Assembly: GCA_963377175.1 (NCBI GenBank)
Contig: CAUJNA010003001.1
Span: 623,501 to 687,500 of the forward strand
DNA: 64,000 nucleotides
Direction of reading: 5' to 3'
DNA from: Effrenium voratum
Taxonomy: Eukaryota; Sar; Dinophyceae; Suessiales; Symbiodiniaceae
Below, piece after piece: positions 1-64,000 of this stretch (its first letter is position 1; each line of letters opens with the position of its first letter). A model generated the notes under the pieces. The model did not search any database, was not told the origin of the DNA, and saw only the letters and a list, made by a program, of their open reading frames with translations. The translations under genes and the position numbers were made by a program.

Positions 1-232
1 TGGTTTAGGGTTGGTCTAGGGTCGGTTTTGGGTCGGTTTTGGGTTGGTTTAGGGTTGGTTTAGGGTTGGTTTAGGGTTGGTTTAGGGTTGGTTCAGGGTT
101 GGTTTAGGGTCGATTGAGGGTCGGTTGAGGGTCGGTTTAGGGTTGGTTTAGGGTTGGTTTAGGGTTGGTTTAGGGTTGGTTTTGGGTTGGTTTAGGGTAG
201 GGTTGGTTTAGGGTTGGTTTAGGGTTGGTTTA
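1..232 (+). repeat. 11-mer TTTAGGGTTGG array
   Basis: About 20 near-perfect head-to-tail 11-base units, with TCGG and TTTTGGG variants. The array is cut by the window edge, so its real length is unknown. Confidence 0.9.
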
Positions 233-685
233 GAGGTCTGTCGTTGCAGGAAAGGCCGGGGCGGTTCATGAAAGAGTGATTGGTGGTTTCAGGAAAGACT
301 GGACGGTTTCAGGAAAGGCTGTGTGGTTTCAGGAGGTGCTGGGTGGTTTCAGAAAAGGCTGAGTGAGGCTGTGTGGTTTCACGGAAGTGTGTATGAATTT
401 AGGAAAGGAGGTGCCGGGTGGTTTCAGGAAAGACTAGGTGGTTTCAGGAGAGGCTGTGTGGCTTCAGGCTGGGTGGTTGTTTCAAGAAGTGGTTTCAGGA
501 GAGGTTTGTTGGTGTCAGGTAAGTCTGGGGTGTTTCCAGGAAAAGCTGCGTGGTTTCAGGAAAGGTTGCGTGGTTTCAGGAAAGGCTGCGTGGTTTCAGG
601 AGGTGTCGCGTGGTTTCCGGCAAGGCTGTGGGGTTTCACAAAAGTGTGTGTCGCATATGATGTTGGAAGTCTGATGGTTAAGGGT
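233..685 (+). repeat. Minisatellite module 1
   Basis: Full-length module. It begins GAGGTCTGTCGTTGCAGG, runs through about 20 units of the GGTTTCAGG type and ends in the CATATGATGTTGGAAGTCTG tail. It is nearly identical to modules at 1,842, 7,414 and 8,470. Confidence 0.85.
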
Positions 686-835
686 TGATTTAGGTGAGGT
701 TTAGGGTTTGTTTAAGGCTCCCTTAGGGTTGATTTAGGTGTGGTTTTAGGTTTGGTTTAGGTTTGGTTTTAGGATGTTTTAGGTTTGGTTTAGGGTTGGT
801 TTAGGGTTTGTTTAGGGTCGGTTTAGGGTTGGTTT

Positions 836-1095
836 AGAGGTCTGTGCTCAGGAAAGACTGGACGGTTTCAGGAAAGGCTGTGTGGCTTCAGGCTGGGTGG
901 TTGTTTCAGGAAGTGGTTTCAGGAGAGGTTTGGTGGTGTCAGGCAAGTCTGGGGTGGTTCCAGGAAAACCTGCGTGGTCTCAGGAAAAGCTGCGTGGTTT
1001 CAGGAAAGGCTGCGTGGTTTCAGGAGGTGTCGCGTGGTTTCCGGCGAGGCTGTGGGGTTTCACGAAAGTGTGTGTCGCATATGATGTTGGAGGTG
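836..1095 (+). repeat. Minisatellite module 2 (internally deleted)
   Basis: Same start and tail as the full module, but about 190 bp of the first half is missing. The deletion lies between repeat units, as expected of unequal exchange. Confidence 0.85.
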
Positions 1096-1099
1096 TGGT

Positions 1100-1841
1100 T
1101 TTAGGTTTGGTTTAGGTTTGGTTTAGGTTTGGTTTAGGATGTTTTAGGTTTGGTTTACGTTGTTTTAGAGGTTGTTGGTTTAGGGTTGGTTTAGGGTTGG
1201 TTTACGTTCGGTTTAGGGTCGGTTTAGGGTGGTTTTAGGGTTGTTTGAGGGTTGGTTTGGGTTGGTTTTGGATTGGTTTAGGGTTGGTTTAGGGTCGGTT
1301 TAGGGTCCGTTTGGGGTCGGTTTAGGGTCGGTTTAGGGTTGGTTTAGGGTTGGTTTAGGGTTGGTGTAGGGTTGGTTTAGGGTTGGTTTAGGGTCGGTTT
1401 AGGTTCGGTTTAGGGTTGGTTTAGGGTTGGTTTAGGGTTGGTTTAGGGTTGGTTCACGTTCGGTTTAGGGTCGGTTTTAGGGTTGTTTGAGGGTTGGTTT
1501 GGGTTGGTTTTGGATTGGTTTAGGGTTGGTTCAGGGTCCGTTTAGGGTTTGTATAGGGTCGGTTTAGGGTTGGTTTAGGGTTGGTTTAGGGTTGGTTTAG
1601 GGTTGGTTTAGGGTTTAGTTTAGGGTTGGTTTAGGGTTGGTTTAGGGTTGGTTTAGGGTTGGTTTAGGGTTGGTTTAGGGTTGGTTTAGGGTTGGTTTAG
1701 GGTTGGTTTAGGATTGGTTTAGGGCTGGTTTAGGGTTGGTTTAGGGTTGGTTTAGGGTTGGTTTAGGGTCGGTTTAGGGTCGGTTCAGGGTTGGTTTAGG
1801 GTTGGTTTAGGGTTTGTTTGGGGTCGGTTTAGGGTTGGTTT
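1100..1841 (+). repeat. 11-mer TTTAGGGTTGG array
   Basis: The longest 11-mer array on the left side, about 60 units. Many units are exact TTTAGGGTTGG; others carry TCGG, TTCGG or a dropped base. Confidence 0.9.
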
Positions 1842-2296
1842 AGACGTCTGTGGTTGCCAGGAAAGGCTGGGGCGGCTCATGAAAGAGTGATTGGTGGTTT
1901 CAGGAAGGACTGGACGGTTTCAGGAAAGGCTGTGTGGTTTCAGGAGGTGCTGGGTGGTTTCAGAAAAGGCTGAGTGAGGCTGTGTGGTTTCACGGAAGTG
2001 TGTATGAATTTAGGAAAGGAGGTGCCGGGTGGTTTCAGGAAAGACTAGGTGGTTTCAGGAGAGGCTGTGTGGCTTCAGGCTGGGTGGTTGTTTCAAGAAG
2101 TGGTTTCAGGAGAGGTTTGTTGGTGTCAGGTAAGTCTGGGGTGTTTCCAGGAAAAGCTGCGTGGTTTCAGGAAAGGTTGCGTGGTTTCAGGAAAAGCTGC
2201 GTGGTTTCAGGAGGTGTCGTGTGGTTTCCGGCGAGGCTGTGGGGTTTCACGAAAGTGTGTGTCGCATATGATGTTGGAAGTCTGATGGTTAAGGGT
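1842..2296 (+). repeat. Minisatellite module 3
   Basis: Full-length copy, nearly identical to module 1 including the variant segment TTGTTTCAAGAAGTGGTT. Followed by the standard tail. Confidence 0.85.
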
Positions 2297-2299
2297 TGA

Positions 2300-2803
2300 T
2301 TTTGGTGAGGTTTAGGGTTTGTTTAAGGCTCCCTTAGGGTTGATTTAGGTGTGGTTTTAGGTTTGGTTTAGGTTTGGTTTTAGGATGTTTTAGGTTTGGT
2401 TTAGGTGGTTTTACGGGTTGTTTTAGGGTTGGTTTAGGGTTGGTTTAGGGTTTGTTTAGGGTTGGTTTAGGGTCGGTTTAGGGTTGGTTTAGGGTCGGTT
2501 TAGGGTGGTTTCAGCGTTGTTTGAGGGTTGGTTTGGGTTGGTTTAGGATTGGTTTAGGGTTGGTTTAGGGTTGGTTTAGGGTTGGTTTAGGGTCGGTTTA
2601 GGGCTGGTTTGGGGTTGGTTTAGGGTTGGTTTAGGTTTAGGGTCGGTTTAGGGTCGGTTTAGGGTCGGTTTAGGGTTGGTTTAGGGTTGGTTTAGGGTTG
2701 GTTTAGGGTCGGTTTAGGGTTGGTTTAGGGTTGGTTTAGGGTCGGTTTAGGGTTGGTTTAGGGTCGGTTTAGGGTTGGTTTAGAGTTGGTTTAGGGTTGG
2801 TTT
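2300..2803 (+). repeat. 11-mer TTTAGGGTTGG array
   Basis: Degenerate 11-mer array between modules 3 and 4. It begins with the GATTTTGGTGAGG transition that follows each module. Confidence 0.9.
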
Positions 2804-3535
2804 AGAGGTCTGTGGCTGCAGGAAAGGCTGGGGCGGTTCATGAAAGAGTGATTGGTGGTTTCAGGAAAGACTGGACGGTTTCAGGAAAGGTTGCGTGGTT
2901 TCAGGAGGTGCCGGGTGGTTTCAGGAAAGGCTGAGCGAGGCTGTGTGGTTTCACGGAAGTGTGTATGGATTCAGGAAAGGAGGTGCCGGGTGGCTTCAGG
3001 AAAGACTAGGTGGTTTCAGGTTGTTTCAGGAAGTGGTTTCAGGAGAGGTTTGGTGGTGTCAGGAAAGTCTGGGGTGGTTCCAGGAAAAGCTGCCTGAAAG
3101 GCTGCGTGGTTTCAGGAAAGGCTGCGTGGTTTCAGGAGGTGTCGCGTGGTTTCCGGCGAGGCTGTGGGTGAGATCGCAAAGGTTCTTGGCTGGTTGCGAC
3201 CAAGTACGGACTTTGTACGCAGCAGCATGCTTGCAACAAAAGTAAAACCAAAAGGAAAGCCACCATTTTGGGGAATTCCGTGAATTGACACACCCATCCG
3301 GCTTCCCCTCCTGGCGAATAAAGCCGCCGTTGATGATGGCCCCCTGCACCGATAAGGTCTCCTTCTGCCGCACCGCCCAAAGCATCGCGTCCGCCACCTC
3401 ACTAGCCCGGCCCTGTCAGGCCCCATTAGTTTACCACTATCAAAGTCACCTCCAAAGTAATAGGTTAGAGGGAAACACCCCCAGTGGGTTTCACGAAAGT
3501 GTGTGTCGCACATGATGTTGGAAGTCTGATGGTTC
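2804..3535 (+). repeat. Minisatellite module 4, split by an insertion
   Basis: Module copy whose last part is interrupted by 317 bp of unrelated sequence (3,168-3,484). After the insertion the normal tail GGTTTCACGAAAGTGTGTGT resumes, so the break point can be read exactly against the uninterrupted copies. Confidence 0.85.
3168..3484 (+). mobile_element. Intron-like insertion in a satellite module
   Basis: Non-repetitive sequence inserted in module 4. It starts GTGAGATCG and ends CACCCCCAG, so it has GT...AG ends like an intron, and TGGG stands on both sides (3,165-3,168 and 3,485-3,488) as a likely 4 bp target duplication. Inside it is AACCAAAAGGAAAGCC, close to the AAAGGGAAACCAAC motif that recurs in introns downstream. 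I infer an introner-like element in non-genic DNA. An ordinary insertion with accidental GT-AG ends is the alternative. Confidence 0.5.
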
Positions 3536-3659
3536 AGGGTTGATTTAGGTGAGGTTTAGGGTTTGTTTAAGGCTCCCTTGGGGTTGATTTTGGTGTGGTT
3601 TTAGGTTTGGTTTAGGTTTGGTTTTAGGATGTTTTGGGTTTGGTTTGGGTTTGGTTTAG

Positions 3660-4150
3660 GGTTGGTTTTAGGTTTGGGTCGGGGGGCGGCAGCCCCCCCC
3701 ATGATGTTGGGAAGGGGATGTTGGGAAGGGTGATGATTCAAACAAAGGTACGCTTAATCTAAAAACACAGCGGGGGGTCGGGGGGGCGGCGGCCCCCCCC
3801 ATGATGTTGGGAAGTACGGGAAGCCCAATCAGGAAAGACCGGGTGGTTTCAGGAGGTGCCGGGTGGTTTTAGGAAAACTAAGTTGTTTTAGGAAAGGCTG
3901 CGTGGTTTCAGGCAACGTTGGGGGCGGGGTTCATGAAAGATTGAGAGGCTTTGAGGTTTCAGGAGGTGCCGGGTGGTTTCAGGAAGACTGTGTGGTTTCC
4001 GGCGAGGCTGTTTCGTTTCAGGATAGGCGGGGCTTCAGGATGGGTGGTTTCAAGGAAAGGCTGGGTGGTTTCAGGAGGTGCCGTGTGGTTTCAGGAAAGA
4101 CCGTGTGGTTTCCGGCGAGCCTGTGTGGTTTCACGAAAGAGGATGGTTTA
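3660..4150 (+). repeat. Variant satellite unit with GC hairpins
   Basis: Two G-run/C-run hairpins (around 3,680-3,700 and 3,780-3,800, GGGGGCGGC then GCCCCCC) flank ATGATGTTGGGAAG and a short unique segment. Divergent minisatellite units follow. The whole arrangement is repeated at 12,300-12,700. Confidence 0.8.
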
Positions 4151-4424
4151 GGGTTGCTTTAGGTGGGGTTTAGGGTTTGTTTAGGGCTCCCTCAGGGTTG
4201 ATTTAGGTGTGGTTTTAGGTTTGGTTTTAGGATGTTTTAGGTTTGGTTTAGGGTTGGTTTAGATCAGGTTTAGGGCCAGTTTAGGGTTGGTTAGGATTGG
4301 TTTCGAGGTTGTTTTAGGGTTGGTTTAGGGTTGGTTTAGGGTTGGTTTAGGGTCGGTTTAGGGTTGGTTTAGGGTTGGTTTAGGGTTGGTTTAGGGTTGT
4401 TTTAGGGTTGGTTTAGGGTTGGCC
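4150..4424 (+). repeat. 11-mer array at the left edge of the island
   Basis: TTTAGGGTTGG units that end abruptly at about 4,424, where non-repetitive sequence starts. Confidence 0.85.
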
Positions 4425-7280
4425 CTGCTGCTTCAAATGAGGCTGGCGTTTTGGAGGTGTCTCTTCAAGCGTGACAGCTTGCAGCGGTCGACCTTCAGGC
4501 AGATGATGGCACAGAAAGAGGCCTCGTTGCAAGCAGCTTGCGCCCATTCCGCTGAACGGCCTTGCCAGGAAGAGCGCCGAACCACGAAGGCCAAGTTGGA
4601 GAAAGCGAAAGCCAAGTTGGAGAAGGCTTTTGGTTTTCCTGACCGATGACTGCTGTTGCGTCATTTGTCGCGCTCAGCCTAATCGTGCTTGCCACGTTGA
4701 ATTCCAGGTGCGTGTGGCGGTCTACCGAAAAGCGCAGCAACAGCAGGCTGCGAAGGCGGCGGCAGCGCGCGAAAGCAAACCAAACAGCGAAGCAAGCCAG
4801 CTTTTGGCAAGATTTATTATTTTGGCAAACGTTGTTGTCAATCCACGCCATTGCTGCCAGGATCAGGCTTGGCTGCGCGCCGGGGGCTTTGCGTGCATGT
4901 GTCACCTCCTGCCAACTCGTGGTGCCACGCCGATCATGCGAGCCAATACTCCCAAACCGACTGCTGAGACGTTGCGGTTTCACTTCTTCGCATTTGTTGA
5001 GGAGCGATCGGCCTGCAATCGCGAAATCGAAACTTGCAGAAGGAGTGAACGACTGTGTGGCTTCAAGACCAGTGTTTCTTGTGGCGTGTTGCTGCCTGAG
5101 AGTCGTAAGCAGCTGTGCTTTCCAAACTTCAGGACATTGTCAGGCTGAGAAAGGAGCTCCGGAGACAAGTTCGTGGAAGATCTTCGACGCCTTTGCCGCG
5201 TCTAGGCTTGGCTCTCAGCGCAGCTCTGCAACAGGTCTTGGAGTCTGCGCTCAGACCAAACCCGGACGGGCAGCGTTGGAGGGTCCTTGCGCCCGGTCCG
5301 TCAGACCCTTAATGGTACAACGCGTGCCTTCCACGGCGTATCCTAGCCCACGCAGAACAACGTTTTCTCACGGCTTGCGCGAAGCTGTCTGCAGAGTTTC
5401 TAAAGAAAGAACACTTCTTGCGTTGACGTTGCCCAACTTGCGGATGTAGCCTGCAGAGCTTCCAGTGGACCTTCCCAGACCCAACAACAGCTTGATGGTT
5501 CTGGGACTTTGGTGAACAACCGACTTTCCAGGTCGAGCTGTGTCCAGAGGCGGACGCTTGCCAGCGCCTTCACACGTCACCTTGTCGCGCGACAACCCTG
5601 ACAGTCAAGCCAGCCAAGAGTATAGAAAGAGAGAGGTTTCGCAAACATGTGGTTGCGAGCACACTTGACAGCGAGCTGCCTTAAACTAATGGGAGGCCTT
5701 CCCTCTCCGGCAGGGGCTTCAGAGCTGGCTCACGCCTCAACCACTCGCCGTGACAGATTGGTTCCACAGCATGGATGTTGTTTCCTTGAAATGTCCGTGC
5801 CGAGTTTGCAGGCTGGAGAAGGTGACAAGACAGTGCGTCCTTGAAGGATTTGGCGAGTTGGTGTAATAGGATGACAGGCAGACCTCTCGCAATGGATGTG
5901 ATCCTTGAACACTCCGCGGCTAATGCGCCGCAGGGTGTCCATCAAATTTCAACTCTCACCTGCCTTATTCGTGAGAGAGCGATCGGTTTAAAAAAGCGGA
6001 TGGTGGCTTTGTGTAAGTTTTGCGCAAGTGTTTTCCAGCTTTGGCGGTACGAAAACTTGCATCAGACCATCCTGCGCAATGTTCAAGATGGAGTCACATG
6101 ACAGCATGACTCAAAGCTCATGTAGTTTGACATCTCTCTCCCTCTCTCTGTCCTGTCTCTCTCCCACTCTCCCTCTCTCTCGCTTCAGAAACAACAGCCT
6201 GTCTCGGTTGTGCGCCGAGCAAAAACGGAAGAGGGTTCGCTGCACTTGCATGGCCAGAGCCTGTTGCGGGAAGTGACCGGTATGTAAAATGGCCAGCACG
6301 CAGAGCTGCCCTGGATCCAAGAAATTCATCGCAGGATGCGTTGGCGCAGAAGAACAACAAGGATTTCGCCTTACAAACCGGCAAGTGAAGGCCCGCCGCA
6401 TTAGTTTTTTTTGTATTCGGATCCCATCCTTCTTGCCGTCAGGTATCAAGTATCAAACAGGTCATGCGGCAAGAATACGAGCCGCCCAAGCGCGAGGAAC
6501 GTATGGCGGCAGGGCGGCGAGGAAAGGATTGAAGTTTAGTGTTCGGGCTTCCCGGGTTCACGCTGGGTTCAGGGTTCAAAGTTTAAGGTTCAGTTTTTGC
6601 GATGTCTAAGCCATGCACGCTGTTGTTTGTTTGTCGGCTAATGTCCAATCCAGAACCCTGTGAGAATTGAAAGCAAAGGGTGGACGTTTGCAGTTCGCAG
6701 ATGTTGACAAGCACCCGTGGCAGAATCCCGGCTCAAAGCATCCGGAAACTACATGCGCTTGGTGCAGACTATGAATTGGGTGCATTCTGACAAGGGCTGG
6801 GTGAAGATCTCTGAGCGCGGTTCTCTTGACAGGTGATCCAAGGTCAGCAGTACGAGGAACAAAGTGAAGCAAAGCGATTGACCGCTGAATGCCGTGACCC
6901 TAGAGCGTTTTGCCAAGGAGCGGGCCAAGAACCCAGCACGAGCAATCGAGGCCGCGAAAGGAAGAAGGTGTGATTGGCCATGTGTTGTATGTGATAACCA
7001 GAGCATCGCGTTATCGACAATCTGGGTGCATGTCCATCAAGCATTCGTCGGAACGTCGCGTTAGTGACTGAACGACAATGTTTGGCTCAAGTTGTTTGGA
7101 TCCGGCGCGCCTCGGATGAGCGTCGCCGGGCCCTCACGTCGACCGCCTTCGTGTCGGAGGAGAAAGAGACTTCGGCCCGGGGTAGGTTGGTGGGGATCGC
7201 CCGTGCGGTTCATCGTCGATCAAGGTTGCGGGTATCCTTTTCTCTGTTGGTTATTTTCCTTGTGGTTGTTTGGTTACTTG
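4425..7280. other. Unique island inside the satellite block, no gene recognised
   Basis: About 2.85 kb of non-repetitive sequence between 11-mer arrays. Several open frames exist (for example 4,646-5,449 plus and 4,495-4,983 minus), but none gives a protein I recognise and they overlap on both strands. A CT-rich tract lies at 6,131-6,185. The sequence TTTGGCTCAAG at 7,081-7,091 resembles the end of the spliced leader but is too short to count. I see no RNA gene. Confidence 0.6.
6131..6185 (+). repeat. Polypyrimidine CT-rich tract
   Basis: Imperfect (CT)n run with CTCCC interruptions; simple-sequence DNA. Confidence 0.8.
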
Positions 7281-7284
7281 TACG

Positions 7285-7413
7285 TTGTGGTTTAGGGTTG
7301 GTTTACGGTCGGTTTTGGGTTGGTTTAGGGTTGGTTTAGGGTTGGTTTAGGGTTGGTTTAGGGTTGGTTTAGATTGGTTTAGGGTTTGTTTAGGGTTGGT
7401 TTAGGGTTGGTTT
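7285..7413 (+). repeat. 11-mer TTTAGGGTTGG array
   Basis: The array resumes after the unique island and leads into module 5. Confidence 0.85.
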
Positions 7414-7815
7414 AGAGGTCTGTGGTTGCAGGAAAGGCTGGGGCGGTTCATGAAGGAGTGATTGGTGGTTTCAGGAAAGACTGGACGGTTTCAGGAAAAG
7501 CTGTGTGGTTTCAGGAGGTGCTGGGTGGTTTCAGAAAAGGCTGAGCGAGGCTGTGTGGTTTCACGGAAGTGTGTATGAATTTAGGAAAGGAGGTGCCGGG
7601 TGGTTTCAGGAAAGACTAGGTGGTTTCAGCAGAGGCTGTGTGGCGTGTCAGGAAAGTCTGGGGTGGTTCCAGGAAAAGCTGCGTGGTTTCAGGAAAGGCT
7701 GCGTGGTTTCAGGAAAGGCTGCGTGGTTTCAGGAGGTGTCGCGTGGTTTCCGGCGAGGCTGTGGGGTTTCACGAAAGTGTGTGTCGCATATGATGTTGGA
7801 AGTCTGATGGTTAAG
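7414..7815 (+). repeat. Minisatellite module 5
   Basis: Module copy with a short internal deletion after GGCTGTGTGGC (around 7,643) and the standard tail. Confidence 0.85.
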
Positions 7816-7819
7816 GGTT

Positions 7820-8469
7820 GATTTAGGTGAGGTTTAGGGTTTGTTTAAGGCTCCCTTAGGGTTGATTTAGGTGTGGTTTTAGGTTTGGTTTAGGTTTGGT
7901 TCTAAAATGTTTTAGGTTTGGTTTAGGTGGTTTTAGAGTTTGTTTTAGGGTTGTTTTAGGGTTGGTTTAGGGTTGGTTTAGGGTTGGTTTAGGGTTGGTT
8001 TAGGGTCGGTTTAGGGTCGGTTTAGGGTGGTTTTAGGGTTGTTTGAGGGTTGGTTTGGGTTGGTTTAGGATTGGTTTAGGGTTGGTTTAGGGTTGGTTTA
8101 GGGTCGGTTTAGGGTCGGTTTAGGGTTTGTTTAGGGTTGGTTTAGGGTTTGTTTAGGGTCGGTTTAGGGTCGGTTTAGGGTTGGTTTAGGGTTGGTTTAG
8201 GGTTGGTTTAGGGTTGGTTTAGGGTCGGTTTAGGGTCGGTTTTGGGTTGGTTTAGGATTGGTTTAGGGTTGGTTTAGGGTTGGTTTAGGGTTGGTTTAGG
8301 GTTGGTTTAGGGTCGGTTGAGGGTCGGTTGAGGGTCGGTTGAGGGTCGGTTTAGGGTTGGTTTAGGGTTGGTTTAGGGTTGGTTTAGGGTTGGTTTTGGG
8401 TTGGTTTAGGGTTGGTTTAGGGTTGGTTTTGGGTTTAGGGTTTGTTTAGGGTCGGTTTAGGGTTGGTTT
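7820..8469 (+). repeat. 11-mer TTTAGGGTTGG array
   Basis: About 55 units with runs of TCGGTTGAGGG variants near 8,310-8,350, matching a similar variant run at 110-140. This suggests duplication of larger blocks. Confidence 0.85.
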
Positions 8470-8857
8470 AGAGGTCTGTGGTTGCAGGAAAGGCTGGGGC
8501 GGTTCATGAAAGAGTGATTGGTGGTTTCAGGAAAGACTGGACGGTTTCAGGAAAGGCTGTGTGGTTTCAGGAGGTGCTGGGTGGTTTCAGAAAAGGCTGA
8601 GTGAGGCTGTGTGGTTTCACGGAAGTGTGTATGAGTTTAGGAAAGGAGGTGCCGGGTGGTTTCAGGAAAGACTAGGTGGTTTCAGGAGAGGCTGTGTGGC
8701 TTCAGGCTGGGTGGTTGTTTCAAGAAGTGGTTTCAGGAGAGGTTTGTTGGTGTCAAGGCTGCGTGGTTTCAGGAGGTGTCGTGTGGTTTCCGCGAGGCTG
8801 TGGGGTTTCACGAAAGTGTGTGTCGCATATGATGTTGGAAGTCTGATGGTTAAGGGT
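8470..8857 (+). repeat. Minisatellite module 6
   Basis: Module copy lacking several units near its end (around 8,752); same start and tail as the others. Confidence 0.85.
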
Positions 8858-8859
8858 TG

Positions 8860-9171
8860 ATTTAGGTGAGGTTTAGGGTTTGTTTAAGGCTCCCTTAGGG
8901 TTGATTTAGGTGTGGTTTTTGGTTTGGTTTGGTTTTAGGATGTTTTAGGTTTGGTTTAGGTGGTTTTACAGGTGGGTTTAGGGTGGGTTTAGGGTTGGTT
9001 TAGGGTTGGTTTAGGGTTGGTTTAGGGTCCGTTGGTTTAGGGTCGGTTTAGGGTTGGTTTAGGGTTGGTTTAGGGTCGGTTTAGGGTTGGTTTAGGGTTG
9101 GTTTAGGGTCGGTTTAGGGTTGGTTTAGGGTCGGTTTAGGGTTGGTTTAGGGTCGGTTTACGGTTGGTTTA
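8860..9171 (+). repeat. 11-mer TTTAGGGTTGG array
   Basis: Degenerate 11-mer array between modules 6 and 7. Confidence 0.85.
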
Positions 9172-9618
9172 GAGGTCTGTGGCTGCAGGAAAGGCTGGGG
9201 AGGTTCATGAAAAAGTGATTGGTGGTTTCAGGAAAGACTGGACGGTTTCAGGAAAGGTTGTGTTTTTTCAGGAGGTGCCGGGTGGTTTCAGAAAAGGCTG
9301 AGCGAGGCTGGGTGGTTTCACGGAAGTGTGTATGGATTCAGGAAAGGAGGTGCCGGGTGGCTTCAGGAAAGACTAGGTGGTTTCAGGAGAGGCTGTGTGG
9401 CTTCAGGCTGGGTGGTTGTTTCAGGAAGTGGTTTCAGGAGAGGTTGGGTGGTGTCAGGAAAGTCTGGGGTGGTTCCAGGAAAAGCTGTGTGGTTTCAGGA
9501 AAAGCTGCGTGGTTTCAGGAAAGGCTGCGTGGTTTCAGGAGGTGTCGCGTGGTTTCCGGCGAGGCTGTGGGGTTTCACGAAAGTGTGTGTCGCATATGAT
9601 GTTGGAAGTCTGATGGTT
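9172..9618 (+). repeat. Minisatellite module 7
   Basis: Full-length copy starting GAGGTCTGTGGCTGCAGG. Together with modules 4 and 10 it forms a subtype with GTATGGATTCAGGAAAGG. Confidence 0.85.
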
Positions 9619-9773
9619 AAGTTTTGATTTAGGTGAGGTTTAGGGTTTGTTTAAGGCTCCCTTAGGGTTGATTTAGGTGTGGTTTTAGGTTTGGTTTAGG
9701 TTTGGTTTTAGGATGTTTTAGGTTTGGTTTAGGTGGTTTTAGAGGTCGGTTTAGGGTTGGTTTAGGGTTGGTT

Positions 9774-10223
9774 TAGAGGTCTGTGGTTGCCAGGAAAGGC
9801 TGGGGCGGTTCGTGAAAGAGTGATTGGTGGTTTCAGGAAAGACTGGACGGTTTCAGGAAAGGCTGTGTGGTTTCAGGAGGTGCTGGGTGGTTTCAGAAAA
9901 GGCTGAGCGAGGCTGTGTGGTTTCACGGAAGTGTGTATGAATTTTGGAAAGGAGGTGCCGGGTGGTTTCAGGAAAGACTAGATAGTTTCAGCAGAGGCTG
10001 TGTGGCTTCAGGCTGGGTGGTTGTTTCAGGAAGTGGTTTCAGGAGAGGTTTGTTGGTGTCAGGAAAGTCTGGGGTGGTTCTAGGAAAAGCTGCGTGGTCT
10101 CAGGAAAAGCTGCGTGGTTTCAGGAAAGGCTGCGTGGTTTCAGGAGGTGTCGCGCGGTTTCCGGCGAGGCTGTGGGGTTTCACGAAAGTGTGTGTCGCAT
10201 ATGATGTTGGAAGTCTGATGGTT
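9774..10223 (+). repeat. Minisatellite module 8
   Basis: Full-length module. Only about 155 bp of tail and 11-mer sequence separates it from module 7. Confidence 0.85.
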
Positions 10224-10224
10224 A

Positions 10225-10751
10225 AGGGTTGATTTAGGTGTGGTTTTAGGTTTGGTTTAGGTTTGGTTTTAGGATGTTTTAGGTTTGGTTTAGGTTGTTT
10301 TAGAGGTTGTTGGTTTAGGGTTGATTTAGGGTTGGTTTACGTTCGGTTTAGGGTTGGTTTAGGGTGGTTTTAGGGTTGTTTGAGGGTTGGTTTGGGTTGG
10401 TTTTGGATTGGTTTAGGGTTGGTTTAGGTCGGTTTAGGGTCGGTTTAGGGTCGGTTTAGGGTTGGTTTAGGGTTGGTTTAGGGTTGGTTTAGGGTTGGTT
10501 TAGGGTCCGTTTAGGGTCGGTTTAGGGTCGGTTTAGGGTCGGTTTAGGGTTGGTTTAGGGTTGGTTTAGGGTTGGTTTAGGGTTGGTTTAGGGTTGGTTT
10601 AGGTGGTTTAGGGTTGGTTTAGGGTTGGTTTAGGGTTGGTTTAGGGTTGGTTTAGGGTTGGTTTAGGGTTGGTTTAGGGTCGGTTTAGGGTCGGTTTAGG
10701 GTTGGTTTGGGCTTGGTTTAGGGTTTGTTTGGGGTCGGTTTAGGGTTGGTT
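10225..10751 (+). repeat. 11-mer TTTAGGGTTGG array
   Basis: About 45 units. The order of variants resembles 1,100-1,840, again pointing to block duplication. Confidence 0.85.
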
Positions 10752-11072
10752 TAGAGGTCTGTGGTTGCCAGGAAAGGCTGGGCCGGTTCATGAAAGAGTG
10801 ATTGGTGGTTTCAGGAAAGACTAGGTGGTTTCGGGAGAGGCTGTGTGGCTTCAGGCTGGGTGGTTGTTTCAAGAAGTGGTTTCAGGAGAGGTTTGTTGGT
10901 GTCAGGAAAGTCTGGGGTGTTTCCAGGAAAAGCTGCGTGGTTTCAGGAAAGGCTGCGTGGTTTCAGGAAAGGCTGCGTGGTTTCAGGAGGTGTCGTGAGG
11001 TTTCCGGCGAGGCTGTGGGGTTTCACGAAAGTGTGTGTCGCATATGATGTTGGAAGTCTGATGGTTCAGGGT
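10752..11072 (+). repeat. Minisatellite module 9 (5' deleted)
   Basis: Module copy missing about 130 bp of the early units; the later half and the tail are intact. Confidence 0.85.
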
Positions 11073-11074
11073 TG

Positions 11075-11684
11075 ATTTAGGTGAGGTTTAGGGTTTGTTT
11101 AAGGCTCCCTTTGGGTTGATTTAGGTGTGGTTTTAGGTTTGGTTTAGGTTTGGTTTTAGGATGTTTTAGGTTTGGTTTAGGTGGTTTTAGAGGTTGTTTT
11201 AGAGGTTGTTTTAGGGTCGGTTTAGGGTTGGTTTAGGGTTGGTTTAGGGTTGGTTTAGGGTCGGTTTAGGGTCCGTTTAGGGTGGTTTTAGGGTGGTTTC
11301 AGCGTTGTTTGAGGGTTGGTTTGGGTTGGTTTAGGATTGGTTTAGGGTCGGTTTAGGGTCGGTTTAGGGTCGGTTTAGGGTTGGTTTAGGGTTGGTTTAG
11401 GGTTGGTTTAGGGTCGGTTTAGGGTCGGTTTCGGGTCGGTTTAGGGTTGGTTTAGGGTTGGTTTAGGGTTGGTTTAGGGTTGGTTTAGGGTCGGTTTCGG
11501 GTCGGTTTCGGGTCGGTTTAGGGTCGGTTTAGGGTTGGTTTAGGGTTGGTTTAGGGTTGGTTTAGGATTGGTTTAGGGTTGGTTTAGGGTCGGTTTAGGG
11601 TTGGTTTAGGGTTGGTTTAGGGTCGGTTTAGGGTTGGTTTAGGGTCGGTTTAGGGTTGGTTTAGGGTCGGTTTACGGTTGGTTT
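11075..11684 (+). repeat. 11-mer TTTAGGGTTGG array
   Basis: Array with many TCGG and TTTCGGG variants between modules 9 and 10. Confidence 0.85.
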
Positions 11685-12115
11685 AGAGGTCTGTGGCTGC
11701 AGGAAAGGCTGGGGAGGTTCATGAAAGAGTGATTGGTGGTTTCAGGAAAGACTGGACGGTTTCAGGAGGTGCCGGGTGGTTTCAGAAAAGGCTGAGCGAG
11801 GCTGTGTGGTTTCACGGAAGTGTGTATGGATTCAGGAAAGGAGGTGCCGGGTGGCTTCAGGAAAGACTAGGTGGTTTCAGGAGAGGCTGTGTGGCTTCAG
11901 GCTGGGTGGTTGTTTCAGGAAGTGGTTTCAGGAGAGGTTGGGTGGTGTCAGGAAAGTCTGGGGTGGTTCCAGGAAAACTGCGTGGTTTCAGGAAAGGCTG
12001 CGTGGTTTCAGGAAAGGCTGCGTGGTTTCAGGAGGTGTCGCGTGGTTTCCGGCGAGGCTGTGGGGTTTCACGAAAGTGTGTGTCGCACATGATGTTGGAA
12101 GTCTGATGGTTCAGG
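11685..12115 (+). repeat. Minisatellite module 10
   Basis: Last full module. It uses the CGCACATGATG tail variant also seen after module 4, so 2,804-4,150 and 11,685-12,700 look like copies of one larger block. Confidence 0.85.
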
Positions 12116-12289
12116 GTTGATTTAGGTGAGGTTTAGGGTTTGTTTAAGGCTCCCTTGGGGTTGATTTAGGTGTGGTTTTAGGTTTGGTTTAGGTTTGGTT
12201 TTAGGATGTTTTAGGTTTGGTTTAGGTTTGGTTTAGGGTTGGTTTTCGGTTTGGTTTTGGTCAGGTTTAGGGCCAGCTTCGGGGGTTCA

Positions 12290-12700
12290 TTCGGGGTTCA
12301 TTTGGGGTTAGGTTTGGGTTGGGGGGCGGCAGCCCCCCCCATGATGTTGGGAAGGGGATGTTGGGAAGGGTGATGATTCAAACAAAGGTACGCTTAATCT
12401 AAAAACACAGCGGGGGGTCGGGGGGGCGGCGGCCGCCCCCATGATGTTGGGAAGTACGGGAAGCCCAATCAGGAAAGGCCGGGTGGTTTCAGGAGGTGCC
12501 GGGTGGTTTTAGGAAGACTGGGTTGTTTTAGGAAAGGCTGCGTGGTTTCAGGCAACGTTGGGGGGGGGGGGGGGTTCATGCAAGATTGGTTGGTGGTTTC
12601 AGGAGAGGCTTTGAGGTTTCAGGAGGTGCCGGGTGGTTTCAGGAAGACTGTGTGGTTTCCGGCGAGGCTGTTTGGTTTCAGGATAGGCGGGGTTTCAAAA
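12290..12700 (+). repeat. Variant satellite unit with GC hairpins, second copy
   Basis: Near copy of 3,660-4,150, with the same two GC hairpins and the same GATTCAAACAAAGGTACGC segment. A poly-G run lies at about 12,560-12,573. Repeat sequence stops at about 12,700. Confidence 0.8.
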
Positions 12701-12719
12701 CAACTATTAAGCTTCCTGA

Positions 12720-15313
12720 ACACATGTTTCCGGAAACTTGCGGGTATTCATTTCGACCTTCTCGGGGTTGCTGACCCGTCGTCGGCTCGGGGTACCCGAC
12801 CCAACCGGCACCGACGTCCTGAGGGCTTTGACATGGACCGCGCGCTCAGCCGGGAGCTGGGCGCGAGTTTCTCTTGGCCAGAGCCGCCCTGGGCTGGGCG
12901 GTGCTGATCATGGCCATGACGGACGGCCACTTCGAATGCCGAGTGGGCCGTGGTTTGCGTTCCATCTTGCGTGGACCCCAGGTGTTGAGTCATTGGGCCC
13001 GTCATGCGCCGACCTTGCGTGCCTCGGCTCCGCTGCATCATCAGCGTTGACCACATGCCTCGAAGGGGGTTTTTGCCCCAGCTTGACGTGCAGCTCCGTG
13101 ATGCTTCTTGCGGTTTGCAGGTTGTCTTTCCAGGCGCGCCATTCCAGCAAGTCAGTGAACAGTTTCCGTCGGTGAAGTCCCAGATTCTTGGTGGCTTCCG
13201 GGCCGATTCAACACCTTCCCGCGTGCTCTTTGCCCTCCCTTCGTGGCACTTGGCAGGGCTTTGATGGTCTTTTCTATCCGGACGGGTGTTGCACCCTGAC
13301 GACCTGCCAATTACCAGCGTGTCCTGCAGCGCAGCAGAACAGTTGATGGGAGCTGTTGTGGAAGAGCTGTAGCACCGACCTTCCTTTCTGGCCACGGCTG
13401 CGCCATAGACAATCTTGACGCCCCAGCATCTGCCAATTTATTTTTTTGCCCGCCTCCCTTTGGCCATGGCTTCCTTTTTTTGGGGTTCCCTGTGATTTGA
13501 GGCACTCAGCAGTGTGCTGTGACCCTTCCCTTTGCCCTGCGGCAGAGCTGGCTCAGTTTGTGTCAGTTCCCACGCGGTGGCCTTCCAAGCATCGCTCCCT
13601 GGGCCAACATGTTCGAGATTCTCGCTGGCCCTTTGTTCCACCAAAATGCCGTTTCTGCTCAGACTTCTTCATTTAGCACCTTCCCCTTCCACGGGTAATT
13701 ACCCCATTTTGTATTTGTCCCTTTCGGGACCACTGCCTCAGGTGCCCCTTCACCTGGCGGCGTCGCGTGAGCAAAAAAGTGTCCTTTTTTGCAGAGGGTC
13801 TAAGTCTGGTCAAGCTTTTGGGGCCAAGAGCAGGACCCTTGCTTCATACCACCCAGCCCCTTTTTTGCGCAGCGGTTGCTTCCCTCTTGCTGGGCAGTTG
13901 GAGATGGATCCTGTCGTCATCGGAAATACACGGGATCTATGCTCAACCCATCGCCACCTGGGCTTCTTCTTTTGATTTGCCTCGCTTCCTCAGCTGGACC
14001 GAGTCACTTTTCGGGTTTGAACCATTGACCAAAAGGTGTTCTTAACTTCTTCTCCATGGATTCGCCTGGGCTTTTTCAGTCTCTGGACTCTTCTCTTTCG
14101 TTTTTTCCTATCCCAACCCGGACCGCGGGTGATTTTTTTTCGTGGGATCCAAGGCTCTGCGGCTTGATGCCCCCGAGCTGCGGCAGCTGCCGGGTCTTCG
14201 GCTCGGAGCGACCAGAGGAGGCGTAGCCCACCCCCCCACCACCCGCCTCCCCCCCGCCACCCATCTCCACACTCGCCCAAGACTCGTGGTGTTTCTGCTG
14301 CTGTTAGTAGGTGGTTCTGAAAGTTGGGGTTTCAAAGGCGGCTGCGAACTTGAAGTGGGCAAGCTGGTAGAGTCGAACATGAGTGGGCTTTGATCGCTGC
14401 TTGCTTCAGAAGCTGTAGCAAGTAATTATTGTGTGGTACCTTTTCTGGCGGCCAGCAACCCGACACTTGAAGTAGTTATTTTGAAGCGACAGGGACCAAA
14501 AACGGGCATGTGTTTGCCAACCCACCCGCACAAACGGACTGGAACAACCCCTAAATGGTTGGGCATAAACTCGCCATGTCAAGGATGTCCACCAAAGAAA
14601 TCCTCGTCGAGATGCATGCAGACTTGGCAGTGTCTTTTTGAGCTTGTTACAGAGGGATCCACACGAACCTTGCCCTTTTGGTGGTTCCCAATAATAGGAG
14701 GGTGCAGCACTCAAAAGTGATGCAGGTTCAATTGAAATGGGGCTCCCCCGATTTATCCACCAGGTGTTACTAAAAAAGATCAACAACTATCAACATGTTT
14801 GTTGGAAAAGAAAAACGAGATTTGCCGGTACAGACATCACATTGGCTGTATTTCTGCCCGAGGGCCTTTCTTTAGACCCCGAGCAGTTTGGCAACACACT
14901 TGCTCGTCGAGAAAGCAAGCATAATGTTGTTAGTTGTGGACCCCCTCGCCGTTGCTTAGGGCGTACCACTTGGCAAAAACTGCTTAAGCCTTCAGTTGGC
15001 AAGTTCCTGCAGTCTCCGGTTGGTCAACTCAGCAGTGCGTGAAGATGACTTTGGCAGGCTGACTTCAGCCAAGTTGGCGAAAGACCTGAGTGAAATTTTC
15101 TGGATCCTGAAACTGGTGACTCTTCAGAACCCACACCCTGAGCGTTGCACGGGGTTCCTCACAGGATAATTTGGGCCATCTTCAAAACCACCCAAATACC
15201 GTTTTCAGAGGGTTTCTACATGTACCAGGTGATTTGCAGGTTCATGTCGGCTAAGGCATGTACTCTGCTCTGAGGGCAAGCCTACGGCTTTGTGAGGTCG
15301 GCTTGCACGCCAG
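12720..15313. other. Unique region before the first recognised exon
   Basis: Non-repetitive sequence between the satellite block and the first ABCA exon. The Walker A exon of the transporter should lie here or further upstream, but no GxxGxGK[ST] coding stretch was found in any frame. Apart from a possible decayed ORF near 12,840-13,270 I see nothing I can name. Confidence 0.6.
12840..13270 (+). pseudogene. Possible decayed ORF, identity unknown
   Basis: The stretch is GC-rich and reads like broken coding sequence on the plus strand. One frame gives ALGWAVLIMAMTDGHFEC and continues to LSHWARHAPTLRASAPLHHQ, ending in a stop at 13,045-13,050. A second frame then gives PQLDVQLRDASCGLQVVF and onwards. 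The change of frame and the many T-runs just downstream suggest decay. The minus strand is also open for 215 codons, so the coding strand is not certain. I do not recognise the protein. Confidence 0.3.
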
Positions 15314-15376
15314 GTGCAGAGACTCCTGGGCGTGTGCCCGCAGCACGACGTGCTCTGGGACGAGCTCACCTGCGAG
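15314..15376 (+). CDS. ABCA exon: NBD1 Q-loop
   Basis: 63 bp, 21 codons, phase 0 at both ends. It encodes VQRLLGVCPQHDVLWDELT plus CE. The glutamine of CPQHD is the Q-loop residue that contacts magnesium and the membrane domain. Acceptor CCAG before G; donor GC after GAG. Just upstream, GCCTACGGCTTTGTGAGG could encode AYGFVR as in ABCA proteins but is out of frame, so I leave it out. Confidence 0.9.
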
Positions 15377-18300
15377 GCAGAAACAAATGGAAACTGCGCG
15401 TGGCTTCTGTTTTATTCTATACCCTTTTTGCAGGGGTCCGTATTTGAGAGTTTCTAGGGGTTGTCAAAGTCAGAAATAAAGTTGTTTCCCTTCAACCCAC
15501 CACTTAGGGGGTGACTTTGACCATGGTAGAATAATAAGGCCAGTCTTGCGGTCACTCGAAACAGGAGCTACGCCAGTGACCCACAGCTTTTCCGCAACCT
15601 TGGCCGGGCTGGCTGCAAACTGGTACCGACAAAGCGCTTGGTGCCTGGTGAATGGAACTGTTTTCTCTTTGAACAGCAACGTGCTTCGTTGATACTTTGC
15701 TAAAAGTGAGCAACTTTTAGTGGGACACGTCATGAATCCCTCGAAAATCAAAACAAGCGAAAGTGCTCCAAAAGGTCCAAGGGTAAGTCGTAAATCCATG
15801 AACATCTCTTCCAAGCGTTGAATACTTGTAGTGGAACCTCAAAATCATAAGCCCTTCGAGGCTTCCAACCGTCCTTGTTGGATCTACTAGATCCCTCTCA
15901 ACTTGCATTAAGGCTCCCATCTCTTCCTTGTAAGTCCTTTAGACCGCCCACCCCCCGAAAGAAAAGGACAACAACAACAAAAAAAAAAAAACAACAAGAC
16001 GCCTTCTTGGGCATGTCTGGTTGGACCTCGCCCCTGGCGCGTTTTGAAACGCCGCCCAATTAGACGTCTCCATTCGATCGCGTTATCGCCGCGAGGAGCA
16101 CCTGCAGCTCTTCGCGGGCTTTAAGGGCGTGCCCAAAGAGGCGCGGCGAAACGGGGAGCCACAAATTTGGCAGGGTCCACCTATGGCCGTGGTGGTCAAA
16201 ACCGGTCCATGGGATCCCATTTCGGGGGGTGAATTCATCACCCATTTTAGGCTTCCGGTTTTAGCGGTTGGATTGGTTGATGTTCACTGGGGGCTAACCG
16301 ATTTGGATTTTGACCCACCGGGTCAAGATTCGGTCCCTTGATTCCTTCATCTGGGTGTGTCTTGTTTAAGGTTCGACACCCGAACATGATGGGCGTCCTT
16401 TTGGTTCCCCTTAAGACTTTGAAATGTGTTCGGGTGACAGTTGAAATTGCCTCCCCACCATGTTCTTTTTGGGAGGGGGGTCACATTTGTTGGGTGCAAC
16501 TTGTTTTCGGGGAAGCCACACACTTGATTTGCGGCAAAGCTGCATTTTTGGGCGGAACATCGCCATTTGTTTCGTGTAAAGCCCATTTTGTGTTTGGGGG
16601 GAGTCCCAATTTGTTATTTGGGGAAATCACAGTTTGTTGGGTACTTTGGGTAGAACATCATCATTTGTTGAGGGGAACACCCCCCCCGTCCCATGTGTTT
16701 GGCAAATTCACAAACTGTGTTGGAGACATCTCCTACTTGCTTGGAGGGGCGTGAAGTTGAGGACCAACATTCCCGGTGGATTCAATCAGGCCCAAGAAAG
16801 ACACGGGGGTTTGGATCTTGATACACGGCCTTCTTGGGACACACAAAAAGCCCTCCTACCTTGGCGGTTCCCATAGGGTGTTGTGGGCACTAGAAGCTAT
16901 TTTTTTTGCAGGGGATCTGCGGAGAGCTCGGCTGGTTCGCAAGGGCCCCACCAAGATTGATCAGAAGGTTCCTTCCCTCTGTTTCTTTTCACAGAGGAAA
17001 AAAAACAAAAACAATTCCGATGCGCCATAGGGAGGAAAAAAGGCTGGCGAACGGACGGGAGTTGGATAACATCAGCATGGTTCTGGTTGTGATGGATTGG
17101 GGCAAAACCAGGGGGGACCACAACCTGCAGAGTAACCTGGGTAACCAGCGGTTTCTTGTGAGGTCCAGGTCCCACCAGTGTTCCTGGATTGTTTTCTAGG
17201 TTGCTTTGCAAGGCTGAACCCATATTTCCAAGAGGGCCGACTACTCATGAACCTGCAAAGGGGGCTGTTTGGAGGGATCCGAATTACTGTTGCTGGGAAC
17301 ACCCCACTCTATAAATCCAACAGGCTGATTCCGGGTCATAGGGGTCACATAGATGGTTTGTTATGGGGGCCTGGAATCTCTTTAGATGTTTTGTTCGCAT
17401 GTTTAAGATTCGCTAAATATCAATTAGAATGAAACATGTGATCTTTGGGGGCAAAGTCTGAGTTAGGCCCCTTACCAAGGGGCTCAAAAAGCCGCACATC
17501 GGGTGCAGACCCCCCTAACGCCTTGCGTTACGCAATCCTTTTAGAATCAAGCTCTAACTGGAAAGCCAACCCTAAGCCCAAAACAAGCAGTGTTCATCAA
17601 AAAGGCAGTGTTGGAGTCTCTTGCGGATTGGCTTTTCCACTTTCTGGGAACTCCCCTGGCTAACCAATGGTACCATTTTTGGGGTAGGTGCAGCACCCAT
17701 TGTAGTCCATTGGGATGTTCACTGGGGGTACGGGATTTTGACCCGTGGTTATGTGTTGGCGAGCTGCAGAAACACCCGTGGCTTGCAGATAGTTTGGGAG
17801 ACGCTTGAAGCTCCACATGTCCCCGCCGTCGCTGATCAAAGAACCAACTGGCCGTTTGCCGGTTGGTAAGCACAGCGCGGATTGCAGCTAAAGGCGCTGC
17901 AGCCGTAGCTTGTGGGCAGCCAAAGGAACCACACCCTTGTGGGGTTTTGCTGCTTTCGCAATGCCTTGCCTTGAAACCAAAGCTAAAGGAGCAATGTCCC
18001 CGGCCGACCTCTCTTCCAGTGTTATCAGGGACCCTCTGCCGCAGTCAACAAGCACTGCTCTTCGAAAAAGGCACGGTGGCGGCTCCCTTCAAATTCCTTC
18101 ACTTGGAAACAAGCATCCGTTAAACGTTGTTTCCCGGACAAGGTGGAGCACTTTCTGAAGACTCAACCTCGAATTGGGGACCCCCAACAACAAACAATAT
18201 ATTCTAGGTCCCCCAGTAGTGCCCGGGAAGGGTTCCCCTACTAAAATAAACTGCAGAAAAAGGGAACCCTTATTCTAACCTCTCTACTGGAGGACCTAGT

Positions 18301-21300
18301 ATTTGTCCAGGTGGATGCGCTGAAGCCGCACACAGCGGGAAACACCCCATGAACCTTGCAGAACGTGTCACATCACCTGTGCCCGTCGGGATGTGCAGTC
18401 TGGGTCGGGGTGGTCTTGCCTTTGTTGGAGGTGCCTCTTTTTTGGGTTGGTTCAAACGCAAGCCGAAGGGAACGCGGTGGATCCTTATTTCCGCTTTGTG
18501 GATTTGAATCATTTGCAAAGCTTTGCAGCCTCGCCATTTCAGGCAGTTGCGGAGGAGGTGGCGACCATGCTGGAGCGCGTGGGCCTTGCCAAGGCTCGGC
18601 GTTTCGGAAGCCCAACCTCGGGTTTCAAGTGGAGTGAGGTTGCATCTGCGTATTGTCTGGGGGGATTCAAGCACCACTTTTTGGCATTTCAAGATAGAGC
18701 TGTCTATTGGTGGTGGTGGTGGTGGTGGTGGTGGTGGTGGTGGTGGTGGTGGTGGTGGTGGTGGTGGTGGTTGTGTGTGTGTGTAAAAGGGACATATAGG
18801 CCATGTAAGGAACCCTGTGCAAACCCGGACTTCTAGGGCTCATGTCTATGATACCAAGGGGCACAGCTTGAACATCACGTTCGGGGTGAAGAACAATGCC
18901 AGCAACTTTGAAGTTCCTTTCTGATGCTATGTTTTATTGCAGTTTATGCTGTACTATCGTTTTTGTTTTTTTCATGCTCTTCCATTTGTTTAGTTGTATT
19001 GTGTTTTATATTCTGCTTTATGGTGTTACTTGTACTCCCGCCGCTGGCACGTCGAACACCGGGCTTTGTGCACCGCTGCCACTTGGCAGGCGGGCGCGGG
19101 CAGAGTCCGGGCTGGAAAGCTGAGCGGCGGAATGAAGCGGAAACTGAGCCTAGGCCAGGCCTCGGATTCGCCCGCCGTAGGGGTCCTTTTGATCGGTGAG
19201 TTGGGATAGAAATGGATGGGTTCCACTGGTTTTGGTTGGTTTTATTCCATTTGCCGGGGCCGTCTATTTTACCAAAAGCACAACTATGTAGCCCATCCTA
19301 TTGGCTGGTCCCCTTCAAAAGTGGTCTGAGTTCCCAGTAAACCCAGGGACCCATCAATTCATAATATTGGGTTGATTAATTTGGAGTTGACGTTAGGGAA
19401 GATACCCAAAGCCGTCTTGTGGGACTGGTTTGTAGTTCGGGGACTCCAAGGCTGCTCTTTACGTGGATAATCTGAGATTCTAATGTCTGAGCACACCCTA
19501 CCACACCGGTTCCTCAAGGCCGACTTCTATGATACCAGGGCAACTCCCTTGTGCAGAATTCGTTTGGAAGAGCTCCCATTGATGATGCCCCTGCCACATT
19601 GCGGATCATGAAGGGAACGTGAGCACCTTTCAATTAACCGTGAATTACGCGGTTGAGATGGTTGGCTTGCTTGCAATCTGGGCAGATATGCTCCCTGACG
19701 TGGAGGAGCGTGGTCTTCCAGTGACCCCCAGATAGGTTCCATGTGGGAAGATGGCTCGCCAGACTCTTGCTTTCGCCATAGGTCAAAAGAACGTGTTCGC
19801 CCGTCTGGGAGTACTCTTCAAGCCCACAACAATCCCAGCTACAAACCAGGGCCTTTCCGTTTGCCAAGACTCTGACTATAGTGAACCTAGGGATCCCCCA
19901 AAGGAAACCGCAAGGGACGGTTTATGGGGTCATTCCCTCATTCCCTGAGAGCTATCAAGAAGCCATGTGAACGAACCAAGCAATCAAAGGAATAAATGGG
20001 GTTGTGCCTTGTTGGGATGGTACCCGTTTCAAATTTGAAACAAGTGGAAGCCAACAGGAACCATGCCGTTTTTTCGGGCTTCTATTCGATTTTGACACAC
20101 ACACACACCCATGACCAGATGTAAGCCTCACACAAGAGGTGCTACATGCAGTTCAGGGAGCATTCTGGAGGTGTCGACCACACTCTGAATCTGTCTTTGA
20201 AATTTAGGCGGTTGCCCTTGAAATCAACCCCAAACAGGGCACCCCCCAAAGAAACAGGTCCATCTTCTGGAGATTTGGACCAAAGCTCGATGCACGCCTT
20301 GACTAGGTCCCTCAATAGTGCCCTTTTACCCTTTTTAGGGGAGGGTCCCCCTACTAAAATAGACAAAACAGAAAAACAACTCGGGTACCAACTTCTTCCA
20401 ACCTCTCAAATCTGGAGGACCTAGTCTTGGGTCCCCTGAGGTAGCGCCATGGAGTTCTCAAAAGGGGTGGAAACCCTTGAAGCCACCTCTTTTAGAAGTT
20501 GCGCAGCACCTAGTTGACGCGTTTTGTTGCTGAGCCATCTCCATGGTCGCACGGGCTAGCGGCGAGGCATCGCCTTCCTGGGTGGCTCGCGCCTGGTGGT
20601 GCTGGACGAGCCCACGAGCGGCCTGGAGGGGCCCAGCTTCTTTTTTTTGGTTTTGGGGACCCGGGAGTGTCTACCCAAAACAGTAAGTTTAATATTTGAC
20701 ATGCTTCAGACATATTTAACAACTTTGAACATATTTTAACTTTGATCTAAATATTATTGCTGCCATGGGGCGCCATGCATGTACGGCCCAAGGGTTTTGC
20801 GTCCTAGAAACCATCTCCAGGATGGATTCTTCGGAAATGACCCGCCCAACAGTTAACATTGGAACCTGACAGGCCCTGTCCGGTTCCATGTTAATTGGTG
20901 GGAGGGTGGCCAACCCATAAAACAAAGCAGCAAGTTGCGCTATGTTTTTTTCTACCCTTCGAGGTTAAGGTTGGTGTCAAGCAGTTTTTTTTTTTTTTTT
21001 TTTTTAGGCACTTGTCGTGACTCGGCGGCTTGGCTCCAGATTCTGTCTTCAAACGGCTTGTCGTGTTTGCCCGTAGGCGTCTCATATTGTGTTTTTAATT
21101 TGCCTTCTGGCGTTTGGTTGCATCAACTAGTTGATCCCCTTTTTTTTGTGGCTTTGTTGGCTTCCGGCCTGTTCGAACCGCTGATTCGCTTTTTGTTTGG
21201 TTTCAGGCCTGATTTTGCTGCCTGTTCGCCTTTGAGAATTCGGAGCATTTGGTGGATATATTCCATTTTGAGACAAGCACACATTTGAGGGACCCCCGTT

Positions 21301-24300
21301 TTGGGTGTAGAGAACCTTTCGAAGGGGTCAATTGATTTCTGACTGAATCGTAGTAGCCATGTGGCTTAAAATTAAAGAGGTAGCGGCGTAACCGCGGGTT
21401 TTAGACGTTGGTTCCATTTGCGGTGCCACCTTGGTACACATGTTTGAGCAGTCAGCTACCGCCTTGTAGGAGCCCAGGGCATCTTTACAGTCTTCCACAC
21501 TCCAGCGACCAACGCTCAATGAACCCACAAACACAGGGTTCAAGCGTGATATATGGTACGTGGCATTCAGCCTTTGATTGAAAGTTGGTTGTGTGTCAGA
21601 ACAATGGGCCCATCAAGGCTTGACCGTTAGACATGTCCGATCAGTATGGGACACAAAGGCCTACATAGGTACTGCTGACCCCAGATCAGTAAGTCGGGGG
21701 GGGGAGTCCCTGTCAATCAGATTGCTCCGGAAATGAACATGGAATACCAAAAGGGAGTCCCGCATATTGAGATTCCTCGAGCCAGATGTGTTTTGGGGTT
21801 CCACCTTGATCTGCAGGGGAGTAATCTTGATTTGGAGGAGGTTCCCTTCAATGTGAATTCACCAAGAAGCGATGCCCATTTTTGTGTCCGTGTCAAATCC
21901 ACTGGAGGTTTTTGGTATTTTCAACCAGTTCAACTGCCAACCTTGTTTGGTCCCACGAAACACCCTTGGGTTCAGGGTTGTTCCTTCTTCAAGTTGATGA
22001 ACCACTCAAACATATTTTGAGCCGAACGAGTCCAATGTTGGTTCCCAAGCGAGCGGTTTCAAAATTCCCCCCTTTTGGGGAGTCCTAATCAAGTTGGCAT
22101 CCCTGAACTCCGGTTGTTGGGAGCCCGAATCAACTGGGAACTGGTGGTGACCCCGTTTTCGCCCGCGCGACAACCATCGAAGCCGCGGAGAGGATCCCTT
22201 TTCCCGGCGCGCGGTCTGGGAGTTGTTGCGGTCCATGAAGCAGGGCCGCGTCACGGCCGCGGCCCCGGAGCTGCCGAAGTGGCCTGCGGGCCGGGCCTGA
22301 AGCGCCGAAGTGGCCCTTTACTTGATTGCTATTGGGTTGGATCTTTAGACTCTAACTTTTTGGGAAACCAAGGGTTGTTCATTAAACTTCACAAAAGGTT
22401 AAACTTCTTGCAGAGGCTTCAACAGCAACCAAGTTTAGACGCCGAAATGGTCGCGGATTTCTTGGGTTCCCGGAGGCGGCACGGAGTTCGCGAAACGGGA
22501 ACCCTTGAACATGGTTGTTGTTGGGAAACATGATTGACAGTTTTGCTTATTGTGGTTTAGTGGGAAGTCCCCACTGAACTGCCTTTTTTATTATTATTTG
22601 TTGCTCCCCTTCCAATGCTAACCAAGTGAAGCCGCCTTTTAACATGTTACGCGGGGCAATTCTGCGACACTCTCTTTTGGACCCATGTTGCCGGGTTTGG
22701 GGGGAAATGGTTAATTAAACACTGGCTCGGTAGCATGCCCATGCAACGGCAATGGAAGGACGTACTCCGTTCGATAATTTTCCCCATGTCCAGGAATCCA
22801 TATTTGTGGAAGCTCGAGCGCCTGTGCGATGGTCTGCGCCGTTTACTTGGCGTCAGCAGGATGACCATCAACGACTAGCGATTTGACGCCAGAATTGTAG
22901 GGCTCTACCCTCCCTTCGACTAACATGGCACCTGACAGGGGGCCCCGCAAATGGAAATTTATCTTCCAGGTACCCTTCCACAAGTGCCATGTTCGTGGCA
23001 GGGAGGGTATATATTTCCCTGAACCAGACCCCCTCCCCGGCGTCTATCCCATCGTTTGTCAAGTGATCTTTGGTCGGTTTTTGGGCCATTTGACAGCCAT
23101 TGGAGGGGCCTGAAAAAGGTCGCTCATTGGGAGTGTCGTTTTTTTTGGGGGAACCCCCCCAAAAAGAAGAAGAACTGAACATAAAAGAAAGAAAGCTGTT
23201 TTCCTCTTGGTGTCCCTTTCAAATCCCAAAAAGCGGATGCTCCGGTCAAAACTATCTTTTCCCCTCAAGCCTATTACGCATGGTCAAACCCATTATGAAT
23301 ATCAGGGTTTTTGCGCAACCATTGTAGGGCTTTGTTGTGTTTTTTGGTGGCACTGATTGCAGTTTCCGTGCGAGGTGCTTTCAACTCACTACATGGACGA
23401 GGCCGGAAAGACCAGAAAGCCGAGTAATAGGCGAGATGGGCCAAACATGTTTGACTCAAATGCTCACTCTTTATATTGGTTTGACAGGGCATGGTTTGAA
23501 CCAAGTCACGTAGAACAGTTCTGAGTTTCCTGTGTGAATGATGTTTACCAACCTTCAGTTCCACCCAACCAACCCAACCATAACATATAAGGCGGCCTAT
23601 TGAGGAACATCATGACCCACAGAGCTGGAATTAAATGACTGTGGTACGTTCGTTGTTGGGATAGTAGACGCAGGATACATCAGTCTAGGTCTGGAGTCTG
23701 AGTATGTCGCTTTTCTTCCGCTTGGCCAACCGTTGGTTTCGCCGCAATGGGTGATTCAGCCAGCAAGCCAAGCCACTTATAAGTCGAGGAGTTGACCCTG
23801 TTCCTGGGCTGTTTGGTCTCCAAGACTTTTTTGGAGCGTCAGAAGATAGGCCAAGTTACGTCTGGGCCAGACGCACCAACCTGGCGGGTATAGGGAACGA
23901 GCTCCTGAGGCTTCGGGAATGAACCCAATGGTGAGGGGACTCCGCGGACCCCGATCCCAAGCGCGGTCAGCTTTTGGCTTGTGGATACCAAATCGGGATG
24001 ACTCATAGCCATCAAAACCCTTTGGTAGATGAAGGTTAAGGGACAATCCCAATGAATAGCTACGGCCGCCTTCTTAATTCTTTACAGGGTTCTGGGTAGA
24101 CCATTTTAATTCTGGATTTTGATTGTGACTCATTTTGAGCCAAGGCTGCAAAAGCCGATTTTTTTGTGTTCAAGTCTTTGGGGGCAAGTGACAGGGTCAT
24201 CATCTGGGCAGTTTATGTGCTCCGTGCACAGGTGCTGGTGATTTGGTCCGATTTTCTGGCTGTCAGGGCAGCTCCTTTGAGTCAAAGGGGAACCCCAATG

Positions 24301-27300
24301 AATTATGTTTCATTGCTTCTTGGTCTTCCCTTAAACCTACCCCCAAAAGTGCACTCTGCAAAATGGCACACCAACATGGGCTCACCAACTTTCTACCCTT
24401 GGTTGGTTTCCCGTGAAGCCAACTCCAAAAAATGCACCCGGAAAGTGACACACTCATGTCGTGTTTGTTGCGGAGCCAGGCCGACATCCTGGGAGACAGG
24501 CGCGTCCTGGAGGGATAGGTGCGGCTCCTAAAGGGGACCTTACGGAATCCTTGGATACATCTGCCATATGGGTGTGTCGCTTTTTGGGGATACCCTGTTT
24601 AGGTTGAATGAAAAGGGAAGCCAACACCAGCCATTTTGGGGTCCCCCAATTGTAAGAGACACCCACAGCAAGACCAACTTTTTTTCTCTGTTTCAGCAGG
24701 TTGCTTGCCTGTACCAGGGTGCTTTCGGGGTCTCCATTTCCCCCAAAGGAGATTCCTCTCAATGCGACCTTAGTTTTCTCCTTACTCCACAACAACTGAA
24801 AGCCTTTCTCTGGAATGCGGGGGTACTCTTGTTTGGGTCAAAATGAAGGGTCCCCATCCCCCCAAGGAGGGTTCCTCTCAAGGTCATGATTTTGTGTGTC
24901 CTCTTTTCTTGCCCGCTGGTGGGTTGGAGCTTTAACCTCTCCTTTCTTGGGGTTAGTGCGTGTCTTCCCACTGACACCAACAGAAAGCCACACTTTTTGG
25001 TGCCGAGAGTAGCACCAAGTTTCCCTCAAGTCCCAAGACCGTATTATTTCTTAGGTTTTCAGGGGGTCACAGGACCTCATACTGTGGATGGACGAAATCC
25101 TGCACCACCTAAGAAAGGAATGATGATTTCTCTGTAAATATCAACCAACAATGGTTTCCCATGGTTTCCATGGTGCGAACGGATTTCGTCCATCCACAGG
25201 GGTCTTGGGCTCGGGAACCGCCAAGTGTCGTCCAGGATCGCCATCCTCCACGAGGGCAGGCTGAGGTGCTGCGGGTCTCCTCAGTTCCTGAAGCGCGCCT
25301 ACGACTGCGGCCGGGGGGCTCAGCGGCGAAGCGGCACCCTGCGGGCCCCGGACCCCGGACCAGCATAGGGGTCCTTTTTGGTTGGTTTGTTGAGAAAATA
25401 GAGGGCGATTCCTGGTTTACCTGGTGGTTCGATGATCTACCAGGGTTATTCATTTTTCAAAGAAGGACACCTGTGCACTCTGGGGTTGTGGGATCACTCG
25501 CGGTTGATCCAACCACTGTGATACAAGAGACTCCACTCTTTACATGGGGGATTAGTCTTTGGGAGGCCCTTTTGGTTGTATCACAGAAGTGGATTCCATT
25601 TCCCACAGCCCTGACCCACTCGGAGGTCGTTGTGAGTATTTCAAAGGTAGCCTGTTCACCTTCAGCTTAGTTTCAGCGGGAAACCTCAAGAACAACTAGT
25701 TGTTGGGCACCCATTGCCCAGTTGGGTGGGTGGAGGGTTCGGGGCAACGTCAGGTATTGTTTGCCGTTTTGTTATGGCAAGCTCCCTGATTCGGGGGTTG
25801 AAAATGAACGACATCCATGACGCGGGCCCTTTTTCAGCATACCTTATTGCCGATTTAACTTTATTGAGCAAACTGCAGAATAGTGGGGTGGGCGCACTCG
25901 TCCCCTCGTCTTTCACACGACATCATCCTGTACAATCAGTGGGATTGAATGGAGCGTTTGGCATTTGACTTAGCCCTTCTGCTCAGATAATGATGATAGA
26001 GACAATGACCCTTCCTCCCACTGGTATTCGGCACCTGTGGGAGGGTACCTGGAAGATCAGCCTGTGAGGTGCCATGTCGGGAGGGAGGGTGACATGATTT
26101 GCAGCATTGTCCCCGAATTTCTGGGAATCTTCGAGAAAGTCCCGAAGTCCCGCGTGAGGTCTCGAGCGATTTTCATCAACTCCAGTCCACCTCTTTTTGC
26201 ACCAATGTCTGGGCAACTGGTTGTTCTGCAATCGACACTCAACGCTATCATTTGGGAGTGTGGTCAGTGTCCCCAACCGCTGGCTGTCATTTACTGCTTC
26301 AGAGCGGGGGGATGGCTCCCAACGTGGCAAGCGGTTCTAGGACCGAGGGCCCTATGCTTCCCTCAGGCTCAGAATCAGGATGGGAAGGGGTGAACGAGAC
26401 CAACCCGTCTGTATCCTCCAAGGTGCTCGATTTTCCTCCTCAGGGTGTGTTATTTTCAAGGTCAAAAGAAAGGGGCCATTTTGCTCATGATTCATGGAAA
26501 TCCACTGGAGGCCTGGGCATGTAACTCAGAAGTACCGAAGAGCTCGCCCCCCCGGAATTGGACTTCGAACTTGAAACCATTTGAGCGGCAAACCAGCAGT
26601 GTGGGCTTCTTTTTGCCAATGCACTCGATCGGAAGTGGGAAATACTTCCAAACAAACTTTGGTACAAACTTTTGGTGGCACATCGACCAGAACCCAGCCC
26701 TCCACAACATACTTTGTATTGGGCCACAGGTTGTTGGCCAATGTCTCCAGGCAATGCGTAAATCCCGGGGACCGAACAAGTCCCACGTTAAATCGACGAC
26801 TGCTCGAGGTTACAACATCACCTTCGTGAAGAAGCCTGGGTGCAACACCGAGGCAGTGCGCGAGGCTGGGAAATCGAAGCTGGGAATGCTTCGGGTTCCA
26901 GCTTGGGTTTGTTGGTTGAGAGGCTTCCTGTGATATCCACGAAATCCCCTTCAAAGCGATGAAGTAGTGAGACTGACCTCCATGTGGGTAAAACCAGAAG
27001 GTGTGATTCCCACGACCGTGGAGTGATTTCAAATGACTTCTTCCCCACAAGCCATCATTCATAGAAACCAACAGGAAAGCAACCTAACTCCGCAACACCC
27101 ACGAAATGCCACATTCTGTCGAATTTTCTGTAGCTGGTTTCTGCAGAGAAAGAGTTGTCCTCTTTTGGCGAGTATCCTTGGGGCGGTTTTGAAGCCAAAG
27201 GGAAACCGGACATCAGCCGCGTCTACCTTGGGGTTTTGCCCAAGTGGATAGCGAGCGAAGGAAGAACGGGCATTTGGCGTGAACAGACCCCGATTTGGAA

Positions 27301-30300
27301 GCGTACTTTCATTTTGGAAGGAACGCCTGTGCACTTCATGGTGTCATTTTGGAAGGAACGCCTGTGCACTTCATGGTGTCATTTTGGAAGGAACGTCTGT
27401 TCACTTCATGGTGTCATTTTGGAAGGAACGCCTGTGCACTTCATGGTGTCATGTTGGAAGGAACGCCTGTGCACTTCAAGGTGTCATTTTGGAAGGAACG
27501 CCTGTGAACTTTATGTTTGTTGGCGGAAGGGTATTCGGATATGCGGTCATATGCAGAGTATATTATATGTATACACACATGCAGAATGGGTTTCTCAACA
27601 AGGGTGCCTTTTGTTTGGTGGGTGAAAAGAGAATCAACGCAAAAGCCTCCATGTTAGGGTTTCTTTGTGAGAAATGAACCAAGTCCAGCTACAGGCTACC
27701 AGGGTTTTGCCTGGCGCCTGATGCGCCAGCAGCATTTTTTTCTGGATGCAGGCGGTGTGTCGGCATGTGCCGGAGTTCACGTCTGAAGTGACGGTGCTGT
27801 CCAACAGTGGCAAGGATCGAGTCGCCGCATTTTGCGGGGGGGGGGGGATTGGGGGGGGGTGTTTGGCACCCCGAAAGGACTCCCGTTGTAAAATGGCCAT
27901 GGGTCAAAATTTGGTAGCCCCAGTGAACATCCCAATCCCCACTAAAATTTCGACTAAAATGGGTGGTGCACCTACCCCCAAATGGTTTTGACCCACAGCC
28001 AACTGGGCCCCGCAACCAGTGGATGGCTCTAGAACCCCACCCACCATGAGGGAGGTTGTCCAGCACAGTCGGTAGGTGATTCATCCCATAACAAGGAGTC
28101 GAACACTGGCGCAGGATTTTGAAACCGTCCCAAAGTTTGATTCAGTTTTCCCGAAATGGAAACCAAAAGAAGATGGATGGCTTAGTTTGTGACCTCCGCC
28201 CTCGCCAGACCTCCGTTAGCCCCGACCATCAAATGGTTTGTGGAGAGACCTTCTGAAGGGCGGCTACAGCGCGGGAGCAACTTGTTGGCAGCTTGAACCC
28301 CCTTGAGGAACCCCCCTCCAATCAAAACTTTTTGGGCAGGGGAGGTGGGGGGGGGGGGGGGGGGGGCGGGAACCCCGTTCACCAAGCCAGTACCAAAAAT
28401 CTGAATTAAGGCCGGGCTTCATCATTGGATTTCTTTTTTTGATTGGACCACATCCCGCGACAGTCGGGATGCATGACAGCCTGAGAATGCTGGGGCTCGA
28501 AGCGGATTTGGTCCATTCCGAGTACCTGTCAGAAGCCCCACGCCCAAACCTCCAGTGGACTGGGAGGAAATGGAATTAATTTGGGAGTGCGACTTGTTGA
28601 GCCGGGTACCCTTTTTGGCGTTGGTGAGAAGGAAACCAAAAATCAGGGGAAGCCCTTTCTGGTGGAGGGAAATGAGGGAAGCCAAACAGACAACCCCGCC
28701 ACTTCCTCCCCCCCTTTTCCGGGGTACCATATCCCTCGTCTTGACGAGCCAGACCCATTCAGTTCGCCCCCTTTCTCAGGACCGGTAGGCCCAACCTAGC
28801 TCCCAATCAGTTGAGTCAACCCTCCCCCCCCAAGTGCCTTGTCTGGCCGGTCAGGGCAGGTCAGCTCTGTGCTGAGAACCTCCCCTCTTTTTTTCAATCG
28901 CCCAACGCAAGAGAAAAGAAACACGTGGCCTCTCTTGGACCTTTCCAAAGAAAGCCGCCGACTCGCGATCCTCCGCGCGCGGGTCAGGAGCTGATTTTGC
29001 AGTTCCCCTTCAGCGCTGCGCGGCACTTTCCGCAGGCGACCGGGGATCCTCTAGGGAATTCAGTCCGGGGTCATGCCCTCCTTCCCTGAAGTTCCAAAGA
29101 GGAATTCAGGGGAACGTATTCCTTTGTTGAGTATCTTTCCCACTAGTTTTTTTTTGTTTTTGCCTCTTCCCATATGGAACAGAGAACCCAACCCGAAGGG
29201 AACCCAGGAGGCAATCAGCCGTCCCAGATGGCCAATTCCCAAGGACGGAACATGTGTGAATTGCTTTCTTTCGATTTTCTCTCAGAGGCCAAGTTGCCAG
29301 CGTTGTTCTAGAGTCACCCGACGTCCAAAGGGTGCTGGAAGGTGATCTTTGGAGCTGTGGGTCTTTTTGAACATGGGTGTTCAAACCCCAACATGCAGCA
29401 TCCATTTGCTTAAGAAAAAACATATTTTCCCTTGCTCGTTTTAAAGGGAATCTGTCACTACTGGATATTTTTTTTCCAGCGGACTTAAGCAAATGGAGGG
29501 CAGGGTGTCCAACGTGATAACTGGTAGAGAGGACCTGTCAACAATCTGGGGGTCAGATTGGCCTTTCCCAGGTTTAGTACTGGCTTAGTACTGCTAAGTA
29601 TTGGTTTAGTGTTGGTTTAGTCTTGCGTTGCGCTGCTTTAGCACTGGCTTGGTATTGGTTAGTGTATGTTAGTGTTGGTTTAGTATTGGTTTAGTATTGG
29701 TTGAGTATTGGTTTAGTATTGGTTTAGTATTGGTTTAGTATTGGTTCGCGTTGCTTTAGCACTGGCTTAGTATTGGTTAGTATCGGTTTCGGGTTGGTTT
29801 AGTATTTTTGCACTGGCTTAGTACTGCATAGTCTTGGTTCAGCATTGGTTTAGTGTTGCTTTGCTGCTTTAGCACTGGCTTGGTATTGGTTAGTATTGGC
29901 TCAGTATTGCTTCCGTTGTCTTCGGTCCTTTTCGGTCCTCCTCGGGCCTCTGCCTAGCACTGTTTTTTCTATTGTTCGACTATTCCTTTGAGCTGGCCCA
30001 GTGCTGTTTTTGGATTGGTTTAGAATTGGTTTATGGCTCTGTGTATTGTTGGTTTAGTATTGGTTTAGTATTGGCTTGGCTTTGTGATGGCTTAGTACGG
30101 GCTTTGCCCTCAGCTGAGCATTGGCTTGTGTATAGTACTTGCTTGTGGGGTGGCCATGGACATTTGTGGCCCGAGCACTTTTGGACCGGAGATGTAATGG
30201 AATCTGCGGTGTCGGTGAGGGGTGTTGCTCGCATCTTCGGACTTTCTCAGTACTCAGAAGCAAGAACTAGTGGAGGAGAAGAGATGGATAATTGCTATAG

Positions 30301-33300
30301 GGCAGGGGTGGAGAGACGGTTGCGCAATTGGGTACCCCTTTTTCATTTTTCTACAATTGAGTGGTTGGCCATTTTATCCAAAAGAGTGGTTGGCCATGTA
30401 CTACCCCCTTGGAAACTTGTCGGCTGAGCACTGCTGTATAAAGGAGGTGTAAGCAAACCAGGTACCGATTTTTTCTTTTTGGGGGTAGAGAACACTTTCT
30501 GGAAAACGTTATTGTATTTGGTAATGTTTGGGTGCAGCAGCCCGCTCCGAAATCTGCTCCGAACCACAGAGACTCAGGCAGAGCCCCGAAGCTTTCAGCT
30601 GGGAAGAGGCCAGGTCAAACCATGTCAACAAAAAGACCATGTCAACATGAGGCAAAGCATGTGTTCTTTCTCACCCCAAAAACAAAAAACACAAAGAAAC
30701 CCAGCGAAGACCGAGTCTGGGTGCTCCGCCTCGCAGGTGCTGAGTAGCCTCGAGCAGCACTTGTTGGATCTCAAGCTCGAGCGCTGAGCTAAGCGATGGT
30801 CAGCACCGGGTGGCCGGTTTGGTAATGCATGACCTTACTGTGGGTTGCCAAATCCACCTAAGGCACCACCTAAGACTGGAATGAGTCGATTCCCCCTGTA
30901 AATACCAACACATCATGGCTTGCCGTGGTTCAACAACTTGGCGCGAACGGCTTTCGGCCATCAGTATGTTTTTCTTGTGGAAGGTCAGCTTCTGGGCTGA
31001 AGGTGAGCCGTGCGTGTGAATAGCCCCGGAATGTCGAGTCAGCAGAGTCAGGTAGGTGAAGGGTTCCAGGGGGCTCACCTGAGAAGCTGCGGGTGAACGT
31101 TTCAACTTCCATTTGCTTACGAATATTTATTTTATTTTCCCTTGGGTTTAAAAGGAATTTATCACTACTGGACACATTTTGAGTTTTTTCCAGGGGTCTT
31201 AACCAAGTGGAAGTCAAGTAATCCAAACGCTCATCTTAGTGGCGACACGTATGGCAGCAAGGCCATCCCCCAAGAACTTTGCCACCCGCTAGGGGGTGCC
31301 TTCAAGAGAGAATTGATCTTCCAGCTACCCCTCCCGCAAGTGCTATGTTTGTGAGAAGACGAAGGCGATGAGAGATCTAGCGGGCGGCTTTTCAGCGATG
31401 AAGGATGAAGTCAGCTCCAGATTTCTTTGTGGACAGGGAGGTGATGGTATCCCACCCGAGTCAGAGGGCAAGCCAGCCAACGCCATCGGGATTCCTGTTC
31501 TGACCAGAAAGTCGGACCCGCTTGATATTATCCCCAGTGGGGTTGGTCACTGGGGGAAGCCATATAATGTTAACCCCGGATTAATAAACCCCTGGTTGTT
31601 TAATAGGGGGGGTGTCCCCTTTTAGTGGGGATTCAGACCACTTTTGGAAGGAACATTCCCCCCCTAATGGGACGGGCTCTACTTAGATCCTGGGTCAACA
31701 AATTATTCAGCTAATAGGTCCATCTGCGTCCGACTTCCTGGGTCCACGGCTTGCCCGTTAGACTTCACCCAGTCGAGGACTTTTAGGGGATCAGAGAAGT
31801 CGAGGACCCTTCCTGCCGATTTTCAATTCGTCCGATTGAGGTGATGCCCTTGGCCAAATCCCTGGTTTGATCGTTCTCGATTTTTCCACAGCCCCTAGCA
31901 AAACCCCCACAGTGCTGCAAGGGCGGGGGGGGGGGGGGGTGGGAGTTTTTGTTTGTGTCCTTTGAGGGACACATCCGTTGTTCTTGTTTTGTTTGTTGGG
32001 TTTTGGGTGGGCGGGTTGGACCGGGAGTTTTGGGGCGGGTGGGGGCTCGACTTGCATGTGGGAAAATTCGGTGCCCTGGGTCTGCGAGGTCCTACGGCAT
32101 CTCCGTGACCACCTTGGAGGAGGTCTTCCTCAAAGTTGCCTCTGGGGAGGCACCACGGCCGGAGAGGCGGGTTTTGGCAGGGGAAAGGGTTGGTTTTGGC
32201 CGGGGGCGGGGGCTCGCGAGGAGCTGAGAAATGGGTTGCCTCCTGTATTTTTTTTGGCGGGGGGAAGGGGCAAAAGTGATGCCTCCTGGTCAACCCTGTA
32301 AGCCAACCCAAGGAAAACTTACCAGGTATCCGGCCTGCCTGGTATGCGAGTGCGTGGCGTGAATGGAAGATGTGGCCTGACTTGTTTTCACGTGACGCGT
32401 GAACAAGATGTAGCCAGGTGTGCCTGGAGTTTCCCGCGGGGATGCCGAAGATCGTTTCGTCATGATGCTCGTTTTCCCCGGATGTCTCCAGTTACCACCT
32501 GATGGCTTGAGTGACATCTGTGCGCAGGCTGTTGATCCAGACCTCCAGTGCCCGTTTCATTCGGAGGCTTCCCTAAGTCAACTTGGGGCCCCAGACCAAG
32601 GACCTCAAAGTCTCTTTTTTTTTTGGGGGGGTCTAAGAATCGGGAAATGGCGACCTAGGAGGGAGGAGAGGGGGGATGACCTCTTGCAGAAGGCTCTCTT
32701 TTTGGAGGGTTTGTTATTTCAGAGGTTTGGTCAATGTACCAGTCTATGGTACAGTTTCCCACGCAAAACAGGGGACACGAGATGTTTTACTTGTCCCCTT
32801 GGGAGAACAAGTAAGTTTGACTGGCTCAGATGGTATATGCTAAGAACTTGTGCTGGTGCTCTGAAGTGGCAGGAGTTTCCACTGCTTGGCTTCGCAGTTA
32901 CAAGTTCTTTGCCCTCTTGAAACTTGCGGCCTGGATTCCTTCCTGGGACGGTTTGCACGTGCCCGGGGTGAAGGTTCCAACCATGGATGCCCCCCAGAGA
33001 TTCAATCCTGTACGCAAAATGTGGCCTAAGCCAAAGCTAGCTTGAGGGTGATGGAGAAAATGGAGATCCGACTGTACAGCCAAGCCACGCTTGAGATGGG
33101 AAGCTGTGGCCATCCCGACGTGTTTGGCTGGTGTTAGGAAGCCAAAAGGACACCCACCGCGTTGTTCTTACAACTCCATATCCCCAGACAAGTCAGGAGC
33201 CTTCCCATGTTGACACGAACGCACAAGTCATTTTTCCGGGATGTGACTTCATGGACCCAGTCTTAGACCCAGCGAAAAGCGAGGAGTGGTGACGCCAGGA

Positions 33301-36300
33301 CAAAGCCGTCGGGTGGATCGCCCACTGGGATGCGACCTGGCGAGTTTTAGGGGTACCGCTTGGTGTGTGTTTTCCGGGTTTGAATTTTGGGTTTGTCTTT
33401 TTAGTGTTTTGTTTTTTGTCTCAACATGAACCCCGACATGGGTGGTTTCCCTGTGGCGTTCTTTCAATTCACCCCAAAAAGGGTGTCCTCAGAAAAGAAG
33501 CACGGCATGGTGGCCCAGTGATCGCATATCGCAAAAGGAACATTTTGCTGGTTACCAGCAGTGGTCACTGACCTTCCGCTTGGTCATCAACCCGTCTAAG
33601 ATGATGGTGACGAGCAAATCAAAGGGAGAACTGTCTATGTGAGTCTTGAGATGGAGCGGAGAGATAACCCTAAGCCTTATGGGAACCAGGTCCATGCCCC
33701 ACAAAAGGAGCTTTGACTTTGGCACATGTCGCAAAATGGTTGTCGCTTGGGTTTCCCTTTGAACCAAGCCCACAAACGGTTACCCTCAACCTGACTGACG
33801 TTCGGGTTCTGGATTTGGGCCATTTTCCTTTTTTAAGGTACCGGGTCCCGAACGTCCGGTTCCATGTGAAAAGGGTGGGACAGTATAAACAAACAGGGTT
33901 CGCACATGTTTGCACCTTGCTCTCTGCAGTTCTTGCTTTGAAGTTGTCACCCCCCCAAAGGTACAGTCCTTGCTTTGAGGGTACCTCAAAAACCATGGCC
34001 TCGTGAGCCACAGGCTTCTGTTCTACAGGAATCTCCCCATTTCAGCTCGAAGGAAAGAAAGCAAATGGGGAGGAACCCTCGAAAATACCGGGTCCCGAAC
34101 GTCCAGTTCCATGTGAAAAGGGTGGGAGCGTACCTGAAAAATCGAGTTCCAGGTTGTTTACTGTGTGGATCTGGGATCCGGGCTGACGCCTCGAAAGGTA
34201 CATCGAGCTGGGGGAGTTAGGCGGTGAGGCGAGGCATGGCCGTCGTCCTTTGGGCTTTCCGTTAAACCAACCCTCGAAAAATGACACACCCACAGACACA
34301 CGCATGCACGCACATACGCACACGCGCAAACCGGGTTGTGAGTTGTTCTCTTGCAATGGTAAAACGCGGTGTTTGGACTTGCTGTTTGAGAGTGCTTTCC
34401 TTTGTGCCTCTGTATTTGGGGTTCACAGGGATGCTCACACCTAGTAGGAAGGATTATCAAGAACCATTATAATTTTAATGATTCCTCTTAGGAGATCCAT
34501 GACCACAGGCCACATAAGGAGTCTTGACCATGACGCATATCTTAATCGTGTTTTTTCTGCTTGCTGTCCTGCTACACCTGCACAGGGCCGCAGCCATGTT
34601 ATCTGCCTATTGTATGGCGAGTTCACCAGGTAAAGCGAGCTCGCAAGGAAAGTTCCTGGTGATTCCTGGTTTCGAGTTTTGGATTTGTTGCAACACAGTT
34701 TGCAGATGGTTGTGAGACATCTCCTTTGTTGCGGCCACTTCCCTTGGTGGCTCCCAGCCATCCGGTTCCTTAGCTTGTTAGCCTTTTAGTGTTTAGTGGT
34801 AGTTTCCATTTCACCCGCTAAAAGTTGAATTCACTTTTCGCGGGGGATCAGAAAACGAGGGTTGCGCCCACTTCCTGCGAGCAAAATGCTAACATCTGCA
34901 GCTTTGGGTATGGGCCAAAATTAAACCACCAGGGGACCACAGGTTTTAGTCATTGTTTCCATTTACCAGGGTGCCATTTTGGTTACCTATTTTTGACCCA
35001 CAGACATTTGATCGGCTCAAGCTGCACTCGCTCAACTCGACTCCGCGCGTTCCGTCATGGACATGCTCAAGAAGCTCGACTCGGAGGCGGTGTCAGAGCT
35101 CTCCACAGAGGTCGCTGGGTGCAACATTTGCGGTGTGTGTGTGTGTGTGTTTGTTGAGGCTGCTCCTTTTGTTTATGGATTGTAAATTTAAACCGAAACC
35201 AAGAGGACAAAATAATCAAAGGAAGTTTATGGGCTAAAGCGTTAACCGTAGGTGGTCGCTTGTCTTGACTCTTAATAAGTATCCACTTGGGCCACCATTT
35301 TGGCTCAAGTGGACCTTTTGATCTTTGGTCGTGTGATTTGAAATCTTTCTTTCCCCTCTCTCAAAGCCATGTACGCCCCCGCCTACGCTGGTGCCGCGGT
35401 AGCAGAGGCTAAGGCTAAGGCAAAGGCCTCCATGGCAAAGTACCTGGCGAGCCTCGTGAAGAGGGAGGAAGAAGGATGGACCGTTTTGGCTGCCGAGGTC
35501 CCTCAGGCACCTGACGAGCGTTTCTTCTCCAGCGCAGATGAGTTGGAGCAGACCCCTCTTGTCCCGGCCAAGCGCAAGGCAGAGGATGAGCCGATGGAAG
35601 ATGCAGCCCCTGGGGCGGCGCAGGTGCCGAAGGCCCTGACACGCCCCCCAGGGGCGTTCCTGGAGCTCCTGAACCCGCCGGAGGAGGACGTGCCCATGGA
35701 GGAGCTCCGGGCGCAGGACGAGAAGGAGCTGCCGATGCCCAGGTCCCCCTCGGCTGCAGCCCGCTTGGAAGAGACCCGCCTGGATGCCCGGGCAGACGCC
35801 AAGTGGCAGAGGCGCCGGGAGCTGATGGCGAAGGTCAAGGAGCAGGCGTCCTCGGAGGAGGATGAGAACCCCGCAGCCCCCCCGCCGGGGGGGAGCGTGT
35901 TCACCAAGGCCCTCAAGGTCTCGGAGGGCCTCTACCAGTTCAGCGACGACCAGATGGCGGGCAACTTCCCTTGCTTCGATGCGACCACGGCCAATAGGCT
36001 CCGCCGACTGCAGGCCAGGGACGTCCAGCGGCTCCTGCGAGGCTTTGAGGGCCCCCAACTCAAGCAGGGGGGCCTGGAGCGCGTTGTGGAGGCCTTCTAC
36101 ATCGCCAAGATGAAGTACGAGCATGAGGCCCGGCTCAGCACCCCGGGACAGCAGGTGGGCAAGCGCGCTGGCTTGGGGTACGGGGGCCTGGAGAACCGCC
36201 CCCTGGGCAAGGTGCCCACATCCTGGATCTGCCCCTGCTGCACCATGCCCTGGGTGAAGAAGGGCGCCACGAAGTGCATGGGGTGCGGCAAGAAGACGGA

Positions 36301-39300
36301 GCCCATTGACATGGCGACCAACTCGGCCACCCTGGAGATGGCGGGCACGCATTGGCAGTTGACGGTGGATGACCAGGGCAATGCGGTCTGGACGGCGGCC
36401 CGGTCCGCAGGTGCCGAAGGCCCTGACACGGACCGGGCCCGCGACCTCAAGCTCAGTGCCTCGGTGGACGTCAGCGAGCTGGCCACCGACCCGATGGCCT
36501 GCGAGAACCCGGACCAGGCCAGCTTCTCGGACTTCGTCCCCTCCTCGGTCCGGGCGGTGATCAGGAACTGCCCCATGGAGCTGGACGAGGAGTTTCTGAC
36601 GGCCCCACCGGGGGAGAGGCCCCCATTGCCAGGCGACAAGGAAGAGGGCCAGGAATGCAGAGCCTTCCACCCGTCTGCGGTGAAGGCCTTCAAGATTCAG
36701 ACCCGGCTCAACGCCACCACCATCGCCCAGGAGGAGGCCAAGAAGGCGGACCAGGTGGAAGCGGTGGAGCGCTCCGCGGCGGTCCTCCACGAACTTCAAG
36801 GGGGGGCCATTGACGGAGGAGGTGATGGAGGTCTGCTCCTGAAGAACCTGGACTTGGACCTCTTCCGTGAGAAGCTGCTGGACAAGCTGGGTGCGGACTG
36901 GGGGAGACCCACACCGGAGCTCCTCCAGGCCCAGACCACCGCGGAGGAGGCGAAAGCGAAACACCAAGCCAGACAGGCGAAGGGCGCCCTCGAAACCAGG
37001 ATGCTAGCGCCCATCGCGCCTCCCTTCAGTGCGTGGCCCAGTGAGGTCCGGGTCGCCATTGAGACTGGGGTCTTCGAGCCGACAACGGCATGGAGGGACT
37101 TCAGTATGGACGACCTCACATCGCTCACGGACTCCTACCTTGAGGCCAAGGCGGTCATCTCGCTGGGTAGGAATCCCTTCCCGGCGGCCCTCCTGTCAGA
37201 TCTGCCGGACCTGGCAGGGATCCCCATGCCAAAGGCGGGGTCTGGTGCGGCGCGCCCAGGTGCCGAGGGCCCTGACAGGCCGCCCACCATCTCCTCAGCC
37301 TCGGGCTCTGGCGTGACGAGCTCAGGTGCCGAGGGCCCTGACAAGCCGTCCGCCACCCCGGTGGGGGGACACCAAGGACCCGGAGGTGCAGCTCGCGGTC
37401 CTGCGCTGGATGATGAGCAAACGGGTCGGAGAGGTCCGTATCTTTGCGGGCCGCTGGGTCCGACGACCGGGCCCGGTACACGTCCCGGATTGGGCGGAAA
37501 ACCTCACCAAGGTGAATCCGGAGGCGTTGGAGAAGGGTACGCATCCCAGGAACCACCAGGTGGGTGGACTCCCCTGGGCCAGGTACTCCGTGGATGAGTT
37601 GAACCAGCAGGCGAAGGCGGGGGACCGACCCTACCCTGGGGACCTGCGATCCATCTTTTGGGCTGCCCCCCACGATCCGGATGAGGATTGAGTCTGGGAG
37701 TCTCTGCCTCTGCTGCAGGGCCCTAGGCAGCGGGGCCCAAGAAACAAGGCCCAGAATCAGACCCGCCTGGAGGGCTGGGAGACCCTGAAGGAGGACGCGC
37801 GGTGCTTCCTGAAGGAGGAGGGCCTTCCGTTTCCGCAGACAGGACCGGAGTGGCGATTGGTCTACCGGGCCATGGGCAAGGTCCTCGCGGCCCGGGCCTT
37901 CCTCACGGACACCCCGGCGGAGGTGATGCAGCTCCCGGTCCAGGACGTGGCGGACTCCAAGGAGCAGATGATCCTGCGGGCGGTATGCGACGAGCGCATC
38001 TCGGTCCCGGTGGAGAGCCTCCAGCAGTTCCCAGAGGTGTACAAGGCCCTCATGGACCGCATTGGAGGCCCGGGGGCCCTGGCGGAGGTGAAGGTCAACT
38101 GGCGCTGCAACACGAAGCAGTGGTGGGTCGGCGCAGTCCCCGACTCAGTGGCCCCCTCCATCTACCGCAAGCTCGGCTACACCAACGACATGATCAAGCT
38201 GATGGGCCTGGACCCCTCCGCCCCTGGGTGCCGGACAGGTGCCGATGGCCCTGACATCCGCCCCAGGGGAGGCGAGGGCGATGAGGGGATCGTTTACCCC
38301 CCCATCACGGCGGACAACGTCCACGGCGTGGTGGGTAAGGACTACCGGAAGAAGAACTATCCGGTGGAGATGAAGCATGTCTTCTGGGCGCACATGGAGT
38401 GTGGCCTGGTCCTGAGCTCCGTCACCCCGTGGGAACTCATCCCGAAGACAAAAGGGGAGACCCGGGGGGGCTACATGTGCAAGTATTGTAAGGGGTACTG
38501 GCGTGCCGGGGGAGGGGGCACCCGCCTCCTCCAGATCCGGGCCGGCAAGGCCATCTTGCAGCTGGTGTTGGACGAGCCGCCGGAGGGCCTCTACAACCGC
38601 TGGGTGAAGGAGCGGCTGGAGTACTACCGCCGGGTGGAGCCCTCGGCCCCGTTGCGGGACGTCTCCATCGTGGACCAGAAGGTGCCTAGATTCAGATTCA
38701 GCCAGGCCACCCAGACAGGCCACGTCTCCAATGCCATCTGGGAGCTGATTCTGCGGAATCCGGAGGCTGCTGCGCTCAAGCGCATAGATGACATCGCGAA
38801 GAGGGCCGCGTGATGATGCGGGACAACGCCATCTTCCGGCACATCATCCCGAACCGCGGCCATCCGGAACGGATGCGCAGCGCACCCTGGGGGTGGGACA
38901 GCTGCCGAAGGCGCTGATATCCCCCCCCCAGGGAACAGCGCAGGCCCAGACCTGCACCAGGCGAGGAAAATTGGCGCGGCTTGGGCTAATCCGGGGTGCG
39001 CCTGGTTCCCCTCTCTTGTTTGGTTTTCCCTTTTCGGGGCGGCTCCCTGGGTCCCCCCTTTTTCCCCCGTTCCCTCCGTTTCGGGGTTGACTTTGTGGGG
39101 GTTTGGGGGGCCCCCCCCCCTGTTGTTTTGTTGGGGTTGGCACCTAGGGACTAAGCCCCCGGCTCGAGTGGATCATGATGATGTGGAGGCCCCGCCTCCC
39201 TTCCCCGTTTGGGACGACCTTCCTAGGGGCGCCAACCGCGCTCCAGTTGATTTTGCATGACCTGGGATTTGCACCAGTGCAGTCGGACGGGGAAATCCTC

Positions 39301-42300
39301 GTGGCGTGCTGCCTGGAATGGGTCAAGAAGGACAAGGTCGCCAACCCGGATGCGGTGGTCTTTGACCCGCGGCCGTGGACACGGATCGTGGGGCTGGCAC
39401 CTGACGGCAACCACGTCCTGGTGGCCTCGGACACCTACAACTTGATCCTCGCGAGGATGCTCGGCTCCCAACCACAACCGCTGGAGGAGGCGGATTTGGA
39501 GCTCGCTACTAAGACCCTGCAACAACTTCTGTTTCGTGCGGCAGGCGCCAGGCAATCGCACACCTATTCTCCACTGGAAATGGAACAGGCCATCCGGGAC
39601 CGCGAAGAGTGGATCCTTTCCGGATCGATTGAGGCCCCGGATGTCCTGGCAGTGGCCAACAAGTGGCGGCATTGGAAACCAGGGAAGATCAAAACCCAAT
39701 TGCCGACATCTCAGAGAGCGTTGGAACAACACTTGAGGGCCAGGTGGTTGGAACGCCTCCTGGGATACTTCATCCCCTTCCGGCACCAGATCCCCTACAT
39801 GCACCAGGTGATGGGGGCCAGGGAGCTGGAGGAGTTTGGCCACCTCTTTGGTGATGCCCGGTTCCGTACCATCCGGGCACACTGCTTGGCCTATGAGGGC
39901 ATGCGCAAGATCGGCTTCCAGAACCTCCCCTGGACGGCTGGCGACGTCCGGCACCTCATGAACCAGGCGGTCACGTTGGAGGTCACCCCGGCGAAGCTCC
40001 AGAAGTGGTGGGGCACTTTAAAGTGGCTCTCCATTAAACTCGGCATGCTCAACGTTGACGAACACAAACAACTCCTGGAGAAGCGGAAAGCCATCCAGGA
40101 GACGCTGGTGGACACCCAGGTCAAGCCACAGCGCAAGGCGGTGGTTCCGACCCGGGCAATTGTTTGGGCCCTGGAACAAGGGGCAGAAGGGGCCCCGCCG
40201 GAGAACCGGGTCCCGGAACTGACCAAAGCAGTGGACAGGTACATCATGGCGATGGCCAGGTTCAACCTGGCCTGCAGTGCGCGCTTCAACGACGTGCAGC
40301 ACACCTCGCCGCAGACGGTCAAGTCCACGAGCAACACCCTGGAGCTGCTGGCCTGGCAAACGAAGACCACGTCGGCAGTGGCCATCAAACGGAACCCGGT
40401 CCCGCTCATCGCCCCATTGTTCTCCTTCTCGGGGGCCAGATGGTGGATCCCCTTGGAGCGGTGGTGGAAGAGATTCAGGGCCTCGGAGGAGTTCCGCGAG
40501 ATGGACTACCTGATCCCCACGATCAACAAGGACAGGACGGGCTTCATCCCCCGCCCAGGAACCCCAGACAGGTCCCTGAGGTGGCTCAAAGACGCCTTGG
40601 GGAAGCAGGGCGCGCCAGCCAAGGACGTGGCTGAACTCTCATGGTACTCCTTCCGGGTCTTCATGCCGGCATTCCAGGCGCACATACCGAGGGACCAGCG
40701 CCAGTACCTGGGAAACTGGTTCAAGGAGTCCACGGCGGATGTCTACACCCGGGAGAAGCGACACGTGGTGTGCTCCATCTGGGACCAGGTCCTCCAGAAG
40801 CTCCCGTCCATGCAACTCGAGGCAGGGAGGGCGGTCCGAGTCGACCTCGGACATGAGGACTGGGAGGACAAGGTGGAGTGCCCGGCCTCACCGAAGGCCT
40901 TGTTCAAGGAAGTCCCGGACACGCCGCCCTCGAATGCCAGCTGGGATGTGATCCCCGCCAACAAGCCGGCCATCACCAAGATGGCTGCGGATGAGGTGCC
41001 CCCGCCTCGGGGTCCACTGACGGTGGTAGCCACCACGGCCCGAAAGGGTCCCACCAAAGCTTACAGCATGCACCTACTGGACACAGATGGAGTCACAGTG
41101 GGGTGCGGCTGGAGGCCGGGACCGCTCAAGATTTCGGAGCTGGCGGAGCAGGACTTCCATGCTGAGCCGGAGGTGTACCTGGGATGCACCAGATGTTTCC
41201 GGCATTTCACCTTCCCGAACACGTGGATGGCCGTGGAGCCCTACGCAGCACAGGACTCCGAGGCCTCCATCTCCCTCTCCTCGGACACCGACGAGAGCGT
41301 GGACACTCAGTCGGACAAGGAGGCGGTCGTCCTCCCGGAAATTGAGTGAGGGGTGGATAGCGCAGGTGCCGAGGGCCCTGATACGCTTCCCCCCATGCCT
41401 CAAGGCAAGGAGGCAAGGGGGGGGGGGGGGGGTGCCGAGGGCCCTGAGATGTTCTCACCCCTATCCCAGGGGGCCAGTGCCCCGAGAGATGTCCCCGGGC
41501 ATCCCAGGCGGCGGGTTGACGGGGTCCGCACCGGGTGGACCGCAGCCGGACCGCTGGACGCACAGGTGCCGAGGGCCCTGGAATGCGACAACGGGACCAC
41601 ACGGCATACGTGGAGGGAGGACCTCCCCAACGACCAGCTCGTCCGTTGGTATTGGCAGCTGATGCGATCCGTCCGTTGGGGATGGCATCAATTCTACTCC
41701 CATCAGCTGCTGAGGGGAGCTGCCCAGTGGAGCTGGGCAATCCTCCCATTTTGGCACTAATCCTTATGCGGCGTAAAGGATGCACCGTTCGCGATTAAGG
41801 TACCAGTAGCACCAATGTGGTGCTTTGAAGAGTCTGGGCTAAAGCGTTAACCGTAGGTGGTCGCTTGTCTTGACTCTTAATAAGTATCCACTTGGGCCAC
41901 CATTTTGGCTCAAGTGGACCTTTTGATCTTTGGTCTTGTGATTTGAAATCCCGCCCACCCACACCATGGCGGCGACACCAGATGAGTTGGTGGCACCACC
42001 ACAGGAAGTTCCTGGAGTGTACACGGACGCAGTGGCTAAGCTCCACAAGACCGCCAGGAACCTCATGGTCCTCAAGGGCATCCCGTGGTTCATCCAAGCG
42101 ACACTGTCGGATGAGGGCTTTGTCTCGATGGAGGACCTCGCGACCCGGTGGGACTCGCCCGACCGTGCAAGGGAGACGGCGCCGGGGGAGTTGGGCTTCG
42201 CCCCCAACAACCACCACTACACGGATGTGACCTCCCGGCTGATCGCGGCCCGCATGTTCCAGGTGGTTCACGCGGCTCAACGATCCATGGGAGTTGGGGC

Positions 42301-45300
42301 GCATGCAACAGCGGGACCCGGGCCACACACGCCCGGGGACACCGCCCCGAATCTCACGGTCTCGTGCGAACGGGGACAGCTGGAGAGGGTTTGGGAGGAG
42401 AAGACCAAGCTCACCAAACCCAAGCTGGCCCTTCAAGGAAGCGACCAGCTGGTGAAGCGCCAGTTCAAGCTCTGCGCAGGAGGCGAGATCGGTTTCATCC
42501 CCATGAAATACCTGGTAAGCGCACTCCCGGAGCCAGGAGAACGGCCATGGAAGACCACTAAGAAGAGCACGGTTGATGGCTGGGACCGGGAGGATGAGGT
42601 GGAAGAGCGGGGCGAGCCCAAAACTCGCCACCAGCTCGAGAGGATGCACGCGGTGTTCCGCAACACCCTCCTCATGTGCGTCCTCTCGTTCCCGCAGTTC
42701 GGCCAGTTCGACATCACCCGGGAGGACTTGGAGAGCTGGTACGAGTGGTTCTATGGTGAGGACATCGGGGGCCGTTTTCCCCCGCCAGAGGACCACGTCC
42801 TGGCAATTGCCGAACGCAACGCATGGCGAAAGATTCACGAGAAGATGCATGAGGGCAACACCCTCAAGGCGGCCATGCTGTCGGTCAGGCAGGACACATT
42901 GTTCTGGACACGGGAGGTCTACGAGAAGATCAAGCCCTTTTCCAGGGGCCGCCCACCAACCAGGACATCCATGGACTACGCACCACCTCAGAAGGGCAAG
43001 AACAAGTCCAAGCACAAGGGGAAGCCCAAGGGCAAGCCTGGGAACAAAGGGAAGGGTAAGCCCCCCCACCTGAACAATCAGGCGTCCCGGGGCGGTAGCA
43101 AGCAGGCAGCCACCGACCCGAAAGGGAACCAGTTCTGTAACAACTGGATGCGCGGGCGCTGCCCGGGCAACTGCGGCCGCACCCACAAGTGCAACCTCAT
43201 CCTGGCAATGGGCCGCATCTGCCTGGGGGACCACCTCCCGCAGGACTGCCCGGGTTGACTAGGGGCGCTGACCCCTACCCCCCGGGAGGCCTCACCCGGG
43301 AGGGCGAGAAGGGGCGCAAACGCCCCAAGCAGCCACAGAAGCCCCCTCCTGCAGGTGCCGAGGGCCCTGACACAGGGGGGGACAGGCCAGGTGGCGGCCA
43401 TCCTCGGCGGAACAAGGATGGGGGCGGCAGAACCAGCGTGTACAACGCCCTCGCCGTGATCAGAACAGCCACACAACCGGCACAACGGCGGCGCCTCAGT
43501 CCCGAGCCACAGGTGCCGAGGGCCCTGATAGGGCGCGGACGGGACGGTTCCCCGCAGGTGCTGAGGGCCCTGACACGGGGGGCCGCACCCAGAAGGCCCG
43601 AGTGCCGGATAACTGGCAGCACACCGCAACGCCAAGGGACACTCCCAGGAGGCAGCCGATCCCACTTCCGGCGCCCAACATCATCAAGCAGGACCCGGTG
43701 GTTTTCCACAAGAGCTCGGTGGGGCTGAATGAAGGGGGCCAACGCCTTTCAGCTACCCCCCTGACAAGTCCAACGGAGCCGTCACCGGGATTGGATATCT
43801 TCCCGTGGATGGAGAACATCCCTGAGCGTCTGGTACAGCGGTTGAGATGGACACAGGGCACATCGCCCAAAGTTCCATCCAGTGGGCCCATCATTGTCCT
43901 GCTCTATGCAGGCAAGGAAGACCCAACTTCCTTGGACAGCTGTCTTCATGCCAACTACCCACACCTTTCCAGCATGGTGGTGGCGGTAGACATCCTACGG
44001 TCTGGACCCAAAGGGGACCACGATATGCTCCAACCCGAGCTGTATGGAGCTCTTTGCACGGCAGCAAAGCAGGGCCGAGTGGTCTTCATTGGAGGAGGAC
44101 CCAACTGCAGGACATGGTCCATCCTGCGCCACATACCAAAACCGGGGGCTCCCACCCCGGTGCGAGGGCGCACTCCAGAGACACTCTGGGGCCTTCCACA
44201 CCTGGACCAGGCCGCCCAGACTCAACTTGATGATGACAGCATCCTCATTCTGAGACAGATGTACATCACCAGCCTGGCAAGGGCCTCACGAGCGGCGGTT
44301 TCTCTGCCAGGGCCCAGGTCCTTCCTGGAACACCCGGAGGACCCAGTGGTGAGCAGCTCGCTGCCCAAAGCCAAGGAATGCTCATCCTTCTGGATCACAG
44401 AGGAGGGGCAGCTTTGGATGGAGGAGAACTCCTTGACAGCAATCTCCTTCGACCAGTGCCGCCTGGGCCAGCTGGTCAAGAAGGCCACTACGCTGGCCAC
44501 GGATCTCCCGATCCAGGACTGGGATCAAATGCGGTGCACGCATCAGTCACATGTGGGCACCAACGAGTCCTCGACTCTTAGCAGATACCCTTGGGATATG
44601 ATGGCAGGCCTGGCCAAAGCCATCGCTGTGTCACTCGCAGCGCCGGGGCACATCCGGATCCCCTCACAACTTCCGGGAAACCCCAAGGGACCACCTAAGG
44701 GGCGGGGGTCGGACCCCCCGGAGGGCCATTCCCCCCGGGGAAATCGGGGGCCCAGTCAAGGAGGCGGTCCCTCCTCATCACACCAGGGCTCAAAGCCCGG
44801 AGGCAAGAACGCCCCGAAGCCCCGCCTGCACGGGCAGTTCCACCCTGAGGCAGACACCGTAAGCCCTCGTGGAACAATGAACCCAGACTTCCCATCTCCC
44901 ATGCCCCCGATGGCCGGAGATGCGGAACAACTGGGGAAGGAGGGACAGGGGGACCAGGTCCTGGACCGCCCCGAATGCCTGCCCGCCTTCAGGGTCCCAC
45001 ACCTCACTGACCGGGCGGCGATTGTCCAATTGGGCTTCCGCTCACGCCCCCTGAGGGATGGGGGGGGAAAACCTTCCCCAGGGAGGCTCAACCCCCCTTT
45101 TCGGAGAATTTCCCCATTGGCTACTTTGGGCGCCCTGATCATGACCCTTACCCGTCCCTGGATTGACAAGGTCCGAATGTCCCTGGCATCAGGTGCCACC
45201 ACACACCCCTTCCAGGAAGCCGACCTCGAAGAGCTGCGGGCTATCCTAGGACCGAGGCACCTCCATGAACGATGCCCAGGACAACCCTTCCTCCTGGACT

Positions 45301-48300
45301 TAGTGTCGCACTTGGCATCCCTTTCAGGTGACCCTGATTGGGAGTTCCCCCTAACACTGAAAGAGGGGGTCCCCTTGGGAGTCTCGGACCCTACCTTGAC
45401 CTCCCCGGGAGTTTGGCCCACTAAGGAGGAGCTTAAGGGAGAAGCCTGGCTGGGGGAAGATCCCCCCCCGCCAGTGGCTCATGATAACTACCCAACGGCT
45501 GAACTCTTTGCCAAGGAAATCGAATCAACCTTTTACGAGGAACGAGCCTTGGACATGGTGGACGGGCCCTTCACTCGCTCCGAGGCGGCAGAGAGGTGCC
45601 GCTGCAAACCGGAGGAACTTTGCCCGGGCCCCCTTGCAGGGATTGATGAGTCGGACAAGATCAGGACGATCTATGATGGCTCAAAAGGGGGAGCAAACGC
45701 ACACATCCAGGCTCACACGGAGGAGAAGACCACCGCACCGATGGTTGGAGACTGCCTCCATGCCATCCATTGGCTCAGGACAGCGGCGGACCATCCTCAT
45801 CTACTCCGAGCCCCATCCTCGGGCACCGATGAGGAACCTCGGGATGTTCGCCAGTCGGTGCAGGGGCAGTCGCCAGGTGCCGAGGGCCCTGAGAGGGCCC
45901 CCCACAGCACCAGCCCGCCCCCAGGTGCCGAGGGCCCTGATAGGGGCAGGCGGATTCAGGGAAGGGGCCACCCAGGTGCCGAGGGCCCTGATCGGAGGGC
46001 CCCCATTCCCCCCAACCCTCCCAGGCACGGAACGCCCTGGAAGGAGCAGGGGGGAACCCCTGACGTGGCAGCCGCCGACACAGGGGGAAACCTTCATCAT
46101 CCTCAAGGCGGATGTCACCAAGGCCCACAGGCGCATAAAAGTGCTCCAGAAAGACTGGAAATACCAGGTGGCCTGCATCCAGAACCGGTGGTGGGTCAAT
46201 AGAGTGGGCACGTACGGCATGGCCTCGGCACAACTGTACTGGGGAAGAAAGGCATCCTTGGTGCTCAGACTCTTGTACTACATCTTCCCTCAGGTAGACT
46301 GGCACTTAGTTTTTGTGGACGACTACTGCTGGGTCCTCAGATGCAGCAGGGCGGACTGGGACGCCACAGCCATCCTGGCCACTCTTCTGGCGCTGGGAGT
46401 CCCGCTTTCTTGGAAGAAGACGGCGCTCTCCCCGGTCAATACCTGGTTGGGATTCGTGGTGGACCCCATCACGCCCTGTGTGCTGCTGGCTCCAGTCAAG
46501 CACGTCATAATCCTGGCCACTCTCAAACGGTTGGCCCAGGGGGACATCTTTACCAGCAAGGAGGTGGAACAAGCCCTGGGCCGGATTCAATGGGCTACTT
46601 CGGCGTGTCCATTGACGAAACCTTTCCTCCAGCCCTTCTGGAGCTGGAAGAAGGCCTGCACCACTTCGGGCAGGCCACCGAAACTGGTTCGTGCTCTGGC
46701 CATCCTTCTGGGGAAGCTCTTCAACCAGAGGTTCCCATTGGCATCTCCATTTGCTCCCACACTTCCATGGACGGGGGCATCTGATGCGGGAGCTGGCAAA
46801 CAGGCGGACCATGCATGGGTTGGTGGTTGGTGCTCGGACGTGCCCAACCCCGACAAGTCCCGAGTGAAGTGGTTCCAACACAGAATCACACCGGAGGGCG
46901 AGCCGTGGGCCTTCACTACTGGGGACCCGCAGCGGGCGATAGCGGCCTTGGAGCTCTTCGGCCTCCTCCTTTTGGTGAGGGCTGTTCTGCTTTGTGCAGC
47001 CGGCTCGGCTTCTCACACTAGGATTCTGGTTGCTAGTGATAACCAGGGAAACGTTTTCTCCCTGCTTAACGATTCCACTCGCAGGATGCCCAATGCGGCC
47101 ATCCTCATGGAAATTGTGTTAACACTGCATGACCACCAGGTCATGTTAGGACCGTCGCATGTGAAGCGCGACTTTAACACATGGGCGGATGAACTTACTC
47201 ATCCGGACCCGCAATTTCCGACTGAGAACCGGGTCTTCCCCTCAGTCGAAAGCGAATTGATCAAGCTGATCTTCGCTACTTTCCTTCCTCACCCATGATG
47301 CCGGGAGGGCATCGCTTTGAAGAGTCACAAGAAACTTCCGTAGTACTGGAACTAAATGAGCTAGCTGCTTTGACATATAGCTATGACAGGTAGCTAGCAT
47401 GACAAATAGATAGCTTTGACATATAGCTAGCTTGATAAGATAAAGATGTTTTCCTAATGCTAAGTTTGTATGATACATAGATAGTTTTGATAATACAGCC
47501 AGCTAATACCTAGATGTTTTCAAGCATAGATTCTGTGGAAAGGCGCGTTAATTTCGCGTTAATTCTCTGCAGTTGGATGCAAAGATGCAAGAAAACGTTG
47601 AAGCAGCGTGAATTGGCTTCCGATCAGGCAACCATCTTGATATGGACAGCTTGTATCGAGGCGGTCTCGAACGTCTCGAACGTGGGTTCGGAACGGACCG
47701 GAACGGTTCGGAGACGGCCCATTACACTGCTGGGGTTGTTTCCGTAAGGTTTGAGTTGCGTGGCAGGCGCAGTACTTTCGCAAGGTCAGGTATAGGTTTC
47801 GTGGCGGGCGCAGCACTTTCGTGCGGTCAATCACAGATTTCGGGGCAGGCGCGCTACTTTCCCAAGGCTCTGGATGCATTCTCTGCGAGCTGGGGACTGG
47901 TAAGATGCAGAAAACGCTGGCGCAGTGCGTGAATTGGGCTTCCGGACAGTGCGCAAACCACCTCGGTCGCGATGCCTGTACGGGAACGGTCTCGAACGGT
48001 CTCGAACGGTCTCGAAACGGGTTCGGAACGGTTCGGAAACGGTTCGGAGACGGCCCATTGGCACGGCTGGCGTCAAAGGTTTCGTAAGGTTTAATCTGCG
48101 TGGCAGGCAAGCACTTTCGCAAGGTCAAGTATGTGATTCTGTGGCAAGGCGCAAGCACTCTCGCAAAAGGTCAAGCTGCGATTTCGTGAGGCGTTTGCAG
48201 CACTCGTGCCACTCTCTGCGAGCTGGGGGATGGCAAGATGCAGAAAACGTTGGTGCTGTGCGTGAATTGGGCTTCCGGACTGTGCGCAAACCACCTCGGC

Positions 48301-51300
48301 TGCGACGCCTGTACGGCGGCGGTCTCGGAACGGTCTCGGAACGGTCTCGGAACGGGTTCGGAGACGGGCCCATTGGCACGGCCGCGCGAAGGTTTCGCAA
48401 GGTTTGAAATGCGTGGCAGGCGCAGCACTTTCGCAAGGTCAAGTATAGATTTCGTGGCAGGCGCAGCACTTTCGCAAGGTCAAGTATCGATTTCGTGGCA
48501 GGCGCAGCACTTTCGCAAGGTGCTGCGTCCACTCTCTGCGAGCTGGGGGATGGCAAGATGCAGAAAACGTTGGCGCTGTGCGTGAACTGGGCTTCCGGAC
48601 TGTGCGCAAACCACCTCGGCTGCGACGCCTGTACGGAGGCGGTCTCTGAACGGTCTCGGAACGGGTTCGGAACGGGTTCGGAACGGGTTCGGAGACGGGC
48701 CCATTGGCACGGCCGCGCGAAGGTTTCGCAAGGTTTGAATTGCGTGGCAGGCGCACTTTCGCAAGGTCAAGTATAGATTTCGTGGCAGGCGCAGCACTTT
48801 CGCAAGGTCAAGTATCGATTTCGTGGCAGGCGCAGCACTTTCGCAAGGTCAAGTATCGATTTCGTGGCAGGCGCAGCACTTTCGCAAGGTCAAGTGCCAA
48901 ATTCGTGGCAGGCACAGCACTTTCGCAAGGTCAAGTACAAAATTCGTGGCAGGCGCATCACTTTCGCAAGGTCAAGTACAGAATTTGTGGCAGGTGCGTT
49001 AATTTCTGCAAAGGTCATGCAAACTGCACGCACACTCTCAAGTCGCTACAGATTTTGTGGTACATGCGCACCTTAGCAAGGTCGCTAATACATTTGCGCA
49101 GGCGCAAGTATCTTTTGCAAGGTCACCTTCGCAGCCGTTTCGAAAATCGTAACTTTACACGGTGCACTTAAGTCAAATTCTCGAGCTGGGCTTGAAAATC
49201 GCAACTTTTAAGTACTTGTTGGTGCGCAAAGTCCACTCGCAGTCGGCTGAAAATCAGAATTTTGCTACGAAAGTAGTGCGCAAAGTCCACTTTCGCAGCC
49301 GGGGCTCGAAAATCGCAACTTTTAAGTACGAAAGTAGTACGAAAAGTCCACTTTCGCAGCTGGGGCTCGAAAATCGCGACTTTTTAGTACGAAAGTAGTA
49401 CGCGAAGTCCACTTTCGTAGCTGGGGCTTGAAAATCGCAACTTTTAACTACGAAAGTAGTACGTGAAGTCCAGTTTCGCAGCTGGGGCTCGAAAATCGCA
49501 ACTTTTAAGTACGAAAGTAGTACGCGAAGTCAACTTTCGGGGATTGAACATCGCAACTTTTAAGTGCAGAGAAAGATGGGTAGATAGATAGATCAATAAA
49601 CAGATACAGAGAATAAAGAGAACAGATTGTGGTACAGGCGCAAGCACTCGCAAGGTCGCGCATAAGATTCTGTGGCGCGCTTAAGCACCCTTGCAAAAGG
49701 TCATATCGATTCGGTAAGGCGGCACTTTGCAACGTTGCCAAATTCGCGGGCAAGGCGTGCCACCAAAAGGTCAAGTACAAAATTGCAGGCGATCACTGCA
49801 AAGGTCAAGTACAAAATTTAGGGAGGTGGCATACTTCGCGTCAGTGCAAAATCTGTGGCACGCGCGCACTTTGCAAGGTCGCACAGATCTTGTGGCAAGG
49901 CGCAAGTAATTTTGGGAAGGCTTGCCCTCCATCTGGTGGCATGCACATCTGTCTCTGGCTCAACTCCTTCGAGCCGGGGCCTGAAAAATCGCAACCTTTG
50001 CTACTTCAGCAGTACCGCGAAAATAATTTTCGCAGCCGGGGCTCGAGAATCGCAACTTTTAAGTACGAAAGTAGCACGCGAAGTCAACTTTCGCAGCTGG
50101 GGCTTGAAAATCGCAACTTTTAAGTACGAAAGTAGTGCACAAAGTCCACTTTCGCAGCCGGGGTTTGAAAATCGCAACTTTTAAGTACGAAAGTAGTACG
50201 CAAAGTCCACTTTCGCAGCTGGGGCTCGAAAATCGCGACTTTTTAGTACGAAAGTAGTACGCGAAGTCCACTTTCGTGGCTGGGGCTCGAAATCGCAACT
50301 TTTAACTACGAAAGTAGTACGTGAAGTCCAGTTTCGCAGCTGGGGCTCGAAAATCGCAACTTTTAAGTACGAAAGTAGTACGCGAAGTCAACTTTCGGGG
50401 ATTGAACATCGCAACTTTTAAGTGCAGAGAAAGATGGGTAGATAGATAGATCAATAAACTGATATAGAGATAGCTAGAGAGATAGATAGAAAGAGAGAGA
50501 AAGAGACAGAGAAACAGAAAGAGAAAGAGAAAGAGAAAGAGAAAGAGAGAAAGAGAGAAAGAGAGAAAAAGACAGAGAGAGAGAGAAGCAAGGGGCCAAG
50601 GACAGTTCTCCAAACTATAGTTGTTCACTGCTTTGAAACTTCCGCCCCCCGGCTCTGCCGGACCTTACTTGTATTAGGAGGTCCCCTCGAAAAGGCACCC
50701 CCACGTGGCTCAAACTGAGTGCCCTAGCAGCGTCCCATTTTCCATCTATGAAGCTGGGTGGATCTAGTACCTGGTTTTATGGATAGCAATGTGGGTGTAT
50801 CGTTTTAGAGGGTGCCCACTTTTGGGTTTGGGGTTTTGGGTTGGTTTTAACAGAGGAACCACCAGGACAAGGGTCCAACTCCCTATTCCGGCACATTCCC
50901 ATGTGGCTAAACCACCTGATCTTGGCCTGAACGGGCCCAAAAGGAGTCCAACTCTTGAATTCTGAGCTGGGAAGGATCGGGCAAAGTCTGCTTTAATTAA
51001 AGGGAAGCCAACACATCTTGATTCAACAACAAATGTGTTTCTAGAACAATAGGCTCGCTTCCCCTTAGACGGTCAACTTGTTGGGAAGATAGTAGTGTTA
51101 AACATAAACGACATCCGGACCTTTTCTCACCAATCTCAGTGAAGTCTTCGGTGTGAAAGCCATGTTTTGTTTTCTTCTTCTTGCGCCTTTCTGTTTTTCC
51201 TTTTTTCTTTCTTTATATATATATATACATACATACATATATATATATATATTGTCTTTCTCGGGGTTGAATCGTACCCCGGAGGTGGCCACTGAGGGCA

Positions 51301-54300
51301 TTGAGGGCGTTGAGCACATCTCCACGGAGGTCGCCGCAGAAGGTCTCGAGTCCATCTCGGAAACCGCCGGCGCCGTCAGTTCCATGGTGGAAGGCGCTGT
51401 GGACGCGCAGAAGGCGGGGGACGATGTGTTTTTTTGTTTCTTCTTTTTTTCTTTTTTTCTCCTGAAACGGCCATTTGCTTATCACTTTTTTGTTTTCCCT
51501 GGGTGGTTACGCTTTTTGGTTCTTTTTCTGAAACGTCCGTTTGCTTAATAATATTTGTTTTGTTTTCCCTGGTTGGTTTTAAAGGGAATCATTTTTTCAC
51601 TTCTGGACATATTTGTATGTTTTTCAGGGGGCTTAAGCAAATGCAAGGAAAACGCCAAATTCTGCTCCAACGGCCAGGAAAACATAGAGTGCAGCTGTGG
51701 TCCGAACTTGCTTGAACAAGTGGGGGGGGGCGAGGTTGTCAGGGATGTCAGAATGTCAGAACATGTTTAGGATGTATCAACTGTGGTCTGAAGCTCTTTG
51801 AACAGGGGGGGGTTGTCAGAATCTTCTTATATGCCCTTTTGGCATCTTTGAAAGGGAGCAACTGAGCACCGCTAGGGTCCAACTTGGGCTGATGGAGCGA
51901 GTGTCAAATACCGAGCTTTTCGGAGCCATTGCAGCTGAAGGTGACTAGGCGCCAAGGACTATAAAGGGCCTTCCCATATGGGCGTGGCTCAACAATTCAA
52001 CAGCTGGGGCTACTCAGGTTTTAGGCTATGTTCCCGCAGGATTTCAGTTTTTGCCACAACCATTTTGCACACTTGCGAGCACTCCCCAAAGAACACAGCC
52101 CCAGTGACTAGTGACAATTGCCTAGTGGTGCACAAGGGCAAAACAACTCGGGGATGCTAAAAAGAAAGGATCCCCCTTTTTGATGGCAACGGTCTCCTTT
52201 TGGTTCCCTTCAAAACCAACAAGGGTCCGAAATCCATCGTGAGAAGCCGCCTTTGTAGCATCCCAAGACCTCATTTGAGGTCTTTGGGGGTCTTGCAAGG
52301 GCCTTATTGTGCGGGTGGACGGACTCCTGCAAGTACTTGGGATGGATGAAACGTAAGTCTTTGGGATACATCTCCTACCAACTGCAGGATTTCCGCCATT
52401 CTTTTCGACCCTCGTTCTTTTCAAAAAACCCGCTGTTTTCCCTTTGGTTTTTGGTCGGTGGTTTTCTAGAAAGACTCGGATCCCCGGAAAGAACGGGGAA
52501 GCAACCCTTAGAACAGTTTTTCCGTGTCTGGGGCCCCCCGAGTGTCGGAACCTAGGCGGTCTTAGAGAAGTCCTTGGAGAAGTTCGAGCAGCGTGCGGGC
52601 GAGATCGCGCCAGACGCCATGGAGCCGTGCTTCCCCTGGTGCGGTGGCCCTGTGAACACCCTGAAGACCTTTGAGTTCGTGATCCCGGAGGACGGATGGA
52701 TGCCATGGATGCCAATCCGTCTCCTCCCAAACTACTTGGGAGATGTTTTGTGTTTTGTTTTTTCTCCTTTTTTTTGTGGGGGCGGAACAAAAGGAAGCTC
52801 CCAAATTTGCGTGGCTATTGTTTTTTGCTTTTGATGGTACCCTTTTGGGGGTGGTTGAAAGGGAAACGGAAGGAAGATTGGCAATTTTAAGGGTCCCCTA
52901 TTTTAGGACACACTCACTTTTGGGGTATGAATGTAAACCGAAGCTGAAGAGGACGGGAATGCCACACCGGGGTTCCGGCTGTAATTCGCCCGAGTGCTTT
53001 GCAACATCACCTGCTGGGGGCTGGTTTTCGGTGAGTTTTCTTGTTTGGGCTATGCTTTCAGGTTGGAAAATGTGGGGAACCTTGTGGAATGCCCACAGAC
53101 TTGAGTAAGCCTTGGGAACGGGAACAGGGGTGCCAAACTCCCCACAGGGTGTGTGCTGTGTTTTCAAGCGCGGTTGTGTCGTGGGCAAATGGACCAAACT
53201 TTCGCACATTATTTTCCCAGAAGCCCCCCCTGCCTTTTTGAGATGGAGCAACAGATCCCGGAGGACAGCAGAGATGAGTTCCAGGTTATGTACACCATGT
53301 ACACCAAGGCGAAAGAGGAGCTGGACAAGCTCTGAGTGTGGACTCTAAGTATGAGCGGTACGTGGTCCCTCAAAGTGATAACTTTGTTTTAGTTTCTCAA
53401 AATTATTCTTGGGGGTGATCGAAATTACTCTGGGGGGTTCTCCAAATTAACTTTGAGGGTGGTTTCCCCTTTTACCGTTTGGAGCGTAACTTTGAGGATG
53501 TGACTTTAAGGGAGCCTGACGCAGAAGACTCAGGCGGCCAGTTCTTTCAACCACCCATTTTTGGGGCACAGCATGATCGCAACCTCGCGATCACGGCCCA
53601 ATTAAGCAGGCTTCTCTCAATCATTGGAGAAAGCCAAGGCTGCACAGTCTTGTTACCAAGATGTCATGCGAGGGAGGAAGTTCAGATCTTGCTCCCTCGT
53701 GCGTGGATGACAGGAGAGTGTAGCAGGAAGTAAAGTGCCTCAGAGACAAAAGCAAGATCCTTGCTGCGCTTCTAACCAGTATTGGGGGAGTTTCCCAATT
53801 CTGTGATACTAATGGAAGGCCCCTCAAAGGACAAAGGAAAATTTCTCTCTTTGCAGGGGAGGTTCCCTGGTGTTAGAAGTGGGAACCAACCCCTTGTTCT
53901 GACTGGCTCTGCCACATCCCACTGACAAATCTTCGAGATGGATGGCTTTTCGAGAAGACGTCCTAAGGTCACTTGACCTTTTGAGCCAAGCTAAAAAGGA
54001 TCCCCTTGAAAAACTCAAGCACGCCCAATTGAGAAAGACTCCCCAGGGAAAAAGGTGACTGGACTCATTGGGGGACCTTACCCCGTGCCTGTCCCCAGGG
54101 CAACACGTACAGAGGCATGGCTGAGGCAACTTGGGACCTCTCTCTGTAAGCCGAGGGGCTTAGAACTCAAGCAGTGGCCTCCCCATGGCGGGACTCGGTT
54201 TCCAACACCTAGAGAGCTTTGCTTATTTTCTTGCAAGAAGGTTTCACACCAACCATTTTTCCTTGGATCCTGTTAGGGGAAATGGTTTTGGCCCTCGAAA

Positions 54301-57300
54301 GTATGGGGATTCCTTAGAGAGGCAGTAGTGCCCTTTTACCTTCTTTTTGGGGGAGGGTTCCCCTACTAAAATAGACTACAGAAAAAAGGGTACCCTTATT
54401 CTAACCCCTCTACTGGAAGACCTAGCAGAGGTTTTTCGAGGGATTCCATGCTTGAACATGCCTGGGAACAAGGGTTTGAGGCCCGCAGTGTGCCTTTTTC
54501 GGGGTACCCCTTTCTGGGTACAGTTTTAAACGGAACCAACAGGACAACCCTACCCATTAGAAGACCCACCAACATGTATGGCCTACCAAGTGTAAATGCC
54601 TCGAGGTGCCCAGCTGGGCCCCAAAGGGTCAAAAGGACCACATTGCCAGAGGGTGGTAGGGCTCCCTTTGAAACACACCGCTTCACAATGGGCTAACCGC
54701 TTCGGGGTTTACATTGAGCTCACACAGTTTTCTAGGGATTCCTTCTTTTCGGGCAGTGAATCGTGGTCAATTTGAGGTTTGGTCAAAATATCGGTTCATG
54801 TCTCGCAGTATAGCCGGACATGAGGGGCTCTGCATTTTCCTACAGAAACCCGGCTCTCACTTGTTTCCCCATAACCACTATAGGGTGACAGAAGTTGGGT
54901 GTGTCCTGATGTCACTTATAGGCTGCTTGGCAGATAGAGTACATTCGGCAACAAATGGTTTCTCCAATCCACACCTAAATGGCAAAATCCAACCCTGAAA
55001 GATCAAAAACCACAAAGGCCAATGTGTACAATTGGTATCCTCATGTTTCTCTTCCTTCTGGGGGTTGACTCCAACCATTCTTTTCAACCATCGTTCTTTT
55101 CAAAAACCGGCCGTTTCCTCGGTTTCTGCAGGTTTTCCAGAGAGAAGGATCCCCGGAAAGAATGGAAAGTGGAAGATATAGCGCCCTAGCTCCCTGGTTT
55201 CGGGCGGCGCATAAAAATCCATCCAAGCACGGGCGCCCCGTTTTGGCCCCAACGAACTCCGGTCCCAGAAAAAGCGGATGGCTCCTCTCGCGCGCGATTC
55301 GTCGATTCGTCGATGGCAGGTCCAGGCGCGGGAGGTCTTCTCCGCGCGGGAGAGGAGCGCCGGCAGTGGCGGCGCCTCGGTGCTGCGGCAGACCCAGGAG
55401 ATCGATCGAGCGCGATCGAGCGCGATCCGGCCGTGCGAAGCTCTAGGGATCCGTGCCTTCCAGGTCCATTCTGAACCCAGGGATCCGAGTCTTTCTAGGA
55501 AGCCTCCGGAAACCCAGGGAAAACGGATCCGGTTTTGGGAAAGAACGATGGTTGAAAGGAATGGGGAATCAACCCCTAGAGAAGCGGTCCGAATCCCAAA
55601 CGGGTGGTTTGAGTTGAGGGTCAGGTCGTTTGGCGAGGAAATGAAGGGGAGGAAGCTGCCGAAGTTCCAAAGCCAGCTTCCCTCGAATTGGTGGCTTTGT
55701 GTTTGTCTTTCACACGAACCAGGGGTTCAGATCCCCAAAACACCAATACAGATATGAACTCGGAGGTTCCGTGAACATGGGGGGGACAAGCTCATGGTTG
55801 TTTTTGAACCACACAAATTCCAGGGGACTCGTCTTGACTGCTCACATGGTCGACCCCGCGTCCGCCAAGATGGGAGCCATCCCATCTCTTTGCCCCCATC
55901 TTGAATCATGTTTGGAAAGATTTTTTCCCGGAAACAGTGTGGAAAGCACCCACATATGGCTGTGTCCCAAATGAGCATCCCCGTTCGCCTTGTTTGCCAC
56001 GACACCAATAAACCCGCCTCATCCAAATCCTGGAATCAACTCGGAAAAAAAAAGTGGCCATTGTCTGGGCAAACAATAGTACCCGAATGAAATTGAATGC
56101 TTGGGCCTGGGAATCCAAGCAGTGGTGGTTCCAACTCTTCACATCGACTCGCCGCTCACGTTTTCTTCCGCGGCTGAACCGCCGCTTGCCGCGCCAGGCC
56201 TTGCTGCAGAAGCGGGTGCGCTATGGGCTGCGGGACAAGAAGGGCTTGCTGTGCCAGTCAGGGGCCAAGGGGGGAGAAACGCAAGCGGGCGCCGTCTTGG
56301 CGGCTCAGTGAACTCCGGTTGGATCGATGTTGGAGGATTACCAGCTCTTGCGGTCTGAAAAGGAAAACCAAAAACACCAAGGCTGCTGATGCCTCCGGCC
56401 ACCTTGCTCCTCTTCTTGCTCGTCCTGCCCGGCGCCTGACACCTCGTCTGTGTTGCAGCGAATCGGCCTGAAGCTGATGTCCAAAAGGGCCATTTGGGTG
56501 GGGGGTTCTACTGGTTTAGTTGGGATCGTATGTTTATGTATGTTTAATGAAAGCGCATGTAAACAAACCACCGTTTTGGGTGGTTGGGTTCCAATTGGAA
56601 AATACGGGGGACAGCAGAGCCTTTGGTATCCTTTATAGCCATGTTGGTAGAACCGAGAGTTGTTTTTTGAGGCGCTCAGCTGTAATCCATAGTTGGGCAT
56701 CTAGAATGTGGCAGAGTCCCTTGCATATTCCAATGGCAGGCTTGTCCATTGTGGCTGTAAAGGGAAACCAACGGGAAGACCAACATTTGCGGGTACCCCA
56801 AAAAAGCACCCCCCAAATCGCAAGCAGTGCTTTCAGTGACCACTGTAGCAGGAAACCGGGGTTTCTTACCCCCTAGGTTTTGCCATGCATTGTTTCCCCT
56901 GGTCACCTGCTAGCAGCTTGCCATTTGGATCATGATTCCCAAAGAACTTCGTAAGTGCGACAAGCGGCACCCTTGAAAAGCCAACCGGTGGGGTAGAAAT
57001 TTGGGCCCTCGTGGGGCGCGAAAGGAAACTTGGCGCTTCCCAGTACGGTTCCTTAGACGTTTAGAGTTTCAGTGTTTAGAAAAGTTGCGACAAGTCCAAG
57101 TAAAGATGTAAGCTGCGGTCAACGAACCGGTAAGGAAACCAGCCCTTCTTTACCCTTGCAGTTTGATCACCTTTGAGCAGCCCTGTACCGACCGCTGGCG
57201 CTGCACAACTCCACTATCTCCACTCCGCTCCACTCCACTCCACTTTTCTCACTCGCCACACGACTTGTGCTTTGTGGTAACCACACATTGGCTGTGTGTC

Positions 57301-60300
57301 GGAGAGAGCCCAAGAATAGGTGATTTCCCCTTTGGTTTCTTGTTAAATGGGTACCTTGCAAGAGCAGCTGATTCTGACCGTGGCTCACGCAGATCTCATT
57401 GAGGTCGCACAACCTCTTCAGCAGTCAGCCCGTCCTCGAGCTGGCGGTCTTGGATTACAACACCCATTGCTCCCAGGAAGCTCCTGGAGGTGCGGTTCTG
57501 GGTCATAAGGAACCCTCAAAAGCACAGCCCCAAATGTGGCCCCACAAAAGGCAGGTATCACCGACAAAAGCTCGCTGTAGGCGGTGAAGCCTGCTCCAAA
57601 ATTCCCATTGCAAACACAACTTCCGAGTCCTGGGCTCCCTGGGTAGGATTCTTCCTCACTTGCCCAGCTGTGGTTGGTAAAATCTGGACACAAGCGGACC
57701 GCCCTTCCAACCCCGGGCTGGGACGGAAGCCTTGCGCCACTTGATACAACCCAGAAGCCCACCCGGCCCGCCCAGGAGGAACCTCCAAAAAAAACCGTGT
57801 GCCAGGAAAAGGCGACGGCGGCGAGGGTGCGCAGAACCTGGCACCTTGGAATTCGATGGGAGGGGTTTGGGACGGCAGTCGTTTTCAAGGCCCCTCCACT
57901 TGGGTAGGTGCCAAACATAGGGAACCCCATGGCGTCTTTCCTGTTGAAACCAACCTTGAAACGGGTGTCCTCAAAAAAAACACGTACTCGACTATGATTC
58001 TTGGGAACTGGGCAAGCAAGGTTTATTCATCCGGACTCGACATTGAGAAGTTCATCCGTGCGAAGGCCAACACCCCGTTTTGTCCTGCCAGGACGCTTAA
58101 GCGCTTGACGTGCCGATCTCATTTTGTTGGAGCCATTCGCTCGAGGCTGCTCAGGTAGGCCACGCACGAAGTCATTGTCCTTGCTCGCAAAAGATCATGG
58201 TTGTAGGTTTTTTTTTGCAGTTTCTGGCCTTTTGTGATGCCAATGGAATCTTCTGCAAATGGCTAAGGTACATATAGGGATGGGAATCTCACTTTGGTAC
58301 TACAGAAAGAGAGATTATCCACAGCCGTATTCTTAGGCGCGTTTCAAAAAAAGTAAGCAATGGTGAGCATGTTGCCTGCAGTGGGGGTGACTACTCCAGT
58401 GACATTAGATACACTCACCGAATTCCTAAAGGGAATGGGGGGTTTTCACTAGATGAAATGTTCATGTAAGTTTCCCAAACTTCCAGTATTGCTTCCGTTT
58501 CCCCCAGGCGACGCTCCGGCTGAGGGGGAGGTGCTTACTCGTTCTTGGGGGCGTCCATCAAAAACCAACGACCAAGCGAAAGAGAACCCCTTTCTTCGTG
58601 GAAATCCACTGGAGGTCTTCGGAGTCGGGCGGCTTTCGGGACATGTCTCAGTTTTCGCAAACTGTGTCAGAAATGGAGGTATTGTGCAAAGCTCACTTCC
58701 CGACTTCATGAACTTTAAACTTTTTGGGAAGACCATTTGAGTGGTAAATATAAAGTTTAGACTCTTTTTTTGGCCATCCACTCAGCCAGTGAGAAAGTGA
58801 ACTTGTTTGACAACTCTTGTGGAATCAGCTCGTCAACCAAACTCTTGTTGAGTCTGTGGGTGTCACGCCGTTGCGTAGCGGAAGCAAACATGGATTTCGC
58901 CATTCTGCAATATGGCTGTGGCTCAAAAAACCGGTACCCAAATAGAACCCTGGTAAATGGAAACATGGACCAAAACCTGCGTAACCCCAGCTGTTTAATT
59001 TTGAGCCACAGCCATATCACAATTTCTCCTACAAGGCGCATGCCGAGTGTCACTTGCAACTCTGTTACTGTAATTGGCGGATTTCCCTGCACAAACTGGA
59101 AACAGGGTCCCCTGAAAGAACTGTCGTGGGTTTTCCTGGTAGCAACAAGTTCTTTAAGCTTCCTCCAGATTCCACAGGAACACCTTTTCCTTTGTTTCAC
59201 AGGCGAGAGCCCGACAAGCAACCCCAAAAGGCCCAATTTTCAAATGGGGCATCCGCTGATTTGGTTTTGGAGTGGGTTAAACCCGTCCAAAACCAACCAA
59301 ACCAAGCTACCCGTTTTCCCATGAAAATCCGCGGATTCGCCGGAGTGCTTGAAACCTTGTTAAAATCTACCCAAACAAAGGCCTCTGACCCTGGGGTGAG
59401 CAGCGCCGTTTTGGTAGGGGGTTCTTAATTGGGCTTCATTGGGTTCAGTCCTAAACTGAGTCTAATATTGGGTATGGGTCAAGAAATTCAACCAGGAATT
59501 GGACCGCAGGATTTTTTTTTCGTCCCGAACTTTCCACTTACCAGGGTAACTAACCCATTTTGGGGTTACCCCATTTTTCACCCACATCTATAGGTTGATA
59601 GACTTGCTGGTGCACCATTCTGAATCAACAGGAGTTGTGACAATGACTCTAGGGATCTCAAAACAAGCCACAAGGGACGGTTCAGCTCGGGGTTCCCTCA
59701 TTTCCTGCCTCGAGCAAGTAGCACCAGATGCGCACCCCCCTTTCTGGTTGGTGAAGATCCAGTTGGATGGTTCAGCTCGTCATTCCCCTCCCCGAAACCT
59801 GGACCCACGGCTCGTTGCGCGGTCGAACCGGGCGAGGTGGAGTTCACCTTCCTGCCCTCGGTGGAACCTGCAGCCGCCGAGGCCCTTCTGAAGCCCGGAG
59901 AGGCGAGGGGGGGACAGGATTTAAGGTTTTCAGGTTTGGGTTTTTATTCAGAAAAAAAACATTGTTGCTTTGAAACAACAAAACATTGGTGATATAAGTT
60001 ATATATATATATAACACACAGCATGTTTATATAACATATATATATATATAAACCCCGTTTTCAGATTATATTTGGGGTGTTTCTCAAAATAGGGGACCCC
60101 GTTTTGGATGGTTTGAAAGGGAACCACAAGGACACTTCCCCAATTTTGAGAAACACGGAGTTGGTGATTTGGATTGCTGGGGTCGAGAACCGAGACCAGC
60201 TGCTTATTGAAGCCAGGGAAGCCAAGGCAAGAGGTCCTGAGGTGAGCCTGTTGTTCGCGGCGGCGGGGGGGGGGGGAACGGCCAGTCCCTTTTGAAACTT

Positions 60301-62493: not shown

Positions 62494-64000
62494 GGTAAAG
62501 TATGGTTGTGGAAGACAACGGGAAGCATTTGAAATTGTTACCAAGCTAACAAGTAAAGTGCAAAAACATCCTGGAACCACTCTCGGTCTGTGGAGTTAGC
62601 AGTTGGCTGCGGCTGATTCTTATCCCTGGGGGACTGGTGATGAGCTGCTCATGCACACGTTAATTCGCCTCGTACATGGGATTCCAAGTGGGAGAGTGTC
62701 CCATTGTTTTGGGAATCCTTCACTCTTGGGGGACCCTCCATTCAGCCGCCAGGTTCATTAATCTGGGGTCGACATGAATTCGTTTGGTCCCGGCGAAGTT
62801 TCCTTACATAGGGAATCCGGGCAGTTTCAGCATGTGTGATTGTTCTGGGCAAATCATAGCCACTTCACAACAGGTGTTGGTTTGCGACCAAACAATTCAG
62901 TTTATATACATATATATATATAAGATGGCCGCAACAGTGGCGGTTTGAATGCAGCCAACCGAGAAATATTTCAGAAGGGACATGTGTTGCGCCCACCCCG
63001 ATGATTCTTCTCTTGTGTGCTTTGTTTAGTGCATCTGCGTGCGCGCGCGGGCGCGCCGCGGAGACTTGCGGCTCAAGCCACCGTGGACTTTGGCCCAACT
63101 CATTTCCCCCCCCCCTACCCCCCCCCCCCACTACCAGCGGTAACGCTTGCTTCTTGGTCTCCTTCCACTTAAAGAACTGTCAGGAGGAGGTAAGGAGCCA
63201 AAAAGCCTTAGATGGAACCCTTGCAAACTCATAGGAGTTTGTCTCAACATGGGGGAACCTCTAATATGAGGAACATGTTGTGGTCCTGTTGGTTGCCTTG
63301 AAACCCCCCAAATTGGTACCGAGCCAAAAACACAGCCGTGTTGCCGCCCCATACCCCGGATGTCCGTTCTGCGCCATGTCAGCCTGGCGCGTGGCGCCGC
63401 CGCGGGAGCCGTTTGGTTGGTTCGGCGGTCGCGTTCGGTTCGCTCGGGCGCCGGGAGGTACGGTGAGTTTGTCTGCACCTCGGAGAGGCCCCTGATCTTG
63501 CTGGTGCCATCGGCAGGGAATGAGAAATCAAATGACCCTTATAAACCATCCCCTATCCCTATGGTGTCCTTTAAGGGGACCCCTGGGTTCATTCCGTCGT
63601 TCCGTACTGAGCACCAGTATGCAATTAGGATAAACATATGGAGTACTATCAACCAAATTGCCTCATGATCATGGCAGAATCTTTGAGTAATTGCTTGGCC
63701 ACTGAAAAAAGCACCAACGTGAGTGCTCCAGGTTCGTTGTGAACATGTAGCGTGTTCCTCGTGTTGTGTTCCTCACAAATGAGCCCGCGACGTACATTCA
63801 AAACGCGCGTGAAGTGTTGACGCAAATTGCTGGAATCTACTCAGTTGTGGTTCCTCCAGTGAGGTACTAATCTATTCCCCTAACTAGAAGGGTCCTCCGG
63901 ATTTTTCCGATGTTATCATCAAGTAGGTTACCCCAGTTGTTGAGTGGGTTCCATCCAAGTTCCGTAGGGTTTTGTGGGTTTCCCAGAAATGGAAGCCCCA
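62494..64000 (+). other. Right end: intron sequence with unplaced GC-rich stretches
   Basis: Two GC-rich stretches (63,015-63,085 and 63,370-63,461) may be exons; the second ends GGGAG followed by GTACGG, a good donor. None of their frames gives a sequence I can match, so they are not called. A TA run lies at 62,905-62,922 and poly-C runs at 63,105-63,130. The second nucleotide-binding domain would be expected beyond the window. Confidence 0.4.

Follow-up and report, generated by a model that had tools for sequence, protein, structure and literature searches.

The window analysed here, a stretch of 64,000 nucleotides from Effrenium voratum, contains what is probably one retrotransposon of the tyrosine-recombinase type, ~12.4 kb long and with its split direct repeats in the order A1 ... 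B1A2 ... B2, of which the dinoflagellate harbors a few hundred copies. The unit consists of A1, a first block (ORF1, ORF2, tyrosine recombinase), the adjoining repeats B1A2, a second block (gag-like protein, methyltransferase-like (MT-like) domain, reverse transcriptase and putative RNase H) and B2 (Table 1). Its features suggest a relative, in rearranged form, of tyrosine-recombinase retrotransposons already described, and not a pair of independent elements.

Layout and ends of the element

The original prediction placed the element at positions 35230-47326 of the window, which is correct, and likewise recognized that leaders of 116 bp at 35230 and 41835 are shared (one position differs between them) and that the gene sets of the two halves are complementary. 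It described the tails as sharing a stem-loop plus CTTTGAAGAGTC. The shared end is indeed present, but both halves have more than this in common: the right end was read in six other copies, and there a full repeat B of ~151-156 bp stands at the end of both halves. The window's copy has lost ~175 bp of B2 and retains the 12-bp end that had been described; its second stem-loop (GATGCC..GGGCATC) is therefore the end of the gene block and not part of B. A model of two tails with different stems and one conserved end was dropped, because other copies have the same B in both places. The ends recur with differing flanks among the copies read, which had been picked by these end sequences. An inverted 8-mer (GGAAGTTT/AAACTTCC) beside the window's copy follows no rule in the printed flanks of other copies, as judged by eye.

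Table 1. Features of the element in the window
Feature	Position	Strand	Basis or remark
A1, left split direct repeat / leader (116 bp)	35230..35345	+	window comparison; left end in other copies
15 nt identical to 3' part of spliced leader, in predicted hairpin of A1	35295..35309	+	
ORF1	35369..37691	+	open 35342-37597, then second frame 37317-37691; frame disturbed in the window's copy
ORF2	37692..38813	+	reading frame
Tyrosine recombinase ORF	39172..41349	+	motifs, Foldseek
B1, internal copy of right split repeat	41679..41834	+	ends in hairpin AGCACCA..TGGTGCT plus TTGAAGAGTC
A2, internal copy of A	41835..41950	+	abuts B1 directly
Spliced-leader-like 15-mer in A2	41900..41914	+	
gag-like ORF	41966..43258	+	basic stretch and Cys/His cluster at end, by eye
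MT-like conserved domain (GGPNCRTWS ... SFLEHP), putative methyltransferase	43761..44660	+	conservation among relatives
Reverse transcriptase and putative RNase H	46069..47298	+	weak Pfam and PDB matches for reverse transcriptase; RNase H sub-threshold
B2 remnant, 12 bp	47315..47326	+	comparison with other copies

Both leaders contain the 15-mer CCATTTTGGCTCAAG, identical to the 3'-terminal 15 nt of the dinoflagellate spliced leader (22 nt in all) as given in PMC6050394; at up to two mismatches, 2 of 100 shuffled sequences likewise gave at least two matches. The bases 5' of the motif are unlike the spliced leader. The first ATG follows after 59 nt (A1) and 51 nt (A2).

Coding regions

The first half encodes a tyrosine recombinase, as expected for the DIRS order: the conserved R, an HxxR-like motif, W and Y are present, and the best Foldseek matches of the fold are Cre, FLP and XerH. 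A PDB sequence search with the recombinase gave no match. Among the relatives, P0029 is a tyrosine recombinase of roughly 43% identity, and in gene model P0076 a stretch like ORF2 stands before the recombinase (by eye).

The second half appears to encode a reverse transcriptase, also characteristic of the DIRS order. A VDD motif is present, and a reverse transcriptase is the best, though weak, PDB match. Of 29 aligned relatives, 7 match RVT_1 at E<=1 (best value 1e-4, none displayed above the curated cut-off) and 2 match RVT_3, for RNase H, below threshold only. Three hairpin repeats lie in the stretch upstream of the reverse transcriptase (~45.86-46.05 kb) within which the Pol frame changes. 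The MT-like region is a conserved N-terminal Pol domain among the aligned relatives, with no Pfam methylase match in 26 of them. Across the window's ORFs and their relatives no Pfam match lies above the curated cut-off, except for a C-5 methylase stretch in P0021. An N-terminus similar to that of the window's gag-like ORF stands before the reverse transcriptase in P0153 (by eye).

Copies and their order in the genome

Searches with 30-mer patterns (<=2 mismatches) yield 547 matches for A and 414 for B in the 1.156-Gb assembly, and none for the reversed-pattern control. The best 40 of 583 leader candidates, which were the ones scored, fall into two sets: 27 lead into the first half, none of them with B upstream, and 13 have B directly upstream and the second half downstream (two of the 13 by coordinates alone). 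Neither a free second half nor the reversed order occurs among these 40, and an exact genome-wide pattern for the reversed order gives 0 matches, a search that mutated copies would escape. B1 is followed by A2 and the second half in 20 of 20 sampled B pairs.

Contigs C1-C968 contain 99 exact copies of A, 100 of B and 48 direct B-A junctions. From 41 of the 51 A copies without an exact B upstream a B1A2 junction is reached (33 of the 41 at 6.2-6.8 kb), and from 42 of the 48 A2 copies a terminal B (37 of the 42 at 5.3-5.7 kb). The 21 complete copies picked from the contig lists span 12.2-14.2 kb, with a median of 12.45 kb.

There are exceptions to the joint unit. A complete free second half lies at C69:519333-524980 and a tandem second half on contig C316, so the halves can separate or repeat; a further copy (L013) stops inside the second half. 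The free second half departs from the exact search pattern of A followed by the second half. Among the copies read and the A and B lists of contigs C1-C968 there is no first half that is both free and intact.

Matches to the recombinase and the reverse transcriptase coincide on contigs of equal size (707052, 132550, 324411, 72991 and 191208), and the gene models s192_g33 and s192_g35 tie the two sets of matches together; the coincidence is weak evidence for linkage, since one contig is given per cluster. Viral contigs gave no relatives with the recombinase, the recombinase alignment, the reverse transcriptase alignment or the B-A junction as query.

Selection, homogenisation and target sites

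Judged by coding changes between copies, purifying selection acts on both halves. With the window included, pN/pS is 0.23 for ORF1 (12 copies) and 0.19 for ORF2 (13 copies) in the first half, and 0.20 for the MT-like domain (10 copies) and 0.24 for reverse transcriptase-RNase H (5 copies) in the second. Against this stand ratios of 0.55 in the recombinase (10 copies) and 0.68 in gag (13 copies with few changes), where shared variants comprise 1 synonymous to 4 non-synonymous.

The two copies of each repeat resemble one another more within an element than between elements. For A (24 copies) we count 1.63 differences within a copy and 2.16 between copies (permutation p 5e-5), for B (22 copies) 0.50 and 0.90 (p 6e-4), values that subfamilies may inflate; 11 of the 24 A copies are the window's and those retrieved by resemblance to its A1. 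Among the 10 others retrieved in this way, 6 show the same A1-A2 difference at column 97 (G/T), hence equalisation does not always reach the 3' end of A.

A clear target site duplication is lacking in 20 copies (matching length 0-2 in 19, 6 in one), so that duplication-free insertion, a further feature of the DIRS order, seems to hold here. Matches by 2 bp (4 of 20) and by 6 bp (1 of 20) exceed the rates in mismatched pairs (5.5% and 0.3%), so that a very short overlap of 1-2 bp may occur at the target. The predicted DIRS-like nature is supported by recombinase, reverse transcriptase and the lack of a clear target duplication.

Comparison with known elements

In Kangaroo of Volvox and nematode Pat1 the Pol/MT block comes first and the recombinase block after it. 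The element of the window has the recombinase block first and the gag-Pol block second: the recombinase leads in the copies read, and an exact pattern for the opposite order has 0 matches in the genome. It also differs in its size of ~12.4 kb, in the extra ORF1 and ORF2, and in an MT-like domain that sits before the reverse transcriptase and has no Pfam match. What it shares with the PAT group, to which Kangaroo and nematode-form Pat1 belong, is a reverse transcriptase with, putatively, RNase H, a tyrosine recombinase and split direct repeats in the order A1-B1-A2-B2 with B1 and A2 adjacent; as described in PMC4157794, an internal repeat separates the MT-bearing block from the recombinase block in Kangaroo and nematode Pat1, and here it separates the MT-like block from the recombinase block. 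The recombinase of Kangaroo is given as inverted, that of the window's element is not.

VIPER and TATE live in kinetoplastid hosts that likewise trans-splice a leader. Both are tyrosine-recombinase retroelements with split direct repeats, but in the arrangement given in PMC6681497 A1 is 5' and B1-A2-B2 stand together 3', hence without a coding block between A2 and B2; the Ngaro/VIPER arrangement differs from that of the window's element, where the gag-Pol block occupies this place. The Symbiodinium DIRS elements, SymbioDIRS-Dnmt3 and a form without DNMT, are probably from the same host group, with recombinase and Pol in shuffled order and with A and B repeats (PMC5890265). Their plan is given there as A-coding region-B-A-B, and SymbioDIRS-Dnmt3 carries a Dnmt3 domain; Pfam gives no match to such a domain in the window's Pol relatives. 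The earlier statement that no described element has this plan is accordingly too strong, as PAT-group repeats and shuffled Symbiodinium DIRS have been reported (PMC4157794, PMC5890265). Titles and abstracts among the matches listed do not describe the layout in dinoflagellates, the nearest being PMC5890265.

Replication and alternative explanations

We infer that the reverse transcriptase would copy a full-length RNA running from A1 to B2, and that the internal B1A2 junction, where complete A and B adjoin, would serve as bridge and template restoring both ends. The bridging would close the cDNA into a circle, which the recombinase may then insert with a weak preference for the site. The swap of the blocks compared with Kangaroo and nematode Pat1 would be expected if a circle with two B-A junctions once integrated via the other junction. 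Because the spliced-leader-like motif precedes the first ATG in each A, A2 probably doubles as promoter and leader of a shorter gag-pol mRNA.

An internal second promoter at A2, the other reading offered by the original prediction, is compatible with the data and plausible, and relict spliced leaders have been suggested to act as promoters (PMC6050394). That the internal BA is nothing but a second promoter/terminator pair for the gag-pol mRNA, with no role in cDNA synthesis, is an unlikely reading: the motif stands ahead of the ATG in each A as such a reading would have it, but the likeness of A1 to A2 and of B1 to B2 within copies points to copying between them, and models of the DIRS order assign internal repeats a role in circle formation (PMC3266345). 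We give little credence to a chance composite, in which two once-independent elements were joined once, one inserted at the other's end, and now spread together. A and B flank each half and the gene sets do not overlap, as would then be expected; yet these sets complement one another within a single DIRS-type replication cycle, B1 and A2 abut exactly, the matches in relatives hint weakly at linkage, and the copies read include no intact element that consists of the first half only.

The two-RNA model of the original prediction is largely unsupported by that prediction's own rule. It treats A-first half-B and A-second half-B as two replicons with a common leader and tail, whose cDNAs the recombinase joins at the B-A junction and which usually integrate jointly; we regard this as improbable. 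The same A and B bound both halves, and the free and the tandem second half speak for it. The prediction had also held that the model fails if segments never occur alone or in the opposite order: the former is not strictly true, as the second half occurs alone once, and the latter order is absent by exact pattern. Recombination of two circles at B-A should yield both orders, but the first-second order prevails in the best 40 leaders and in all 20 B pairs, intact first halves standing free are missing from the copies read, and a free second half can equally result from recombination between A1 and A2 within one copy. In a version that we hold to be just as doubtful, the halves would be separately transcribed, trans-spliced and reverse-transcribed, the recombinase would join or resolve circles at B-A, and the 12-kb form would be the joined state; the free second half would then, as part of the same doubtful proposal, be a product of interconversion between the two parts. 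If true, the two-replicon reading would make the element a segmented retrotransposon.

How split-direct-repeat retrotransposons replicate is known chiefly from models. For the single split-repeat element proposed here, one genome holds hundreds of similar copies, with a gene block in each of the two gaps of the repeat pattern. Given this number of copies, copying between A1 and A2 and between B1 and B2, duplication-free integration and a swapped order by circle integration are therefore testable from sequence. In addition, the element connects a motif like the spliced leader with the two leaders of a retroelement whose host trans-splices.

Layout and ends of the copies

The window corresponds to positions 623501-687500 of contig C2998, and genome counts refer to an assembly of 1,155,904,702 bases in 3699 contigs. 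Both halves of the element were compared with 20 fetched 10-kb stretches, representing 18 other copies (two copies were covered twice). The element consists of A1 (116 bp), the first half, B1 (about 151-156 bp), A2, the second half, and B2. As originally predicted, both halves start with the same leader (116 bp matched, one difference). The shared end is more than the stem-loop initially described: in all six stretches in which the right end is reached (L010, L017, L020, L023, L027, L028), the second half closes with B, approximately 156 bp that match the terminal sequence of the first half. In the window copy, B2 is reduced to its last 12 bp, with about 175 bp missing. Stretch L013 ends prematurely within the second half. 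L010 and L017 (about 2.1 and 4.3 kb, respectively) are derivatives by internal deletion that retain A on the left and B on the right, and are possible non-autonomous forms.

The ends TGGGCTAAAGCG and CTTTGAAGAGTC recur, with differing flanks, in the copies read, which were selected by these sequences. Two pairs of copies (L029 and L031; L024 and L035) have a common left flank on different contigs and are haplotypes or duplicated segments. The flanks of the window copy (35220-35229 and 47327-47340) contain an 8-bp inverted repeat, GGAAGTTT / AAACTTCC, which, judged by eye, is not a rule in the flanks of other copies.

Linkage of the two halves

Genome-wide, 30-mers of A and B yield 547 and 414 matches, respectively (up to two mismatches), and the reversed A and B patterns none. 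Among the first 100 matches listed for each, contigs C1-C968 hold exact copies of A at 99 places and of B at 100. Of these A, 48 directly follow a B and 51 do not. The next feature after the latter is B1A2 in 41 cases (33 at 6.2-6.8 kb); in 7 it is a terminal B and in 1 another such A, with nothing within 20 kb in 2; the 48 A2 are followed by a terminal B in 42 cases (37 at 5.3-5.7 kb), by A1 in 1, and by nothing in 5. Among the best 40 of 583 leader candidates, B lies upstream of none of the 27 leaders that open a first half and of all 13 that open a second half (two of them, on C2 and C891, judged by coordinates only).

All 20 B pairs sampled show A2 and the second half after B1, and A1 is found in the expected stretch for 14. 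Twelve B copies without an exact partner were read, leaving out a thirteenth on C891. Five follow the end of a second half and lead into flank, five follow the end of a first half and continue into A2 and the second half, and two are L107, with a damaged A2, and L109, a short derivative. Outside the window, 10 of 15 first-half starts followed over 10 kb pass B1A2 into the second half; two are the internally deleted L010 and L017, and three end early (L011, L014, L015).

The original prediction allowed for a two-RNA element whose halves are separate replicons and might occur alone or in the opposite order. One free second half speaks for this model (C69, see table), although its source can be recombination between A1 and A2 or a separate cDNA as well as a second RNA. 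Against the model, none of the copies read is an intact first half standing alone, and the order B-A-first half has no exact match genome-wide, a pattern that mutated copies escape. The zero is not due to a faulty pattern, since the same pattern minus B fits 43 fetched records (about 36 places; some records overlap). We assign separate replicons a small probability and favour the single unit.

Copies with exceptional structure
Location	Structure	Remark
C69:519333-524980	free complete A-second half-B, no first half, own flanks	
G000:C316:9358-21437 (L116-L118)	second half-B-102 bp of B-A-second half, tandem	jump at shared TGGGC microhomology
C144	B1 damaged	
C455	A2 diverged	
C224 (L107)	part of A2 lost	
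C241 (L109)	short A..B derivative, first-half sequence ahead of B	

Encoded proteins

The first half encodes ORF1, ORF2 and a 725-aa ORF; the second half carries a gag-like and a Pol-type ORF. The 725-aa protein (83 database matches) is a tyrosine recombinase. Conserved in its alignment are an R, GNW, a Y and a motif resembling HxxR, which reads WYSFR in the window and WHSFR in most relatives; Foldseek pairs the AlphaFold model (mean pLDDT 74, pTM 0.42) with Cre, FLP and XerH at probabilities of 0.97-1.00. The C-terminal part of Pol (310 database matches, 120 of them listed) contains an RT-like VDD motif. The complementary gene sets that had been proposed stand for ORF1, ORF2 and recombinase versus gag-like protein and Pol; within Pol, RT is assigned by a weak Pfam match (of 29 relatives aligned, 7 show RVT_1 at E<=1, the best at 1e-4) and RNase H tentatively by sub-threshold matches. 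The MT-like domain (GGPNCRTWS, SFLEHP) is kept in relatives of the window's Pol and has no Pfam match. The few named protein relatives include Symbiodinium microadriaticum, Durusdinium trenchii and Polarella glacialis. Together with the spliced-leader 15-mer in both leaders (see below), they point to a dinoflagellate host, probably one of the Symbiodiniaceae. In one relative, P0021, the N-terminus of the recombinase leads into a C-5 cytosine methylase-like stretch (E 4e-6); this is probably a chimeric or interrupted copy.

At the level of sequence variation, both halves are shown to be under selection. The pN/pS ratio is 0.19-0.24 for ORF1, ORF2, MT-like and RT-RH, 0.55 for the recombinase (shared variants: 8 synonymous, 3 non-synonymous) and 0.68 for gag (1 synonymous, 4 non-synonymous).

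Leaders and internal repeats

Both leaders, A1 and A2, contain the 15-mer CCATTTTGGCTCAAG, which is identical to the 3' portion of the spliced leader of dinoflagellates (DCCGUAGCCAUUUUGGCUCAAG, PMC6050394). In both leaders the motif sits within a predicted hairpin (z -2.4 and -3.2), 59 nt ahead of the ATG in the first half and 51 nt in the second. Given these distances and the proposal in PMC6050394 that spliced-leader relicts between -50 and -100 function as promoters, A2 may additionally start a gag-pol mRNA.

Between window positions 35618 and 46001, a 17-22 nt repeat, CAGGTGCCGAGGGCCCTGACA, occurs in 15 copies, all on the + strand (search of 34000-48500). With up to three mismatches the whole window yields 17 matches, 16 on the + strand and one weak on the - strand, all within the element. 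The arms vary among copies and several are self-complementary, corresponding to a constant loop and a variable stem; three folded copies give z -3.1 to -4.4. Four other stretches hold 14-15 copies in similar places. The repeat occurs in several reading frames, and the ORF of the protein relative P0089 continues across it. Elsewhere in the window, positions 1-12700 hold extended arrays built from units of 11 bp (TGGTTTAGGGT) and 20 bp (GTGGTTTCAGGAAAGGCTGC), telomere-like in appearance.

Relation to known elements and insertion

The predicted DIRS-like nature is well supported at the level of the order DIRS. PAT elements are characterised by A1-B1-A2-B2 split direct repeats, with MT and YR on either side of the internal repeat in Kangaroo and nematode Pat1 (PMC4157794). 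The element shares the repeat pattern of Kangaroo and Pat1, but its gene blocks are swapped, which in terms of sequence order is a circular permutation about the B-A junction. Membership in PAT is supported by the repeats but fails on block order. Two SymbioDIRS-Dnmt3 forms with shuffled integrase/Pol order are described as A-coding region-B-A-B in PMC5890265.

No clear target duplication was found in 20 copies: the matching length is 0 in nine, 1 in six, 2 in four and 6 in one, and the 2-bp class (4 of 20 copies) exceeds the 5.5% of mismatched pairs. A mild site preference is visible: of 40 left flanks, 24 have T at -1, and of 34 right flanks, 19 have G at +3. Within copies, A1 and A2, and likewise B1 and B2, resemble each other beyond expectation, an excess that subfamilies may inflate. 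By analogy with DIRS-order models (PMC3266345), the B1A2 junction would serve as a bridge that circularises the full-length cDNA, and the recombinase would then insert the circle. We note that the copies represent a real multi-copy retrotransposon family, whose plan is unusual but explicable.
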